64,000 bases of DNA from Streptomyces roseofulvus (GTDB lineage: Bacteria > Actinomycetota > Actinomycetes > Streptomycetales > Streptomycetaceae): assembly GCF_039534915.1 (NCBI RefSeq), contig NZ_BAAAWE010000001.1, positions 6,944,001 to 7,008,000 on the forward strand, given 5' to 3'. Made by a program: the position numbers and the translations under genes. Position 1 is the stretch's first letter; every line of letters starts with the position of its first letter. The notes under the pieces were generated by a model. The model saw nothing but the letters and a program-made list of their open reading frames with translations, had not been told where the DNA came from and did no database searches. Below, piece after piece: positions 1 through 64,000 of the stretch.

Positions 1-915
1 TGGGGCCGGCGGGCCGGGGCGCTGCACCAGGAAGCCCGTGTTGATCGGCGGGTCCTCCGGCAGGTGCAGCGGGACGAGGGCGCCCGAGGCCAGCTCCGCG
101 GCGCACAGGTAGCGGGGCAGGACGCTCACCCCGGCACCGCCCGCCACCGCCGCCCGGACCGCCCGCAGGTCCGGGACGGTCACCGCGGGCACGGCCGTCA
201 GACGCCGGCCGAAGACGTGGCGCCAGTACCGGCGCAGAATCGGCAGGTCCTCGGCGTACGCCACGAGCGGTACGCCGTGCAGCGCGGCCGGGCCCTCCTC
301 GGCGATCCGGCCGCCGATCCGCTCGGCCCACACCGGCGCGGCCACCAGGACGAACTCCTCGTCGTCGAGCGGCAGCCAGGCGAGGCTGCGGCCCCGGGGC
401 CGTACCGTCGACACCACCAGGTCGTGCCGGCCCGCGCGGAGCTCGTCCAGCAGGCCGTCCGTCAGGCCGAAGGCGATCCGCAGCCGCACGCCCCGCTCCA
501 CCAGCGGCGCCAGCGTCGGCAGCACGGCGTGCGACAGGTACTCGGCCGGGCCAGCCAGGTGGACCGGCTCCGCCGGGCCCTCCTCGCCCGGCGCCCCGGC
601 CGCCGCGCCGGCGGCGGCGCTCAGCGCGTCCAGCGGGCCCATCACCCGCGCCGCCAGATCGTCCGCGAACGGCGTCGGCGCCACCCCGCGCGGCAGCCGC
701 TCGAACAGCTCCCGCCCGAGCCGGCCCTCCAGGGCCCGGATCTGCGCGGTCACCGTGGGCTGCGACAGGCCCAGCACCCGGGCGCCGGCGGTGAAGGCCC
801 CGGCGCGGTACACGGCGAGGAAGGTCCGCAGCAGATTCAGGTCCGGCGGCCCGGCCGGCCCCGGTCCGGGCCCCGCCGGTATTCCCGGTGATCCATCGGA
901 ATTCCTATCGTCCAC
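1..915 (-). CDS. LysR-family transcriptional regulator, C-terminus cut off by the window edge
   Basis: Reading the minus strand from a GTG at 915 gives an open frame that reaches base 1 without a stop, so the last few dozen residues are missing. After a Gly/Pro-rich leader of about 20 residues comes a winged helix-turn-helix with the LysR pattern LNLLRTFLAVYRAGAFTAGA and then LSQPTVTAQIRALE. The effector-binding half follows, with DLVVSTVRPRGR, VYAEDLP-like and VLPRYLCA segments. It is divergent from the DJ-1/PfpI gene with 130 bp between the starts, the usual arrangement for a LysR protein controlling its neighbour and itself. The effector is unknown. No better start lies between the GTG and the HTH. 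Confidence 0.85.
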   Translation of the reverse strand, partial: MDDRNSDGSPGIPAGPGPGPAGPPDLNLLRTFLAVYRAGAFTAGARVLGLSQPTVTAQIRALEGRLGRELFERLPRGVAPTPFADDLAARVMGPLDALSAAAGAAAGAPGEEGPAEPVHLAGPAEYLSHAVLPTLAPLVERGVRLRIAFGLTDGLLDELRAGRHDLVVSTVRPRGRSLAWLPLDDEEFVLVAAPVWAERIGGRIAEEGPAALHGVPLVAYAEDLPILRRYWRHVFGRRLTAVPAVTVPDLRAVRAAVAGGAGVSVLPRYLCAAELASGALVPLHLPEDPPINTGFLVQRPGPPAP

Positions 916-940
916 ATGTCCGAGCCTATTGGATTCCCAT
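895..940. promoter_or_regulatory. Pair of LysR-box-like repeats between the divergent LysR and DJ-1 genes
   Basis: Two similar near-palindromes are visible: ATCGGAATTCCTAT at 895-908 and ATTGGATTCCCAT at 928-940. Their centres are about 32 bp apart, close to three helical turns. The first overlaps the first codons of the LysR gene. This layout suits a LysR tetramer bound to a divergent promoter. Binding is inferred; only the repeats are seen. Confidence 0.35.
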
Positions 941-1045
941 GGGTCCGGACGCCTACGGTCGAACCCTCGCCGTCCGGACGACGCCCCTCCAGGGGCCCGG
1001 CACGGCGACCCGCCCCCCTTCGCGACCGAGAGGCCCCGCAGACCC

Positions 1046-1741
1046 ATGTCGAAGATCCTTTTCGTGCTGACCGGCGCCGACCACTGGACCCTCGCCGACG
1101 GCACCGAGCACCCCACCGGCTTCTGGGCCGAGGAGGCCGCCGCGCCCTACGAGGCGTTCACCGCCGCCGGCCACGAGGTCGTCGTCGCCACCCCCGGCGG
1201 CGTCGTCCCCACCGTCGACCGGGGCAGCCTCGCCCCCGAGGCCAACGGCGGCCCCGAGGGCGCCGCCCGGGTGGCCGCCACCCTCGACGCCTTCGCCCAG
1301 CTCCGCACCCCGATCCGCCTGGAGGACGTCGACCTCGCCGAGTACGACGCCGTCTTCTACCCCGGCGGCCACGGCCCCATGGAGGACCTCGCCGTGAACG
1401 CCGACTCCGGGCGCCTGCTGATCGACGCGCTCGGCTCCGGCAAGCCGCTCGCCGTCGTCTGCCACGGTCCGGCCGCCCTGCTCGCCGCCGTGGGCGAGGA
1501 CGGCACGAACGCCTTCGCCGGCTACCGCGTCGCCGCGTTCACCGACGCCGAGGAGACCCAGGCGGGCCTCGCCGACCGGGCGAAGTGGCTCCTGGAGACG
1601 CGGCTCCGCGAGGAGGGCGTCGACGTCCAGGCGGGCGAGCCGTGGACCCCGCACGTCGTCGTCGACCGCAACCTGATCACCGGCCAGAACCCGGCCTCCT
1701 CCGCCCCGCTGGCGACCGAGGTCCTCAAGCGCCTCTCCTGA
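1046..1741 (+). CDS. Type 1 glutamine amidotransferase-like (DJ-1/PfpI/Hsp31) protein
   Basis: The 231-residue protein starts MSKILFVLTGADHW and has the DJ-1/PfpI fold signature. The nucleophile elbow is VVCHGPAALL (Cys139-His140), with an acidic FWAEE stretch at residues 26-30 that supplies the usual Glu. Length and the TGFWAEE and YPGGHGPMEDL motifs match the Hsp31/YhbO-like class, whose members act as glyoxalase III or chaperone-type stress proteins. The ATG at 1046 was chosen because homology begins there; the open frame extends upstream without family similarity. It is probably controlled by the divergent LysR. The exact substrate cannot be read from the sequence. Confidence 0.88.
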   Translation: MSKILFVLTGADHWTLADGTEHPTGFWAEEAAAPYEAFTAAGHEVVVATPGGVVPTVDRGSLAPEANGGPEGAARVAATLDAFAQLRTPIRLEDVDLAEYDAVFYPGGHGPMEDLAVNADSGRLLIDALGSGKPLAVVCHGPAALLAAVGEDGTNAFAGYRVAAFTDAEETQAGLADRAKWLLETRLREEGVDVQAGEPWTPHVVVDRNLITGQNPASSAPLATEVLKRLS

Positions 1742-1754
1742 GCGGCGCCCCGGC

Positions 1755-1780
1755 GGGGGCGGCGGCCGGGTGCCGCCCCC
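1755..1780 (+). terminator. Hairpin after the DJ-1/PfpI gene
   Basis: GGGGGCGGC (1755-1763) pairs perfectly with GCCGCCCCC (1772-1780) across an 8-base loop, starting 14 bases after the stop codon. There is no U tract, as is common for actinobacterial terminators. Confidence 0.5.
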
Positions 1781-1781
1781 G

Positions 1782-1837
1782 CTCTCATCCGGCTCTCACG
1801 CGGGCCTTATCCCGGCCTCACACGGCGGCCCTACCTT
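1782..1837 (+). promoter_or_regulatory. 11-bp tandem repeats and -10 box ahead of the ABC exporter
   Basis: CTCTCATCCGG (1782-1792) is followed head to tail by CTCTCACGCGG (1793-1803), then two weaker units, GCCTTATCCCGG (1804-1815) and CCTCACACGG (1816-1825). Eleven-base direct repeats are typical of OmpR/PhoB-type response regulator sites. A TACCTT -10 hexamer at 1832-1837 ends 7 bases before the ATG, so the transcript is predicted to be leaderless and the repeats would cover the -35 region. The cognate regulator is not in the window. Confidence 0.4.
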
Positions 1838-1844
1838 CGCCGCC

Positions 1845-3323
1845 ATGTTCTTCACCTACCTCCGGCGCGAACTGCGCCGTCGCCGAAAGGCGGCGCTCGT
1901 CGTCGCCTCCGGGCTCGCGCTCGGCATCGCGCTGGTCATCGTCGTGACCTCGGTCTCCGCCGGGATGAAGCAGGCCCAGGGCAAGGTCCTGGAATCCCTC
2001 TACGGGCTCGGCACGGACCTCACGGTGACCAAGGCCCAGGAGCGGCCCGCCGACGGCGCGCAGCCCGCGCGGCCCCGGTTCGAGTTCCAGGGCCGGGACG
2101 ACGGGGAGGCACAGAGCAGCGACCGGCTGATGGTCCAGGGCCTCCAGACCCTCGCCGACTCCACCGTGGCCACCGTGGCGAAGCAGGCGGGCGTGGACCG
2201 GGCCGTCGGTGGCCTCAGCCTCGTCAACCTGAAGATCGACGGCGAGTTCCGGCGCGGCGAGATCCAGCGCGGCGAAGGCCAGGCGGAAGGGCAGCCGCAG
2301 GGCCCGGGGAAGGCGCAGGGCGGCACCGGCGGCGGTCCCGGCGACACCGTCACCGGCGGCGGCGCCGCCTTCGACGTCGACTCCTTCACCCTCTACGGCA
2401 CCGACGTCACCAGCCCCGACCTCGGCCCCCTCACCACCTCCACCGTCACCGAGGGCCGCACGTTCAAGACCACCGAGACCGACGCCGACGTCGTCGTGGT
2501 CGACAGCGCCTACGCCCAGCAGCAGGACCTCGCCGTCGGCGACGAACTCACCGTCAAGGGCGTGGCGTTCGAGGTCATCGGCATCGCCACCGCCGACAGC
2601 GGCCAGTCCGCCGCCCAGGTCTACCTCCCGCTCCAGCGGGCGCAGACCCTCTCCGGCTCGGCCGGCAAGGTCACCACGGTCTACGTCAAGGCCACCGACT
2701 CGACGCGGATCGACGCCGTCAAGGCGGCCATCCAGAAGAACGTCGCCGGCACCACCGTCACCACCTCCGCCGACCTCGCCCAGACCGTCTCCGGCTCCCT
2801 CGACACCGCCGCCGGCCTCGCCTCCAGCGTCGGCAGGTGGCTCTCGTACGCCGTCCTGCTCGCCGCCGTCCTCGTCGCCGGGCTCCTCACCTCCTCCGCC
2901 GTCAGCCGCCGCGTCCGCGAGTTCGGCACCCTCAAGGCGCTCGGCTGGAAGAGCGGCCGCGTCACCCGCCAGGTCGTCGGCGAAGCCCTCGTCAACGGCG
3001 TCATCGGCGGCGCCCTCGGCATCGCGGCCGGCCTCGCCGGCGCCTACGCCGTCACCGCCGCCAGCCCCACCCTCACCGCCGAACTCGGCTCCGCCACCGG
3101 CGGGTTCGCCGGACGCGGCGGCGGCATGGTGCTCGGCGGGCCCGGCATGGCACGCACCGCCGCCGGCCGCAGCGTCGACATCGCGCTCACCGCGCCCGTC
3201 AGCCTCGCCACCGTCGGGCTCGCCGTGCTCCTCGCCCTCGTCGGCGGACTCGTCGCCGGGGCCTTCGGCGCCTGGCGCGCCTCCCGGCTGCGCCCCGCCG
3301 ACGCGCTGCGCCGCGTCGCGTAG
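1845..3323 (+). CDS. ABC transporter permease, MacB/FtsX type
   Basis: The 492-residue membrane protein begins MFFTYLRRELRRRRKAALVV with one transmembrane segment at about residues 17-40. A large extracytoplasmic MacB_PCD-like region follows (about 41-340, rich in Gly, Thr and Asp, with a low-complexity QAEGQPQGPGKAQGG stretch). Near the C-terminus come three segments of the FtsX domain, including SSAVSRRVREFGTLKALGWK, a conserved coupling region. The gene is followed 58 bp later by its ATPase. Such pairs export peptides or antibiotics or act in envelope stress responses; the cargo is unknown. No Shine-Dalgarno is visible before the ATG, consistent with leaderless initiation. Confidence 0.87.
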   Translation: MFFTYLRRELRRRRKAALVVASGLALGIALVIVVTSVSAGMKQAQGKVLESLYGLGTDLTVTKAQERPADGAQPARPRFEFQGRDDGEAQSSDRLMVQGLQTLADSTVATVAKQAGVDRAVGGLSLVNLKIDGEFRRGEIQRGEGQAEGQPQGPGKAQGGTGGGPGDTVTGGGAAFDVDSFTLYGTDVTSPDLGPLTTSTVTEGRTFKTTETDADVVVVDSAYAQQQDLAVGDELTVKGVAFEVIGIATADSGQSAAQVYLPLQRAQTLSGSAGKVTTVYVKATDSTRIDAVKAAIQKNVAGTTVTTSADLAQTVSGSLDTAAGLASSVGRWLSYAVLLAAVLVAGLLTSSAVSRRVREFGTLKALGWKSGRVTRQVVGEALVNGVIGGALGIAAGLAGAYAVTAASPTLTAELGSATGGFAGRGGGMVLGGPGMARTAAGRSVDIALTAPVSLATVGLAVLLALVGGLVAGAFGAWRASRLRPADALRRVA

Positions 3324-3381
3324 CCGCCTGCCACCCCCCCCGTACCGCAGGAGCCCCTCCCGCACCCCAGGAGTCCCACCC

Positions 3382-4083
3382 ATGTACGAACTCATCGGCG
3401 TCACCAAGCAGTACCGGCGCGGCCAGGCGAGAGTCGACGCCCTCGCCGGGATCGACCTGACGATCGCCCCGGGCGACCGCCTGGTCGTCCAGGGCCCCAC
3501 CGGCGGCGGCAAGTCCACCCTGCTCCAGATGCTCGGCGGCCTCGACCGCCCCACCGCCGGCAGCGTGTTCCTCGACGGCACCGACCTCGCCCGGCTCTCC
3601 GAGGCCCGGCTCACGGCCGTCCGCAGCCGGTACATCGGCTTCGTCTTCCAGAGCTTCAACCTGATCCCCACGCTCACCGCGCAGGAGAACGTGGAGACCG
3701 CGCTCGTCCCGCTCGGCGTCAAGGCCGCCGAGCGCCGCCGCCGGGCCGCCGAAGCGCTGGACTCCGTCGGCCTCGGCGAGCGCGCCGCGCACCTGCCGTC
3801 CGAGCTCTCCGGCGGTCAGCAGCAGCGCGTCGCCATCGCCCGCGCGCTGGTCAAGCGGCCCCAGGTGCTCCTCGCCGACGAACCCACGGGCAATCTCGAC
3901 GAGTCCACCCGCGACGAGATCGCCGAACTCCTCGAAGGGCTCTGGCGGGAGCACGGCCTGACCTTCGTGATGGTCACCCACGACAGCGCCCTGGCCCGCC
4001 GGGCCCCGCGCCTCGCGACCCTCCGCAAGGGACGGCTCACCGTCACCGACAACCCGAAGGCCGCCGCCCCGACGCCCGCCTGA
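3382..4083 (+). CDS. ABC transporter ATP-binding protein, LolD/MacB type
   Basis: The 233-residue cytoplasmic ATPase has all family motifs: Walker A GPTGGGKST (residues 38-46), Q-loop FVFQSFNLIPTLTA, signature LSGGQQQRVAIARAL, Walker B VLLADEPTGNLD and H-loop VMVTHD. Length and the NLIPTLTAQENV motif fit the MacB/LolD group that partners single FtsX-type permeases. It lies directly downstream of the permease in the same operon. It powers the exporter by ATP hydrolysis at the membrane. Confidence 0.92.
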   Translation: MYELIGVTKQYRRGQARVDALAGIDLTIAPGDRLVVQGPTGGGKSTLLQMLGGLDRPTAGSVFLDGTDLARLSEARLTAVRSRYIGFVFQSFNLIPTLTAQENVETALVPLGVKAAERRRRAAEALDSVGLGERAAHLPSELSGGQQQRVAIARALVKRPQVLLADEPTGNLDESTRDEIAELLEGLWREHGLTFVMVTHDSALARRAPRLATLRKGRLTVTDNPKAAAPTPA

Positions 4084-4180
4084 GACGCGGATCACGCCAC
4101 CGCACTCTTGTTCGGCAATGTCGAACAGCGCGTACGGTGGCGTGACCTTCCGTCGAGCGGGCAGAGGAGCCGGAGCGCGC

Positions 4181-5032
4181 ATGTTCACCTTCACCTCCCA
4201 GGACGGCGTCCGCGTCCACGTCCACGCCTGGCTCCCCGGGGGACCCGTCCGCGGCGTCGTGCAGATCGCGCACGGCATGGGCGAACACGGCCTGCGGTAC
4301 GCCCCGCTCGCCGCCCACCTGGCCGCCCGGGGCCACGCCGTCTACGCCGCCGACCACCGCGGCCACGGCCGGTCGATGCACGCCGGGCCCGGACACCTCG
4401 GCGCCGACGGCTGGAACCTCCTCGTCGGCGACCTCGCCACCCTCACCCGCATGCTCCGCGAGCGGCATCCCGGCGTCCCGGTCGTCCTGTTCGGGCACAG
4501 CATGGGCTCGTTCGCCGCCCAGCAGTACCTCCTCGACCACGCGGAGCTGGTCGACGGCGTGGCCCTCTCCGGCACCACCGCCGTCGACGCCCTCCTCACC
4601 GCCCTCGCCGCGGCCCCCCGGTCCGCCGCCGGCCCCTTCGGCGCCTTCAACGCCCCCTTCGCGCCCGTCCGCACCGAGGCCGACTGGCTCAGCCGCGACG
4701 AGGAGCAGGTCGACGCCTATCTCGCCGACCCGCTCTGCGGCTTCGGCCTCGACCTCCAGGGGCTCGCCCACATGGCGGCCGCCGCCCCGCGGCTCGCCGC
4801 GCCCGCAGGCATCCCCGCCGACCTGCCCGTCGCGCTCTTCGTCGGCGACCGCGACCCGCTCAACGGCGGCCTCGCCCACACCGACCTGCTGGTCTCCCGC
4901 TACCGCGAGGCCGGCCTCACCGACCTCGCCTACCACCGTTACGAGGGCGCCCGCCACGAGGTCCTGAACGAGACCAACCGCGCGGAGGTCGTCGCCGACG
5001 TCACCGCCTGGATCGAGCGCGTCACCGGCTGA
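4181..5032 (+). CDS. Alpha/beta hydrolase, monoacylglycerol-lipase-like
   Basis: The 283-residue serine hydrolase begins MFTFTSQDGVRVHVHAW. It has the oxyanion HGMGEH motif (31-36), ADHRGHGRS (58-65) and the nucleophile elbow FGHSMGS with Ser107. The likely acid is Asp in FVGDRDPL and the base His in YEGARHEVLNE. This is the lysophospholipase/monoacylglycerol lipase (Hydrolase_4) pattern. The ATG at 4181 has GAG and GGAG purine runs just upstream; an in-frame ATG at 4118 would add 21 residues with no family similarity. It converges on the M23 peptidase gene with 6 bp between the stops. Confidence 0.85.
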   Translation: MFTFTSQDGVRVHVHAWLPGGPVRGVVQIAHGMGEHGLRYAPLAAHLAARGHAVYAADHRGHGRSMHAGPGHLGADGWNLLVGDLATLTRMLRERHPGVPVVLFGHSMGSFAAQQYLLDHAELVDGVALSGTTAVDALLTALAAAPRSAAGPFGAFNAPFAPVRTEADWLSRDEEQVDAYLADPLCGFGLDLQGLAHMAAAAPRLAAPAGIPADLPVALFVGDRDPLNGGLAHTDLLVSRYREAGLTDLAYHRYEGARHEVLNETNRAEVVADVTAWIERVTG

Positions 5033-5038
5033 CCGGCC

Positions 5039-5980
5039 TCAGATCCGGACGCCGTGCCCGCGCAGATACCGCAGCGGATCGACGTCCGCGCCGAAGGAGG
5101 GACCGGTCCGCACCTCGAAGTGCAGATGCGGACCGGTCACCCGGCCCGTCGCCCCCGAGCGCGCGATCCGCTGCCCGCCCGACACGCTCTGCCCGGGGGA
5201 CACGTCGATCCGGGAGAGGTGGGCGTACTGGGTGTAGTGGCCGTCCGGGTGCCGGAGCACCACCTCGTAGCCGTACGCGCCCGCGTACCCGGCCCGCACC
5301 ACCCGGCCGGGCCCCACCGCCCGTACCGGCGTCCCGCTCGGCACCGCGAAGTCCTGGCCCGTGTGGTACCCCCGCGACCAGGAGCCGCGCTGCCCGTAGA
5401 AGCCGGTGAAGACGTACGACTCCACCGGCGCGGTCCAGCCGCGCGCCGCCGTCCCGCCGCCCTGCGCGGGCCGCGACGGGCGCTCCGCCGGGACCGCGCC
5501 GGAACGGCCCGTCCGCTGCTCGTACTTCCAGCGGTGCGAGGTCCAGTACCAGTGCCCGCCGGAGCGGAACCAGTACACCCGGTCCGTGGCGTCCCAGCCC
5601 TGCCGCCCCCGGAAGACCGGCTCCCGGGCCGGGGCCGCCGGGGCGGCCTTCGCGCCCGCGCCGCCGGTGCGCTGGAGGTAGACGGACCGGTGGCCGGTCC
5701 ACCGCCACGCGCCCGCCGCGTCGCGGAACCAGTAGCGCGAGCCGTCCCAGCCGGCGTGCGCCGGGGCCGGTTCGGCGGCGGCCGTGCCGGTGGCGGCGGC
5801 GGTCAGCGCGACGAGCCCCGCCGCCGTGACCACCGCGCGGCGCACCCCGTGCAGGGACGTCACGGAGTGCGCCGCCCGCGCGGCCTCCAGGCGGGCCGCG
5901 AGCGCGCCCGCCGCGCAGCCGGCGCAGGCGCAGTCCTCGGGGGTCTCGTCGGTGAAGTTCGGCGTCTCCAGGCCGTCCAC
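5039..5980 (-). CDS. M23-family metallopeptidase with two aromatic repeats
   Basis: The 313-residue protein starts at a GTG (5980) preceded by AGAGGAG seven bases upstream. A short Cys-rich N-terminus (CACAGC) precedes a hydrophobic segment, VVTAAGLVALTAAATGTAAA, which looks like a signal or anchor. Two tandem units follow, each GWD-x-YWFR-x-W-x-WT-x-HR-x-Y-x-QRTG. Then comes the LytM/M23 zinc domain: HTGQDFAVPSGTPV, YGYEVVLRHPDGHYTQYAHL and the metal-binding HLHFEVR. Such enzymes cut peptidoglycan cross-links. The gene starts 33 bp after the SPFH gene ends, so the two are probably co-transcribed. The function of the aromatic repeats is unknown. Confidence 0.88.
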   Translation of the reverse strand: MDGLETPNFTDETPEDCACAGCAAGALAARLEAARAAHSVTSLHGVRRAVVTAAGLVALTAAATGTAAAEPAPAHAGWDGSRYWFRDAAGAWRWTGHRSVYLQRTGGAGAKAAPAAPAREPVFRGRQGWDATDRVYWFRSGGHWYWTSHRWKYEQRTGRSGAVPAERPSRPAQGGGTAARGWTAPVESYVFTGFYGQRGSWSRGYHTGQDFAVPSGTPVRAVGPGRVVRAGYAGAYGYEVVLRHPDGHYTQYAHLSRIDVSPGQSVSGGQRIARSGATGRVTGPHLHFEVRTGPSFGADVDPLRYLRGHGVRI

Positions 5981-6012
5981 GGCGGTGCTCCTCTCCACGG
6001 TCACGCGCTCTC

Positions 6013-7137
6013 TCACTCCTCGTTCGGGCGGGCGAGGTCGCCCCGCCGGGTGCAGAAGGCGACGGTCAGGTCCTTGACCAGGGCCTGCCGTTCGAAGTCG
6101 TCGAGTTCGACAAGGCCGCGCGAGGTCAGCCGGGTCACCGTGTCGTCGACGGCGTCGATCACACCGGTGAGCACCGACTCCCGGTGCCGGGCGTCCAGGA
6201 CGGCCAGCTGCCGGCGGTGCATCGCGGCGGCCACCTCGGGCGCGTACGCGATCCGGGTCGGCTGGGCCGAGAAGACGGCCACGCCGACCGGCCGGCACTC
6301 CGCCGCGAGGAGCCGCGTCAGCGCGTCGCCGACCGCCTCCGCGTTCCGCAGCGTGGGCGCCCCGCCCTGGCAGGCGTCGGCGGGCAGCTGCGACAGCACG
6401 CGCGCGGTGGCCGCCTCCACCTGCTCCCGCAGATAGCCGAGATGGTCGTCGACGGCGTACAGCGCGCGGGCCGTGTCCCGTACCGACCAGACCACCAGCA
6501 CCACCACCCGCAGCGCCGAACCCTCCGCGTCCACGGCGGCGAGGGGCTCGCTGCGCCAGTGCCGCAGCCGGACGTCGACCCGGCGGCGCAGCACGAAGGG
6601 GCTGATCCAGACCAGGCCGGTGCGGCGCACGCTGCCCCGGTAGCGGCCGAAGAGGGAGAGCACCCAGGCGGAGCCGGTACGCCCGCGCGTGAGGCCGCCG
6701 AAGCAGACCACGGCGAGCACGCCCAGGCCGGCGAGGGCGGCCCACTCCCAGGGGAGCAGGTGCGCGGCGCGCAGGGGGCGGGCCCGCCAGAGGAGCGCGG
6801 CGGCGCCGCCCAGGGCGGCCGTCCCGGTGAGGACGGCGAGCCATCCGGGGGCGGCGGGACCGGGGCGTTCGGCGAGCCCGGCGTCGGCGGGCGGGTGGCG
6901 GCGCGGCGGGGCGCCGCCGTCGGCGAGGGGGTGGCCGGTCGTGGTGCGGGTCGGGGCGGTGTCGTCTCGGGGGCGGCCCGCGTCCGCGCGGGATCGCGCG
7001 GGGTCGTCACGGGGACGGTCGGGGTCGTCGTGGGGTCGTTCGGGGCCGGGGTCCGACCGGAAGAGGTCGTCCATCGCTATGCCGTCCGCGTGCCGGCGCA
7101 CGCGGACGGGCAGGGCCCGTGGGGATGGCTCGGTCAT
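6013..7137 (-). CDS. SPFH/band 7 domain membrane protein
   Basis: The 374-residue protein has a hydrophilic, charged, repetitive N-terminus (about residues 25-85, with RPRDDPARSRADAGRPRDD), then two hydrophobic segments (about 105-155). The SPFH region runs from TGLVWISPFVLRRRVDVRLR through VVVLVVWSVRDTARALYAVDD and ends with an alpha-helical ATARVLSQLPAD...EVAAAMHRRQLAVLDARHRESVL part typical of flotillin/stomatin relatives. Start: ATG at 7137 with AAAGGG six bases upstream. SPFH proteins scaffold membrane microdomains. Here the partner is likely the M23 hydrolase immediately downstream. Confidence 0.85.
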   Translation of the reverse strand: MTEPSPRALPVRVRRHADGIAMDDLFRSDPGPERPHDDPDRPRDDPARSRADAGRPRDDTAPTRTTTGHPLADGGAPPRRHPPADAGLAERPGPAAPGWLAVLTGTAALGGAAALLWRARPLRAAHLLPWEWAALAGLGVLAVVCFGGLTRGRTGSAWVLSLFGRYRGSVRRTGLVWISPFVLRRRVDVRLRHWRSEPLAAVDAEGSALRVVVLVVWSVRDTARALYAVDDHLGYLREQVEAATARVLSQLPADACQGGAPTLRNAEAVGDALTRLLAAECRPVGVAVFSAQPTRIAYAPEVAAAMHRRQLAVLDARHRESVLTGVIDAVDDTVTRLTSRGLVELDDFERQALVKDLTVAFCTRRGDLARPNEE

Positions 7138-7228
7138 GAGGCCCTTTCGGCCGTACCGGAGGTGACGGCACGTCGGATGATCTTCGAGCTCCATCGTCAC
7201 AGGGGTGTATGTCCGGAATGCCGAGACA

Positions 7229-7258
7229 AAGGTCCCGAATCGCCGGGACCTTGGTCCC
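7229..7258. promoter_or_regulatory. Three GGTCCC elements between the SPFH and WGR genes
   Basis: AAGGTCCC (7229-7236) pairs with GGGACCTT (7245-7252), and GGTCCC recurs at 7253-7258, so GGGACCTTGGTCCC (7245-7258) is itself an almost perfect 14-bp palindrome. It lies in the 176-bp divergent promoter region. The shape GGGAC-N4-GTCCC recalls DevR/DosR-type dormancy operators, but this is only resemblance. Confidence 0.35.
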
Positions 7259-7300
7259 TTGGCCACGGCTTCACCGGAGGCCGCTGTCAGTGGCAGCCCC

Positions 7301-7306
7301 TACCGT
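7301..7306 (+). promoter_or_regulatory. -10 box of a predicted leaderless transcript
   Basis: TACCGT ends 7 bases before the ATG of the WGR gene, so transcription should start at or next to the start codon. No clear -35 and no Shine-Dalgarno are visible. Confidence 0.4.
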
Positions 7307-7313
7307 TCGGATC

Positions 7314-8756
7314 ATGACGACGACCTATCTCGAGCTGTCGCAGGACGGCGGCGGTGCCCACAAGTTCTACGAAGTGACGGTCGACGGACTGGAGGTGTCG
7401 GTCCGTTACGGCCGGATCGGCGCGGCCGGCCAGACCCAGCGCTCCGCCTTCGCGACCGCCGACAAGGCCCGGGCCGCCGCGGCGAAGAAGATCGGCGAGA
7501 AGGTCCGCAAGGGCTACGCCCCGGCGGTCCCCGGCCGCCGCGCCGCCCGGCCCGTCACCCGCCGCGCGGTCACCTCCGCGCCCTCCACCGCCCGGGCCGT
7601 CGCCCCCGTCCTGTGGCGCTTCCGCACCGGCTCCGCCGCCTTCGGCATCCACGTCGACGAGGACCGCATCTGGGTCGGCAACCAGGCGGGGGACGTCTTC
7701 ACCCTGGCCCACGGCGGCGAGGTGCTGGCCCGGTTCAGCCTCCCCGACGGTGTGAAGTGCCTGGTCGCGGACGACTTCTGGATCTACGCCGGCTGCGACG
7801 ACGGCAAGGTCTACGACCTCTCCTCCAAGCTGCCCTTCGCCGCCTACGACATCACCTCCGACGTCGACATCTTCTGGCTCGACATCCACGAGGGCGTGCT
7901 GGACGTGGCCGACCGCTCCGGCCGGCTCACCGTCATCGACCACGAGGACGAGCACCAGTGGTCGCGCTCCGGCCGCGGCGAACACGCCTGGATGGTCCGG
8001 GCCGACGGCCGCGCCGTCTACTACGGCGACACGCAGGGCGTCACCGCCTACGCGAACGACGGCTCCGGCGAGCTGTGGCACACCGGCACCGACGGGGCGG
8101 TGCTCTTCGGCTGGCAGGAGGACACCGCCGTCTACGCGGGCACCGGCCGCAACAAGGTGCAGCGGCTCGCCAAGAGCGACGGCCGGGTCGAGGCCGTCTA
8201 CCCCTGCGACACGGTCGTGTACTCCTGCGCCACCTCGCCCGGCGGCCGGTTCGTCTTCGCCGGCGACTCGTCCTCCTCCGTCTACTGCTTCGCCGAGGAC
8301 GGCACCCGGCTGTGGAAGCTGGGCACCGGCGGCGGTTCGGCGCTCTCCATGCAGTACCGCGACGAGCGGCTGTACCTGGTCACCACCGACGGCTCGCTGG
8401 TCTGCGTGGACGCGAGCGAGGCGGCGATCGAGGCCGCCCAGCAGGGCAGCGTTCCCGTCGTCCGGGACGTCAAGCTGGCCGCCGCGCTGCCCACGTACAC
8501 CCCGGCGACCACCGTCTCCGCCGTCGCCTCCGTCGCGTCGGTCGGCGAGGCCCCGGCCGGCTCGATCGTGGTCGAGTGCGCCCGGGAGGGCGGCCGGAGC
8601 CGCGTCCGGGTGATCAGTCCCGGCTACGAGCCGTCGTGGAACGTGCAGTTCCCCCGCGCCATCCGGGAGCCCGGCGCGCGGTTCGTGGTGGAGGCCCTGC
8701 ACCCGGCGGCCGGCGGCTTCTACCGGGTCCGCGGCGAGATCCGGCGGCTGCTGTGA
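7314..8756 (+). CDS. WGR-domain protein fused to a beta-propeller
   Basis: The 480-residue protein begins MTTTYLELSQDGGG. Residues 1-75 form a WGR domain (FYEVTVDGLEVSVRYGRIGA), here with Tyr replacing the Trp of the name motif, followed by an alanine/lysine-rich helix. From about residue 100 to 380, repeated four-stranded blades with PQQ/WD-like spacing are visible: IHVDEDRIWVGNQAGDVFTL, CLVADDFWIYAGCDDGKVYDL, MVRADGRAVYYGDTQGVTAY and GRFVFAGDSSSSVYCF. WGR domains bind nucleic acid or poly(ADP-ribose) polymerase partners. The fusion to a propeller suggests a scaffold; no catalytic residues were recognised. It overlaps the next gene by 4 bases. Confidence 0.8.
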   Translation: MTTTYLELSQDGGGAHKFYEVTVDGLEVSVRYGRIGAAGQTQRSAFATADKARAAAAKKIGEKVRKGYAPAVPGRRAARPVTRRAVTSAPSTARAVAPVLWRFRTGSAAFGIHVDEDRIWVGNQAGDVFTLAHGGEVLARFSLPDGVKCLVADDFWIYAGCDDGKVYDLSSKLPFAAYDITSDVDIFWLDIHEGVLDVADRSGRLTVIDHEDEHQWSRSGRGEHAWMVRADGRAVYYGDTQGVTAYANDGSGELWHTGTDGAVLFGWQEDTAVYAGTGRNKVQRLAKSDGRVEAVYPCDTVVYSCATSPGGRFVFAGDSSSSVYCFAEDGTRLWKLGTGGGSALSMQYRDERLYLVTTDGSLVCVDASEAAIEAAQQGSVPVVRDVKLAAALPTYTPATTVSAVASVASVGEAPAGSIVVECAREGGRSRVRVISPGYEPSWNVQFPRAIREPGARFVVEALHPAAGGFYRVRGEIRRLL

Positions 8757-9253
8757 GCGGCGACCCGGGCGGCAAGGGGGCGTTCGAGGCGGCGACCGGC
8801 GACGGACCGCCGTTCACCGGGGACGCCGAGCAGCGCTCCCGCGAGGTCCGCTCCGCACTCGAAGGGCTCCGGCAGATCCGGCGGCTGACCGGCACCCCGG
8901 GCGGCGGCGCCGGAGCCGTCCCCGCCCTGTGGGAGCGGCGGCAGCCGGTACGGGCCGTGGCGCTCGCCCTGGAGGCCGGCGGGCTCGCCCCCTCGGCGGT
9001 GGACCCCGCCGGCGCGCGCGTGGCGACCGGCTACCGGGTGCGGGCGGGGGAGCGGCCGGCCACCGCCGTGGTCGAGTGGCTGGGGCCGCCCGGCTCCGGC
9101 GCCGCGGGACAGGAGACCGAGGCGCTCACCGCCTGCGCCCGGGTCCTCGGCGAGCTCGGCTGGGAGGCCCTGCTCTACAAGGGGCCGCGCGGCCGCCGCT
9201 TCCTGGAGGCGGAACCCGCCGCCGGAACGGCCGCCGGCCCGGGCCCGTCCTGA
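8753..9253 (+). CDS. Uncharacterised protein translationally coupled to the WGR protein
   Basis: A GTG at 8753 overlaps the stop of the WGR gene (GTGA). The 166-residue product has an N-terminal charged helix (about 25-45, QRSREVRSALEGLRQIRRL), then alternating hydrophobic and charged stretches ending LGWEALLYKGPRGRRFLEAEP. It has no signal peptide or membrane segment. Overlap and codon use support real translation and a joint role with the upstream protein. No family was recognised. Confidence 0.65.
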   Translation: MSGDPGGKGAFEAATGDGPPFTGDAEQRSREVRSALEGLRQIRRLTGTPGGGAGAVPALWERRQPVRAVALALEAGGLAPSAVDPAGARVATGYRVRAGERPATAVVEWLGPPGSGAAGQETEALTACARVLGELGWEALLYKGPRGRRFLEAEPAAGTAAGPGPS

Positions 9254-9293
9254 GCGGACGGACACCGGGCCGGGCGGAAGGCGGCGCGCGCGG

Positions 9294-9716
9294 TCAGGCG
9301 ATCGAGGCGGAGACGATCGCGGAGACGGCGATGTTGCAGGAGGCGGTCACCCAGACCGCCGGGTGCGGCTCCGGGTCCACCAGCGTGGCACCCAGCTTCC
9401 CCGGCGTCACCAGGTCCACCACGAGGAAGGCGACGGCCATCATGACCAGGCCGAGGAGGCCGAAGGCGGCCGTCGAGGCCAGGCCCTTGCCGAAGTTGTC
9501 GTAGGTGGTCCAGATCGAGGTGAAGACGATCCCGCCGATGCCGAGCAGGGCGGAGCTCAGCAGGACGGCCGCGTTGCGGTTGCGGTCCTCCCATATCTGC
9601 CGGCCCAGCTTGCCGGGGGTCAGGATGTCCACCAGCACGATGCCGAGGATCAGCAGGACCACGCCGAGGGCGCCGTAGGCGGTGGCACGGCCGAGGCCGT
9701 TGACGATGTCGGTCAT
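9294..9716 (-). CDS. DUF350 family membrane protein
   Basis: The 140-residue protein has four hydrophobic segments arranged as two similar halves: a helix ending in VDILTPGKLGRQI, then VDLVTPGKLGATL about 65 residues later. This internal duplication of the V-D-x-x-TPGKLG motif is characteristic of DUF350. Family members are small inner-membrane proteins of unknown function, often near stress genes. ATG at 9716 was preferred because an upstream in-frame start adds 19 non-conserved basic residues. Confidence 0.82.
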   Translation of the reverse strand: MTDIVNGLGRATAYGALGVVLLILGIVLVDILTPGKLGRQIWEDRNRNAAVLLSSALLGIGGIVFTSIWTTYDNFGKGLASTAAFGLLGLVMMAVAFLVVDLVTPGKLGATLVDPEPHPAVWVTASCNIAVSAIVSASIA

Positions 9717-9793
9717 GGGAAGCCGGCTCCGGAGAGTGGTGATCGCGAGCGATCGACGGTCATGGACCGGCAAAATCTAGCGCACGGAACCAG

Positions 9794-9836
9794 CCGGTCC
9801 GCCGTCCGCCCGGAGATCGGGCGGACGGCGGACCGG
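9794..9836 (-). terminator. Strong hairpin terminator downstream of the HdeD-like gene
   Basis: A perfect 19-bp stem (9794-9812 with 9818-9836) closes a GAGAT loop. It lies 24 bases past the stop of the HdeD-like gene and upstream of the DUF350 start, separating the two minus-strand genes into independent transcripts. Confidence 0.8.
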
Positions 9837-9859
9837 ACGAGCGGGACCTCCCGGGCGGA

Positions 9860-10474
9860 TCAGGCGCCCGGCGGCAGCCTCCCGGCCCGCGAGCGCACCT
9901 GGATCGCGGTCACGATCTCGGCCGCGCCGACCGCGATCAGCCAGATCCCGCCGAGCAGGGTCAGCACCGCGACCGACTCCAGCGGGGAGACGATCAGCAC
10001 CACCCCGGCGATCGCGCTCACGACACCGAGGAAGACCTGCCAGCCCCGGGCCGGCATCGCGGGGTCGGAGGCCGCCGCCACGGCCTGGGTGATGCCGCGG
10101 AAGAGCCAGCCGATGCCGATCCACAGCGCGAGCAGCAGGATCGACTGCGTCGCGCCCCGGAAGCAGAACAGGCCCAGCAGGATCGACAGGGCACCGCTGA
10201 TGAAGGCCATCACACGCAGCGCCGCGGTGGCGTGCGTGCCGAAGGCGGCGACCAACTGCATCACACCGCTGAACAGCAGGTAGACGCCGAACAGCACGCC
10301 GGCCGCGACCAGCGACGCACCCGGCCACACCAGCACCAGCACCCCGAGCACCAGGGCCGCGATCCCGGCCAGCAGCAGCGCCTGCCAGGCCGCGCCCGCG
10401 AGCATCGTCAGCGGACCGGGCGGCACCCCGTCCCGGCCGGTCCTCTCGTGTGCCCTCTCATCCGTCCGTGTCAT
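9860..10474 (-). CDS. HdeD-like (DUF308) membrane protein
   Basis: The 204-residue protein has six hydrophobic segments in three hairpin pairs, with typical HdeD motifs: LVLVWPGASLVAAGVLFGVYLLFSG, LLGLFCFRGATQSILLLALWIGIGWLF and VLIVSPLESVAVLTLLGGIWLIA. The repeated P-(G/L)-x-S at the start of alternate helices is diagnostic. HdeD proteins are linked to acid resistance in enterobacteria; the actinobacterial role is unproven. The product ends in a hydrophilic SRAGRLPPGA tail. Confidence 0.85.
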   Translation of the reverse strand: MTRTDERAHERTGRDGVPPGPLTMLAGAAWQALLLAGIAALVLGVLVLVWPGASLVAAGVLFGVYLLFSGVMQLVAAFGTHATAALRVMAFISGALSILLGLFCFRGATQSILLLALWIGIGWLFRGITQAVAAASDPAMPARGWQVFLGVVSAIAGVVLIVSPLESVAVLTLLGGIWLIAVGAAEIVTAIQVRSRAGRLPPGA

Positions 10475-10516
10475 CGGTGCCGTTCTCCTTCCTGTGCCGG
10501 TGGTCCGTGTGCGCGT

Positions 10517-11911
10517 TCACGCGCCGGCCCGGCGCGTGAACGCCTCGGCGTAGGAGCCGAGGAAGAGCGCCTCCGCCAGGGCCATCCGCTCGATCTCGGA
10601 CGGATCGACGCTCTCGTTGGGGGCGTGGATGAGACAGCCCGGTTCCTCCACGCCGATCAGCGCGATCTCCGCGTCGGGGAAGCGGTCCGCGAGCACGTTG
10701 CACAGCGGGATCGAACCTCCCTGCCCCGCCTGCACCATGTCCGCGCCGTACGCCTCGCGCAGCGCCGCCCCGAGTGCCGTGTACGCGGGCCCGTCCGTGC
10801 GCGCCCGGAAGGGCTGGCCGGCGCTCTCCGCCTCCACCTCGACCCGGGCGCCCCACGGCGCCGCCGCCACCAGGTGGTCGGTCAGCGCCTTCCTGGCCGT
10901 CTCGGCGTCCGTCCCGGGCGGCACCCGCAGGCTCACCCGCGCCCGCACCCTCGCCTGCACGGCGGCGGAGGAGCCCACCACCGGCGGGCAGTCGATGCCG
11001 AGGACGGTGACCGCGGGCCGCGCCCACAGCTCGTCGGCGACCGAGCCGGTGCCGACCAGCTGCACGCCGTCCAGGACGCCCGCGTCGGCGCGGAACTGCT
11101 CGGCCGGATAGGACACCCCGTCCCACAGTCCCTCGGCCGGCAGCCCCTCGATCGCCGTGTTGCCGTGTTCGTCGCGCAGGCTGTCGAGGATCCGCACCAG
11201 CGCGGCCAGCGCGTCCGGCGCCGGTCCGCCGAACATGCCCGAGTGCATCTCGCCCTTGAGCGTGGAGACCGTCACCACCACGTTCGTCAGCCCGCGCAGG
11301 GAGGTCGTCGTGGTCGGCAGACCCAGCGAGAAGTTTCCGGTGTCGCAGATCAACAGGGCGTCGGCGGCGAACAGTTCGGGCCGCATCGGCACCAGCTGTT
11401 CGAGCCCGCCGGTGCCCTGCTCCTCCGAACCCTCCGCAACGAACTTGATGTTCACCGGGAAGCCCGTTCCCTCGGGACCGCCGAGCGCCCGCAGCGCGGT
11501 GAGGTGCATGGCGATGTTGCCCTTGCAGTCGGCCGCGCCGCGCCCGTACCAGCGTCCGTCGACCGCGGTCAGCTCGAACGGCGGGGTCCGCCAGGCCGCG
11601 TCGTCGAGCGGCGGCTGCACGTCGTAGTGGCAGTAGAGCAGCACGGTCGGCGCCCCCTCGGGGCCCTTCGCGTGTCCGACCACCGCGTCCGTGCCGTCCG
11701 GGGTGGTGACCCGCCGCATGTCGCTCAGCCCCGCCTCGGTGAAGGCCCGCACCAGGAAGTCGGCGGCCTTCGCGCACTCCTCGGGCGGGAACTGGCGCGG
11801 GTCGGCCACGGAGCGCATCGCGACCAGGGCCCGCAGGTCCTCCTCGGCGCGGGGCATCAGGTCGTGGACGCGCGCCCGCAGCGCGGCGGTGTCGGTGGAC
11901 TCGGAGGTCAT
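10517..11911 (-). CDS. M20-family dipeptidase / metallopeptidase
   Basis: The 464-residue cytoplasmic enzyme has the di-zinc ligands of M20 peptidases: LYCHYDVQPP (His and catalytic Asp), YGRGAADCKGN (bridging Asp), EGSEEQG (catalytic Glu, then ligand), DTGNFS, and the late ligand His in CLIHAPNESVD. A lid/dimerisation domain sits between about residues 190 and 315. The NESVD ending and overall length match the carnosinase-like dipeptidases annotated in many Streptomyces. It hydrolyses short peptides; exact specificity is not readable. It ends 42 bp upstream of the HdeD-like gene start. Confidence 0.9.
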   Translation of the reverse strand: MTSESTDTAALRARVHDLMPRAEEDLRALVAMRSVADPRQFPPEECAKAADFLVRAFTEAGLSDMRRVTTPDGTDAVVGHAKGPEGAPTVLLYCHYDVQPPLDDAAWRTPPFELTAVDGRWYGRGAADCKGNIAMHLTALRALGGPEGTGFPVNIKFVAEGSEEQGTGGLEQLVPMRPELFAADALLICDTGNFSLGLPTTTTSLRGLTNVVVTVSTLKGEMHSGMFGGPAPDALAALVRILDSLRDEHGNTAIEGLPAEGLWDGVSYPAEQFRADAGVLDGVQLVGTGSVADELWARPAVTVLGIDCPPVVGSSAAVQARVRARVSLRVPPGTDAETARKALTDHLVAAAPWGARVEVEAESAGQPFRARTDGPAYTALGAALREAYGADMVQAGQGGSIPLCNVLADRFPDAEIALIGVEEPGCLIHAPNESVDPSEIERMALAEALFLGSYAEAFTRRAGA

Positions 11912-12101
11912 GCGTCACCCACTTCTCTCGGGCCGCGCCCGAACGGCCGGGGCGGCGACGGCCACCCCAGTCAAGCAACGCGCGACAAACGCTGCAAAAC
12001 ATGACACAGACGGAGTACCGGACGGCCTCCCGGGCGGCGGCGGCCCGGCCGGGCACGGACAGTGGAGGCGTACGCGTCCCCTCCCGCACCTGGAGAACGT
12101 C

Positions 12102-12677
12102 ATGGTCCACCCCAACCGACGCGACCTCGGGCTGCTCGTGCTGAGGGTCGGCACCGGCGCCGTCCTCGCCGCGCACGGCACCCAGAAGCTCCTCGGCTGG
12201 TTCGGCGGCGGGGGGATCGAGGGCACCAGCCACGCGATGGAGGCCATGGGCTTCCACCCCGCCCGCCAGTCCGCCATCGCCGCGGGCCTCGGCGAGGCCG
12301 GCGGCGGCGCGTTGCTCGCCCTCGGACTCGCCACCCCCGCCGCCGGCGCGGCCGCCGCGGGCGCCATGGCGGGCGCGGTCTCCGTGCACGCCCCGGCCGG
12401 CTTCTTCGCCCAGGCCGGCGGCTACGAGTACCCGGCCTTCCTCGGCTTCACCGCCGCCGCCATCGGCATCACCGGCGCGGGCCGCTACTCCCTCGACCAC
12501 GCCACCGGGCACGTCCTCGACCGCCCCTGGGTGGTCGTCACCGCCTTCCTCGGCACCGCGCTCGCCGCCGCGGCCGTCGTCGGCCGCCGGGCCCAGGGGC
12601 AGGCCGCGACGGCCGCCGCCGCCGAGGCGGACCTGGCCCCCGAGGGCGACGGCACCGGGGAACCGGACGCCCACTGA
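12102..12677 (+). CDS. DoxX family membrane protein
   Basis: The 191-residue protein starts MVHPNRRDLGLLVLRVGTGAVLAAHGTQKLLGWFGGGG, the DoxX signature (first helix, HG-x-QKL, glycine-rich loop). Four hydrophobic helices follow, with an Ala-rich acidic tail at the C-terminus. DoxX proteins are associated with thiosulfate:quinone oxidoreductase or membrane redox complexes elsewhere; the role here is unknown. ATG at 12102 follows a TGGAG box. Confidence 0.85.
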   Translation: MVHPNRRDLGLLVLRVGTGAVLAAHGTQKLLGWFGGGGIEGTSHAMEAMGFHPARQSAIAAGLGEAGGGALLALGLATPAAGAAAAGAMAGAVSVHAPAGFFAQAGGYEYPAFLGFTAAAIGITGAGRYSLDHATGHVLDRPWVVVTAFLGTALAAAAVVGRRAQGQAATAAAAEADLAPEGDGTGEPDAH

Positions 12678-12678
12678 A

Positions 12679-12716
12679 CCCCGCACGCCCCCACCGGCGC
12701 ACGCGCGCGTGCGGGG
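12679..12716 (+). terminator. Hairpin downstream of doxX-like gene
   Basis: CCCCGCACGC (12679-12688) pairs with GCGTGCGGGG (12707-12716) across an 18-base loop, two bases after the stop. A TAGGCT -10-like box for the next gene follows at 12722-12727. Confidence 0.45.
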
Positions 12717-12757
12717 GGCGTTAGGCTCCCCGCAGAGGAAGGGACGGGCGCCGGGCT

Positions 12758-13672
12758 ATGAAGATCGATCTCACGGACACCAACTCCAGCGCGATCAACA
12801 AGGCGATCCTGGAGGGCCGGAGGGCCGTCGGCACCCCCGCCGTCGGTGTCGTCCTCACCCTGGTGATCGTCACCGACGAGGAGAACGCCTACGACTCGGT
12901 GCGGGCCGCCAACGAGGCGTCGAAGGAACACCCTTCGCGGACCCTCGTGGTCATCCGCCGCCGGGCGCTCTCGCCCCGCGACCGCCAGGTGACCCGGCTC
13001 GACGCCGAGGTCCGGCTCGGCTCCGACGCCGGCTCCGGCGAGACGGTGATGCTCCGCCTGCACGGCGAACTCGGCGCCCGCGCCGACTCCGTGGTGCTGC
13101 CGCTGCTGCTGCCCGACGCCCCCGTGGTCGTGTGGTGGCCGGTGGACGCGCCCGCCGTCCCCGCCAAGGACCCGCTCGGCGCCCTCGCCCAGCGCCGGAT
13201 CACCGACGCCTACGCCGTCGAGGACCCGCTCCGCGCGCTGGACGCCCGGGCCGCCTCGTACGCCCCCGGCGACACCGACCTCGCCTGGACCCGGCTCACC
13301 CCGTGGCGTTCCATGCTGGCCGCCGCCCTCGACCAGGCCGGGACGGACGTCGTGTCCGCCGCGGTGGAGGCCGAGGAGGACAACCCCAGCGCCGAACTGC
13401 TGGCCCGCTGGTTCGAGGTCCGGCTCGGCGTCCCGGTGGACCGGATCGTCTCGGAGGGTCCGGTCGTCACCGCCGTCCGGATGGGCACCCCCCAGGGCGA
13501 GATCCGGATCGACCGGCCCGAGGGCCCGGTCGCCCGGCTCGCCATCCCCGGCCAGCCCAGCCGCGTCATGGCCCTCAAGGTCCGCACCACCGCCGAGCTG
13601 ATCGCCGAGGAGCTCCGCCACCTCGACCCCGACGACGCCTACGCGGCGGCCCTGGAGGGCCGCCCCTCCTGA
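12758..13672 (+). CDS. opcA: OpcA-type glucose-6-phosphate dehydrogenase assembly protein
   Basis: The 304-residue protein begins MKIDLTDTNSSAINKAILEGRRAVGTPAVG and contains APVVVWWPVDAP, RRITDAYAVEDPL and DTDLAWTRLTPWRSMLAAALDQ, all hallmarks of actinobacterial OpcA. OpcA stimulates or assembles G6P dehydrogenase (Zwf) and so controls NADPH supply by the pentose phosphate pathway. It is normally in a tkt-tal-zwf-opcA-pgl cluster; here neither zwf nor the other genes are adjacent, and doxX-like and VOC genes flank it. This is probably a second, detached copy. Length is close to the family norm and nothing is broken. Confidence 0.88.
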   Translation: MKIDLTDTNSSAINKAILEGRRAVGTPAVGVVLTLVIVTDEENAYDSVRAANEASKEHPSRTLVVIRRRALSPRDRQVTRLDAEVRLGSDAGSGETVMLRLHGELGARADSVVLPLLLPDAPVVVWWPVDAPAVPAKDPLGALAQRRITDAYAVEDPLRALDARAASYAPGDTDLAWTRLTPWRSMLAAALDQAGTDVVSAAVEAEEDNPSAELLARWFEVRLGVPVDRIVSEGPVVTAVRMGTPQGEIRIDRPEGPVARLAIPGQPSRVMALKVRTTAELIAEELRHLDPDDAYAAALEGRPS

Positions 13673-13733
13673 GCCGCCGCGGACGGTCCCGAAAACACCA
13701 CCCTCGCACCCGCGTTCGGGCGATGATGGGATC

Positions 13734-14075
13734 ATGTCGATCGAATCTGTGGTGGTCCGCCAGCGCGTCGCCGACCTCGACGCCGCCGTGCCCTTCTACG
13801 AGAAGCTGACGGGGAGCAGCGCCTCCCGCTTCTCCTTCGCCGGAGTGGACCTGGCGGGCGTCGGCCCCTTCCTGCTCTTCAGCGGTCCGGACGAGGCCGT
13901 CGCGCGGGTCGCGGGGGTGACGGCCACCCTGGCCGTGGCCGACCTGGACGCCGCCGTCGGGGAGGCGGTGGCCGCCGGCGCGGAGGTCGTGGCGCCCAAG
14001 TCGCCCACCCCGCAGGGCCGTCGCGCGGTGCTCAGGCACCCCCAGGGCGGGGTCTTCGAGTACGTGGGCGGCTGA
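13734..14075 (+). CDS. VOC (glyoxalase/bleomycin-resistance) family protein
   Basis: The 113-residue protein shows the paired beta-alpha-beta-beta-beta layout of the vicinal oxygen chelate fold: VVRQRVADLDAAVPFYEKLTG in the first half, VADLDAAVGEAVAAGAEVV in the second, ending HPQGGVFEYVGG. The Glu of the final FEY could be a metal ligand, but the first-half His is not obvious, so catalytic activity is uncertain. It stands alone after opcA and before a bidirectional terminator. Confidence 0.8.
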   Translation: MSIESVVVRQRVADLDAAVPFYEKLTGSSASRFSFAGVDLAGVGPFLLFSGPDEAVARVAGVTATLAVADLDAAVGEAVAAGAEVVAPKSPTPQGRRAVLRHPQGGVFEYVGG

Positions 14076-14084
14076 GACCGCACG

Positions 14085-14121
14085 ACGGTGCCACCCGTCC
14101 GGCGGGGGCGGGTGGCACCGT
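14085..14121. terminator. Bidirectional terminator between the VOC and S1 protease genes
   Basis: A 13-bp perfect stem (ACGGTGCCACCCG at 14085-14097 with its complement at 14109-14121) has an 11-base loop. It lies between two convergent genes whose stops are at 14075 and 14140. Confidence 0.75.
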
Positions 14122-14139
14122 GCACGCGGGTCCCGGGCG

Positions 14140-15510
14140 TCAGACCCGCTGCCAGAGCGCCGGTACGTTCGGCGGCTCCCAGCCCGCCTGGGCCTGGTGG
14201 CCCTGGAGGCAGCGGTACGTCGCGCCGCCGTACGTGACCGTGGCGCCGGCCGCGTAGACGGTGCCCGCCTTCCAGGTGCCGCCCGGCTCCGGCTCGCCGG
14301 GGCCGGGACCGGGGCCCGGGTCGGTGCCGGTCGTCCTGAGCGTCAGGCCGTAGGCCGACAGGATCGGGTTCAGCGGCTGGAAGAACGTGGTGCCGCCGCT
14401 GGAGCAGTTGCCGGAGCCGCCGGAGGTCACGCCCTGGGCCTGGCTGCCGGAGATGTACGAGCCGCCCGAGTCGCCCGGCTCGGCGCACACGGTCGTCCGG
14501 GTCACCCCGCTGATCGTGCCCTCCGGGTAGGTGACGCTCGTGTTGTGCTGCTGGATCGTGCCGCAGTGCCAGCCCGTGGTGGAGCCGGAGCGGCAGACCG
14601 AGGCGCCCACCGGCTGCAGCACCGACCCGGTGACCTGCACGTTCGCGCCGCCCGCGCCCTTCACGTACGGCGTCGCGGTCCAGCTGCTGTTGGCCGCGAC
14701 CCACGCCATGTCGCTGCCGGGGAAGACGGACGCCTGGAAGGTGCCCTGCGCGACCTGGTTGTAGCCGCTGGTCGACTGGCCCGCCCGGCCGCAGTGGCCC
14801 GCCGTCGCGAAGCCCTGCGTGGTGCCCCGGGTCACCGGGAAGCCGACCGAGCAGCGTCCGCCGCCGCCCATGTAGTACGCGTCACCGCCCCGGAGGTCGT
14901 ACAGCGCGCGCGGCGCCTCGGCGGACCGCACCACCCGCACCAGCTCCCGCGCCACGCCGGTCTCCGCCGCGAGCCGCGCGCCGGCCCCGGCCCGGGTCTC
15001 CTCGACGACGAGCACGTTCGCGCGCACGTCCACGTACCGCACCGGCGCCTCGGCACCCGCCGCCCGGTCCAGGGACTCCTTCGCCCGCTCCAGGGCGGCG
15101 AGGTCGTGCCGGACCAGCCGGGCCGTCGCCCCGGCCGCCCGGATCGCGGCGAGGTCGGCGGCGCGGGTGGTGGCCACGGTCAGGGTGCCGGACTCGGCGC
15201 CCTCGACCCAGGCGCCGGCGAAGGCGCCGCCGAGCCGGTCGCGGAGCCGGGCGGCGGTGGCGCCCGCCTCGGCCTCGTTGGCGAGCCGGCGCTCGGCCTG
15301 CGCCCGGGTCAGGCCCAGGTCACGGCCCATCGCGGCGAGCAGCTCGGGCCGCGCCTCGGCGGCGCCGAGCGCCCGGGCGGCGCTCTGCACGGCCGGGGCG
15401 GTCCCGGGGGAGGGCTGCGCGGCGGTGGCGGACCCGGCCTGAAGCCCGGCCAGCACCATCCCGGCGGCGGCCAGCGCGGTACACGCCGCGCGGGCGTGTC
15501 GTCGGAGCAT
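14140..15510 (-). CDS. Streptogrisin-type S1 protease with a chitin-binding domain
   Basis: The 456-residue secreted pre-pro-enzyme has a signal peptide (1-30, ending SATAA), then an alpha-lytic-protease-type propeptide (about 45-205, with LRDRLGGAFAGAWVEG). The mature protease begins near DLRGGDAYYMG. The catalytic triad is His in TAGHCG, Asp in GSDMAWV and Ser in AEPGDSGGSY; paired Cys residues suggest disulfides. A Pro/Gly linker (DPGPGPGPGEPEPGG) leads to a CBM5/12-like module, TWKAGTVYAAGATVTYGGATYRC...WEPPNVPALWQ. This architecture is that of streptogrisin C. It probably degrades protein in fungal or arthropod cell walls. Confidence 0.92.
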   Translation of the reverse strand: MLRRHARAACTALAAAGMVLAGLQAGSATAAQPSPGTAPAVQSAARALGAAEARPELLAAMGRDLGLTRAQAERRLANEAEAGATAARLRDRLGGAFAGAWVEGAESGTLTVATTRAADLAAIRAAGATARLVRHDLAALERAKESLDRAAGAEAPVRYVDVRANVLVVEETRAGAGARLAAETGVARELVRVVRSAEAPRALYDLRGGDAYYMGGGGRCSVGFPVTRGTTQGFATAGHCGRAGQSTSGYNQVAQGTFQASVFPGSDMAWVAANSSWTATPYVKGAGGANVQVTGSVLQPVGASVCRSGSTTGWHCGTIQQHNTSVTYPEGTISGVTRTTVCAEPGDSGGSYISGSQAQGVTSGGSGNCSSGGTTFFQPLNPILSAYGLTLRTTGTDPGPGPGPGEPEPGGTWKAGTVYAAGATVTYGGATYRCLQGHQAQAGWEPPNVPALWQRV

Positions 15511-15522
15511 GGGGAGTCTCCT

Positions 15523-15553
15523 CGGTTCTCGGTGGGGGATCTGCGGAGAACCG
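15523..15553. promoter_or_regulatory. Inverted repeat upstream of the S1 protease gene
   Basis: CGGTTCTC (15523-15530) and GAGAACCG (15546-15553) form a perfect 8-bp inverted repeat with a 15-base spacer, starting 13 bases upstream of the protease ATG. It could be an operator or a 5'-UTR hairpin; no function can be assigned. Confidence 0.3.
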
Positions 15554-15649
15554 TAGGAACGGGCCCGGGGGAGCGGGGAGCCTCCGGCCGGCCCCTCCCC
15601 TCGCGTTATGGCCGAGGGCGTTGTCGGTGGCGGCCGTTACGGTGCGCCC

Positions 15650-16126
15650 ATGAGCGTTCCCGAGGTCATCCCCGTTGCGTACGAGCCCGACTACCGCACG
15701 CCCACCATCGGCCGGTGGGACGGCGGCCAGTTCCTCGCGTCGGTCACCGCCGCGTTCCCGGAGGGGTTGCGGACGGGCGACGACGGGAAGCGGCACAAGC
15801 GGTGGTACGCGGTCCTCCACCGGTTCGACGCTGCCGGCCGGCACCTGGAGTCGCGGATCGAGTCCACGGGTACGACGGCGGACGGGGAGCGGCGGGCGGT
15901 GGAGGCCGCGCGGGAGCTCCTCGGCACCTGGCTGGACGCCCTGCCGGGGCGGCGGTACGAGTCCGTCGCCGTCGCCCCGTTCGCCGTGCGGTGCGAGGGG
16001 GCCCTGTTCGGCCTGGTCGTGGAGGGCCACAGCGAGGACGAGGACGACGAGGAGGGGAACTGGGTCGAGCTCTACCCCGACGGCCTCGGGTTCTCCGCGC
16101 CCTGGGACGGCACGTACGACACCTGA
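15650..16126 (+). CDS. Uncharacterised small protein
   Basis: This is a 158-residue soluble protein, MSVPEVIPVAYEPDYRTPTIGRW, with a central RWYAVLHRFDAAGRHLESRIES segment and an acidic C-terminal loop (GHSEDEDDEEGNWVELYPDGLGF). No signal or membrane segment is present. A TACGGT box ends 6 bases before the ATG (15638-15643), suggesting leaderless transcription. It resembles small conserved Streptomyces hypothetical proteins but no function is known. It converges on the LysR gene. Confidence 0.6.
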   Translation: MSVPEVIPVAYEPDYRTPTIGRWDGGQFLASVTAAFPEGLRTGDDGKRHKRWYAVLHRFDAAGRHLESRIESTGTTADGERRAVEAARELLGTWLDALPGRRYESVAVAPFAVRCEGALFGLVVEGHSEDEDDEEGNWVELYPDGLGFSAPWDGTYDT

Positions 16127-16133
16127 CCGGCGC

Positions 16134-17066
16134 TCAGGGCGCCGCGCCCGCCGCCGTCCGTCCCGCGCTGCGCGCCAGCGCCTCCGCGTGGGCGTCGCGG
16201 GCGTGGGACAGGACCGCGGCGGCGCGCCCGGCCGCGCGGCCCTCCGGGTGCCAGCCGAGGAGGTGGCGCCAGAGCAGCGGGGCGCCGGTCAGGGGACGCG
16301 TCACGATGCCGGGGGTGGCGGGGAAGGTGGCCCGGCACAGGCCCACCGCGCGGCCCACCTGGACGAGGTGGACGCAGGAGGCGGTGTCCGTCTCGTACAC
16401 CCGGGCCGGGGTGAAGCCCGCCCGGACGCACGCGGCGGCGAAGCAGTCGCCGAAGCAGCCGTCGCCGGGCACGTCCGTCCACCCCTCGGCGGCGAGTTCG
16501 GCCAGCGCCACCTGCGGGCGGGCGGCGAGCGGGTGCTCCGTCGCGAGCATCACGTACACCGGGTCGCGGGCCACCTCCGTCCAGGCGAGCCGGCCCGCCT
16601 CCGGAGGGGAGCTCTCGCCGCAGACGCCCACGAGCGCGAAGTCGAGCCGCCCGGCGACGACTCCGCGGGCCACCTCCCGCTCCGACCAGGAGGTGTACGT
16701 CGTCACCTCGGCGTCCGGCTCGGCCCGGGCCAGCCGGTCCACGAGCCCGCCGAGCAGCGGGCCGTGGGTCCCGCCGAGCCGGTGCCCGGCGGCGCCGTCC
16801 CGGGCGAACCGGACGGCCTCCTCCTGGAGTCCGCTGACGGCGGGCAGCACCACCCGGGCCCGGTCGAGCACCAGATCGCCCAGCGCGGTGGCCCGCACCC
16901 CGTCCCGGCCGCGCGTGAACAGGGCCCCGCCCAGGGTCCGTTCGATCCGCTTCAGCTGGGCGCTGAGGGCGGGCTGGGCCAGTCCGAGGGCGGTGGCCGC
17001 GCGGGTGAGGCTGCCGGCCTCGGCGATGGCCCGGACCGTCTTCAGATGCCGCAACTCCAAGTCCAT
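16134..17066 (-). CDS. LysR-family transcriptional regulator
   Basis: The 310-residue regulator begins MDLELRHLKTVRAIAEAGSL and has the HTH ATALGLAQPALSAQLKRIE, followed by a complete periplasmic-binding-protein-like effector domain (about 90-295, with RLDFALVGVCGESSPP and LAELAAEGWTDVPGD). It has no divergent partner: the gene upstream on the same strand begins over 1 kb away and ends 50 bp before this start, so it may be co-transcribed with the acetyl-esterase gene. The target is unknown. Confidence 0.88.
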   Translation of the reverse strand: MDLELRHLKTVRAIAEAGSLTRAATALGLAQPALSAQLKRIERTLGGALFTRGRDGVRATALGDLVLDRARVVLPAVSGLQEEAVRFARDGAAGHRLGGTHGPLLGGLVDRLARAEPDAEVTTYTSWSEREVARGVVAGRLDFALVGVCGESSPPEAGRLAWTEVARDPVYVMLATEHPLAARPQVALAELAAEGWTDVPGDGCFGDCFAAACVRAGFTPARVYETDTASCVHLVQVGRAVGLCRATFPATPGIVTRPLTGAPLLWRHLLGWHPEGRAAGRAAAVLSHARDAHAEALARSAGRTAAGAAP

Positions 17067-17115
17067 GCGCCCAGCTTGACGCCCCCGCCCTGACAGGTCC
17101 AGACCAAGGGTGCGG

Positions 17116-18090
17116 CTATCGCGCGCGCAGCCGCTCCGGCAGCCAGGCCAGCTGCGCCGCCTGCTGGAACGCCTCGCCGCCCTCGTGGTCGTTGAAGTCG
17201 TAGACCTCGATCGCCTTGTCCTCGTGCGCGTACGCGTTGAACGCGGCGAACACCGTCGACGGCGGGCAGGTCTGGTCCTCCAGCGCGGTCGAGAACAGCG
17301 CCGGGGCGTTCGCCCGGGCCGCGAAGTGCACCCCGTCGAAGTAGGCGAGGGTCCGGCGCACCTGCTCCACCCGGCCCCGGTGCGTCTTCAGATAGTTGCC
17401 GATCTCCCGGTACGGCGTCCGGTCCGTGACGGTCGTCGCGCGCGGGAAGTCGCACAGGAACGGCACGTCCGGCGCCACCGCCGCCAGGTCCCGGACCAGA
17501 CCGGAGACGGCGACGGTGATGCCGCCGCCCTGGCTGATCCCGGTGACCGCGGTGCGGGCCGCGTCCGCCAGCGGGTGCGACCGGGCCGCCTCCACCGCGC
17601 GCACGGCGTCCGTGTACAGCCGCCGGTAGTAGTACGTCTCCGGGGCCTCCACGCCGCGCGTCATGAACCCCGGGAAGGCGGGCGCGCTGCCCACCGGGTC
17701 CGCGGTGTCGCCCGGCGCCCAGCCGCTGCCCTGACCGCGGGTGTCCATCACGAAGTGCGCGAACCCGGCGGACGCCCACAGCAGGTGGCTGTGCGCCAGG
17801 CCGCGCCCGCCGCCGTACCCCAGGAACTCCACGACGACCGGGACCGGTTCGGTGATCCCCGCCGGGACGACGAACCAGCCCTTCACCGGCTGCCCGCCGA
17901 AACCGGCGAAGGTGACGTCGTACGTCTCCACCGTCGCGAGCCCCGTCGCCACCCGCTCGAAGCGCGCGTCAAGGTCGTGCTCCCGCGCCTCGCCGAGCGT
18001 CTTCGCCCAGAACGCGTCGAAGTCCCCGGGTTCCTCGGACGCGCTGCGGTACTCGCGGAGCCGGTCGAGGGGCAGGTCGAAGAGGGTCAT
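17116..18090 (-). CDS. Acetyl xylan esterase / cephalosporin-C deacetylase family (AXE1) hydrolase
   Basis: The 324-residue enzyme begins [17 protein letters not shown], as in CE7 family esterases. Ser186 sits in GISQGGG, Asp272 in [10 protein letters not shown] and His302 in FNDHEGGE; the CE7 RGQ motif (DTRGQGSG, 116-123) is present. CE7 enzymes remove acetyl groups from xylooligosaccharides and acetylated sugars in the cytoplasm. The ATG at 18090 was chosen because homology begins there; an in-frame start 30 codons upstream is unlike the family. The lysR-type gene follows 50 bp downstream. Confidence 0.88.
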
Positions 18091-18203
18091 GCGCACCGCC
18101 TGGTCAGGTCGTTCGTTCGAAATACCGACCGGTGGTCGTCCGGCCGTGCCCACCCTAGCCCGCGCCGCCGCAATATTCATGTATGTGAACGCCCGTCAGG
18201 TGC

Positions 18204-18785
18204 TCAGCCCCGCACGGCCGCACCCGCCCCCCGCGGCACCTCCGCCTCCAGCACCTCCCGCAGCAGCTCCGCCGCCCCCGGCGTCAGCGTCCGCACCGTC
18301 AGCCACGACCCGTCCGGGAAGCCGATGTCCACCCGCCGCCGCAGCGCCCGGAGCCGCGGCGTCCCGCGCACCCCGGCATGGACCCGGCCGAACTCCTCGC
18401 CCACGTCCACCCACTTGGCACGCACCGCCACGACACCCTCGTCCGTCACCCGGACATAGCAGTTCGCCTCGTCGGCGCGGACCCCCTCCCGCGTCCAGTA
18501 CGCGCCGTGCACCGCGAGCAGCAGCCGCCCCGCGTCGCTCTCCCAGCCGCCCCGCATGCCCGGCCCGGCCCACAGGCGCACCAGCAGCCACCACGCCTTC
18601 CGCGCCGGTTCCAGCAGAGCCCAGGCCGCCTCGACGGGACCATCGGGCAACGCGACCACGAAGCGGACCAGGAAGGAGTCCCGCAGCGCGCGCCACCGCG
18701 TCCGCCGCTCCAGCGGCGGCAGCAGCCGCACCGGCGGCCGTCGTCCGTACCTCGGCAGCCCCACCGCGAACTGCGTCGCGCCCAT
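18204..18785 (-). CDS. Uncharacterised protein
   Basis: This 193-residue basic protein starts [28 protein letters not shown] and is rich in Arg, Trp and Leu, with no signal peptide or clear membrane helix. A central [22 protein letters not shown] segment looks like paired beta strands. The start has a good GGAGGGACGAC leader. It lies between the esterase and the divergent pntA. No family was recognised. Confidence 0.55.
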
Positions 18786-18895
18786 GTCGTCCCTCCCCGA
18801 AGGAGACCAGCATACGGACGCGCCGCGCGAGCCTTCTTCACGGAGCGACCCGGGGACGCCAAGGTGGGGGCGACAGCGGCGAACGGAGGGGTGCG

Positions 18896-20422
18896 GTGAT
18901 TGTCGGAGTCCTCAGGGAGGAACGGGACGGGGAGCGGCGCGTGGCGGCGACGCCCGCCACGGTGGAGAAGCTCCGCGGGCTCGGGTACGAGGTCGTCGTC
19001 GACCCCGGCGCGGGCGCGGCGGCCGGCTTCCCGGACGCCGCGTACGAGGCTGCCGGGGCGCGGACCGGCGAGGCCACGGCGGCGGACGTGGTCCTCGGGG
19101 TCGACGCGCCCGGGCCGGAACGGCTCGACCGGATGCGTCCCGGGGCCACCGTCATCGCGCTGTTCGCCCCGGCCGCCGACCCGGCCGTGGTCGAGGAGCT
19201 GGGCCGACGGCCCCTCACCGTCCTGTCCATGGACGCGGTGCCGCGCATCAGCCGGGCCCAGTCGATGGACGTGCTGTCGTCGATGGCGAACATCGCCGGC
19301 TACCGGGCCGTGGTCGAGGCTGCCCACGAGTTCGGGCGCTTCTTCACCGGCCAGGTGACCGCCGCGGGCAAGGTGCCGCCGGCGCGGGTCCTCGTCGCCG
19401 GCGCGGGCGTCGCCGGCCTCGCCGCGATCGGCACCGCCGGCTCGCTCGGCGCCGTCGTCCGCGCCACCGACCCGCGCCCCGAGGTCGCCGACCAGGTCCG
19501 CTCGCTGGGCGGCGAGTACCTCGCCATCGAGTCCCCGGAGACGGAGGTCTCGAAGACGGGCTACGCCAAGGAGATGGGAGACGACTACAAGGCGCGCGAG
19601 GCCGCCCTCTACGCCGCGGAGTGCCGCGAGGCCGACATCGTCATCACCACCGCCCTCATCCCCGGCCGCCCCGCGCCCCGGCTGATCACCGCGGAGATGG
19701 TCGCGACGATGAGGCCCGGCTCCGTCATCGTCGACATGGCCGCCGCCAACGGCGGCAACGTCGCCGGCACCGTGCCGGGGGAGCGGACCGTCACCGCGAA
19801 CGGCGTCGTCATCCTCGGCTACACCGACCTGGCCGGCCGCCTCCCCGCCCAGGCGTCCCAGCTGTACGGCACCAACCTCCTCAACCTCCTCACGCTCCTG
19901 ACGCCCGGCAAGGACGGCGTCCTCGTCCTCGACGACGACGACCCCGTGCAGCGCTCGATCACGGTCGTGCGCGACGGAGAGATCCGCTGGCCGCCCCCGC
20001 CGGTCGAGGTCTCGGCCGCGCCCGCCCCGACCGGTGCCACCGCCGCGCCCCCCGTCTCGCCGGTGAAGGAGCCGATGACGCCGAGGCGCCGCTTCACCGG
20101 TGTCGCCCTCGGCGCCCTCGCGCTCTTCCTCGCCGTCGGCTTCGCCCCGGCCGCGCTCCTGCCCCACGTCACCGTCTTCGTGCTCGCGATCGTCATCGGC
20201 TACTACGTCATCGGTCACGTGCACCACGCCCTGCACACCCCGCTGATGTCGGTGACCAACGCGATCTCCGGGATCATCGTCGTCGGCGCCCTGCTCCAGA
20301 TCGGCCACGGCGGCACCCTCGTCACCGTGCTGTCGGCCGCCGCCATCCTGCTGGCGAGCATCAACGTCTTCGGCGGCTTCGCGGTGACCCGCCGCATGCT
20401 CGGAATGTTCAACAGGAGCTGA
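18896..20422 (+). CDS. pntA: NAD(P) transhydrogenase subunit alpha
   Basis: The 508-residue subunit starts at GTG 18896 behind ACGGAGGGG. The N-terminal AlaDH/PNT domain begins [20 protein letters not shown]; the NAD-binding Rossmann motif is [14 protein letters not shown]; the [15 protein letters not shown] and [13 protein letters not shown] motifs follow. After a Pro/Ala linker (about 385-405) come about three or four transmembrane helices ([14 protein letters not shown] onwards, [16 protein letters not shown]), so alpha1 and alpha2 are fused as in E. coli PntA. With PntB it couples proton entry to NADPH formation. pntB begins two bases after the stop. Confidence 0.95.
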
Positions 20423-20423
20423 C

Positions 20424-21842
20424 ATGTCCGCCACCCACGCCGCACAGGCGGCCTACCTCGTCGCCGCCCTGCTGTTCATCCTCGCCCTCGCCGGACTCTC
20501 GAAGCACGAGTCGGCCCGGCTCGGCAACGCCTTCGGCATGCTCGGCATGGGCGTCGCCCTCGCCGCCACCGTCGTCCTCGCCGCCGACCGCGGCATCGCC
20601 GCCGGAGCCGCCGGCCTGCTCGCCGTCGCGATGCTGGCCGGCGCGCTCATCGGGCTGTGGCGCGCCCGGGGCGTCGAGATGACGGGCATGCCCGAACTGA
20701 TCGCGCTGCTCCACTCCTTCGTCGGTCTCGCCGCCGTCCTCGTCGGCTGGAACGGCTACCTGGAGGTGGAGCACCACCCCGACGGCTCCGAGGCCGCCGC
20801 CCTGGACGCGCTCGGCACCCTCGGCATCCACCACGCCGAGGTCCTGATCGGCGTCTTCATCGGCGCGGTCACCTTCACCGGCTCGGTCGTCGCCTACCTG
20901 AAGCTCGCCGCCCGGATCGCCTCCCGCCCGCTGACGCTCCCCGGCAAGAACGCCCTCAACCTCGGCGCGCTCGCCGTCCTCGTCGCCCTGACCGTCCGCT
21001 TCACCGTCGCGCCCGCGCTGTGGCTGCTCGTCGCGGCGACGGTCCTGGCGCTCGCCCTCGGCTGGCACCTGGTGGCCTCCATCGGCGGCGGCGACATGCC
21101 CGTCGTCGTCTCCATGCTGAACAGCTACTCCGGCTGGGCGGCGGCCGCCTCCGGCTTCCTCCTGGGCAACGACCTGCTGATCGTCACCGGCGCCCTCGTC
21201 GGCTCCTCCGGTGCCTACCTCTCGTACATCATGTGCCGGGCGATGAACCGCTCCTTCCTCGCCGTCATCTCCGGCGGCTTCGGCATCGAGGCCCCGCCCG
21301 GCTCCGAGACCGACCACGGCGAGCACCAGGAGATCACCGCCCAGGCCGCCGCCGAACTCCTCGGCGCCGCCCGCTCGGTGATCATCACTCCCGGCTACGG
21401 CATGGCCGTAGCCCAGGCCCAGTACCCGGTCGCCGAACTCACCGAGAAGCTCCGGGCCAGGGGCGTCGACGTCCGCTTCGGCATCCACCCGGTCGCCGGC
21501 CGGCTGCCCGGCCACATGAACGTCCTGCTGGCCGAGGCCAACGTGCCGTACGACATCGTCCTCGAAATGGACGAGATCAACCCCGACTTCGGCGACACCG
21601 ACGTCGTCCTCGTCATCGGCGCCAACGACACCGTCAACCCGGCCGGCGCCGAGGATCCGTCGAGTCCCCTCGCCGGCATGCCGGTCCTCACCGTGTGGGA
21701 GGCCGACCGGGTCATCGTCTTCAAACGCTCGATGGCCTCCGGCTACGCGGGCGTCCAGAACCCGCTGTTCTTCCGCGAGAACACCGCGATGCTCTTCGGC
21801 GACGCCAAGGAGCGCGTGGAGGACATCGTCAGCGCCCTGTGA
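20424..21842 (+). CDS. pntB: NAD(P) transhydrogenase subunit beta
   Basis: The 472-residue subunit starts 2 bp after pntA with AGGAG in the pntA 3' end. The N-terminal half has about eight to nine membrane helices, including [19 protein letters not shown] and [23 protein letters not shown]. The C-terminal NADP(H) domain has [25 protein letters not shown] and the conserved [17 protein letters not shown]. Length equals E. coli PntB. The pair supplies NADPH in the membrane. Confidence 0.95.
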
Positions 21843-21866
21843 CCGGCTCCGCCCGGCAGACCGCAG

Positions 21867-23198
21867 TCAGTCGGTCCGGCGCAGGGCCGGCGGGGTCCAG
21901 TCGCCGGTGAGGGCGGCCTCCCGGGGCCAGTACAGGCGCAGGAAGACGTTGAAGCCGCCCGCGGGGGCCGGGAGCCAGTTGCTCTCGCGGTCGGGTCCGG
22001 GATGCTCGTGCTGGACGTAGATGTCCAGGGAGCCGTCAGGGTTGGTCCGCATGTCGCTGCGGTCGCCGATCGCGTACCGGTCCAGCGGGTTGTCGGCGAA
22101 GAACTGGCGCTCGTTCATCATCGTGAGGGACCAGAAGCCGTCGACCGGCGGGGTCTGTCCGGCGTCGAAGTGCAGGACGTAGGTGTGGGAGCCGTCGAGG
22201 GGCCGGCCGTCGGAGTCGGTGGTGGCGTGCGGGTACAGGGCGTCGGCGTCGAGGTTGGCCCCGTACCCGTACCGGGTGATGACCGCCCGCTTGGCGTAGT
22301 CGGTTCCGTAGTCCCCCAGACCGCGGTGCACGGCCCACCCGTCGGCCTTCGAGGACTCGGCCCGGGCGAACAGCTCGCGCAGTGTCTCGGGGCCGCGCCG
22401 GGCGCCCGCGTCGAGGACGGCGAGCTCCTCGGCGGACAGGTCGTCCGGGCTCGCGCCGGGAGCGACGCCCAGCGCGGCCAGACGGCCGAGGAACGGGGCG
22501 TCGGCGGGGTCGGGAGGGTTGTCGACCATCATCCGGTTGAGCAGCGCGAAGTAGTCGCGGCCGCTGAGCGCGTGGACCTGGTCGACGGGAGCCGTCGTGA
22601 GGTCGACGCCGGCGGGCACGGGCACGTCGGTGGGCGGGGAGTAGTCGTCGGGATCGCCGGTCCACCGCGACAGCGGGATCAGCCGCGTGGCGTCCTGGAG
22701 CTTGTTGACGGCCGCGAAGTCCGACGGGCCGCTGGTCGCGTACCGGGCGATGATCCAGTTCACCGCCGTGGGCGACGTGAGCACGGTCAGGCCGTCGGGG
22801 ACCGCTCCGGACCAGGACGGCCCCGCGATCAGGAACGGCCCGGCGGACGGACCGTACGCGCGCCGGCCGACGACGGCGCAGACGTCGGACCAGGCGTCCA
22901 GGATCGGGACCATCCAGAAGCGGTCGCCGAAGTCGGGCAGGGTCAGCACCAGGGGCTCGTCGGACAGGTCGAGCCAGGCGCTGGTGTACAGCGTGTCGGC
23001 GTTCGGCGAGACGACCTCCGTGAAGGAGGCGTCCGGCGTGGTGCGCATGGAGCAGAACTGGTTGACCGGAGCCTTCCTGCGCGCGTCGTCCCGGGCCGGC
23101 ACGGCCGTCATCGCGTCCTTCGTCACGGCTGCCGTGACCAGCGGGTACCCGTAGAGCCACGCCTCCGTGGCCAGCTGCTCCATCGACTCGTCCGTCAT
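21867..23198 (-). CDS. DUF1254/DUF1214 domain protein
   Basis: The 443-residue protein starts at ATG 23198 behind GGGAG. The N-terminal DUF1254 part has ATEAWLYGYPLVTAA, VNQFCSMRTTPDASFTEVVSPNADTLYTSAWLDL and DRFWMVPILDAWSDV. The C-terminal DUF1214 part has SHTYVLHFDAGQTPPVDGFWSLTMMN and SLDIYVQHEHPG. The family is widespread and mostly uncharacterised. No signal peptide is seen, unlike many Gram-negative members. It is convergent with pntB, with 24 bp between the stops. Confidence 0.88.
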   Translation of the reverse strand: MTDESMEQLATEAWLYGYPLVTAAVTKDAMTAVPARDDARRKAPVNQFCSMRTTPDASFTEVVSPNADTLYTSAWLDLSDEPLVLTLPDFGDRFWMVPILDAWSDVCAVVGRRAYGPSAGPFLIAGPSWSGAVPDGLTVLTSPTAVNWIIARYATSGPSDFAAVNKLQDATRLIPLSRWTGDPDDYSPPTDVPVPAGVDLTTAPVDQVHALSGRDYFALLNRMMVDNPPDPADAPFLGRLAALGVAPGASPDDLSAEELAVLDAGARRGPETLRELFARAESSKADGWAVHRGLGDYGTDYAKRAVITRYGYGANLDADALYPHATTDSDGRPLDGSHTYVLHFDAGQTPPVDGFWSLTMMNERQFFADNPLDRYAIGDRSDMRTNPDGSLDIYVQHEHPGPDRESNWLPAPAGGFNVFLRLYWPREAALTGDWTPPALRRTD

Positions 23199-23438
23199 CC
23201 GCTGCTCCCAAGGTGTGAGGGCGATCCGCTTTCCGGCCCGACGGTAGGAGCACGGCCCGCCCGCCGCCCGGCGGGCCCGCCGAACGGGTGACGGGGGCGG
23301 CGGACGGCGCCGCGCCCCCGGGCCGTCACGAAGGTGCGTGGGCGGGGGCGCGGTGCTGGAATGGAGGACGGGAACGCGTGCGGCCGGGGCATGGCCGCCG
23401 CACGGCCGAAGGCTGAGAGCCGCCAGCGAGGAGTCGCC

Positions 23439-23900
23439 ATGAGCGTCGACGAATTCTCCGAGATGGGACCCGTGGACTACCTGGTCCTCGAGTTCCCGGG
23501 CAACCGCATGACCGGAGAAGGACTGCCCCTGTTGCTCGACCTCGTGGAGCGGCGCGTCATCCGCGTCCTCGACCTGTCCTTCGTCCGCAAGGACGAGGAC
23601 GGCACGGTCACGGCGCTGAAGGTCGCGGACCTGGACGGCGACGGGGAACTCGACCTCGCCGTCTTCGAGGGCGCCTCCTCGGGTCTGCTCGGCGAGGACG
23701 ACCTCCAGGAGGCCGCCTCCGTCCTCGAACCCGGCAACTCCGCGGGGATCCTCGTGTACGAGAACCTGTGGGCCGCGCCGCTCGCGGCCGCCCTGCGCCG
23801 CAGTGGCGCGCGCATGGTGGCCAACGGACGGATCCCGGCCGAGGACCTCCTGGCGAGTCTGGACGCCCTGGAGGCCGGGACCGCCGGATCCGACTCCTGA
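23439..23900 (+). CDS. DUF6325-type protein
   Basis: The 153-residue protein, MSVDEFSEMGPVDYLVLEFPGNRM, has GLPLLLDLVERRVIRVLDLSFVRKD and NSAGILVYENLWAAPLAAALRRSGA. These match the DUF6325 family of unknown function that commonly precedes a SHOCT protein in Streptomyces. It starts at ATG 23439 behind GAGGAG. The next gene follows 42 bp later in the same direction. Confidence 0.75.
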   Translation: MSVDEFSEMGPVDYLVLEFPGNRMTGEGLPLLLDLVERRVIRVLDLSFVRKDEDGTVTALKVADLDGDGELDLAVFEGASSGLLGEDDLQEAASVLEPGNSAGILVYENLWAAPLAAALRRSGARMVANGRIPAEDLLASLDALEAGTAGSDS

Positions 23901-23942
23901 CCCCCGCCGGCCGACAGTCACCCTGACGACAAGGAATCCGTC

Positions 23943-24245
23943 ATGCCTGGTCTCCTCCGCGGCATCGCGCGCACCGCGGTCATCTCCGGTACCGCCACCG
24001 CCGTGTCCAACCGCGTGTCCCGCCGGCAGGCGGGGCGGTGGGCGCAGCAGGACTACGACCGCGCCGCCCCGGCGCCCCAACAGGCCTACGCCGCTCCGCC
24101 GCCCGCACCCGCACCCGAGCCGCCGGCCGAGGTGTCGATGGACACCAAGATCTCCCAGCTGAAGGAGCTCGGCGAGCTCAAGGAACAAGGGGTGCTCTCC
24201 GAGGCCGAGTTCGAGGCCCAGAAGAGCCGCATCCTCGGCTCCTGA
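23943..24245 (+). CDS. SHOCT-domain small protein
   Basis: The 100-residue protein has a basic N-terminus with a weak hydrophobic stretch (MPGLLRGIARTAVISGTATAV), a Pro/Ala-rich linker and a C-terminal SHOCT module, ISQLKELGELKEQGVLSEAE followed by FEAQKSRILGS. SHOCT modules are short helical pairs thought to aid oligomerisation. It probably functions with the DUF6325 protein upstream, but the role is unknown. Confidence 0.85.
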   Translation: MPGLLRGIARTAVISGTATAVSNRVSRRQAGRWAQQDYDRAAPAPQQAYAAPPPAPAPEPPAEVSMDTKISQLKELGELKEQGVLSEAEFEAQKSRILGS

Positions 24246-24264
24246 CCCGCCCGGTCCCCGGTTC

Positions 24265-25632
24265 TCACCCCGCCGCCCGCGCCTCCTCGCGCGGGCGGCG
24301 CTTCGTGCCCGAGGGCCCGCGGGGCAGCAGCTCGGCGGTGACGAACGACGTCACCGCCGCCAGGATCACCACCGGGATCGTCTCGGCGTTCCCGAGCACC
24401 AGGACCACCAGGGCCACGCTGCTGACCGGAAGCCGCAGCGCGGCGGCCGCCGCCGCGGCCATTCCCGCGGCGACCGCGGGGATCACCCCGAAGCCGGGCA
24501 GCGGGGAGAGCAGCACACCCGCCGCCGCGCCCAGGAAGAGCACGGGGAAGACGAGGCCGCCGCGGAGGCTGCCCAGACTCAGGGCGTACGCGGCGGACTT
24601 GAACAGCAGCACGGCCAGCAGGGCGCCGACGCCCCAGGCGTGCGGATCGGCGGCGAGGGCGGCCAGTGTCGCCTGGCCCGACGAGGCGACGTCCACCGGG
24701 CTACGACCGGTGACGACGGCGTACAGGGCGGCGCAGCCTCCGGCCGCGACCGCGCAGACCACCGTGCGGACGAGCACGGACGACGCCACGAAGGCGGCGG
24801 TGAGCCGGCCCCCCGCGATCACCAGGTGCGTCAGCGCGCCGATGCCCACGGCCAGCAGGATCGACCAGACCACGTCCCCGGTGTCCAGACGCGGGGGAGC
24901 GGTGGAGAACCGGACGCTGAGATCGCCCGTCTCCAGACCGGTCCAGCGGCCGAAACCGGTGAAGACGACCGCTCCGACGCCGCTCGACAGCAGCGCGGGC
25001 AGCATCACGACGAACAGCTGCGGCCCGCCCACTCCGGCCACCTCGATCAGGAGGACGGCGGCGATGAGCGGATTGCCGAAGATGGCGGCGATGGCCGCCG
25101 CCGCGCCCGCCGCGCCCAGCAGCGCCGTGCTCTCGGGGGTGGCGGGGGCCCGGACGAGGGCCCGGAAGAGCAGGGCGAGGCCGCCGCCGAGCGCGATCAG
25201 CGGGGCCTCCGGGCCGAGGACCGCACCGAGCGGCAGGCTCGCGGCCGCCGCGATGACCACCCCGGGCAGGGCGGCGGCCGAGGCCCCGCCGGCGTGCAGT
25301 CCGAACGCCGGGACGTGACCGCCCGCGCCGGGCAGCCGGGCCGCCACCAGCCCCACGACCACGCCGGCCACGGCCAGCAGCGGCAGCGGCCACCAGGCCG
25401 GCGGCGCGTCCCAGCCGAGCGCCTCCGGCAGATCGGCCCACATCACGTGCTCCAGCTCGTGCAGGCCGACGAGGAACCAGAAGGCGGCCAGCGAGACCGG
25501 GACGCCGATGAGCGCGCTGAACACCAGGACCTTGCGGTACGCGGGCATCCGCAGCAGTTCGCGCAGCCGGTCGGCCTCCGTGGCCTCCTCCGGCTCCTCG
25601 GCGGGGGCGGGGCCGGTCTTCGGGTCCGTCAT
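24265..25632 (-). CDS. ClC-type chloride channel / ion transporter
   Basis: The 455-residue membrane protein has about ten to twelve hydrophobic helices and ClC landmarks: PLGAVLGPEAPLIALGGG (the GxExP selectivity element with the gating Glu), AAAAIAAIFGNPLIAAVLLIE, SLGSLRGGLVFPVLFLGAAAG and the late ALRLPVSSVALV. Bacterial ClC proteins are chloride channels or Cl-/H+ antiporters. The proton Glu typical of exchangers was not identified with certainty. The hydrophilic N-terminus (1-30) is acidic. It converges on the SHOCT gene. Confidence 0.85.
   Translation of the reverse strand: MTDPKTGPAPAEEPEEATEADRLRELLRMPAYRKVLVFSALIGVPVSLAAFWFLVGLHELEHVMWADLPEALGWDAPPAWWPLPLLAVAGVVVGLVAARLPGAGGHVPAFGLHAGGASAAALPGVVIAAAASLPLGAVLGPEAPLIALGGGLALLFRALVRAPATPESTALLGAAGAAAAIAAIFGNPLIAAVLLIEVAGVGGPQLFVVMLPALLSSGVGAVVFTGFGRWTGLETGDLSVRFSTAPPRLDTGDVVWSILLAVGIGALTHLVIAGGRLTAAFVASSVLVRTVVCAVAAGGCAALYAVVTGRSPVDVASSGQATLAALAADPHAWGVGALLAVLLFKSAAYALSLGSLRGGLVFPVLFLGAAAGVLLSPLPGFGVIPAVAAGMAAAAAAALRLPVSSVALVVLVLGNAETIPVVILAAVTSFVTAELLPRGPSGTKRRPREEARAAG
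24271..24300 (+). terminator. Hairpin in the 3' end of the ClC gene, placed to stop SHOCT transcription
   Basis: CGCCGCCCGCGC (24271-24282) and its exact complement (24289-24300) enclose CTCCTC. The element lies inside the last codons of the convergent ClC gene and 26 bases after the SHOCT stop. Confidence 0.45.
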
Positions 25633-25889
25633 GGGGTGCGTCCTTCCGGGGCGGGGGACGGGCCTCCGAGGCCCTGGAGGTCCGGCCGGTGGCCGAGGAC
25701 GTCATGACCACCACGCTAGGGCGATTCCCGCACCGCCGCAGGGGCGGCGCGGCGCCGCCGCCCCCGGTGACCGCCCGAAAGGACGGACCGGAGGGGGCGG
25801 CCTAAGCTGATCGGGTGCCGCCCCGTGGGCTTCGACCGCGGCGCGGTGGTGCCCCGTGGGCGGTCGACCGGGGCGGAAAGGGGTCGGCG

Positions 25890-27728
25890 ATGGACGACTA
25901 TCCCCTGATCGAGGACCACGGCCTGATCGGTGACCTGCAGACCGCGGCCCTCGTGACGACCGATGCGACGATCGACTGGTTCTGCTGTCCGCGGTTCGAC
26001 TCGCCCAGCGTCTTCGGAGCCCTGCTGGACCGGCGCGAGGGCGGTCACTTCAGTGTGCGGCCGACGGCGGCCACGTACACCACCAAGCAGCTCTACCATC
26101 CGGACACCGCCGTCCTGGTGACGCGCTTCATGACGGAGCAGGGCGCGGGGGAGGTCGTCGACTTCATGCCGGTGACCGGGCGGACCGCGACCGACCGGCA
26201 CCGTCTCGTCCGCGTGCTGCGCTGCGTACGCGGCAGCATGGCGTTCGAGGGGGAGATCGCCCCGCGCTTCGACTACGGCCGCAAGCCGCACAAGGCGCAC
26301 CTCACCGAGCACGGCGCCGTGTTCAGCTCCGACGACCTCGACCTCGCCGTCCACATCGTCCGGGAACCGCAGGACGAGCGGCTGGCCGACAGGCTCGCGG
26401 TCGAGGACGACGACGTGCGCTTCTCCCTCACGCTGAGCGCGGGGCAGCAGCGCGGCCTGATCCTGGAGTCCGCCCCCGACGGACCTCCGCGGGAGATCCG
26501 CGTCGAGGAGTTCCAGCGGCTCTACGACGAGACCGTCGGCTTCTGGCGCTCCTGGCTGGCCCAGTCCACCTACTCCGGCCGCTGGCGGGAGGCGGTGGAG
26601 CGCTCCGCCGTGACGCTGAAGCTCATGACGTACGCGCCGACCGGCGCCCTCGTCGCCGCCCCGACCGCCGGGCTTCCCGAGCAACTGGGCGGGGAGCGTA
26701 ACTGGGACTACCGCTTCACCTGGATCCGGGACGCCTCGTTCTCCGTGTACGCCCTGCTCGGCCTGGGCTTCAAGGAGGAGGCGGCCGACTTCATCCGCTG
26801 GCTGCACGACCGGGTCAAGCAGGAGGCCGGCCAGGGGAACGGCTCGGGGCCGCTGAACATCATGTACCGGGTCGACGGCACCGCCGACCTGGTCGAGGAG
26901 ACCCTCGACCACTGGGAGGGGTACCGCGGCTCCGCGCCGGTCCGCATCGGCAACGGCGCCGCCACCCAGCTCCAGCTGGACATCTACGGCGAGGCGCTCG
27001 ACAGCATCTACTTCGCGCACGAGCACGGCATGCACCTCGACCACGGCGGCTGGACCGCCCTGCACACCCTGCTCGACTGGCTGGTCGACCACTGGGACCA
27101 GCCCGGCGAAGGACTCTGGGAGACCCGCGGCGGCCGCAAGGACTTCACCTACGGCCGGGTGATGTCCTGGGTGGCCTTCGACCGCGCCCTGCGGATCGCC
27201 TACGACGACGGGCGCCCCGCCGCCGGCGGCCGCTGGGTGGAGGCGCGGGACGCGATCTACCGGCAGGTGCTCGACCGCGGATGGGACCCGGGGAAGCGGG
27301 CGTTCGTCCAGCACTACGGCGACGACGTGCTCGACTCGTCGCTGCTGCGCATGCCGACCGTCGGCTTCATCATGCCGGACGACCCGATGTGGCGGTCCAC
27401 CCTGGACGCGATGGAGGACGAGCTGGTCAGCGACAGTCTCGTCTACCGCTACAACCCGGAGGCGTCCCCCGACGGACTGCGCGGCACCGAGGGCACCTTC
27501 TCCCTGTGCACCTTCATGTACGTCGACGCCCTGGCCCGCGCGGGACGCCTCGACGCGGCCCGGCTGGTGCTGGAGAAGATGCTCACGTACGCCAACCATC
27601 TCGGCCTGTACTCCGAGGAGATCGACCTGACCGGACGCCAACTCGGCAACTTCCCGCAGGCGTTCACGCACCTGGCCCTGATCGACGCGGCGATCACCCT
27701 GGACTCGATGCTCCGGGAGGCACGCTAG
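25890..27728 (+). CDS. Glycoside hydrolase family 15 protein (glucoamylase/trehalase-like)
   Basis: The 612-residue protein begins MDDYPLIEDHGLIGDLQTAALVTTDATIDWFCCPRFDSPSVFGALLD, the N-terminal beta domain of bacterial GH15 proteins. The (alpha/alpha)6 barrel follows from about residue 240, with GERNWDYRFTWIRDASFSVYALL, TADLVEETLDHWEGY and EGTFSLCTFMYVDALARAG, near the usual catalytic Glu positions. No signal peptide is present, so it acts in the cytoplasm, on trehalose, maltodextrin or glycogen fragments. The family also includes actinobacterial trehalases; specificity is not resolved. Its 3' end overlaps a small convergent gene by 35 bp. Confidence 0.9.
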   Translation: MDDYPLIEDHGLIGDLQTAALVTTDATIDWFCCPRFDSPSVFGALLDRREGGHFSVRPTAATYTTKQLYHPDTAVLVTRFMTEQGAGEVVDFMPVTGRTATDRHRLVRVLRCVRGSMAFEGEIAPRFDYGRKPHKAHLTEHGAVFSSDDLDLAVHIVREPQDERLADRLAVEDDDVRFSLTLSAGQQRGLILESAPDGPPREIRVEEFQRLYDETVGFWRSWLAQSTYSGRWREAVERSAVTLKLMTYAPTGALVAAPTAGLPEQLGGERNWDYRFTWIRDASFSVYALLGLGFKEEAADFIRWLHDRVKQEAGQGNGSGPLNIMYRVDGTADLVEETLDHWEGYRGSAPVRIGNGAATQLQLDIYGEALDSIYFAHEHGMHLDHGGWTALHTLLDWLVDHWDQPGEGLWETRGGRKDFTYGRVMSWVAFDRALRIAYDDGRPAAGGRWVEARDAIYRQVLDRGWDPGKRAFVQHYGDDVLDSSLLRMPTVGFIMPDDPMWRSTLDAMEDELVSDSLVYRYNPEASPDGLRGTEGTFSLCTFMYVDALARAGRLDAARLVLEKMLTYANHLGLYSEEIDLTGRQLGNFPQAFTHLALIDAAITLDSMLREAR

Positions 27729-27969
27729 GCACGGGCCCGAGGGGGAAGTGCGTCCGGGGCCTCAGCCGCCGCCGGCCGTACAGGTGGACGGCGATGAACT
27801 CGAACGACAGCACCGTCCCGGTGACGATGCCGAGCGCGAACTGCACCGCCGGCACGGCCGACCAGCGCCGGGCCGGCAGGAGCTGCGCGGGGGCGTCCGC
27901 CGGCAGGTGAGCGAAGTGGGCAGGCGTGCCGTCGTCGTTCGGGTGGGCGCGGTTCCGGGAGCGGGTCAT
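27694..27969 (-). CDS. Small membrane protein coupled to the SDR gene
   Basis: This 91-codon gene begins with an ATG that overlaps the SDR stop codon (ATGA at 27966-27969), a strong coupling signal. It has a hydrophilic N-terminus (MTRSRNRAHPNDDGTPAHFAH), one membrane segment of about 25 residues (AVPAVQFALGIVTGTVLSFEF) and a basic tail. Its last 35 bases overlap the end of the convergent GH15 gene. No family was recognised. Confidence 0.55.
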   Translation of the reverse strand: MTRSRNRAHPNDDGTPAHFAHLPADAPAQLLPARRWSAVPAVQFALGIVTGTVLSFEFIAVHLYGRRRLRPRTHFPLGPVPSVPPGASSPG

Positions 27970-28805
27970 CCGCCGGTGGCGAAACCGGGGAAGAGCGTCA
28001 TGCCGCCGTCGACGTACAGGGTGGTCCCGACCACGTAGTCCATGAGGTCGGAGGCGAGCGCGACGACCGCGTGGGCGATGTCGTCCGGCTCGCCGACCCG
28101 GTCGTACGGGATGAGGCGCAGCAGCTCCTCCTCGGCCTCGGGCGTCTCCCAGGCCGCGCGGTTGATCGGCGTCCTGATCGCCCCCGGGGCGACCGCGTTC
28201 ACCCGGATCCGGTCCGGCGCGAGCTCCTGGGCCAGGGTCTGCATCATCATCTGCACGCCGCCCTTGGAGGAGGCGTAGTTGACGTGGCCCGCCCACGGGA
28301 TGACCTGGTGCACCGAACTCATGCAGACGATCTTCCCGGCGGACCGGGACACCTCGGGCACCACGCCCCGGCGCCGGAACTCCTTGGTCGCCTCCCGCGC
28401 GCACAGGAACTGGCCCGTGAGGTTGACGTCGAGGACCTTCTGCCACTGGGCGAGGGTCATCTCCGTGACCGGGGCGTCCCGCTGCAGGCCCGCGTTGGCC
28501 ACCAGGATGTCGATGGTGCCGAACTCCTGGACCATCCGGTCCGTCATGGCGACGACCTGGTCCTCCTGGGACACGTCCGCCTCGTACGCGGCCGCGCGCA
28601 CCCCGAACGAGGCGATCTCCGCGACCACCTTCTCGGCGGCCTCGCGGTCCGCCACGTAGTTCACCACCACGTCCGCGCCGGCCCGCCCCAGTCCGATGGC
28701 CGTGGCCTTGCCGATGCCCGAATTGGCGCCGGTGACCAGCGCCTTCTGGCCCTGCAGCAGACGCGTCGGGATCATGTCCCGCGATGCTCCGTCGGTGGCA
28801 TCCAT
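27966..28805 (-). CDS. SDR-family oxidoreductase (glucose-1-dehydrogenase-like)
   Basis: The 279-residue enzyme has the classical SDR motifs: cofactor loop TGANSGIGKA, NAG in VANAGLQ, catalytic Ser in CMSSVHQ and YASSKGG (Tyr-x-x-x-Lys). The C-terminal YVVGTTLYVDGGMTLFPGF matches bacterial glucose-1-dehydrogenases. The start ATG 28805 has AGGAGG nine bases upstream. It reduces or oxidises a sugar or ketone with NAD(P); the substrate is inferred only from overall resemblance. The small membrane protein gene is translationally coupled downstream. Confidence 0.9.
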   Translation of the reverse strand: MDATDGASRDMIPTRLLQGQKALVTGANSGIGKATAIGLGRAGADVVVNYVADREAAEKVVAEIASFGVRAAAYEADVSQEDQVVAMTDRMVQEFGTIDILVANAGLQRDAPVTEMTLAQWQKVLDVNLTGQFLCAREATKEFRRRGVVPEVSRSAGKIVCMSSVHQVIPWAGHVNYASSKGGVQMMMQTLAQELAPDRIRVNAVAPGAIRTPINRAAWETPEAEEELLRLIPYDRVGEPDDIAHAVVALASDLMDYVVGTTLYVDGGMTLFPGFATGG

Positions 28806-28936
28806 GCCGTCCTGCCTCCTCGCTGCGCGGTCGCGCCGACGCCCGGCCGCGCGTGCTCGGGGCCGGGCATCGTCACGCAATCACGCGGCCGGTCCCCGGC
28901 CACCGTCCCGGACACCTCGGTGCCGGTTCCGGACCG

Positions 28937-29350
28937 TCAGGCCCTCGTCGGCTTGGGCGCGACGCACAGCCCCCAGATGATGAGGGCGTCGATGGCGATG
29001 ATCAGCAGGGCCCACCACGGCGTGTAGGGCAGCCACATGAAGTTGGCGATCATGCTGAGCCCGGCGAGGCCGACGCCGACGACCCTGGCCCAGGTGGCGC
29101 CGGTGAACAGGGCGGCGCCGGTGAGCGCGATCACGATGCCGAGGATGAGGTGGATCCAGCCCCAGCCGGTGAGGTTGATCTGGTAGACGTAGTTGCGCGT
29201 GGCCACGAAGACGTCGTCCTCGGCGATGGCCGAAATGCCTCCCAGCGCCGCCATGATGCCGCTGAAGATCATGATGACGGCGGCGAACACCAGCCAGCCG
29301 CTCGTGTGCGTCGCGTCGTGTCGGCCGGGCGCACTCGTGGGGGTCGTCAT
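28937..29350 (-). CDS. DUF7144-like membrane protein
   Basis: The 137-residue protein has four hydrophobic helices: GWLVFAAVIMIFSGIMAALGG, GWGWIHLILGIVIALTGAAL, WARVVGVGLAGLSMIANFMW and WWALLIIAIDALIIWGLCV. The loop EDDVFVATRNYVYQINLTGWGW is characteristic of this actinobacterial membrane family, whose function is unknown. ATG 29350 is preceded by AAGGAG with a 6-base spacing. Confidence 0.8.
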   Translation of the reverse strand: MTTPTSAPGRHDATHTSGWLVFAAVIMIFSGIMAALGGISAIAEDDVFVATRNYVYQINLTGWGWIHLILGIVIALTGAALFTGATWARVVGVGLAGLSMIANFMWLPYTPWWALLIIAIDALIIWGLCVAPKPTRA

Positions 29351-29616
29351 GACAGGCTCCTTCACCTCGTCTGCCCGCCGAGGCGTCGGACGTCCGGCGG
29401 GCCGGTCCCTCCAATCTGACGCCCCCCGTCGCCGGACGCATGTCGGCGGGACGGGAGAGCGGGTGCCGCGGGCGGCCGCGTGCCCGGAGGGAAGCGAGGG
29501 AGAAAGCCCTTTCCGCCCGTCATCGCACGGTTCGCGACTGGCAAGCCTCTGCCATGGCGAGGACTTGCCGTCACGACGCCTTCACGACGGCGTTCACCGG
29601 TCGGTAGACCCGTGCC

Positions 29617-32600
29617 ATGGACTCCCCCTCCCCCTCCTCCGCCCTCCGGCGCGGACACCCACGACGGAGAGCGGCCGCCGCCGCGCTCCCGCTCCTGATG
29701 GCGGGGCTCGCCGTGCTGCCCGCGCCCGCGCAGGCTGCCCCGAGCCGGCCGATCGCCCCCGCCACCCCCTCCGCGACCCATCAGGTCACCCTGGTCACCG
29801 GCGACGTCGTCACGGTCACCACCGGCGCCGACGGCAGGCAGACCGCCGAGGTCGACCGACCCGACAGCGCCGTCGGGGGCGTCCGGATCCAGGAGATCCA
29901 GGGCGACCTGTTCGTCGTCCCGGACGAGGCCGTGCCGCTGCTGGGCGCCGACAAGCTGGACCGGCGGCTGTTCAACGTCACCGACCTCATCGAGATGGGC
30001 TACGACGACACGGCGTCGGGCGCGGTGCCGCTGATCGCGACGTACGACGGGTCGCGGTCCCGCGCGGCCGCCGAGCCGACGGCGCCCCGGGGCAGCAGAC
30101 TGACCCGCCGGCTCAAGGGCATCGGCGCGGCCGCGCTCAGCACCGAGAAGCGGCAGGCCCGCACCTTCTGGGACGCCGTCGCGCCGCAGGACGACACGAC
30201 CCTGGGCGCGGGCGTGGCGAAGCTCTGGCTCGACGGGCGCGTGAAGGCGAGCCTCAAGGAGAGCGTGCCCCTGATCGGCGCGCCCGAGGCATGGGCGGCC
30301 GGCCACACCGGCAAGGGCGTCAAGGTCGCGGTGCTCGACACCGGCATCGACGCCGGCCACCCCGACGTCGCCGGCCTGATCGACGGCTCGGCCAGCTTCG
30401 TGCCGGGGGAGACCGTCACCGACGTGAACGGGCACGGCACGCACGTCGCCGGCACCATCGTCGGCTCGGGCGCCGCCTCCGCGGGCGACCACAAGGGCGT
30501 CGCCCCCGACGCCGACCTCTACGTCGGCAAGGTGCTCGGCGGCGCGGAGGGCTCGGGCCAGGACTCGTGGGTCATGGCCGGCATGCAGTGGGCCGCCGAG
30601 TCCGGCGCCGACGTCGTCAACATGAGCCTCGGCGACTCCTACCCCACGGACGGCAGCGACCCGATGTCGCGGCTGGTCGACGCGCTCTCGGAGCAGTACG
30701 GCACGCTCTTCGTCATCGCCGCCGGCAACGCGGGACCGGAGAGCATCTCCGCCCCGGGCGCCGCCGCCGCGGCGCTGACCGTGGCCGCCACCGACAAGCA
30801 GGACCGGCTCGCCTCCTTCTCCAGCACCGGCCCGCTGGCCTCCTCCGGCGGCATGAAGCCGGACATCGCCGCCCCCGGCGTCGCCATCACCGCGGCCCGC
30901 TCGCAGGCGATGACGGACGGGGGCGAGGGCCTCTACCGCACCATCAGCGGCACCTCGATGGCCACGCCGCACGTCGCCGGCGCGGCCGCGCTGCTGGCCC
31001 AGCAGCACCCGGACTGGACCGGCGCGCAGCTCAAGGAACACCTGATGAGCACCGCGAAGGGCCTCGGCGACGCCTACTCGCCGTACGAGGTCGGCGCCGG
31101 CCGCCTCGACGTGAGCGCCGCGGTGCGCACCGCCGTCCGTGCGGGCGGACCGCTCTTCTTCGGCAACCACACCTGGCCGCACGAGCCGGGCGAGGCCGCG
31201 GTCACGAAGGAGCTCACCTTCACCAACACCGGCTCCGGCGACGTCACGCTGAACCTGGCGCTGACCGACACCGACGGCCCGTTCTCGCTGGGCGCCGCCA
31301 CCGTGACCGTCCCGGCGGGCGGTACCGCCGCCGTCCCGGTGACCGGCGATCCGCGGTCCGCCCCGGCGGGACGGCACGCCGGCCACGTCGTCGCCACCGA
31401 CGCGTCCACCGGCCGGCCGGTGGCCCGCACCTCCGTCGCGCTGCTCAAGGAGGAGGAGCGCTACGACCTGAACATCGACCTGGTCGGCCGGGACGGCAGG
31501 CCCGCCGCCGGATGGGTCTCGGTCAACCTGGCCGGCGACGGCTGGCCCTGGTCGGTCTACGTCGACGGCTCCACCACGATGCGGATGGCACCCGGCCTGT
31601 ACACCGTCGCGGCCTACCTCGACGTGACCGGCGAGCGGGCCGACCGCTCGGGTCTGGCCGTGCTGGTCGACCCGGAGACCGTGCTCCGGGACGGCTCCGC
31701 GGACGTCGTCCTCGACGCGAGCAAGGCGCGCCTGCTGGAGACCGAGGCACCCCAGCGGACCCAGGACCGGCAGCGCAAGGTCGACTTCAATGTCCACTAC
31801 ACCGGCCTCGACCCCTGGATGGACCACCGCGGCGCGTACGTCCTGCCGGCGACCTACGACGACGTCTACGTCGCGCCGACGGAGCCGATGACCCGGGGCG
31901 AGTTCATGATGGTCACCCGCTGGCGCAAGGGCGAGCCGCAGCTCGGCCTGAGCACGGTGGACGGGCGGCTCCGCTTCGAGACGCTGGTGCAGCCCGGCAG
32001 CGCGCTGGGCACCGGCACGGACCGGCCGGCCGCGGTGTACGCGGGCCGCGGCGCCGCCGCCGACTACGCGCGGATCGACGCCGAGGGCAAGGTCGTCGTC
32101 GTCGAACGCGGCGACGAGGTCGCGCCGGAGGAGCGGGCGGCCGCCGCGGCCGCGGCCGGGGCGAAGGCCCTGATCGTGGTCAACGACGCCGCCGGCGGCC
32201 TGATGGAGTACGTGGGCGAGTCCGCCGTCCCGGTCGCCACCGTCCACCGCGACGCGGGCCGGACCCTCGTCGCGCTGGCCAAGGGCGGCAAGCTCAGGCT
32301 CACCGTCCAGCAGACGCGGTACACGCCGTACGTCTACGACCTGACGCGCGACTACCCCGGCCGGGTGCCGGACCGGCCGCTGGTCTACAAGCCGGCCAAG
32401 GCCGACCTCGCCCGGATCGACGCCCGCTACCACGCGGCCGCGGGCGGCCGCACGGCCGAGGGCTACCGGTCCGACTTCACCCTCAGCCCGTCGTTCAACT
32501 TCCCCGAGGCCGAGTGGCACCCGGGCACCCGCACCGAATGGGTGACCCCGGGTCAGGTCTGGCGCGAGTTCCACACCCAGGGCGTCGACGGATCCCTGCC

Positions 32601-33351
32601 CTGGTCGATGGTGTCGGGCGACAACACGTACGCCAAGGGCAGCACCACCCGTCTGGACTGGTTCGCCCCGGCGACCCGGCCGGGCCAGAGCGAGTCCTTC
32701 GGCGTCTACAACTCCCGCTGGCAGAACCACATGACGTGGAACGTGCAGCCCTGGGCCTCCGCCGCCGACACCCTGCGCCTCGGCGGCTACCTGCCCTGGG
32801 GCGAGACCCCGACCCACCTGCGGATCTACCAGGGCGACACGCTGATCCACGACAACCCGAGGAGCGCGGACATGCAGTGGGTGGAGGTGCCGCCCGGGGA
32901 CCTCCCCTACCGCGCCGTCCTCGACGCGGAACGGCCCGCCGACCTCTTCCGGCTGTCGACGCGCACCCACACCGAGTGGACCTTCCGGTCCGACACCGTC
33001 GACGCGGACTTCTTCCAGCCGTTCTCGGTGCTGAACCTGGACTACCGGCTGGAGACGGACCTGCACGGCGACATCAAGGCAGACGCCCTCCAGCGGATCA
33101 CGCTGACGCCGGGGGCGATGGACCTGGGCCGCGTCCCGGGCGACGTCACCACGGTGACCCTGGACGTCTCGTACGACGACGGCGCCGCCTGGCGGAAGGT
33201 GCACCTGACGCGGGGCACCGACGGTTCCTGGACGGGCTCGTTCCGGCCGGCCGGGAAGCCCGGCGGATACGTCTCGCTGCGCGCGAGCGCCGAGACCGAC
33301 GCGGGCTTCGGCGTCGAGAACGAGATCATCCGGGCGTACGGCCTGCGATGA
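29617..33351 (+). CDS. Large secreted subtilisin-like (S8) serine protease
   Basis: The 1244-residue extracellular protease has a signal peptide (1-41, cleaved after APAQA) and a propeptide, then the S8 domain: Asp241 in VAVLDTGIDAGHPDV, His273 in NGHGTHVAG and Ser447 in ISGTSMATPHVAG, with the oxyanion Asn in AAGNAGPES. Residues about 530-640 form Ig-like beta domains; residues about 815-885 resemble a PA (protease-associated) domain, with AKALIVVNDAAGGLMEYVGES; the rest is beta-rich and unassigned. A TAG stop lies four codons upstream in frame, so the ATG is fixed. No Shine-Dalgarno is visible. It degrades extracellular protein; a regulator gene follows. Confidence 0.93.
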   Translation: MDSPSPSSALRRGHPRRRAAAAALPLLMAGLAVLPAPAQAAPSRPIAPATPSATHQVTLVTGDVVTVTTGADGRQTAEVDRPDSAVGGVRIQEIQGDLFVVPDEAVPLLGADKLDRRLFNVTDLIEMGYDDTASGAVPLIATYDGSRSRAAAEPTAPRGSRLTRRLKGIGAAALSTEKRQARTFWDAVAPQDDTTLGAGVAKLWLDGRVKASLKESVPLIGAPEAWAAGHTGKGVKVAVLDTGIDAGHPDVAGLIDGSASFVPGETVTDVNGHGTHVAGTIVGSGAASAGDHKGVAPDADLYVGKVLGGAEGSGQDSWVMAGMQWAAESGADVVNMSLGDSYPTDGSDPMSRLVDALSEQYGTLFVIAAGNAGPESISAPGAAAAALTVAATDKQDRLASFSSTGPLASSGGMKPDIAAPGVAITAARSQAMTDGGEGLYRTISGTSMATPHVAGAAALLAQQHPDWTGAQLKEHLMSTAKGLGDAYSPYEVGAGRLDVSAAVRTAVRAGGPLFFGNHTWPHEPGEAAVTKELTFTNTGSGDVTLNLALTDTDGPFSLGAATVTVPAGGTAAVPVTGDPRSAPAGRHAGHVVATDASTGRPVARTSVALLKEEERYDLNIDLVGRDGRPAAGWVSVNLAGDGWPWSVYVDGSTTMRMAPGLYTVAAYLDVTGERADRSGLAVLVDPETVLRDGSADVVLDASKARLLETEAPQRTQDRQRKVDFNVHYTGLDPWMDHRGAYVLPATYDDVYVAPTEPMTRGEFMMVTRWRKGEPQLGLSTVDGRLRFETLVQPGSALGTGTDRPAAVYAGRGAAADYARIDAEGKVVVVERGDEVAPEERAAAAAAAGAKALIVVNDAAGGLMEYVGESAVPVATVHRDAGRTLVALAKGGKLRLTVQQTRYTPYVYDLTRDYPGRVPDRPLVYKPAKADLARIDARYHAAAGGRTAEGYRSDFTLSPSFNFPEAEWHPGTRTEWVTPGQVWREFHTQGVDGSLPWSMVSGDNTYAKGSTTRLDWFAPATRPGQSESFGVYNSRWQNHMTWNVQPWASAADTLRLGGYLPWGETPTHLRIYQGDTLIHDNPRSADMQWVEVPPGDLPYRAVLDAERPADLFRLSTRTHTEWTFRSDTVDADFFQPFSVLNLDYRLETDLHGDIKADALQRITLTPGAMDLGRVPGDVTTVTLDVSYDDGAAWRKVHLTRGTDGSWTGSFRPAGKPGGYVSLRASAETDAGFGVENEIIRAYGLR

Positions 33352-33362
33352 GCCACACGGCC

Positions 33363-33392
33363 GGGCCCCGGGGCGGCGACTCCCCGGGGCCC
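33363..33392 (+). terminator. Hairpin terminator after the S8 protease gene
   Basis: GGGCCCCGGGG (33363-33373) and CCCCGGGGCCC (33382-33392) form a perfect 11-bp stem with an 8-base loop followed by TTCC. It begins 12 bases after the stop codon. Confidence 0.6.
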
Positions 33393-33488
33393 TTCCCCGC
33401 ACACCCACTCCCAGCAGGGCCTTTTCACGGTCTGCCGCCGTGGACCATACTCTCCCCGCTGCGGCAAGCGGAGGAGAGTCGGTCGCCG

Positions 33489-34487
33489 ATGCTGGATGCT
33501 CTGGGTCTCGCACCCGACGAGGAGCGCGTCTACCGGGCGCTGATCGGGCGGCCGGCCGCCACCGCGCTCCTGCTCGCGGAGCTGCTCGCGCTGACCCCCG
33601 CCCACGTCGACGAGGCGCTGTCACGACTCGTCGACTGGGGGCTCGCGAGCCGATCGGCTGAGGACCGGTTCACCGCCGCGCCGCCGGCCATGGCGCTGGG
33701 CGCCCTCATCGGCCGACGCCGGGACGGACTGCGCACCGCCGAGCAGGCCCTGGTGGCCCTCGCCGAGGAGCACCGGGCCGCCATGACCGGCAGCAGCATC
33801 ACCGACCTGATCGAGATCGTCACGGGCGTCGACGCCATCCGCCACCGCTTCCTCCAGGTCCAGCAGGCGGCCCGGACCCAGGTCCGCACCTTCATCACCG
33901 CCCCCTTCGTCGCCCTGCCGCCCGACGAGAACACGGCCGAGCCGGTGGCCCTCGAACGCGGGGTGCTCTTCCGCGCCGTCCTCGACCGCGAGGTGCTGGC
34001 CGAGCCCGGCATCGTCCGCGACGCGGTCGACTCCCTCCGCCACGGCGTGCGGCTGCGCGTGGCGGACCACGTGCCGATGAAGCTCGTGCTGGCCGACGCC
34101 GACCTCGGCCTGGTCCCGCTCGCGGTCACACCGGCCGGCGAGCCCGGCGCCGTACTGCTGCACCGCAGCGGCCTGCTGGACGCCCTCGACGCCCTGTTCG
34201 AGACGGTGTGGCACACGGCCCGGCCCCTCGAACTGTCGACCGGCGAAGGCGGCACCGACGCCCTCACCGAGGCCGGTCCCCAGGGCCCGACCGAGCTCGA
34301 CCGCCGGATCCTCGGGCTGCTCCTGGCCGGCGTCACCGACCTGACGGCCGCGGCCCAGCTCGGCCTCTCGCCCCGCACCCTGCACCGGCGGCTGCGCCAC
34401 CTCATGGACCTGGCCGGGGTCAGGACCCGGATGCAGCTGGGCGCCCACGCCGTACGCAACGGCTGGACGGAGCCCGCGGAAAGCTGA
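33489..34487 (+). CDS. LuxR-type regulator with a TrmB-like N-terminal helix-turn-helix
   Basis: The 332-residue protein has an N-terminal winged-helix-like segment, LGLAPDEERVYRALIGRPAA followed by TALLLAELLALTPAHVDEALSRLVDWGLASR, as in TrmB-like regulators. A middle sensor part (about 85-255, including FRAVLDREVLAEPGI) contains the pattern seen in the sugar-specific TrmB relatives. A GerE/LuxR-type HTH lies at the C-terminus: ELDRRILGLLLAGVTDLTAA, AQLGLSPRTLHRRLRHLMD, GVRTRMQLGAHA. Such regulators often sit next to secreted subtilases in Streptomyces. Control of the upstream protease is inferred from position only. Confidence 0.78.
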   Translation: MLDALGLAPDEERVYRALIGRPAATALLLAELLALTPAHVDEALSRLVDWGLASRSAEDRFTAAPPAMALGALIGRRRDGLRTAEQALVALAEEHRAAMTGSSITDLIEIVTGVDAIRHRFLQVQQAARTQVRTFITAPFVALPPDENTAEPVALERGVLFRAVLDREVLAEPGIVRDAVDSLRHGVRLRVADHVPMKLVLADADLGLVPLAVTPAGEPGAVLLHRSGLLDALDALFETVWHTARPLELSTGEGGTDALTEAGPQGPTELDRRILGLLLAGVTDLTAAAQLGLSPRTLHRRLRHLMDLAGVRTRMQLGAHAVRNGWTEPAES

Positions 34488-34500
34488 CCGCGCCGCCGGG

Positions 34501-35187
34501 TCAGGCGAGGACGTTCACGGCGCGTGCCACCACCAGGCCGAGGAGGAGCAGCGAGACGAGCGACTGGAGCCCCATGGCGATCTTGGCCCAGGGCGCCAGC
34601 GGCATCACGTCGGTGGGGCTGAACGCGGTGGCGTTGGTCAGCCCGAGATAGAGGTAGTCGACATAGCGCGGCCGCCAGTCGGGGCCCGCCAGTTCGGGGT
34701 TGAGCTGCTGGGGGAAGGCGAGCGCCGGCGTGCGGGGCAACCGGTGGGCGCGGGCGGCCGCCCCGCCGCTGTCGAGCTCGAAGTACAGCAGCGAGAAGGC
34801 CAGGACGGTACAGGCCCAGACGCTGCCGCCCCACTGCAGGAGGCTGGTGGCCGAATCGGTCTCCTCGCCGCCCTGGAGGATGTCGTCCACCAGCTGCGCC
34901 GTCGACCACACGGCGCTGAGCGCGAGGACGCCCACCAGGGCGATCGACAGGGCGCGCAGGGCCGTCGACCGCCGGTCGATCCTGCCGGGGTCGCCCGCGA
35001 TGAGCGCGAGCAGCAGCAGCCCCTCGACGGACGGGAGCACCCAGCGGGGCGCCAGCCGGAGGCCGTCGGGGAGCAGCAGCGTCAGCACCATGGCGGTGAC
35101 GACGGCCAGGGCCATCGGCCACCGCGCCTCGCCGAAGGACGCGGGCCGACTCGGGCCCTCGGCGGTTACGGGGACACGTCCGGTCAC
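34501..35187 (-). CDS. Integral membrane protein, resembling DUF1345-type proteins
   Basis: This 228-residue protein starts at GTG 35187 behind GGGAGG and has about six hydrophobic segments. Near the C-terminus a re-entrant-looking loop, YVDYLYLGLTNATAFSPTDV followed by MPLAPWAK, is the best-conserved element of related Streptomyces proteins. It resembles potassium-channel pore loops only in layout; no TVGYG-type filter is present. Function unknown. It is convergent with the regulator gene, with 13 bp between the stops. Confidence 0.6.
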   Translation of the reverse strand: MTGRVPVTAEGPSRPASFGEARWPMALAVVTAMVLTLLLPDGLRLAPRWVLPSVEGLLLLALIAGDPGRIDRRSTALRALSIALVGVLALSAVWSTAQLVDDILQGGEETDSATSLLQWGGSVWACTVLAFSLLYFELDSGGAAARAHRLPRTPALAFPQQLNPELAGPDWRPRYVDYLYLGLTNATAFSPTDVMPLAPWAKIAMGLQSLVSLLLLGLVVARAVNVLA

Positions 35188-37130
<1,943 letters not shown>

Positions 37131-37180
37131 CCCCGCACGCGCACCCGCACCCACGCACCTGACCCCGACCCGACCGATCC

Positions 37181-37211
37181 GGCCCGCACGGCGGCCTCCG
37201 CCGTGCGGGCC
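37181..37211. terminator. Perfect 14-bp hairpin between GH62 and the alpha-galactosidase start
   Basis: GGCCCGCACGGCGG (37181-37194) pairs exactly with 37198-37211 across a CCT loop. The next base begins the AGGAAGGAA ribosome-binding site (37212-37220) of the alpha-galactosidase gene. It may terminate most GH62 transcripts, and in any read-through RNA it would sit against the Shine-Dalgarno. Only the structure is observed. Confidence 0.7.
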
Positions 37212-37226
37212 AGGAAGGAACCCCCC

Positions 37227-38873
37227 ATGGTCTCCCCGCACGGACGATTAGTGCGTCTCCTCGCGGCCGCCGCGCTGACGCTCACCGCCTGCGTCACCGC
37301 CTCCGCCCACACGGCGGCCGAGGCCGCGCCGGGCAGCCCGGCGCTCACCCCGCCGATGGGCTGGAACAGCTGGAACAGCTTCGGATGCGGGATCACCGAG
37401 GCGCAGGTCCGCCAGGCCGCCGACACGATGGTGTCCTCGGGCATGAAGGCCGCGGGGTACCAGTACGTCGTCGTCGACGACTGCTGGTTCGACCCGCAGC
37501 GCGACGCGGCCGGCAACCTCCGGGCCAACCCGACCACGTTCCCCAGCGGCATGAAGGCGCTCGGGGACTACATCCACGGCAAGGGCCTGAAGTTCGGCAT
37601 CTACCAGGCGCCCAACGAGCGCACCTGCGCGCAGGGCGTCGGCACCTACCCCGGCTCGACGGGCAGCAAGGGCCACGAGGCCCAGGACGCCGCCGCGTTC
37701 GCCTCCTGGGGCGTCGACTACCTCAAGTACGACTGGTGCTCCGGCAGCGGCACCCTGGGCGAACAGGTCGAACGGTTCACGATCATGCGCGACGCCCTGC
37801 GCGCCACCGGCCGCCCGATCGTCTACAGCATCAACCCCAACAGCTTCCACGCCCCCACCGGCGCCACCTACGACTGGGGCGAGGTCGCCGACCTGTGGCG
37901 CACGACCGAGGACCTCCTCGACATCTGGCAGAACACCAACACCAACAGCTACCCGATGGGCGTCGGCAACGTCCTGGACATCACCGCCCCCCTGGCCGCG
38001 CAGTCGGGTCCGGGGCACTGGAACGACCCCGACATGCTGGTCGTCGGCCGCCCCGGCCTGACCCTGACCGAGTCCCGCACCCACTTCGCGCTGTGGGCGC
38101 TGCTCGGCGCTCCGCTCATGGCCGGCAACGACATCCGCACCATGTCCGCCGACGTGAGCGCCATCCTGCGCAACCCCCGCCTGGTGGCGGTGAACCAGGA
38201 CCCGCTGGGCGCGGGCGGACGCAGGGTGCGCGACGACGGCGCCACCGAGGTGTTCGCCAAGCCGCTGGCCGACGGGTCGGTCGCCGTGGGCCTGCTCAAC
38301 AGGGGAGGGAGCACCGCGACCGTGACCGCCACGGCCGCGCAGATCGGCCTCGCCGGGCAGTCGTTCGCCCTCACCGACCTGTGGACCGGCGGGACGTCGA
38401 CCACCTCCGGCCAGATCTCCGCCGGCGTGCCCGCGCACGGCGTCGCCGTGTTCAAGGTGACCGGGGGGAGCCCGCTGGCCGCCACCACCGCCCGTCTGCG
38501 CGGCACCGGATCGGGCCGCTGTCTGGACGTGGACCGCGCCGCCACCGCGGCCGGCACGAAGACGCTGATCTGGGACTGCCACACCGCCGCCAACCAGCTC
38601 TGGACCACGTGGGCGGGCGGCGAGATCCGCGTCTACGGCGACAAGTGCCTGGACGCCTCCGGCCAGGGCACCGCCAACGGCACGCCGGTCGTCATCTGGC
38701 CCTGCAACGGTCAGGACAACCAGAAGTGGACCAGGCAGGCCGACGGGTCGGTGCGCAACGTCCGCGCCGGTCTGTGCCTCGACGCGAACGGCGCCGCCAC
38801 CGCCAACGGGACCCCCGTCGTCCTGTGGACCTGCAACGGCCAGAGCAACCAGAAGTGGACCACGCTCCCGTAA
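37227..38873 (+). CDS. Secreted GH27 alpha-galactosidase with C-terminal CBM13
   Basis: The 548-residue protein has a signal peptide (1-32). The GH27 barrel starts LTPPMGWNSWNSFGCGI; the nucleophile is Asp169 in YLKYDWCSG and the acid/base lies in WNDPDMLVVG (Asp269 the later Asp). The C-terminal beta domain ends near residue 420 (HGVAVFKVTGG), followed by CBM13 (about 425-548) with three GKCLDA/GRCLDV-QxW repeats. It removes alpha-galactose from galactomannan or galactosylated oligosaccharides, or could be a beta-L-arabinopyranosidase, a known GH27 variant. The RBS is very strong. The SGNH gene follows after 18 bp. Confidence 0.93.
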   Translation: MVSPHGRLVRLLAAAALTLTACVTASAHTAAEAAPGSPALTPPMGWNSWNSFGCGITEAQVRQAADTMVSSGMKAAGYQYVVVDDCWFDPQRDAAGNLRANPTTFPSGMKALGDYIHGKGLKFGIYQAPNERTCAQGVGTYPGSTGSKGHEAQDAAAFASWGVDYLKYDWCSGSGTLGEQVERFTIMRDALRATGRPIVYSINPNSFHAPTGATYDWGEVADLWRTTEDLLDIWQNTNTNSYPMGVGNVLDITAPLAAQSGPGHWNDPDMLVVGRPGLTLTESRTHFALWALLGAPLMAGNDIRTMSADVSAILRNPRLVAVNQDPLGAGGRRVRDDGATEVFAKPLADGSVAVGLLNRGGSTATVTATAAQIGLAGQSFALTDLWTGGTSTTSGQISAGVPAHGVAVFKVTGGSPLAATTARLRGTGSGRCLDVDRAATAAGTKTLIWDCHTAANQLWTTWAGGEIRVYGDKCLDASGQGTANGTPVVIWPCNGQDNQKWTRQADGSVRNVRAGLCLDANGAATANGTPVVLWTCNGQSNQKWTTLP

Positions 38874-38891
38874 CGCGAGAGAGGAGAACGC

Positions 38892-40007
38892 ATGAGCAAG
38901 TCCTGGATGCGCCCGCTGATCACGCTGCTCGCCGCCGCGCTCGGGGTGACCGGGGTGACGGCGGCAGGAACGGCCCCCGCGGCCGCCGCCTCCGACACGC
39001 CCCTCCGGGTCATGCCGATGGGCGACTCGATCACCTGGGGCGTGGGAAGCACGACGGGAGACGGCTACCGGGCCCCGCTGTGGGACAGGCTCGCGGCGGA
39101 CGGCCACCCGCTGGACTTCGTGGGCACGGGACGGGCCGGTTCGATGTCCGACCCTGACAACGAAGGCCACTCCGGATACCTGATCGAGCAGATCGACGCG
39201 CTCGCCGACGCCGCACTGACCCGCTACCGGCCCAACGTCGTGACGCTGCACATCGGCACCAACGACCTGAACCGCTCCCACCAGGTCTCCACGGCCACCG
39301 CCCGGCTGAAGTCCCTGGTCGGCCGGATCACCGCCGCCGCCCCCGACGCCACCGTCCTCGTCGCCTCCCTGGTCGTGTCCACCAGCGGCTCCGAGGAGCA
39401 GTACCGTGCCGCCTACAACCGGGCCATTCCCGGCATCGTGAGCGAGGCGCAGGCCGCGGGCAAGCGCGTCGCGTACGTCGACATGAGCGCCCTGACCACG
39501 GCCGACCTGGCCGACGCCCTGCACCCCAACGACGCCGGCTACCGGAAGATGGCCGACGCCTTCCAGCGCGGCGTGCGGGCCGCGGACAGCGCCGGGTGGC
39601 TGAGGAACCCCGCCCCCGCCCCCGCGCGCGTCCAGTCCGGCATCACCGGCAAGTGCCTGGACGTCGGCGGCGCCGGCACCGCCGACGGGACCGCCGTCCA
39701 GACGTGGAGCTGCGGCGGCGGCGCCAACCAGTACTGGTCCGCCTACACCGACGGGACCCTGCGCTCCCTGGGCAAGTGCCTCGACGCCGCAGGCTGGGGC
39801 ACCGCCAACGGCACCAAGGTGCAGCTGTGGGCCTGCCACGGCGGCGCCAACCAGGTCTGGCAGCCCTACAACGGCGGCTACCGCAACCCCGCCTCCGGCC
39901 GCTGCCTCGACGTCCCCGGCTCCTCCACCGCCGACGGCACCCAGCTCCAGCTGTGGGACTGCCACAGCGGCTCCAACCAGAAGTGGACCGCCCTGACCGC
40001 CGGATGA
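38892..40007 (+). CDS. Secreted SGNH/GDSL esterase with C-terminal CBM13
   Basis: The 371-residue protein has a signal peptide (1-33) and an SGNH domain: Ser in MPMGDSITWG (block I), Gly in the GTGRAG region, Asn in HIGTNDLN (block III) and Asp/His in DALHPNDAGY (block V). From about residue 250 a CBM13 with three repeats follows ([42 protein letters not shown]). Secreted members of this type are polysaccharide acetyl-esterases. The start has GAGAGGAG. It probably shares a transcript with the alpha-galactosidase gene, and is closed by a strong terminator. Confidence 0.9.
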   Translation: MSKSWMRPLITLLAAALGVTGVTAAGTAPAAAASDTPLRVMPMGDSITWGVGSTTGDGYRAPLWDRLAADGHPLDFVGTGRAGSMSDPDNEGHSGYLIEQIDALADAALTRYRPNVVTLHIGTNDLNRSHQVSTATARLKSLVGRITAAAPDATVLVASLVVSTSGSEEQYRAAYNRAIPGIVSEAQAAGKRVAYVDMSALTTADLADALHPNDAGYRKMADAFQRGVRAADSAGWLRNPAPAPARVQSGITGKCLDVGGAGTADGTAVQTWSCGGGANQYWSAYTDGTLRSLGKCLDAAGWGTANGTKVQLWACHGGANQVWQPYNGGYRNPASGRCLDVPGSSTADGTQLQLWDCHSGSNQKWTALTAG

Positions 40008-40010
40008 CCG

Positions 40011-40057
40011 CCCCTCCCGGGACCCGGACCCCGCCCGGGTCCGGATCCCGGGAGGGG
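40011..40057. terminator. Bidirectional terminator between SGNH and GH31 genes
   Basis: A 21-bp stem with a single mismatch (40011-40031 with 40037-40057) and a 5-base loop fills the whole gap between two convergent genes, whose stops are at 40007 and 40058. Confidence 0.8.
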
Positions 40058-42340
40058 TCAGGCCGGGTACGGCAGGTCGGCCTCCGAGGTGCCGGCCGGC
40101 CGGGTGTGCGCCGGCCCGTCCGGGCCGCCGATCCGCAGCCGCCACGGGTGCGGGCTGTCGGTGGTCACGTGCAGGCGGTCGCCACGGCGGCGCAGGTGGA
40201 AGCGGGCGGTCTCGCCGGGGCCTTCGGTGCCGGGGATCACGACGGTGCGCTCGGCGCCGTCGGCGAAGGCGTGCACCCGCAGTTCGACGCCGTCCGCCCA
40301 GGCGGAGACCGGGCGCTGGTCGTCCGCGGCGAGCGGGATGACCGAGTCGGGGCGGGCGAGCAGCGGCAGGGTGTGGAAGCCGTGCCGCTCGCGCACCCAC
40401 CGGGGCCCGGTGACCTGGGCGCCGGTCAGCACGTTGGTCCACGTCCCCTCGGGCACGTAGTAGTCGACCGTGCCGTCGTCGGTGAAGACCGGGGCGACCA
40501 GCAGGTCGTCGCCGAGCAGGTACTGCCGGTCGAGCGTGGCCGCGGCCGGGTCGTCGGGGAACTCGAGCACCATGGCGCGCATCACCGGGACGCCGGTGGC
40601 GTGCGCCTGTTGCGCGGCGCGCTGGAGGTAGGGGGCGAGGCGGTGCTTGAGGAGGGTGAACGCGCGGGTGACGTCGACGGCCTCCTCTCCGTAGTCCCAC
40701 GGCACGCGGTACGACTTGCTGCCGTGCAGGCGGCTGTGCGAGGAGAGCAGCCCGAACTGCACCCAGCGCTTGAAGACGGCCGGGGTCGGCGTGCCCTCGA
40801 AGCCGCCGATGTCGTGGCTCCAGAAGCCGAACCCGGACAGGCCGAGGGAGAGCCCGCCGCGCAGTGACTCGGCCATGGCGTTGAAGTGGGACTCGCAGTC
40901 GCCGCCCCAGTGCACCGGGAACTGCTGCCCGCCGGCGGTGGCGGAGCGGGCGAACACCAGCGCCTCGCCCTCGCCGCGCACCTCGCGCAGCAGCTCGAAG
41001 ACGGCCTTGTTGTAGAGGTGGGTGTAGTAGTTGTGCATCCGCTCGGGGTCGGAGCCGTCGTGCCAGACCACGTCGGTGGGGACGCGCTCGCCGAAGTCGG
41101 TCTTGAAGCAGTCCACCCCCATGTCGAGGAGGGTGCGGAGCTTGCCGGTGTACCAGGCACGGGCGGCCGGATCGGTGAAGTCCACCAGCGCCATGCCGGG
41201 CTGCCACAGGTCCCACTGCCACACGCTGCCGTCCGGGCGCCGCACCAGGTGGCCCTCGCGCACGGCCTCCTCGAACAGCGCCGACTTCTGCGCGATGTAC
41301 GGGTTGATCCAGGCGGAGATCCGCAGTCCCCGTTCCTTGAGACGGGTGAGCATGCCGGCCGGGTCGGGGAACGTGTCGGGGTCCCACTCGAAGTCGCACC
41401 ACTGGTAGCCGCGCATCCAGAAGCAGTCGAAGTGGAACACGCCGAGGGGGATGCCGTGTTGGGCCATGCCGTCCACGAAGCGGTTGACGGTGGCCTCGTC
41501 GTAGTCCGTGGTGAAGGACGTCGTCAGCCACAGGCCGAGGGCCCAGGCCGGCGGCAGCGCGGGCCGGCCGGAGAGGGCCGTGTAGCGCTCCAGGACCCGC
41601 TTCGGGGTCGGGCCGTGGACGACGAAGAACTCCAGCGACTGGTCCTCGACGCTGAACTGGACCTGGCCGACGGCCTCGGACCCGACCTCGTAGCTCACCT
41701 TGCCGGGGTGGTTGACGAAGACGCCGTAGCCGCGGTTGGTCAGGTGGAAGGGCACGTTCTTGTACGCCTGCTCACTGCTGGTGCCGCCGTCCGCCTGCCA
41801 GATGTCCACGGACTGCCCGTTCTTGACGAACGGGGTGAAGCGCTCACCGAGTCCGTACACCAGCTCGCCCACGCCCAGGGCGAGTTGGCCCAGCATGTGG
41901 TGCCGGCCGGCGGCGTCGGTGACGTAGCCGATGCCGCGCTCGCCCACGGAGGTCAGCACCCGGCCGTCGGCGGAGAACTCCAGGCGCCACGGCTGGGAGG
42001 TGTCCACCCGCAGCGACAGCTCACCCGAACCGAGCTCGACCACCGCGCCGTCCCTGGACACCTTGCCCACGTCCGGTCGCGCGCCGGGCAGGGCGAACTC
42101 CGGCCCGCGGCGCACCGAGCCGGCGTGGTGGGTGGCGCGCACCCCGATCACGCCCTCGGCCGGCGACCAGCACTCGACCGTCAGCAGCGCGCTGTTGAGC
42201 ATGCCGCCGCGGCCGCGCACGTGCTTCACCGGCGCGTAGAGGGTGACCCGGTGCTCGTCGGCCCGGACGTCCGCGACCTCGGTGGCGTAGTGCGCGGTCA
42301 CTCCGGGCCGCATCAGCCAGTAGCCGTCGGTGAACTTCAT
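40058..42340 (-). CDS. yicI: GH31 alpha-xylosidase (YicI type)
   Basis: The 760-residue cytoplasmic enzyme begins MKFTDGYWLMRPGVTAHYA, as in E. coli YicI, and keeps YicI-specific motifs such as GELVYGLGERFTPFVKNGQ. The nucleophile is Asp415 in CFKTDFGERVP and the acid/base Asp481 in WGGDCESHF, one residue from their YicI equivalents. YicI-type enzymes release alpha-1,6-xylose from the non-reducing end of xyloglucan oligosaccharides, a step needed before beta-glucosidase can continue. Two LacI-type operators lie upstream (42480 and 42600), the nearer at the promoter. It is the best specific indicator of xyloglucan as substrate in this locus. Confidence 0.94.
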   Translation of the reverse strand: MKFTDGYWLMRPGVTAHYATEVADVRADEHRVTLYAPVKHVRGRGGMLNSALLTVECWSPAEGVIGVRATHHAGSVRRGPEFALPGARPDVGKVSRDGAVVELGSGELSLRVDTSQPWRLEFSADGRVLTSVGERGIGYVTDAAGRHHMLGQLALGVGELVYGLGERFTPFVKNGQSVDIWQADGGTSSEQAYKNVPFHLTNRGYGVFVNHPGKVSYEVGSEAVGQVQFSVEDQSLEFFVVHGPTPKRVLERYTALSGRPALPPAWALGLWLTTSFTTDYDEATVNRFVDGMAQHGIPLGVFHFDCFWMRGYQWCDFEWDPDTFPDPAGMLTRLKERGLRISAWINPYIAQKSALFEEAVREGHLVRRPDGSVWQWDLWQPGMALVDFTDPAARAWYTGKLRTLLDMGVDCFKTDFGERVPTDVVWHDGSDPERMHNYYTHLYNKAVFELLREVRGEGEALVFARSATAGGQQFPVHWGGDCESHFNAMAESLRGGLSLGLSGFGFWSHDIGGFEGTPTPAVFKRWVQFGLLSSHSRLHGSKSYRVPWDYGEEAVDVTRAFTLLKHRLAPYLQRAAQQAHATGVPVMRAMVLEFPDDPAAATLDRQYLLGDDLLVAPVFTDDGTVDYYVPEGTWTNVLTGAQVTGPRWVRERHGFHTLPLLARPDSVIPLAADDQRPVSAWADGVELRVHAFADGAERTVVIPGTEGPGETARFHLRRRGDRLHVTTDSPHPWRLRIGGPDGPAHTRPAGTSEADLPYPA

Positions 42341-42479
42341 CGGGTGGTTTCCTCCGTCCGCGCGCGGTGCGCGGTGATCAGGCCCCGCTGCCGGTGGTGG
42401 CCGTCCTCGGGGGCGTTCGGATCCGGTCCGGGTCGTGGATCGGCCCGTCGGGGGCGCGGGAGCGCCCGGGACCGTAGGT

Positions 42480-42489
42480 GAAGCGCTTC
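42480..42489. promoter_or_regulatory. LacI-type operator O1 (GH31 promoter)
   Basis: Perfect palindrome GAAGCGCTTC in the context TGAAGCGCTTCGAC. It follows the predicted -10 box by one base, so a bound repressor would cover the transcription start. Confidence 0.85.
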
Positions 42490-42490
42490 G

Positions 42491-42520
42491 ACGCTGTCAT
42501 CACCTGAGAGGCGGTGTCAA
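42491..42520 (-). promoter_or_regulatory. Promoter of the GH31 gene
   Basis: On the minus strand TTGACA (42520-42515), 18 bp, CAGCGT (42496-42491), one base, then operator O1. The same spacing is found at both GH3 genes. The 311-bp interval 42341-42651 holds this promoter, O1 and O2 and no gene. Confidence 0.6.
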
Positions 42521-42599
42521 TGCCCCGGAAGGAAGAGGGTTATCGCGCCGAACGCCTTTTCCCTCGTCAGAAGTGCGGTTACAGCGCGTCCCCCTGAGT

Positions 42600-42609
42600 G
42601 AAGCGCTTC
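42600..42609. promoter_or_regulatory. LacI-type operator O2 (auxiliary, 120 bp from O1)
   Basis: Perfect GAAGCGCTTC in the context GTGAAGCGCTTCGATG. No promoter with the standard spacing is associated with it. It lies between the 3' end of the GH3 gene and the GH31 promoter and could serve as a second contact for a looped repressor. Confidence 0.75.
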
Positions 42610-42651
42610 GATGAATGCCGTGCGACCACGGCAGAGGTGTCGAGGGAGACC

Positions 42652-45495
42652 TCAGGCGGTGAAGGCGACGCGCGCGAGTCGCACGGGGCCGCGCAGTCCG
42701 AGGCGGACGTCGTGCACACCCCCCGCCACGACGGCGGGGGCGCTCACCGTCGCGTAGTCGTAGCGGCCGCCCGTACCCCGGGGGAGCGTGAGGACCGCCA
42801 GGACCGGACCGTCGCCCAGCGCGAGTTCGACGGTGCCCTCGCCCGCGGCCTCCACCGTGATCCCGTCGGCCCCCGCCCCGAAGTCGCAGTCGCGGTAGAC
42901 CAGTTGGCCCGTCCGGCCGGTCACGGGGGTGACGGAGTCACCCGCCGTCCTCGTCCGGTCCACGATCTCGGTGTCGCTCTGGTCGTCGAAGTCCACCGCG
43001 TCCAGGCCGTCCGCCAGGACCGGCCGGGGGACGGACGGCTCGCCGTCGAGGCCGAGGGTCCGGGTCAGGCGGATGTCCTCGCTGGACGCGCCGACGAGGA
43101 TCTCGTAGCGGCCCGGCGCCACCCGACGACGTCCCTGGGCGACGTCCCAGAACGCCAAGGCCGACAGCGGCAGCCGGAAGGCGATCTCCATGACCTCGCC
43201 GGGCACGAGCGTCACCCGCCGGTGCGCGGCCAGTTCCCTGCGGGGCCGTGGCACCGACGGCTCCACGGCCCGGGTGTAGAGCTGGGCGACCTCGTCCGCG
43301 ACGACGTCACCGGTGTTGGCGACGGTGAAGGACACGTGCAGCGTCCCGTCCTCGATGTGCGTCCTGAGGCCCTCGTAGAAGAAGGACGCGTACGACAGGC
43401 CGTGGCCGAACGGGAACAGGGGCGTGCCCTGGAAGTAGAGGTACGTCTGGCGGCCGCCGATCACGTCGTAGTCGAGGAGTCCGGGCAGATCGGAGTCGTC
43501 GGCGTACCAGGTCTGCGGGAGGCGGCCGGCGGGGGAGACGTCGCCGGCCAGGATCCGGGCCAGGGCGGTGCCGGCCGCCTGACCGCCGTGGGCCGTCCAC
43601 AGCAGCGCCGGCAGCTCCGCGTGATCGACCGCGTACGGGTACGCCGAGACCAGCGCGAGCACCGTGCGCGGGTTGGCCGCGCGGGCCGCGCGCAGCAGGC
43701 GTTCCTGGTGGGCCGGGAGGGCCAGGGTCGTACGGTCCTCGGTCTCGCGTCCGTTGATGTGCGGGTCGTTGCCCGCGACGACCACCACGACGTCCGCCCG
43801 CGTGGCGACCCGGCGCACCGCGTCCTCGCCGCTCTCCACGACGACGACCTCGAAGATCTCCCCGTCCCCGGCGGCAACCTTCAGGCCGTCGGCGGCGACC
43901 GAGAGGGGGCGCCCCGTACCGATGTGCCGAAGGAGGTGGCCGTTCCCGTGCGGCTCCAGCCGGAACGTCTCCTGGACGACCCAGCCCCCGGGCTGGTCGG
44001 CGGAGGCGCGGACGAGGCCGTCCTCGGCGACGGAGAGATAGCGGCCGTCGGGAGCGCGCAGGGTCAGCACGCCCTCGCCCCAGTCGACGAGGGAGAACTC
44101 GGTGCCGGTCGCCTCGGCGGTGAGCGGGGGGAGGTCCGTCCGGCCGGCGAGCAGGGCCGGGTCGAGGGCGCCCTCGGCGCCGCGCACCGCGTCGTCGGCG
44201 TCCGTCTCCGGGACGTGCAGGAAGGTTCCGGCCGAGGTCTTCAGCAGGATCCGGTCCACGCCCTCCGCGAACCGCACGTGCTCCGGTCCGAACCGCTCGG
44301 TCAGACCCTCCAGCGGCGTGCGGCGGTGCAGGAGGGTGCCGCTGTACCAGTCGAGCTTGCACTCGTCGGCGAGCGGGCCGACCACCGCGAGCCGGGTGCC
44401 GGGGGCGAGCGGCAACAGGCCACCGCTGTTCTTGAGCAGCACGACCGCCTGCTCGGCCGCCTCCTGCGCGAGGGCCCGGTGGTCCGGGGTGTCGAAGGCC
44501 GCGGTGAGCGCGTGCGGGTCGTGTTCCGGGTCGAACTCGCCGAGACGGAAACGGACCGAGAGGTGGCGGCGGACCGCCGCGTCGACGTCCGACTCGGTCA
44601 GCAGGCCCTGCTCCAGGGCGCCGCGGACCCGGGCGGTGATCGTCGAACTGTCGGTGCCGTGGTCGGTGAAGCTGTCGACGCCGGCGAGCAGCGCGGCGGC
44701 CGTCGCCTCCTCGTGGGTGTCGAAGTAGTGCTCGGAGTCGACCAGGTTGGAGGGCGCGCCCGCGTCCGAGCAGACGAGCAGCTCCTCCTCGGTCCAGCCG
44801 CGCAGCTGCTCGCGCAGGTAGGGCGAGACGTGGTTGGGGCGGCCGTTGACCAGGTTGTACGCCGGCATCACACCGGCCACGGCGCCCGCCTCGACCGTGT
44901 CGCGGAAGGCGCGCAGGTCGTACTCGTGCAGGACCCGGGGGCGGACCGAGGAGGACGTGACGTCGCGCCCCGTCTCGTTGTTGTGGGCCAGCCAGTGCTT
45001 GAGGACGGGCGCGGTGCGCCAGTACGTCGGGTGATCGCCGCGCAGGCCGCGCGTGTAGGCGGTGGCGATGGCCGAGGTGAGCTCGGGGTCCTCCGAGTAG
45101 CCCTCCTCGTTGCGGCCCCACAGCGGGTGGCGCAGCAGGTTCACGGTCGGGGCCCAGACGTTCAGGCCGACGCGGTCGTCGCGGGCGCGCATCGCGCGGA
45201 CCTCCCGGGACACCGCCTCGCCGACCCGGCGGACGAGCTCCGTGTTCCAGGTCGCGCCCAGGCCCACCGCCTGCGGGAAGACGGTGGCCGGCCCCATCCA
45301 GGCCACACCGTGCAGGGCCTCCTGGCCGGTGCGGAAGGCGGCGACGCCGAGCCGCTCCACGGCGGGCGCGAACTGGTGCAGGAATCCGATCTTCTCGTCG
45401 AGGGTGAGCCGCGACAGGAGATCGTCGACGCGCTTCGCGAAGGACAGGTGCCGATCACGGAAGGGTGGGGGTGTGGACGGCGTGGGTGCGGACAC
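42652..45495 (-). CDS. GH3 beta-glucosidase with a beta-trefoil-like insertion
   Basis: The 947-residue cytoplasmic enzyme has a GH3 N-terminal barrel (ALHGVAWMGPATVFPQAVGLG, KHWLAHNNETGR), nucleophile Asp244 in LLVCSDAGAPSN, and a GH3 C-terminal domain resuming at VVVVVAGNDPHINGRETEDR. Between them, at about residues 405-550, three similar blocks (ILLKTSAGTFLHV, LTLRAPDGRYLSV, HLLRHIGTGRPLSV) look like a beta-trefoil (fascin-like) insertion. An FnIII-like domain (FPFGHGLSYASF onward) and a lectin-like C-terminus follow. GTG 45495 was chosen over the open frame start at 45573 because the promoter and operator O3 lie between them and AAGGGG precedes the GTG. Confidence 0.92.
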   Translation of the reverse strand: MSAPTPSTPPPFRDRHLSFAKRVDDLLSRLTLDEKIGFLHQFAPAVERLGVAAFRTGQEALHGVAWMGPATVFPQAVGLGATWNTELVRRVGEAVSREVRAMRARDDRVGLNVWAPTVNLLRHPLWGRNEEGYSEDPELTSAIATAYTRGLRGDHPTYWRTAPVLKHWLAHNNETGRDVTSSSVRPRVLHEYDLRAFRDTVEAGAVAGVMPAYNLVNGRPNHVSPYLREQLRGWTEEELLVCSDAGAPSNLVDSEHYFDTHEEATAAALLAGVDSFTDHGTDSSTITARVRGALEQGLLTESDVDAAVRRHLSVRFRLGEFDPEHDPHALTAAFDTPDHRALAQEAAEQAVVLLKNSGGLLPLAPGTRLAVVGPLADECKLDWYSGTLLHRRTPLEGLTERFGPEHVRFAEGVDRILLKTSAGTFLHVPETDADDAVRGAEGALDPALLAGRTDLPPLTAEATGTEFSLVDWGEGVLTLRAPDGRYLSVAEDGLVRASADQPGGWVVQETFRLEPHGNGHLLRHIGTGRPLSVAADGLKVAAGDGEIFEVVVVESGEDAVRRVATRADVVVVVAGNDPHINGRETEDRTTLALPAHQERLLRAARAANPRTVLALVSAYPYAVDHAELPALLWTAHGGQAAGTALARILAGDVSPAGRLPQTWYADDSDLPGLLDYDVIGGRQTYLYFQGTPLFPFGHGLSYASFFYEGLRTHIEDGTLHVSFTVANTGDVVADEVAQLYTRAVEPSVPRPRRELAAHRRVTLVPGEVMEIAFRLPLSALAFWDVAQGRRRVAPGRYEILVGASSEDIRLTRTLGLDGEPSVPRPVLADGLDAVDFDDQSDTEIVDRTRTAGDSVTPVTGRTGQLVYRDCDFGAGADGITVEAAGEGTVELALGDGPVLAVLTLPRGTGGRYDYATVSAPAVVAGGVHDVRLGLRGPVRLARVAFTA

Positions 45496-45532
45496 GAGGG
45501 ATCCCCTTGAGGTCGGGTGGCGATGCGCTTGT

Positions 45533-45542
45533 GAAGCGCTTC
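45533..45542. promoter_or_regulatory. LacI-type operator O3 (GH3 promoter)
   Basis: Perfect GAAGCGCTTC in TGAAGCGCTTCGATG, 38 bases upstream of the GH3 start and one base after its -10 box. Part of the 335-bp gene-free interval 45496-45830, which also holds O4 and two divergent promoters. Confidence 0.85.
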
Positions 45543-45543
45543 G

Positions 45544-45573
45544 ATGCTCATCAGGCCGCAGGGCGGGTGTCAA
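45544..45573 (-). promoter_or_regulatory. Promoter of the first GH3 gene
   Basis: Minus strand: TTGACA (45573-45568), 18 bp, GAGCAT (45549-45544), one base, operator O3. Base-for-base the same spacing as the GH31 and second GH3 promoters. Confidence 0.6.
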
Positions 45574-45660
45574 GGGAGCGGTGTCCTCGCATCGGTCAGG
45601 GTCGGCAAGTGTGGGCCGTGGCGCGCGTCCCGCCGCGCGGAGGAATCTTGGAAGCGACTC

Positions 45661-45689
45661 TTGTGTGCCCCTGGGTGTTCACTTAACCT
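45661..45689 (+). promoter_or_regulatory. Promoter of the importer-GH74-GH42 operon
   Basis: TTGTGT (45661-45666), 17 bp, TAACCT (45684-45689). The predicted start is near 45696, giving a leader of about 135 bases, with operator O4 on the start site. Confidence 0.5.
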
Positions 45690-45701
45690 CACTGCAACAT
45701 C

Positions 45702-45711
45702 GAAGCGCTTC
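45702..45711. promoter_or_regulatory. LacI-type operator O4 (importer operon)
   Basis: Perfect 14-bp version TCGAAGCGCTTCGA (45700-45713). It lies 12 bases past the -10 box of the importer promoter and 169 bp from O3, so one looped repressor could hold both divergent promoters. Confidence 0.85.
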
Positions 45712-45830
45712 GACTGCGCCGTGCGTCGCAGTGGTCGGATGTCCGCTTTCAGCTCAGCCAGTTCCAGTCACGACACCGCAGCCGACGGCCCACCGCCGGG
45801 TGTCCAGGTGCGCCACGAAGGGTTGACGCA

Positions 45831-47507
45831 ATGACGCCGAATGCCGCCTCCTCCGGACTGAGCCGGAGAAGTTTCCTCGCCTCCACGGCGGTCGCCACCG
45901 CAGCGGTGGCCGGGGGGATGCCGCTCCTCACCGCCTGCAGCGATTCGGGGAGCGGCGGGTCGCGAGAGGGCGCCACGTCGGGCAAGGCCGCGGACAAGCT
46001 GCTCCCGACCTACGTCGCCAGCAAGGTCGCCGAGCCGGACATCCCGTCGAAGAACGGCTCGTCGGCGGGGTACACCAGCAAGGTCGACCTCGCGGCCCTC
46101 GCCACCTCGGTCCCGGCGAGACTCGGCACCGGCGCTCCCCTGGAGATCATGGCCCCGCTCTGGGGCACCCCGCCGAAGCCCGGGTGCGCGTACTACACGG
46201 CGCTCGACGCCGCGGCGGGCACCGAGATCACCTGGCAGAACCAGGACGGCAACACCTACGGCGAGAAGCTCGGTGCCGTGCTCGCCTCCAGCTCCATACC
46301 CGACATGGTGGTCGTGCCCAGCTGGGAACTGGTCGGCAAGATCTCGAGCGCGGTCACCGCGAAGTTCATGGACCTCGGCCCCTACCTGGCGGGCGACAAG
46401 GTCAAGAAGTACCCGAACCTGGCCGCGATCCCGTCCGACTCCTGGCGCATGAGCATCTTCGGCGGCGCGCTGCGCGGCATCCCGATGCCCGCCGCCCCCG
46501 TGCCCAACATCGTGCCCTTCTACCGCAAGGACGTCTTCGACAAGAAGGGCTACACCGTACCCACGTCGGCCGACGAGTTCCTCGGCTGGGCCAAGGAGGC
46601 CACCAGCGCCAAGGCCAAGGTGTGGGCCTGCGGTGACATGAGGTGGTCGGCTGCGGGCTTCTTCGGCGTCCGCCCGGCCGGGTCGCTCGGCTGGAACATC
46701 GGGAGCGACGGAAAGCTGACGTACCGCATCGAGCACCCCGAGTACCTCGAACACCTGGAGTGGGTCCGCAAGCTGTTCGCCGCGGGCGTCGTCCACCCCG
46801 ACGACAAGGCGAACACGGGCGACCCGAGCCAGCGGTTCACCTCCGGACAGATCCTGGTCTACAACAACGACATGTCCTCCTGGTACGGCAAGACCGCCGA
46901 ACAGGCCCACTCCCAACCGGACTTCGAGATCTCCGGCATGGACTACTTCGCCGCCGGCGGCGGCAGCCCGACGCTGTACGCCGGCCAGCCCGCCGGCATC
47001 TGGTCGATGATCCGCAAGGACGCCTCGAAGGAGACGGTCGAGAACGCGCTGGCCGCCGCCAACTTCGCGGCCGCCCCCTACGGCACCAAGGAGCGGATGT
47101 TCGTCGACTACGGCGTCGAGGGCACCCACTACACGGTCGAGAACGGCGCCCCGGTCAAGAACGACCGCGGCATCCAGGAGGTCAACAACGCCTGGGTGCT
47201 GCTCGCCGCCCCCGCCCCCTACACCGCCCACCCCGACCTCCCCGACATCACCCGCAGGCAGGTCGAGTGGCAGCAGCGGCAGGGCGCCTTCGTCAGGAAG
47301 ACGTCCACCTACGGCATGAACATCGTCGAGCCGACCCGGTACGCCACCCTCTCCAGCCAGTTCGAGCAGCTGGAGATCGACTTCGTCCGCGGCAACAAGA
47401 AGCTCTCCGACCTCCAGCAGGCCATCTCCACCTGGAAGTCCTCCGGCGGCGACAAGCTGCGCGACTGGTACAAGGAGCTCCTCGACAAGAACGGCAGCGG
47501 CAACTGA
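45831..47507 (+). CDS. Sugar-binding lipoprotein of an ABC importer (LplA-like)
   Basis: The 558-residue precursor has a twin-arginine motif, LSRRSFLAST (Arg12-Arg13), and a lipobox, LLTAC (Cys36), so it is a membrane-tethered solute receptor. The body has features of large extracellular solute-binding proteins (family 1, LplA/YtcQ type): VVVPSWELVGKI, GIPMPAAPVPNIVPFYRKDVFDKKGY cut short here, and KTSTYGMNIVEPTRYATLSSQ. The large size suits oligosaccharide ligands. RBS GAAGGG precedes the ATG. It heads an operon with two permeases, GH74 and GH42; the ligand is inferred to be xyloglucan oligosaccharides. Confidence 0.9.
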   Translation: MTPNAASSGLSRRSFLASTAVATAAVAGGMPLLTACSDSGSGGSREGATSGKAADKLLPTYVASKVAEPDIPSKNGSSAGYTSKVDLAALATSVPARLGTGAPLEIMAPLWGTPPKPGCAYYTALDAAAGTEITWQNQDGNTYGEKLGAVLASSSIPDMVVVPSWELVGKISSAVTAKFMDLGPYLAGDKVKKYPNLAAIPSDSWRMSIFGGALRGIPMPAAPVPNIVPFYRKDVFDKKGYTVPTSADEFLGWAKEATSAKAKVWACGDMRWSAAGFFGVRPAGSLGWNIGSDGKLTYRIEHPEYLEHLEWVRKLFAAGVVHPDDKANTGDPSQRFTSGQILVYNNDMSSWYGKTAEQAHSQPDFEISGMDYFAAGGGSPTLYAGQPAGIWSMIRKDASKETVENALAAANFAAAPYGTKERMFVDYGVEGTHYTVENGAPVKNDRGIQEVNNAWVLLAAPAPYTAHPDLPDITRRQVEWQQRQGAFVRKTSTYGMNIVEPTRYATLSSQFEQLEIDFVRGNKKLSDLQQAISTWKSSGGDKLRDWYKELLDKNGSGN

Positions 47508-48574
47508 TGTCCGTCACGGCCGGGAGCAGGCCCGACGGGACGCGTCCCCCCGCGGCCGCCGAAGCGCCGGGGCCCGCGGTCGCCGCCGCGGCCCCCGCGA
47601 AGGCCCCCGCGGAGGAGAGCGAGCCGCGCCGGGCCGTCGCGCTGCGCAAGGTCCCCTTCCGGGTCCGGTGGCGCCGTGACCGCGCCCTCATCCTGATGAC
47701 GTCGCCCGTCATCGTCCTGCTCCTGCTCTTCAACTACGTCCCGCTGCTCGGCAACGTCGTCGCCTTCCAGGAGTACGACCCGTACCTCTCCAGCAACGGC
47801 GTGACGGCGATCCTCCACAGCCCGTGGGTGGGTCTCGAACAGTTCTCACGCATGCTCGACGACCCGCTGTTCTGGAGCGCCACGAAGAACACCATCGTCC
47901 TGTTCGTGCTCCAGCTGGTGCTGTTCTTCCCCGTGCCCATCGTCCTCGCGCTGGTCATCAACAGCGTGATCCGGCCCCGGGTGCGGGCCGTGGCCCAGGC
48001 GATCATGTACCTGCCGCACTTCTTCTCCTGGGTCCTCGTCGTCACCGTGTTCCAGCAGATCCTCGGCGGCGCCGGCATCATCGCGCAGACCCTGGAGAAG
48101 CACGGGTGGAGCGGCTTCGACCTGATGACCGACGCGGACCTCTTCAAGTACCTGGTCACCGCGCAGGCCGTGTGGAAGGACGCCGGCTGGGGGATCATCG
48201 TCTTCCTCGCGGCGCTGTCCGCCGTCAGCACCGACCTGTACGAAGCCGCCGCCATGGACGGCGCGGGGCGCTGGCGGCGCATGTGGCACATCACGCTGCC
48301 CGCGCTGCGCCCGGTGATCGCCCTGCTCCTCGTCCTCCGGGTGGGCGACGCGCTGAGCGTCGGCTTCGAGCAGTTCCTGCTCCAGCGGTACGCGGTCGGC
48401 GCGGGGGCCAGCGAGGTCCTCGACACCTACGTGTGGAACATGGGCATCCAGAACGGCGACTTCAGCTACGCGGCCGCGGTCGGCCTGGCCAAGGGCGTCA
48501 TCGGAGTCTGCCTCGTCCTGGGCGCGAACAAGTTCGCGCACCTGCTGGGCGAACAGGGGGTGTACAAGAAATGA
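47507..48574 (+). CDS. Sugar ABC transporter permease, LplB-like
   Basis: The 355-residue permease begins at an ATG overlapping the previous stop (TGATG). A Pro/Ala-rich, basic cytoplasmic N-terminus of about 55 residues precedes six hydrophobic helices. FNYVPLLGNVVAFQEYDPY is typical of the LplB/YtcP-like branch, and the EAA loop is YEAAAMDGAGRWRRMWHITLP. It pairs with the next gene to form the channel. No ATPase is encoded in the window, so a shared ATPase such as MsiK is inferred. Confidence 0.92.
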   Translation: MSVTAGSRPDGTRPPAAAEAPGPAVAAAAPAKAPAEESEPRRAVALRKVPFRVRWRRDRALILMTSPVIVLLLLFNYVPLLGNVVAFQEYDPYLSSNGVTAILHSPWVGLEQFSRMLDDPLFWSATKNTIVLFVLQLVLFFPVPIVLALVINSVIRPRVRAVAQAIMYLPHFFSWVLVVTVFQQILGGAGIIAQTLEKHGWSGFDLMTDADLFKYLVTAQAVWKDAGWGIIVFLAALSAVSTDLYEAAAMDGAGRWRRMWHITLPALRPVIALLLVLRVGDALSVGFEQFLLQRYAVGAGASEVLDTYVWNMGIQNGDFSYAAAVGLAKGVIGVCLVLGANKFAHLLGEQGVYKK

Positions 48575-49497
48575 GCCTCGACACCCAGCTCATCCGCAGC
48601 CTCAAGGCTCCCGCCCGCCCCGTGTGGGAGGAGCCGCCGAGCAGGGCGGGACTCGCCGCCAAGGGCGGCTTCCTGGCCCTCTGCTGCCTGGGGGTCCTCG
48701 GTCCGCTGTGGATCGTGATCGTCACCAGCCTCTCCCCGAAGCCCGTGATCGACCAGGTCGGCGGCCTCGTGGTGATCCCCCAGGGCATCACCTTCGTCAA
48801 CTACACCGAACTGCTCAGCGGAGGACAGGTCAGCCGGGCGATCATGGTCTCGGTCGGCGTCACGCTCGTCGGCACGCTGTTCTCGATGACGGTGTCGGTG
48901 CTGGCGGCCTACGGCCTGTCGCGGCCCGGGAGCCTGGGCCACCGGTTCTTCCTGATGGCCATCATGGCGACCATGTTCTTCGGCGCCGGCCTCATCCCGA
49001 CGTACCTCCTGGTGCAGTCGCTGGGCCTCACCGACACCTATCTGTCGCTGATCCTGCCGAGCGCCGTCAGCGTCTTCAACATCCTCGTGCTGCGGGCCTT
49101 CTTCATGGGGATCTCACCCGAACTCACCGAGTCCGCCCGCATCGACGGGGCCGGCGAGACGCGCATCCTGCTGACCATCATCATGCCGCTCTCGCGCGCG
49201 GTGCTGGCCGTCATCTCGCTGTTCTACGCGGTCGGCTACTGGAGCGCCTGGTTCAACGCGTCCATCTACCTCAGCGACCAGCAGATGATGCCGCTGCAGA
49301 ACGTGCTCATCCAGCTGGTGCAGAAGAACACCGAAGCGCCGACCGGCCTCCAGCAGGCGGTCCGTACCGGCCAACTCTCCGCACTGGGACTGCAGATGGC
49401 CGTCATGGTCCTCGCGCTGATCCCGGTCGCGGTGGCCTCACCGTTCGTCCAGCGGCACTTCAAGAAGGGCATGCTCACGGGCGCCGTCAAGGGCTGA
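48571..49497 (+). CDS. Sugar ABC transporter permease, LplC-like
   Basis: The 308-residue permease starts with ATGA overlap on the previous stop. Six hydrophobic helices and the EAA motif ESARIDGAGETRILLTIIMPLS (in two parts) place it with the MalG/LplC half of sugar importers; VQKNTEAPTGLQQAVRTGQL is the long final periplasmic loop of the LplC type. It is translationally coupled to its partner. GH74 begins 63 bp downstream. Confidence 0.92.
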   Translation: MSLDTQLIRSLKAPARPVWEEPPSRAGLAAKGGFLALCCLGVLGPLWIVIVTSLSPKPVIDQVGGLVVIPQGITFVNYTELLSGGQVSRAIMVSVGVTLVGTLFSMTVSVLAAYGLSRPGSLGHRFFLMAIMATMFFGAGLIPTYLLVQSLGLTDTYLSLILPSAVSVFNILVLRAFFMGISPELTESARIDGAGETRILLTIIMPLSRAVLAVISLFYAVGYWSAWFNASIYLSDQQMMPLQNVLIQLVQKNTEAPTGLQQAVRTGQLSALGLQMAVMVLALIPVAVASPFVQRHFKKGMLTGAVKG

Positions 49498-49560
49498 CGC
49501 CCGCCGGCCGTGCCCCTGATCCGTACTCCCTCCCCTCCTTCTTCAGGACCGAGGTATGTC

Positions 49561-51780
49561 ATGAGCACGTTTCACCTGAGCCGGCGCTCCGTTCTCGCCG
49601 GTTCCGCTGCCGCCGCCGCGGCCGTCTCCCTGCCCGCGCTGCCGGCGCAGGCGGCCGCCGCCCCCGCGCCCGCCGCCGGGAACGGCTACCGGTGGCGCAC
49701 CGTCGCCATGGGCGGCACCGGCTTCATCAGCGGAGTGCTGTTCCACCCGTCGGTACGAGGGCTCGCCTACGCCAGGACCGACATCGGGGGCGCCTACCGC
49801 TGGGAGGACCGCACCGGCCGCTGGATCCCGCTGACCGACCACCTCGGCTGGGACGACTGGAACCTCCTCGGCGTCGAGGCCATGGCCGTCGACCCGACCC
49901 ACCGGAACCGCCTCTACCTGGCCCTCGGCACGTACACCCAGCCCTGGGCCGGCAACGGCGCCGTGCTGCGGTCCGAGGACCGCGGCGCCACCTGGCGGCG
50001 CACGGACCTCACCGTGAAGCTCGGAGCCAACGAGGACGGGCGCGGATGCGGTGAACGACTCCTCGTCGACCCGCGGAACTGCGACACGCTGTGGCTCGGC
50101 ACCCGCCACGACGGGCTGCTCAGGTCGACGGACCGAGGCGCCACCTGGCAGCCCGCGGCCTTCCCCGCCACCCCGAGCGCCGCCGGCCAGGGCATCACCC
50201 TCCTGGTCGCCGCGGGCCGCACCGTCTACGCGGGATGGGGCGACTCCGACGGCACCGCCGGCAGCCCCAACCTCTACCGCACGACCGACGGCACGACCTG
50301 GGAGCCCGTCCCCGGGCAGCCGGCCGGCACCGCCGCCCGGGTGCCGATCCGCGCCGCCTACGACCGCCTCACCCGCGAGCTGTACGTGACGTACGCCAAC
50401 GCCCCCGGTCCCAACGGCCAGTCCGACGGCAGCGTGCACAAGCTGTCGACGGCGAACGGGAAGTGGACCGAGGTCACCCCCGTGAAGCCCGGCGGGGTGA
50501 CCGGCGACGGCGGGACCGACGCCTTCGGCTACGGCGGCGTCGCCGTCGACGCCCGCCGACCGGGCACGCTCGTCGTGTCCACCAACAACCGCTGGTCCGA
50601 GGTCGACACCGTCTTCCGGTCCACCGACGGCGGCCGCACCTGGACGTCCCTGAAGGACCAGGCCGTCTTCGACGTCTCCGAGACCCCCTACCTCAAGTGG
50701 GGCGGGGACGAGCCCAAGTTCGGCTGGTGGATCCAGGCCCTCGGCCTCGACCCGTTCGACTCCCGGCACGTCGTCTACGGCACCGGCGCGACCCTGTACG
50801 GCACCCGCGACCTCCGGCGCTGGGCGCCGCAGATCCGTGGCCTGGAGGAGACCGCCATCCTCCACCTGGTCTCGCCGCCGGTCGGGGAGGCCCATCTGAT
50901 CAGCGGCAACGGCGACATCGGTGTGATGTACCACGAGTCGCTCACGGCGTCCCCCGCGCGCGGCATGGCGTCGAATCCCGTGTTCGGTTCGACCACGGGA
51001 CTCGCCCAGGCCGCGGCCCGGCCCTCGTACGTCGTGCGCACCGGCTGGAGCGGAGGCGCCAACGGCGCCTGGTCGAACGACGGCGGACGGAGCTGGTCGC
51101 CCTTCGCGTCCCAGCCGTCCGCCGCCAAGGGCGCGCCCGGCCCGATCGTCACCAACGCCGACGGCAGCGTCCTGCTGTGGTCCCTCGGGTCCTCGAACGG
51201 CACCGCCCACCCGGCGTACCGCTCGACGGACAACGGCGCCACCTGGACCGAGGCCACCTCCGTCCCTCGGGGCGCCGTCCTGGTCGCGGACCCCGTGGAC
51301 CCGGCGCTCCTCTACGCCTACGACACCACCGCCGGCACGGTCCACGCCAGCACCGACCGCGGCCTGACCTTCACCGCCGCGGCGACCGGCCTGCCCTCGG
51401 GCGACGCGCAGTTCCAGCTGGCCGCGGCACCGGGGCGCTCCGGCGACCTGTGGCTGAGCGCGAAGGAGGCCGGGCTGTACCGCTCCACCGACGGCGGCGC
51501 CACCTTCACCCGGGTCGACAGCTGCCGGTCCTCGCACACCCTGGGCTTCGGCAAGGCCGCCCCGGGCGCCGCCTACCCGGCGCTCTACATGGTCGGCGCG
51601 ACCGGGGGCCCCAACGCCGTCCACCGCTCCGACGACGAGGCGAGGACCTGGGTGCGGATCAACGACGACCAGCACCAGTGGGGCTGGATCGGCCGGGTCG
51701 TCACCGGCGATCCGCGCGTGTACGGCCGGGTCTACCTCGGCACCAACGGGCGCGGCGTGCAGTACGGGGATCCCGTCTGA
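49561..51780 (+). CDS. Secreted GH74 xyloglucanase
   Basis: The 739-residue enzyme has a Tat signal, HLSRRSVLAGSAAAAAAVSL (Arg8-Arg9), and then the two seven-bladed propellers of GH74. The first begins YRWRTVAMGGTGFISGVLFHP with the conserved Asp in YARTDIGGAYRW; LRSEDRGATWRR, LRSTDRGATWQP and YRSTDGGATFTR are Asp-box (BNR-like) blades; the second catalytic region lies near FGYGGVAVDARRPGTLVVS. GH74 enzymes cut the beta-1,4-glucan backbone of xyloglucan. No carbohydrate-binding module is attached. It is co-transcribed with the importer, and GH42 follows with a TGATG overlap. Confidence 0.94.
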   Translation: MSTFHLSRRSVLAGSAAAAAAVSLPALPAQAAAAPAPAAGNGYRWRTVAMGGTGFISGVLFHPSVRGLAYARTDIGGAYRWEDRTGRWIPLTDHLGWDDWNLLGVEAMAVDPTHRNRLYLALGTYTQPWAGNGAVLRSEDRGATWRRTDLTVKLGANEDGRGCGERLLVDPRNCDTLWLGTRHDGLLRSTDRGATWQPAAFPATPSAAGQGITLLVAAGRTVYAGWGDSDGTAGSPNLYRTTDGTTWEPVPGQPAGTAARVPIRAAYDRLTRELYVTYANAPGPNGQSDGSVHKLSTANGKWTEVTPVKPGGVTGDGGTDAFGYGGVAVDARRPGTLVVSTNNRWSEVDTVFRSTDGGRTWTSLKDQAVFDVSETPYLKWGGDEPKFGWWIQALGLDPFDSRHVVYGTGATLYGTRDLRRWAPQIRGLEETAILHLVSPPVGEAHLISGNGDIGVMYHESLTASPARGMASNPVFGSTTGLAQAAARPSYVVRTGWSGGANGAWSNDGGRSWSPFASQPSAAKGAPGPIVTNADGSVLLWSLGSSNGTAHPAYRSTDNGATWTEATSVPRGAVLVADPVDPALLYAYDTTAGTVHASTDRGLTFTAAATGLPSGDAQFQLAAAPGRSGDLWLSAKEAGLYRSTDGGATFTRVDSCRSSHTLGFGKAAPGAAYPALYMVGATGGPNAVHRSDDEARTWVRINDDQHQWGWIGRVVTGDPRVYGRVYLGTNGRGVQYGDPV

Positions 51781-53747
51781 TGCCCGGCCTGAGCGACGCG
51801 ACCCGCGGCCGCCTCCTCTTCGGCGGCGACTACAACCCGGAGCAGTGGCCGGAGGAGACCTGGCACGAGGACGTCCGGCTGATGAAGGCGGCCGGGGTCA
51901 ACTCGGTGACCCTCGGCGTCTTCTCCTGGTCGACGCTGGAACCGACGCCGGGAGCAAGGGAGTTCGGCTGGCTCGACACGGTGATGGACCTGATGCACGA
52001 CCACGGCATCGGCGTCGTCCTCGCCACCCCGACCGCCTCGCCCCCGCCCTGGATGGGCCGGCTGCACCCGGACACCCTGCCCGTCACCGAGGACGGCCGC
52101 ACCGAGTGGTGGGGCGGCCGGCAGCACTTCTCGCACTCCAGCGCCACCTACCGGCGCTACGCCGCCGCCGTCACCGAGGACCTCGCCGCCCGCTACGCCG
52201 GCCACCCGGCGCTGACGATGTGGCACATCAACAACGAGTACTGCACCTTCGACTACGGCGACGAGGCCGCGGCGGCCTTCCGCCGCTGGCTGCGCGCGAG
52301 GTACGGCACCCTCGACGCCCTCAACGACGCCTGGGGCACCGCCTTCTGGAGCCAGGGGTACGACTCCTGGGACGGCGTCCTGCCACCCCGCCTGGCCCAC
52401 TACATGCGCAACCCCACCCAGGTCCTCGACTTCAGGCGCTTCACCTCCGACATGCTCCTGGAGTGCTTCGTCGCCGAGCGGGACATCGTCCGCCGCCACA
52501 CCCCGGACATCCCGGTCACCAGCAACTTCATGCCGCTGTGGACGGGCCAGGACGGCTGGCGCTGGGCCGAGGAGGAGGACGTGGTCTCCGTCGACCTCTA
52601 CCCGGATCCGCGCGACCCGCTGGGCGCCCAGAGCGGCGCCCTCGTCCAGGACCTGACCCGCTCCCAGGCGCGCGGGCCGTGGATGCTCATGGAGCAGGCC
52701 GCCGGGCCCGTCAACTGGCGGGGCGTGAACCACCCCAAGCCCCGCGGGCTCAACCGGCTCTGGTCCCTGCAGGCCGTGGCCCGGGGCGCCGACGCCGTCT
52801 GCTACTTCCAGTGGCGGCAGTCCCGGCAGGGCGCGGAGAAGTTCCACTCCGGCATGGTCAGCCATGCCGGGGAGGAGGGCCGGACGTACCGGGAGGTCAG
52901 GCAGCTCGGCGCGGAGCTGGAGCGGATCGCCGCCGGGACGGCCGGCCGGACCGTCACCGCCGACGTCGCGATCCTGCACGACTGGGACGCGTGGTGGGCC
53001 GGATGCCAGGACGGCCGCCTGTCCGGCCGGGTGGAGTACGCGGACGTCCTGCGCGCCTGGCACCGAGCCCTCTGGCAGGCGCACCTCACCACCGACTTCG
53101 CCCACCCCGAGCACGACCTCACGCCGTACTCCGTCGTCGTCGTGCCGCAGCTCTACTCCCTCACCGACACGGCGATCGAAGGGCTCGTGGCCCACGTCCG
53201 CAGGGGCGGCACCCTCGTCTGCGGCTTCCAGACCGGCGTCGCCGACGAGGACGACCGGGTCCGCGCCGGCGGCATGGACCACCGGCTGCGCGAGCTGTTC
53301 GGCATCCGCACCCTGCACGAGTGGTGGCCGCTGGACGCGGGGGAGACCGTCACCTGCGAGGGCTTCACGGCGTCCCTGTGGTCGGAGGAGCTGGAGGCCG
53401 ACGGCTCCGCCGACGAGACCGTGCCGTACAAGGGCGGAGAACTCGACGGACTGCCCGCCGTCCTGCGCAAGGGCCGGGCCTGGTACGTCTCCACCCTGCC
53501 CGAGCCGGAGGCGCTGAGCGACCTCCTGGCCGGGATCGCCGCCGCGGCGGGCGTCCGGCCGGTGCTCGACGGCCTTCCCGAGCAGGTCGAGGCCGTCCGT
53601 CGCGGCGAGGCGCTCTTCGTGCTCAACCACGGTCGCGAGCCGGTGACCGTCGACGTTCCCGGCAGCCACCACGATCTCCTCACGGGGGCGCCGGTCACCG
53701 ACCGGATCACCCTGGGCCGCTACGGCGCGGCGGTGCTCCGGCCGTGA
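51780..53747 (+). CDS. GH42 beta-galactosidase
   Basis: The 655-residue cytoplasmic enzyme begins LLFGGDYNPEQWP, the classic GH42 opening. The acid/base is Glu153 in WHINNEYC and the nucleophile Glu305 in LMEQAAGPVNW. The trimerisation (Glyco_hydro_42M) domain follows from about residue 395 (VVVVPQLYSLTDTAI, GGTLVCGFQTGVADEDD), then a small C-terminal beta domain. It would remove the beta-1,2-galactose that caps xylose in xyloglucan side chains. Start ATG overlaps the GH74 stop. A strong terminator ends the operon. Confidence 0.94.
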   Translation: MPGLSDATRGRLLFGGDYNPEQWPEETWHEDVRLMKAAGVNSVTLGVFSWSTLEPTPGAREFGWLDTVMDLMHDHGIGVVLATPTASPPPWMGRLHPDTLPVTEDGRTEWWGGRQHFSHSSATYRRYAAAVTEDLAARYAGHPALTMWHINNEYCTFDYGDEAAAAFRRWLRARYGTLDALNDAWGTAFWSQGYDSWDGVLPPRLAHYMRNPTQVLDFRRFTSDMLLECFVAERDIVRRHTPDIPVTSNFMPLWTGQDGWRWAEEEDVVSVDLYPDPRDPLGAQSGALVQDLTRSQARGPWMLMEQAAGPVNWRGVNHPKPRGLNRLWSLQAVARGADAVCYFQWRQSRQGAEKFHSGMVSHAGEEGRTYREVRQLGAELERIAAGTAGRTVTADVAILHDWDAWWAGCQDGRLSGRVEYADVLRAWHRALWQAHLTTDFAHPEHDLTPYSVVVVPQLYSLTDTAIEGLVAHVRRGGTLVCGFQTGVADEDDRVRAGGMDHRLRELFGIRTLHEWWPLDAGETVTCEGFTASLWSEELEADGSADETVPYKGGELDGLPAVLRKGRAWYVSTLPEPEALSDLLAGIAAAAGVRPVLDGLPEQVEAVRRGEALFVLNHGREPVTVDVPGSHHDLLTGAPVTDRITLGRYGAAVLRP

Positions 53748-53769
53748 CGCCGTGACGGCCGGAACCGCT

Positions 53770-53810
53770 CGGCGAGCCGTACCCCGACCGGCGCGGGGTA
53801 CGGCTCGCCG
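53770..53810. terminator. Bidirectional terminator between GH42 and the LacI regulator
   Basis: A perfect 17-bp stem (53770-53786 with 53794-53810) and a 7-base loop lie between two convergent genes. Confidence 0.85.
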
Positions 53811-53819
53811 GTCCCTGCG

Positions 53820-54824
53820 TCAGGGGGCCGTCCCGGTGCTCGCCCGCACCGTCAACTCGGGGGCGATCAGCGAGACTTCGTCGGTGGCGCGGCCCTCGAT
53901 CTTGGCGACCAGGCGCTCCACCGCCTGCCGGCCCATCTCCTGCGCCGGGATGGAGACCGACGTCAGCCGCACCGAGGCCTGGACGGCCACCTGCTCCGGG
54001 CAGATCGCGACCACCGACACGTCCTCGGGGACGGCGCGGCCCTGCCGGCGCAGCAGGGCGAGCAGCGGCTCGACCGCCTGCTCGTTCTGCACGACGAACC
54101 CGGAGGTGCCCGGGCGCTCGTCGAGGATGCGGGTGAGGACGGCGGCGATCGCGTCGTAGCCACCGCCGCACGGCCGGTGCAGCACCCGGAGGTCCAACTC
54201 CCGCGCCCGGGCGCGGAGCCCGTCGAGGGTGCGCTCGGCGAAGCCGGTGTGCCGCTCGTAGACCGCGGGGGCCTCGCCGATGACGGCGATGTCGCGGTGG
54301 CCGAGCTTCGCCAGGTGGTCCACGCACAGCGCGCCGGTCGCCCGGAAGTCGAGGTCGACGCAGGTCAGTCCCGAGGTGTCGGCGGGCAGCCCGATCAGCA
54401 CGGACGGCTGGTCGGTGCCGCGCAGCAGCGGCAGCCGCTCGTCGTCGAGCTCGACGTCCATGAGGATCATCGCGTCGGCGAGCCCGCTGCCGGTGACGCG
54501 GCGGACGGCTTCGGGGCCCTCCTCACCGGTCAGCAGCAGGACGTCGTACCCGTGCGTCCGGGCCGTCGTGGCGACCGCGATGGCGATCTCCATCATCACC
54601 GGCACGTACATGTCGGTGCGCAGCGGGACCATCAGCGCGATGATGTTCGACCTGCTGCTGGCCAGTGCCCGCGCGCCCGCGTTCGGGTGGTACCCCAGCT
54701 CGCGGATGCTCTGCTCGACCTGCAGCCGGGTGGCCGCGGAGATGGGCCGCTTGCCGCTGAGGACATAGCTCACCGTGCTCGCCGACACTCCGGCGTGCCG
54801 GGCGACCTCGGCGAGGGTTACCAT
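53820..54824 (-). CDS. LacI-family transcriptional repressor, likely regulator of the locus
   Basis: The 334-residue regulator begins MVTLAEVARHAGVSASTVSY, the LacI HTH, followed by the hinge helix PNAGARALASSRSN. The sensor domain has SNIIALMVPLRTDMYVPVM, CVDLDFRATGALCVDHLAKLGH cut short here, and SVVAICPEQVAVQASVRLTSV. It is in the middle of the nine GAAGCGCTTC operators, two of which bracket its own promoter, so autoregulation and control of the surrounding sugar genes are inferred. The inducer is probably a xyloglucan-derived oligosaccharide. The RBS is GGGAGAGCTGG. Confidence 0.92.
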   Translation of the reverse strand: MVTLAEVARHAGVSASTVSYVLSGKRPISAATRLQVEQSIRELGYHPNAGARALASSRSNIIALMVPLRTDMYVPVMMEIAIAVATTARTHGYDVLLLTGEEGPEAVRRVTGSGLADAMILMDVELDDERLPLLRGTDQPSVLIGLPADTSGLTCVDLDFRATGALCVDHLAKLGHRDIAVIGEAPAVYERHTGFAERTLDGLRARARELDLRVLHRPCGGGYDAIAAVLTRILDERPGTSGFVVQNEQAVEPLLALLRRQGRAVPEDVSVVAICPEQVAVQASVRLTSVSIPAQEMGRQAVERLVAKIEGRATDEVSLIAPELTVRASTGTAP

Positions 54825-54843
54825 CCAGCTCTCCCAGCCTCAT

Positions 54844-54853
54844 GAAGCGCTTC
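54844..54853. promoter_or_regulatory. LacI-type operator O5 (downstream operator of lacI)
   Basis: Perfect GAAGCGCTTC in ATGAAGCGCTTCGATC, 20 bases before the lacI ATG and downstream of its promoter, where a repressor would block elongation or overlap the ribosome-binding region. Confidence 0.85.
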
Positions 54854-54893
54854 GATCATGTGAGCGTACCGCTCCTGCCTGCCATGTACGGCG

Positions 54894-54922
54894 ACCTTAT
54901 CTCCGGCGTCACGCGTTGTCCA
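54894..54922 (-). promoter_or_regulatory. Promoter of the LacI gene
   Basis: Minus strand: TGGACA (54922-54917), 17 bp, TAAGGT (54899-54894), a good TANNNT -10. Operators O5 and O6 lie on either side, 88 bp apart. Confidence 0.55.
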
Positions 54923-54931
54923 TCCTTCATC

Positions 54932-54941
54932 GAAGCGCTTC
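54932..54941. promoter_or_regulatory. LacI-type operator O6 (upstream operator of lacI)
   Basis: 14-bp version TCGAAGCGCTTCGA (54930-54943), 9 bases upstream of the lacI -35 box and 20 bases after the stop of the GH43 gene. Confidence 0.85.
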
Positions 54942-54963
54942 GACGGGGCGAGGAGGGAGGCGT

Positions 54964-56463
54964 TCAGCCGTCGAGGGGCTCGTAGTCGAACCAGTCGAAG
55001 CGGACGGTGCCGTCCGCGGCGTACAGGCCGATGACCCGGCCCGTGAAGCCGCCGGCGACCTCGGTCGACAGATAGCGCCCGTCGAGTGCGGCGAGCTCCG
55101 TGAAGGTGCCGTCGGGCCGCTCGAAGCCGAGGGTGACGACGTCGGGTCCGGTGCGGGGTCCGTGCGGCGTCGCCGATTCCGTGATCGTGACGGCGAGGAC
55201 CACCGGCCCGGCGTGCACCGTCCGTGCCGCCACGACCGTGCGCAGGGCGCCGACGCGCGCGACCGCGCGTACCTCCGTGCCGGACACCTCGACCGCGTAG
55301 TGGTGCCGCTCGTCGAGCCGGACCGCGAGCCCGCCGTCTCCCTCCGCGGCGTCGACCAGCGTGCGCGCCCGGCACGCGAGATGCTGCTGGCGCCGGCCGG
55401 TGAACACCACGTCGGGCTCGTCCAGGGAGCGTCCCCGCGCGCGGAGGGTCAGCCAGCCGGGGCGCTCCTCGGTGGTGCAGTGCTCGGCCGGCCGGTCGCG
55501 CAGCGAGATCCAGGACGGGCGCAGTGCCGGGAGGTCGAAGTCGTCCCGGCGCTCCTCGACGGGGCCGGGGGAGAGCGGCCACGGGAGCTCGGGCAGGTCC
55601 AGGTCCACCTCGCCGACGACCGGCCATCCGTCCACCCAGGTCACCGGAGCCAGGAAGGTCTCCCGGCCGAGCACGTGCCAGCCCGGCGTGCCGCCGCCGG
55701 GCCGGACGCCGAGCAGCACCATCCACCAGGAGCCGTCGGGGCCCTGCACCAGGTCCGCGTGCCCGGTGTTCTGGACGGGGTGGTCGGTGCCGCGGTGGGT
55801 GAGGACCGGATTGGCCGGGCACGGCTCGAACGGGCCGGAGGGCGTACGGCCCCGGGCGATCGAGACGCCGTGGCCGCGCTCGGTGCCGCCCTCGGCGATC
55901 AGGAGGTACCAGTACGCGCCGATCCGGTACAGGTGCGGCGCCTCCGGGGCCTTCGCGCCGGGCCCGCCGGACCAGAGCCGGTGCGGTGTGCCGGACGTCC
56001 GCCCCGTGGACGGGTCGAGACGGACCTGCGAGACCCCGGCGACCGTGCACCAGCAGGTGCCGTCCTCGTCCCACGCCAGGTCCGGATCGATGCCGGGGAC
56101 GCCCGGCGCCCGGACGGGGTCCGACCACGGTCCGGCGGGGTCGGTGGCCGTGACGATCAGGTTGCCGCCGCCCTCGCTGCAGTTGGTGACGACCAACCAG
56201 AAGCGGCCGTCGTGGTGGCGCAGGGTGGGGGCGTAGATCCCGCCGGAGGACGGCATGTCCACCGGCAGGCGCAGTTGCTCCGGCCGGTCCAGGACGTTGC
56301 CGATCTGCGTCCAGTGCACCAGGTCGCGGCTGTGGAAGAGGGGAACGCCGGGGAAGTACTCGAAGCTGGAGCAGGCCAGGTAGTAGTCGTCGCCGACGCG
56401 GCAGACGCTGGGGTCGGGGTGGAAGCCGGGGATCACGGGGTTGGCGGGACGCAGGGGTGGCAC
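54964..56463 (-). CDS. GH43 arabinofuranosidase/beta-xylosidase
   Basis: The 499-residue cytoplasmic enzyme has a GTG start at 56463 behind AGAGGA. The five-bladed propeller carries the GH43 acids: Asp in PGFHPDPSV (base), Asp in VPGIDPDLAWDED (modulator) and Glu in KAPEAPHLYR (acid). A C-terminal beta-sandwich (about 300-499, DDFDLPALRPSWISLRDRP to FDWFDYEPLDG) matches the DUF1349/XynB-like accessory domain of beta-xylosidases. It removes arabinose or xylose from oligosaccharides. It starts 60 bp after the GH36-like remnant, whose operator-bearing promoter probably drives both. Confidence 0.9.
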   Translation of the reverse strand: MPPLRPANPVIPGFHPDPSVCRVGDDYYLACSSFEYFPGVPLFHSRDLVHWTQIGNVLDRPEQLRLPVDMPSSGGIYAPTLRHHDGRFWLVVTNCSEGGGNLIVTATDPAGPWSDPVRAPGVPGIDPDLAWDEDGTCWCTVAGVSQVRLDPSTGRTSGTPHRLWSGGPGAKAPEAPHLYRIGAYWYLLIAEGGTERGHGVSIARGRTPSGPFEPCPANPVLTHRGTDHPVQNTGHADLVQGPDGSWWMVLLGVRPGGGTPGWHVLGRETFLAPVTWVDGWPVVGEVDLDLPELPWPLSPGPVEERRDDFDLPALRPSWISLRDRPAEHCTTEERPGWLTLRARGRSLDEPDVVFTGRRQQHLACRARTLVDAAEGDGGLAVRLDERHHYAVEVSGTEVRAVARVGALRTVVAARTVHAGPVVLAVTITESATPHGPRTGPDVVTLGFERPDGTFTELAALDGRYLSTEVAGGFTGRVIGLYAADGTVRFDWFDYEPLDG

Positions 56464-56523
56464 CCGAGGGGTCCTCTCGTCGATGCGTGAGCGAGTCGCG
56501 GTGGGGGTGGGGCCGGGGGCGGC

Positions 56524-57078
56524 TCAGGGAGCGCCGGGGCCCGTGGGAGTGACGCGGAGCAGGAAGGCGGACGGCGCGGTGGGCAGGGTCAGACCCAGCT
56601 CGGCGGTGTCCGGACGCCGGACGGAACCGGGCCGAGCGGCCGACGGATGGAGCACCTCGATCCGGGCGGGAGTGTCCCGCAGGTGGGGAAGGCGGAGCGT
56701 CGCCGCGGCGTCGGCTCCCGGGCGGCGCCAGACGGTGAGGTAGGTGGTTGGCGGGCGTCCGCAGGGCCAGGGCGATCCAGGGGGCGCCCCAGGCGGGAAG
56801 CCCGAGGGGCCTGAACGGTACGGCCTCCGGCAGGTCGGCGCCGATGGTCTTGTACACGGCCATCGCCTCGTGGACCAGGGCGCGGGCCGCCCCGTCGAGT
56901 TCGAGGAGGCGGCCGGAGAGCCGCGCCCGGTGCGCCGGTCCGTCAGGCCGCCCATCGGCAGGTGCCCGCAACTGGACCAGGTGCCCTGCCCGTTCAGGGA
57001 GAAGCCCGCCTTGCCGTGCCCGTACGTCACCCGAAGGGCCTCGTGTCCCCACTGGAAGGTCCCTGGTTCCTTGGTCAT
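56524..57078 (-). pseudogene. Remnant of a GH36-like (melibiase) gene with two frame changes
   Basis: From ATG 57078 (RBS AAAGGG) the frame reads EPGTFQWGHEALRVTYGHGKAGFSLNGQGTWSS in parts, up to LPMGGLTDR. Near 56925-56945 the sensible reading shifts to another frame (SGRLLELDGAARALVHEAMA, VYKTIGADLPEAVPFRPLGL, APWIALALRTP), and near 56745-56765 it returns to the first (TTYLTVWRRPGADAAATLRL to LTLPTAPSAFLLRVTP). The joined product is about 185 residues, against more than 650 in GH36 enzymes, so most of the catalytic barrel is missing. Family assignment is by resemblance to the C-terminal part of actinobacterial melibiases and is tentative. Ribosome site, promoter and operators are intact. 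Confidence 0.55.
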
Positions 57079-57164
57079 GGCGGCCCTTTCGGGGTCGGTG
57101 CCGGGCGGGTTCCTCGGGTGGGGGTGCCGGGTCGTGCCCGGCAGGCCGGGCGGCGACGGCCGTC

Positions 57165-57174
57165 GAAGCGCTTC
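57165..57174. promoter_or_regulatory. LacI-type operator O7 (GH36-remnant/GH43 operon)
   Basis: Perfect core GAAGCGCTTC in TCGAAGCGCTTCAC, 12 bases downstream of the -10 box. It is the only one of the nine in which the GA after the core is lost. Confidence 0.8.
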
Positions 57175-57186
57175 ACTCGCAGCCGT

Positions 57187-57216
57187 AAGGTAACGGACGA
57201 ATTTCACGAGAGACAA
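57187..57216 (-). promoter_or_regulatory. Promoter of the GH36-remnant/GH43 operon
   Basis: Minus strand: TTGTCT (57216-57211), 18 bp, TACCTT (57192-57187). Operators O7 and O8 lie 67 bp apart on either side. Confidence 0.55.
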
Positions 57217-57231
57217 GGGCTGCGTGCAGGC

Positions 57232-57241
57232 GAAGCGCTTC
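57232..57241. promoter_or_regulatory. LacI-type operator O8 (upstream operator of the GH43 operon)
   Basis: Perfect core in GCGAAGCGCTTCGACT, 15 bases upstream of the -35 box and 44 bases after the stop of the AraC gene. Confidence 0.8.
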
Positions 57242-57285
57242 GACTCCGGGACTCCGAAGAACGACCCGGAGCGTGCCCGGTGGGG

Positions 57286-58146
57286 TCAGAGCCCGCGTCC
57301 GTGCCGGAACCGCGCCGGGGTGGTTCCGCACGCGTCGGTGAAGACCCGGTAGAAGCGGCTGACCGAGCCGAAGCCGGCGGCCGCGGCCACCTGGCTCGCG
57401 GGAAGGTCGGTGGTCACCAGCAGCCGGCGCGCCTCGGCGAGCCGGTACAGCTTCACGTAGTCGCCGATCGTGGTCCGCACGACCTTGCGGAACTGTGTCA
57501 TGGCGTAGGTCGGGTGGACGTGCGCCGCCGCGGCGACGTCAGCGACGGAGATCGGCTCCCGGAAGTGGTCCGCGATGTACCGCGCCATGGACACCGCCTG
57601 GCGCAGGGCCGGATCGTCACCGGGGTGGCGCCGCACCGGATCGCCGACCGTGGCGAGCGCCAGGCGCCGGACGCGCGCCTGGATCTCCAGCATCGCGATG
57701 CGGTGCAGTTCGTCGTCGCCCGCGGCCAGATCTGCGGCCCACTGGGTGAACCTCGCCGGATCGCTCGCGTCGGCACGGTCCGGGGACGAGACCACCGGCA
57801 CGCCCGAGAGCACGCGGCCGACGAACGGCTGGGGCAGTCCCCAGGCGAGGAACCGGTCGAAGGGCACGTGCAGCCAGTGGACGCGCGTCGCCCTGTTCGC
57901 CACCAGCTGATGCGGGATCGCGGCCCAGAACACGGCGAGGCCACCCACCGCGACGTCGAGGAGCTCGCCGCCGTGGAGATAGAGCATCGGCCCGCCGCCG
58001 GCCACGAAGTTGATCTCCAGGTCGTCGTGCCGGTGCGCCGCCGCCATCAGCGTCGGACGACCGGACCAGCCGCGCAGGGACGACGGTTCGTCGACCAGAG
58101 CACCCTGAGGATCCAAGAAGTTCTCTCTTCGAAGCAGCGCAGACAT
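57286..58146 (-). CDS. AraC-family regulator with N-terminal cupin
   Basis: The 286-residue regulator starts MSALLRRENFLDPQG. A cupin-like sensor (about 40-130, HRHDDLEINFVAGGGPML, VFWAAIPHQLV) is followed by two HTH units: ISVADVAAAAHVHPTYAMTQ and LPASQVAAAAGFGSVSRFYR. The start at 58146 has GAGGA upstream; a longer open frame (to 58221) is not conserved. It is divergent from the Gfo/Idh/MocA gene, with 105 bp between. It probably senses a sugar and controls that gene. Confidence 0.88.
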   Translation of the reverse strand: MSALLRRENFLDPQGALVDEPSSLRGWSGRPTLMAAAHRHDDLEINFVAGGGPMLYLHGGELLDVAVGGLAVFWAAIPHQLVANRATRVHWLHVPFDRFLAWGLPQPFVGRVLSGVPVVSSPDRADASDPARFTQWAADLAAGDDELHRIAMLEIQARVRRLALATVGDPVRRHPGDDPALRQAVSMARYIADHFREPISVADVAAAAHVHPTYAMTQFRKVVRTTIGDYVKLYRLAEARRLLVTTDLPASQVAAAAGFGSVSRFYRVFTDACGTTPARFRHGRGL

Positions 58147-58251
58147 CCCGTGTCCTCGGACCCTACCGTCAGGGAGCAGTGCCGGAGCCCGCGCCGTCGC
58201 GCGACCGGCATCCGCCCGCATCCACGCCCCCGTCCCTGATGGAGATCTCGC

Positions 58252-59448
58252 GTGTTCTCACTCGGCATCGTCGGAGCCGGCCAGTTCGCCGGCTCGTTCG
58301 CCAACCTCTGGCGCCTGCACCCGGACGTCGGTGACATCAAGGTCACCGACCTGCTCCCGGAGCGCGCCGAGACACTCGTCGCCGAGCACGACCTCGCCGG
58401 CACCCTCCCCTCGTTCGACGCCATGCTCGACTCGGACCTCGACGCCGTCGCGCTCTTCACCCAGCGCTGGACCCACGGGCCGCTCGCCGTACGGGCGTTG
58501 CGCGCGGGCAAGGACGTCTACAGCGCCGTCCCGATGGCCGTGACCGAGGCCGAGATCGCGGACATCATCGCGGCGGTCGAGGAGACCGGCCGGATCTACA
58601 TGATGGGCGAGACGAGCTACTACCACCCGGCGACCGTCTACGCCCGCGAGCGGATCGCCGCGGGCGCGTTCGGCCGGATCTTCTACGCGGAGGGCGACTA
58701 CGTCCACGACATGGACTGGGGCTTCTACGACGCGTACAGGTACAGCGGCGGCGCGAACTGGAAGGCCACCGCCAGCTACCCGCCGCTGCTCTACCCCACG
58801 CACTCGATCGGCGGAGTCCTCGGCGCCTGGCGGACGCACGCCGTGAGCGTCTCGGCGATCGGCGTCCCGGACGAGCGCGGCGACGGCGTCTTCGACCGCG
58901 AGATCAGCCAGTTCGACAACGACTTCTCCAACGCCACCGCGCTGTTCGAGGTCGCGGGCGGCGGCAGCTTCCGCACGAACGAGTTCCGCAGGGTCGGATA
59001 CATCGGCAAGGAGTCCCGCTTCCGCTACTTCGGCACGGAGGCGGTCCTCGAACAACTCGGCTCGGTCAGCCTGTGGCAGGACAAGAAGGGCGAGCGCGAC
59101 ATCACCGCGCACCTCCACGCCGCACCCACCCTCACCCCGGACGACCCGGCGCTCTCCCACGTCGCCCCGGAACTGCGCGACGCCTTCGCCTCCCGCACCG
59201 CCCCTGTCCACGACCGCTCCCGGCTCCCGCGTGAGTTCGCGCACGCGCCCAACGGCCACGAGGGCAGTCACCACTTCCTCGCCGACGACTTCGCCGTCGC
59301 GGTCACGACGCGGACGCCTCCTCCGCTGCACGCGTGGACCGCCGCCCGCTACACCCTCCCCGGCATCATCGCCCACCGGTCCGCCCTCCGAGACGGCGAA
59401 CGCCTTCCCATCCCCGACCACGGCGACGGCCCCGGCGTCACGCCGTAG
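58252..59448 (+). CDS. Gfo/Idh/MocA-family oxidoreductase
   Basis: The 398-residue NAD(P)-dependent enzyme opens MFSLGIVGAGQFAGSFANLW (GTG start 58252, RBS GGAGAT). The Rossmann motif is GIVGAGQFAG; the family Lys-Pro motif is replaced by DVYSAVPMAVTEAE, where the usual EKP reads SAVP. GETSYYHPATVYARERI and the YGLYPTHSIGG-like LLYPTHSIGGVLG provide the substrate-site residues. Such enzymes oxidise, reduce or hydrolyse sugars. Loss of the catalytic EKP Lys suggests either an unusual mechanism or a different substrate class. Control by the divergent AraC is inferred. Confidence 0.85.
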   Translation: MFSLGIVGAGQFAGSFANLWRLHPDVGDIKVTDLLPERAETLVAEHDLAGTLPSFDAMLDSDLDAVALFTQRWTHGPLAVRALRAGKDVYSAVPMAVTEAEIADIIAAVEETGRIYMMGETSYYHPATVYARERIAAGAFGRIFYAEGDYVHDMDWGFYDAYRYSGGANWKATASYPPLLYPTHSIGGVLGAWRTHAVSVSAIGVPDERGDGVFDREISQFDNDFSNATALFEVAGGGSFRTNEFRRVGYIGKESRFRYFGTEAVLEQLGSVSLWQDKKGERDITAHLHAAPTLTPDDPALSHVAPELRDAFASRTAPVHDRSRLPREFAHAPNGHEGSHHFLADDFAVAVTTRTPPPLHAWTAARYTLPGIIAHRSALRDGERLPIPDHGDGPGVTP

Positions 59449-59457
59449 CGGCACGCC

Positions 59458-59685
59458 TCACCGGCCCGGGGGAGGGCCTGCGCGCACCAGATCGTCTCCG
59501 TCGAAGACCGCGCAGATCGGGGACGCGCCGCCGATCAGCCGCAGCCTGATCGGCGGCGCGCCGTACCGGACGGCGTCGGCGATCGGCACGTTGACGACCG
59601 GTTCGCTGTCGAAGGACGCCTCCTCCAGACCCCACGCGTCCACGCGGTCGACGGCGGCGCGTGGCCGGACGGGGTTGCTGATCAC
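59458..59685 (-). pseudogene. Fragment of an RsbW/SpoIIE-type histidine-kinase-like ATPase domain
   Basis: A 75-codon frame reads DAWGLEEASFDSEPVVNVPI, then ADAVRYGAPPIRLRLIGGAS and PICAVFDGDD. This closely parallels the Streptomyces pattern LDAWGLEE-(T)ELVVSELVTNAIRYG-PPIRLRLI-LICEVSD of anti-sigma-factor kinases and SpoIIE phosphatases. The N-box Asn (TNA in active relatives) is ADA here, and both ends of the domain are missing, so it cannot be functional. It fills most of the 243-bp gap between the oxidoreductase and AraC genes. Confidence 0.55.
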
Positions 59686-59691
59686 CGGGGT

Positions 59692-60492
59692 CTACCGGGC
59701 CGCCTCGTCGCGCGGGGCGGGACCGGCGCCGCGGATGCCGCGAGGCGACGCCCCCAGCTCACGGCGGCAGGCCTTGTTGAAGGCCTGGAGGTCGGGGATG
59801 CCGACCGAGGCGGCGACGGCGGGGATGGAGAGCGTGGTGGCCCGAAGGAAGTGGCGGGCCCGTTCCATCCGGCGGGCCCGGATGTAGCCGACGACGGTCT
59901 CCCCGGTGGCGGCGCGGAAGAGCCGGGTCAGGTGGTTGTGGGAGACGCCGGCCGCCCTCGCGATCTCCGGCACCGTCAGGGACCCGGCCAGCCTCGCCTC
60001 GATCAGGGCCGTCGCGGCCGCCACCGCCGGATGGACGGCCGGGGCGCTCCGCTCCCGGGGCGGGGCGAGCCGGGCGATCCGCCACAGCGCGGCCCACACC
60101 TCGGCGGTGGCCCGGGCCGGGGTGCGCGGCCAGGCGGCGAGCGCCTGCCGCAACTGGGCCGAGAGCAGATCGAGTTCCGGCCCGGCGGGCTGGATCACCG
60201 GAATTCCCTGGGGTGTTCCCGCCGCACCCAGGCGGAGGTGGGCGTAGAGGTGCTCGGAGCGGCCCCGGTAGCGGTAGCGCACCTCGGTCCCGGGCGGGAC
60301 GAGGCTGACCCGCCCGGGCCGGATCTCGTGCTCGGTTCCGTCGACCGTCAGGTCCGCGTCGTAGCCGTACAGATGGAGCTGCCACAGGTCCGGCAGCGAG
60401 AACACGTCCACGTGGCCGGCCGGACCGTGCACGCCGATACCGACGGCGGCGAGCGCGGGAGGGTCGTCGAGAGGGGCGAGGACCGTCTGCAT
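59692..60492 (-). CDS. AraC-family transcriptional regulator
   Basis: This 266-residue regulator begins MQTVLAPLDDPPALAAVGIG. An AraC-type cupin (about 20-95, LWQLHLYGYDADLTVDG, RVSLVPPGTEVRYRYRG) precedes the two-HTH DNA-binding region: LTVPEIARAAGVSHNHLTRL and LSIPAVAASVGIPDLQAFNK. No clear Shine-Dalgarno precedes the ATG at 60492; an upstream in-frame GTG is possible. It is divergent from the PhyH gene with 145 bp between and probably controls it. Confidence 0.88.
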   Translation of the reverse strand: MQTVLAPLDDPPALAAVGIGVHGPAGHVDVFSLPDLWQLHLYGYDADLTVDGTEHEIRPGRVSLVPPGTEVRYRYRGRSEHLYAHLRLGAAGTPQGIPVIQPAGPELDLLSAQLRQALAAWPRTPARATAEVWAALWRIARLAPPRERSAPAVHPAVAAATALIEARLAGSLTVPEIARAAGVSHNHLTRLFRAATGETVVGYIRARRMERARHFLRATTLSIPAVAASVGIPDLQAFNKACRRELGASPRGIRGAGPAPRDEAAR

Positions 60493-60624
60493 GGGCACGT
60501 GTTCTACCACGGCGGACCACGCAGGGGCCCGGGGCGCGGTCGTCGGAGCGCGCGGCGGACGGGCGGGTGAGAATCGACCAGCGGAGGGTGAACGCGGCCC
60601 ACGCGGCACGGGTCCGGCCGGACC

Positions 60625-60630
60625 TAGCGT
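60625..60630 (+). promoter_or_regulatory. -10 box of a predicted leaderless PhyH transcript
   Basis: TAGCGT ends 7 bases before the ATG at 60638, the same distance as at 1832-1837 and 7301-7306. Confidence 0.4.
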
Positions 60631-60637
60631 GGCCGCC

Positions 60638-61453
60638 ATGGAGAACAGCCAAGAACTGCTGAACTCGGTGCGGATGGCGCGCTTCGTGGCGCGCGGGTCA
60701 CTGCAGCTGGACGCGGTGGTGCCGGCGGAGATGAACGCCGAGGGCCTGGCGGTCCTGGCGGCCGGGGTGCCGCCCGTGCCGTACGGGACGCCGCTGTCCG
60801 AGGCGTACGCGAAGGGCTCCTTCGTCCGCAGGCTGCTCGAACTGCCGCAGGTGGCAGGGGCCCTGCGCAGCCTCGTCGGCCCCGAGCCGTGGGTGGACCA
60901 CCACTTCGTGCACATCCGCGAGCCGCACGGCGGCGAAGCTCAGGGACTGCACGGGGACGCCATCATCGACGTCCGGCCGGACGCCTTCGACGTCCAGCTG
61001 ATGTACTACCCGCAGGCCGTGACGCTGGAGATGGGCGGCACGCTCAGTGTGCCGGGCAGCCATCTGCGGCGGACCAACGAATCGGACACCGGCCGCTACC
61101 AGAACCTCCGGGGCCAGGACAGGCTGGTCTGCCCGGCCGGCACGGTGGTGCTTCTGCACCACGGAATCTGGCACGGCGGCCGGCGCAACGACAGCGACGT
61201 CCGCCGCTACATGTTCAAGATCCGCTTCAATCCCCGGGTCCGTCAACGGCGCCTGTGGGACACCTCGGACCTGCACGACCCGCGGGTGACCGCGGAGCTG
61301 GACGTGATGTTCCCGTGGTACGAGGGAGCGACCGGCCGGCTGGAGCGGTACAACCGCATCCTGCTGTGGCGGGAGCTGACCGGCGACGGCGACTTCGACG
61401 TCGACCGCTGGGTGACCAGGGTCTCCAACCGCCCGAAGGAGACGGTGGAATGA
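60638..61453 (+). CDS. Phytanoyl-CoA dioxygenase (PhyH) family protein
   Basis: The 271-residue non-haem Fe(II)/2-oxoglutarate enzyme has iron ligands His105 and Asp107 in GLHGDAII and a distal His in VVLLHHGIWHGG (His179 the best candidate, with His174/175 nearby). An Arg for 2-oxoglutarate lies in RRYMFKIRFNP (about 189-196). FDVQLMYYPQAVTLEMGGTL and VPGSHLRR are typical core strands. Substrate unknown; bacterial PhyH enzymes hydroxylate diverse small molecules. It ends in an ATGA overlap with the next gene and is divergent from an AraC regulator. Confidence 0.85.
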   Translation: MENSQELLNSVRMARFVARGSLQLDAVVPAEMNAEGLAVLAAGVPPVPYGTPLSEAYAKGSFVRRLLELPQVAGALRSLVGPEPWVDHHFVHIREPHGGEAQGLHGDAIIDVRPDAFDVQLMYYPQAVTLEMGGTLSVPGSHLRRTNESDTGRYQNLRGQDRLVCPAGTVVLLHHGIWHGGRRNDSDVRRYMFKIRFNPRVRQRRLWDTSDLHDPRVTAELDVMFPWYEGATGRLERYNRILLWRELTGDGDFDVDRWVTRVSNRPKETVE

Positions 61454-61797
61454 CGCCCGAAGCGACCCCGCCCGCCTCGGCGGCCGCCCGCGACGCCTCC
61501 GCCGCCCCGGTGCCGCGGCAGCAGGTGCTCGTGCTGTACCTGGCCGGCTCGGCGCTGGACTCCCCGGTCGTGGGCTGGTCGCGCTACGACGGCACCGGCC
61601 GCACCTCGCCCACCACGGGCGACGGTGACGAGCCGCCGTACGAGTCGGGGGTGGCCGCGCTGCGGGACGGCTGGCGGCTGTTCCAGGCCGCGCAACTGAT
61701 CCCGCCGTACCCGGGGCACGAGTACGACGTCTCCTTCCTCAAGCACGAGTTCTTCTTCGAGCGGATCGTCGACGTGCGGGAGGGCACCGGGGCCTGA
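61450..61797 (+). CDS. Small uncharacterised protein coupled to the PhyH gene
   Basis: The ATG overlaps the PhyH stop (ATGA). The 115-residue product has a disordered Ala/Pro-rich start, then an ordered core: QQVLVLYLAGSALDSPVVGW, YESGVAALRDGWRLFQAAQL, IPPYPGHEYDVSFLKHEFFF. No signal or membrane segment is present. It probably works with the dioxygenase, but no family was recognised. Confidence 0.65.
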   Translation: MTPEATPPASAAARDASAAPVPRQQVLVLYLAGSALDSPVVGWSRYDGTGRTSPTTGDGDEPPYESGVAALRDGWRLFQAAQLIPPYPGHEYDVSFLKHEFFFERIVDVREGTGA

Positions 61798-61889
61798 CGT
61801 CGAACCGCTTGACCCGGTGCACGCGGGCGAAGGGGCCATCCAGAGGAGTCAGGGGAGGGGTGGGGGCCGGGGTTTCTCCGCGCCTCTCA

Positions 61890-61919
61890 TTGACAGGCAA
61901 GGGAGACGAATGGGACCGT
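61890..61919 (+). promoter_or_regulatory. Promoter of the second GH3 gene
   Basis: TTGACA (61890-61895), 18 bp, GACCGT (61914-61919), one base, operator O9: identical spacing to the GH31 and first GH3 promoters. Confidence 0.6.
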
Positions 61920-61920
61920 C

Positions 61921-61930
61921 GAAGCGCTTC
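61921..61930. promoter_or_regulatory. LacI-type operator O9 (second GH3 promoter)
   Basis: 14-bp version TCGAAGCGCTTCGA (61919-61932), 43 bases upstream of the GH3 start codon. Confidence 0.85.
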
Positions 61931-61972
61931 GACGAACGCCCATCGCAACCAGCTCGCCCGAGGGGTATCCAC

Positions 61973-64000
61973 GTGAGTTCCGCGCCCGCGTCCGCATCCG
62001 AGCGACCCGATTTCCGTGATCCCGCGCTGCCGCTGCAGAAGCGCGTCGACGACCTGCTCGCACGGCTCACGCCCGAGGAGCGGATCGCGATGCTGCACCA
62101 GTACGCGCCGGCCGTCCCCCGCCTCGGCCTCGCCGCCTTCCGTACGGGCAGCGAGGCCCTGCACGGGGTCTCCTGGAAGGGGGTGGCGACGGTCTTCCCG
62201 CAGGCCGTCGGCCTCGGCGCCACCTGGGACGAGGACCTGGTGCGGCGGGTCGCCGAGGCCGTCTCGGCCGAGCTGCGGGCCTTCCACCACCACCGGACGC
62301 CCGCCGCCGGCGACGGCCCCCACAGCCTGCAGGCCTGGGCGCCCGTGCTCAACCTGCTGCGCGACCCGCGCTGGGGGCGCAACGAGGAGGGCTACTCGGA
62401 GGACCCGGTGCACACCGCCCGGCTCGGCGAGGCGTACTGCCGGGGCCTGGCCGGCGACCACCCGACCTATCTCCGGACGGCCCCCGTCCTCAAGCACTTC
62501 CTCGCCTACAACAACGAGGACGACCGCTGCACCACCTCCTCCGGCGTGCGCCCGCGCGTCCTCCACGAGTACGACCTGGCCGCCTTCCGGCCCGTCGTCG
62601 CCTCCGGCGCCGCGACCGGCGCCATGGCCGCGTACAACCTCGTCAACGGGCGTCCCTGCCACGTCAGTCCGCTGATCGAGACCGAGCTGCGCCGCTGGGC
62701 GCGGCCCACCGGACACGAGCTGTTCGTGGTCAGCGACGCCGAGGCCCCCTCCAACCTGGTCGACCCGGAACACTACTTCGACGACCACGCCGAGTCCCAC
62801 GCCGCCGCCCTCAAGGCCGGCATCGACAGCTTCACCGACCACGACGAGGACAGCGCCACACCGGTCGGCCGGCTGCGCGAGGCGCTGGAGCGCGGCCTGA
62901 TCGACCAGGCCGACGTGGACCGCGCGGTGCGTCGCCAGCTCGAACTCCGCTTCCGCCTCGGCGAGTTCGACCCGGACCTCGACCCGTACGCCGGGATCGG
63001 ACCGGAGGTGATCGACTGCCCCGAGCACCGCGCCCTGGCCCGGCACGCGGCGACCGAGTCGGTGGTGCTGCTCAAGAACGACGGCCTTCTCCCGCTCGAC
63101 CCCGCCGGAACGCCACGGATCGCCGTCATCGGCCCCCTCGCCGACACGCTGTGCGAGGACTGGTACAGCGGCACCATGCCCTACCAGGTGACCGTCGCCG
63201 ACGGCCTCGCCGCCGCCCTCGGCGCCCACGGCGGCGCGGTGGTCCGGGTGGAGGGCGCCGACCGCATCGCGCTGCGCTCCCGCACCACCGGCGAACTCCT
63301 CGGCAAGACCGCCTTCGACGTGACCGACTGGGGGCGCGGCGCGCTGACCCTCCGCGCCTCCGGCACCGGCCACTACCTGACGCTCAAGGACGACGCCACC
63401 GTGGCGGCCGACCAGGACGTGCTCAAGAACTGGTTCGTCAAGGAGACCTTCCGGCTCGAACCGGCCGGGGAGGACACCGTGTTGCTGCGGTCCGTGTTCA
63501 CCGGCCGCTACGCCGCCGTCGATCCGGCCGACGGCGGCGTCACCCTGACCGCCGACGCCCCGGACGCCGCCGAACGCTGGGCACGCGAACTGCTGCACGA
63601 CGGCGGGGCCGAGGCCCGGGCGGCCGCCGAGGCCGCCGACGCGGCGGTCGTCGTCCTCGGCAACCACCCCATGATCAACGGCCGGGAGACCGAGGACCGC
63701 GCGGACATCGCACTGCCCTCGGGGCAGGAGGAGCTGCTCCGCACGGTCGCGGCCGTGCGCCCGGAGACGGCGCTCGTCGTGATGAGCAGCTACCCGTACG
63801 CCGTCGACTGGGCCGACGCGCACCTGCCCGCCGTGGTGTGGACCTCCCACGGCGGGCAGGAGACGGGCCACGCGCTGGCCGCCGTGCTGCTGGGCGAGGC
63901 CGAACCCGCCGGACGCCTCCCGCAGACCTGGTACCGCGGCGACGACCCGCTGCCGGCCCCGCTCGACTACGACATCATCACGGCCGGCTGGACCTACCAG
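61973..64000 (+). CDS. GH3 beta-glucosidase with beta-trefoil-like insertion, 3' end beyond the window
   Basis: From GTG 61973 (RBS AGGGG) 676 codons run open to the window edge. The barrel has EALHGVSWKGVATVFPQAVG, KHFLAYNNEDDRC and nucleophile Asp255 in LFVVSDAEAPSN. The C-terminal GH3 domain is entered at VVVLGNHPMINGRETEDR. Between them (about residues 432-545) are three repeats, IALRSRTTGELLG, LTLRASGTGHYLT and VLLRSVFTGRYAAV, the same beta-trefoil-like insertion as in the GH3 at 42652-45495. The two enzymes are clear paralogues (RNEEGYSEDP, VLKH, VRPRVLHEYDLAAF). It is driven by its own LacI-operator promoter. Confidence 0.92.
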   Translation, partial: MSSAPASASERPDFRDPALPLQKRVDDLLARLTPEERIAMLHQYAPAVPRLGLAAFRTGSEALHGVSWKGVATVFPQAVGLGATWDEDLVRRVAEAVSAELRAFHHHRTPAAGDGPHSLQAWAPVLNLLRDPRWGRNEEGYSEDPVHTARLGEAYCRGLAGDHPTYLRTAPVLKHFLAYNNEDDRCTTSSGVRPRVLHEYDLAAFRPVVASGAATGAMAAYNLVNGRPCHVSPLIETELRRWARPTGHELFVVSDAEAPSNLVDPEHYFDDHAESHAAALKAGIDSFTDHDEDSATPVGRLREALERGLIDQADVDRAVRRQLELRFRLGEFDPDLDPYAGIGPEVIDCPEHRALARHAATESVVLLKNDGLLPLDPAGTPRIAVIGPLADTLCEDWYSGTMPYQVTVADGLAAALGAHGGAVVRVEGADRIALRSRTTGELLGKTAFDVTDWGRGALTLRASGTGHYLTLKDDATVAADQDVLKNWFVKETFRLEPAGEDTVLLRSVFTGRYAAVDPADGGVTLTADAPDAAERWARELLHDGGAEARAAAEAADAAVVVLGNHPMINGRETEDRADIALPSGQEELLRTVAAVRPETALVVMSSYPYAVDWADAHLPAVVWTSHGGQETGHALAAVLLGEAEPAGRLPQTWYRGDDPLPAPLDYDIITAGWTYQ

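Follow-up and report, generated by a model that had tools for sequence, protein, structure and literature searches.

A GH36 pseudogene ahead of a full-length GH43 gene

The minus-strand open reading frame (ORF) at 57078-56524 of the analysed window, a 64,000-nucleotide stretch of the Streptomyces roseofulvus genome, is a dead remnant (pseudogene) of a GH36 gene: an intact, syntenic ortholog is present in a relative, G262, and the window copy has inactivating lesions. About ten other species have a broken copy of this gene at the same position, with differing lesions. We consider it highly probable that the remnant is the decayed former first gene of a GH36-GH43 unit and that such losses have been repeated in the genus.

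The ORF comprises 184 codons, in line with the total of about 185 given in a first-pass annotation of this DNA. Homology searches showed that GH36-type proteins of the genus match the ends of the ORF in its own frame and its middle part in another frame. In DNA alignment with the G262 gene, the remnant retained bases 1-46, 553-660 and 1741-2133, in order, corresponding to codons 1-15, 185-220 and 581-711 of a 711-codon GH36 (melibiase-type) gene. The first piece, on the minus strand like the other two, runs from the start codon onward (57078-57033; 91.3% to G262) as far as a scar at 57032-57031, where about 506 bp have been lost. As two bases of unclear origin are present at this scar, the net loss is 504 bp and the deletion is in frame. 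The second piece (57030-56923; 92.6% to G262) ends at a scar at 56922-56921, where about 1080 bp have been lost, including both catalytic motifs; the net loss of 1078 bp puts this deletion out of frame. The third piece (56920-56524; 86.5% to G262, with one insertion) continues to the native stop. An extra base at remnant base 331 (window 56748, within a two-base run) restores the frame.

The net loss relative to G262 is 1581 of 2136 bp, with codons ~16-184 and 221-580 absent, which leaves no barrel and neither catalytic motif, as the first-pass annotation had stated for the barrel. The remnant matched no Pfam family at E<=0.1. The intact G262 protein, used as a query, matched three stretches in the S. 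roseofulvus genome (E 5e-29, 1e-19 and 9e-17), and the homology of the remnant to GH36 is far beyond chance. The DNA matches of many relatives break at query positions 441/444 and 554, corresponding to about window 56921 and 57033. Repeat-mediated recombination was rejected as the origin of these two deletions, as no repeat was visible and the flanks shared only 0-2 bp at both.

The GH36-like reading departs from its frame at 56922/56921 and resumes it at 56748, so the two frame changes that had been placed near 56925-56945 and 56745-56765 were both found; the first is a deletion scar and not a point frameshift. The account of a gene with two frameshifts was incorrect in that the lesions are two deletions and one extra base, the in-frame deletion of ~506 bp at 57033 having been overlooked. 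A pair of assembly errors had been offered as an alternative origin for the frame changes, and more generally the remnant might be an intact gene disguised by assembly or base-calling errors. A single assembly of the species was examined, and a misread might account for the extra base, although the run in which it lies is just two identical bases long. Base-calling errors cannot explain the absence of ~1.58 kb, with a clean scar at each of two sites, a point already made for the missing barrel with respect to homopolymer errors. The genome is also one contig and 100% complete, and comparable scars were found in other genomes. We therefore regard errors in an intact gene as exceedingly unlikely.

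A different possibility is that the 184-codon frame is translated as a new short gene with a new role, such as translational coupling into GH43. The start and stop are kept, the extra base restores the net frame, and the remnant in G148 likewise reads to about the native stop, in 107 codons. Against this, six of the eight start-bearing remnants stop earlier or run into GH43, homology searches of relatives found none that matched across the whole ORF, and ~58 of the 184 codons lie in a frame other than that of the original gene. The openness of the 184-codon frame means little, because another ORF, of 744 aa, opens at 57052 within the remnant and carries on through the whole of GH43. We judge a new short gene to be very improbable. 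Restoration of the frame as a selected trait was also rejected, since only two of eight start-bearing remnants terminate at the native stop or close to it.

Intact ortholog in G262 and identity of the lost enzyme

G262 was the nearest relative found, with 85% identity over the longest DNA match. Its intact GH36 gene (711 aa, L076:7092-9227) occupies the orthologous place, so that the comparison with related strains proposed in the first-pass annotation did yield a full-length gene. The nine neighbours are identical in kind and order to those of the window: BNR-repeat protein, GH42, LacI, GH43, [GH36], AraC, oxidoreductase, AraC, PhyH and GH3. The ortholog matched the Pfam Melibiase family (PF02065) at 103.2 bits, above the cut-off of 27, and had a GH36N domain as well, which bears out the GH36 origin assigned earlier. 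Its KLDHN (458) and CASGGMRWD (507) align with KWDMN and CSGGGGRFD of 2xn0, and we take them to be the catalytic Asp motifs of the barrel.

The loss had been described as that of an alpha-galactosidase step. Loss of a GH36 gene stands, whereas the alpha-galactosidase identity is unproved, because the only NCBIfam match of the G262 protein (E<=0.001) was the BAD_1528 beta-L-arabinopyranosidase, with a score of 545.4 bits that missed the equivalog cut-off of 1100. Any substrate named for the enzyme is a prediction. An extract of PMC10688797 places BAD_1528 in GH36 subfamily I-b and describes a predicted subfamily I-b member of B. pseudocatenulatum that adjoins LacI and ABC transporter genes. The S. 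roseofulvus genome had no other match to the G262 GH36 protein at E<=0.001. As it encodes a GH27 protein with a ricin-type lectin domain (window 37203-38873) and one further Melibiase-family match (genome position 5183532), alpha-galactosidase or beta-L-arabinopyranosidase capacity may remain.

Promoter, operators and gene cluster

The first-pass annotation had also stated that the start codon, ribosome-binding site, promoter and two operators are kept, and all were present, the promoter as a promoter-like pair. Upstream of the ATG is an operator at 57230-57243 (core GAAGCGCTTC at 57232-57241), followed on the minus strand by a promoter-like pair, TTGTCT (57216-57211) and TTACCT (57193-57188), 17 bp apart, and by a downstream operator with the same core (57174-57165), such that the promoter-like pair sits between the two operators. 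A ribosome-binding site, GAAAGGG (57090-57084, minus strand), is located 5 bp ahead of the ATG. Past the remnant's stop by 60 bp is the GTG start of a full-length GH43 gene (56463-54964, minus strand) with GH43 and GH43_C2 domains, and next to it is a LacI-family regulator gene (54824-53820, minus strand), the presumed reader of the operators. It is a good inference that the remnant would be transcribed as the leader of the GH43 message. An AraC-family gene lies just upstream of the remnant (57286-58221); its best NCBIfam match was MelR, at 140.7 bits (cut-off 253).

Two further operator cores were found at 54844-54853 and 54932-54941. In all, the window has nine such cores (42480-61930), compared with 0.03 expected by shuffling, and eight of them form four pairs. 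Exact operator 14-mers occur three times in the genome, all inside the window; when one mismatch was allowed there were 13 places in the genome versus four for a reversed control. Judging by the nine cores and the confinement of exact 14-mers to the window, the operator seems particular to this cluster. The palindromic sites gather around the regulator's own genes, as is expected of LacI-type operator pairs, and the nine cores likely mark a regulon around the LacI gene, with the adjacent LacI protein as the predicted controller of the operators. The cluster also includes genes for GH62, GH27, GDSL, GH31 and GH3 proteins, a solute-binding protein and GH42, and is a putative locus for plant side chains, probably those of xyloglucan.

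Loss of GH36 across the genus

A search anchored on GH43, with matches at E<=1e-200 in 392 sampled genomes of the genus (one genome per species), identified 86 places in 83 genomes, none with an internal stop; the census favours full-length GH43 because of this cut-off, which would hide broken GH43 genes not adjoining an intact GH36. The upstream DNA of all 86 places was examined, and was shortened by contig ends in some (the least, 732 bp in G201, is outside the loci considered below). The GH36 partner occurred in two clades of the GH43 tree, of 34 and 12 loci. The 86-row tree leaves out the GH36 loci L033, L036, L037 and L091 (no GH43 match in the stretch, or a distant GH36) and represents G376 by L158 in place of L103. 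Three places with GH36 or its pieces further upstream in another arrangement (G258b, G267 and G168b) were counted as having none and are outside the 46 loci.

By protein search, the 46 loci, whose membership was taken from the GH43 tree, comprised 21 with an intact GH36, 11 with a remnant (G000, which is S. roseofulvus, G148, G233, G305, G183, G217, G236, G177, G170, G288 and G091) and 14 with none. An intact GH36 was thus missing in 25 of 46 loci, and GH43 was full length in every one. At related loci, GH36 is a gene of 709-713 codons, a remnant with other breaks, or absent; a conserved small gene in one frame, which the earlier annotation had named as evidence against decay, was not seen among them. 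The breakpoints differ among species, with the missing stretches being ~192-2005 in G148, 812-1571 in G170, 598-949 and 1640-1811 in G233, and 98-557 and 628-1904 in G177. The G236 remnant has a frame change only, which could be a sequencing error. In G183, a stretch of ~200 bp inside the remnant (L086 ~8202-8403) has no counterpart in the gene. L152 (G168:C15) holds two fragments (residues 296-401 and 461-708) of a second GH36 in a different placement, lying upstream of a further GH43.

DNA alignment detected a short GH36 coding trace in six of the 14 loci with none (G367, G250, G376, G331, G347 and G165), of merely some 20-35 coding bases in G331 and G165, and no such trace in the other eight. 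The operator is also found directly ahead of GH43 outside the two clades (G395, G171, G062, G179, G195, G140 and G332). Given that arrangement and the eight loci lacking a trace, some loci with none may never have had GH36.

Losses-only parsimony on the GH43 tree gave 13 + 4, or about 17, losses, and accounting for the 11 remnants takes 11 changes, of which starred branches force six or more; these counts rest on a quick one-protein tree with 22 weak forks. The remnants were as scattered on the tree as shuffled labels. Among the 21 intact loci, GH36 and GH43 distances were correlated (Mantel r 0.875, with 0 of 2000 permutations as high). Together, these data indicate that GH36 has been lost repeatedly and GH43 retained.

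Leaders of loci with and without GH36

The leaders of 23 of the 86 places were aligned, eight before an intact GH36 and 15 from the 25 loci lacking one. They were picked because an exact core of the operator lay close by, and the presence of the downstream operator in them is therefore by choice. All 23 had CTTG(T/A) and, ~17-18 bp on, a TA-containing box, between the operator sites. Both operators and the promoter-like pair were present in all 15 aligned loci without intact GH36, in which the upstream core was exact or had one or two changes; among the 23 leaders it was inexact in G376, G225 (one change) and G284 (two changes). Removal of GH36 from directly behind the promoter therefore leaves the promoter and operators ahead of GH43.

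Ten of the 25 loci without intact GH36 are outside this alignment. Four of them have a GH42-like gene in between (G046, G183, G233 and G165), in five the operator is further off (G347, G170, G177, G236 and G387), and no operator was found at the G331 locus. In some species, the lost GH36 was internal to a longer unit. A GH42-like gene also lies between the operators and GH36 in L077, L078, L080, L081 and others, with GH36 being first elsewhere; the GH42-like naming rests on the N-terminus and, in L077, on a 40% tblastn match.

Asymmetry, redundancy and selection

We also took a reverse census, from close GH36 genes (>=77% identical to that of G262; at most two candidates per genome scored). 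There were 24 such genes in 23 genomes, of which 21 adjoin a full-length GH43. The close copy in G244 ends with its contig, and a second copy in G049 has no GH43 in the stretch examined, its other locus having both. In G177, a second copy (L164, G177:C25, 4736-7166) keeps its GH36 and has a GH43 stump of residues 3-81, and the other locus (L101) has a full-length GH43 and a GH36 remnant, which is a reciprocal loss between two GH36-GH43 copies. All 22 judgeable genomes with a close GH36 had a full-length close GH43 somewhere. No judgeable genome keeps a close GH36 without any close GH43, and the reverse holds at 25 of 46 loci.

Redundancy was rejected as the cause of loss, as a further GH36 elsewhere was found in 18 of 25 losing and 16 of 21 keeping genomes (at most two candidates per genome scored; G236 not judgeable), with no clear association. 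The further GH36 genes of losing genomes were 56-67% identical, apart from 84% in G177 and a partial gene in G131; the one in the keeping genome G168 was partial. At GH36 codon positions 1 and 2, there were 14 of 21 changes on the S. roseofulvus branch versus two of nine on that of G262 (Fisher p 0.046), a weak test of relaxed selection (p 0.11 and 0.23 with looser filters). GH43 showed a similar tilt (17 of 33 versus four of 16; p 0.12, or 0.053 and 0.024 with looser filters) and a longer branch on the GH43 tree in S. roseofulvus than in G262 (0.09 versus 0.031), so that the GH43 of S. roseofulvus may be relaxing too.

These observations are best explained if GH36 formerly headed a transcription unit with GH43, the two presumably being co-transcribed from a promoter flanked by two LacI-type operators. 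An in-frame and an out-of-frame internal deletion have since taken ~1.58 kb including the barrel and catalytic motifs, and with one added base the fragment can still be read from its original start codon to its original stop but makes no enzyme. Selection on GH43 and on the shared promoter and operators would bound what can be lost, which may be why the fragment stays as a 0.56-kb GH43 leader. Like losses, with other breakpoints, have occurred on many occasions across the genus; the suspected cause is that the GH36 activity fell out of use.

Loss might instead have been driven, beyond disuse, by active selection against a costly GH36 enzyme, through its product or a side activity. The 25 of 46 loci without intact GH36, set beside a GH43 that is full length in 46 of 46, are what such selection would produce; however, simple disuse with a deletion bias predicts the same pattern, and redundancy does not separate losers from keepers. 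We consider active selection unlikely. We would further speculate, with considerable doubt, that the GH36 place is a recurrent weak spot, at which selection removes GH36 and holds the promoter, operators and GH43 as an adaptation to the plant side chains met. If so, a two-enzyme unit would have become a one-enzyme unit repeatedly in many Streptomyces lineages.

Comparison with known systems

The system offers a replicated natural experiment, in which one gene of a regulated pair has been lost ~17 times among 46 loci and its partner kept. The repetition makes testable which sugar the lost enzyme acted on, whether loss was neutral or favoured, and how far the promoter and downstream gene bound deletions. 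It is also a warning against annotating the 184-codon frame as a gene. The titles and abstract openings of the literature matches listed contained no description of a GH36-GH43 operon or its repeated loss.

Relative to known GH36 glycosidases, the window copy lacks the barrel and the catalytic residues. The G262 ortholog resembles the GH36 alpha-galactosidases (PDB 2xn0 and 4fnq) in its Melibiase domain and in motifs that align to 2xn0. Its nearest model is BAD_1528 of Bifidobacterium adolescentis, yet at about half of the required bits.

The decay of GH36 is pseudogene formation of a known kind, unusually repeated. An extract of PMC2720952 reports parallel pseudogene formation in the arginine decarboxylase genes of Chlamydia trachomatis, where, as for GH36 here, the same gene was inactivated independently in related lineages. 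Going by the paper's title, the Chlamydia case involved nonsense and missense changes within one species. By contrast, the GH36 losses extend across species of a free-living genus, are mostly large internal deletions, and are confined between a promoter and a downstream gene that are both retained.
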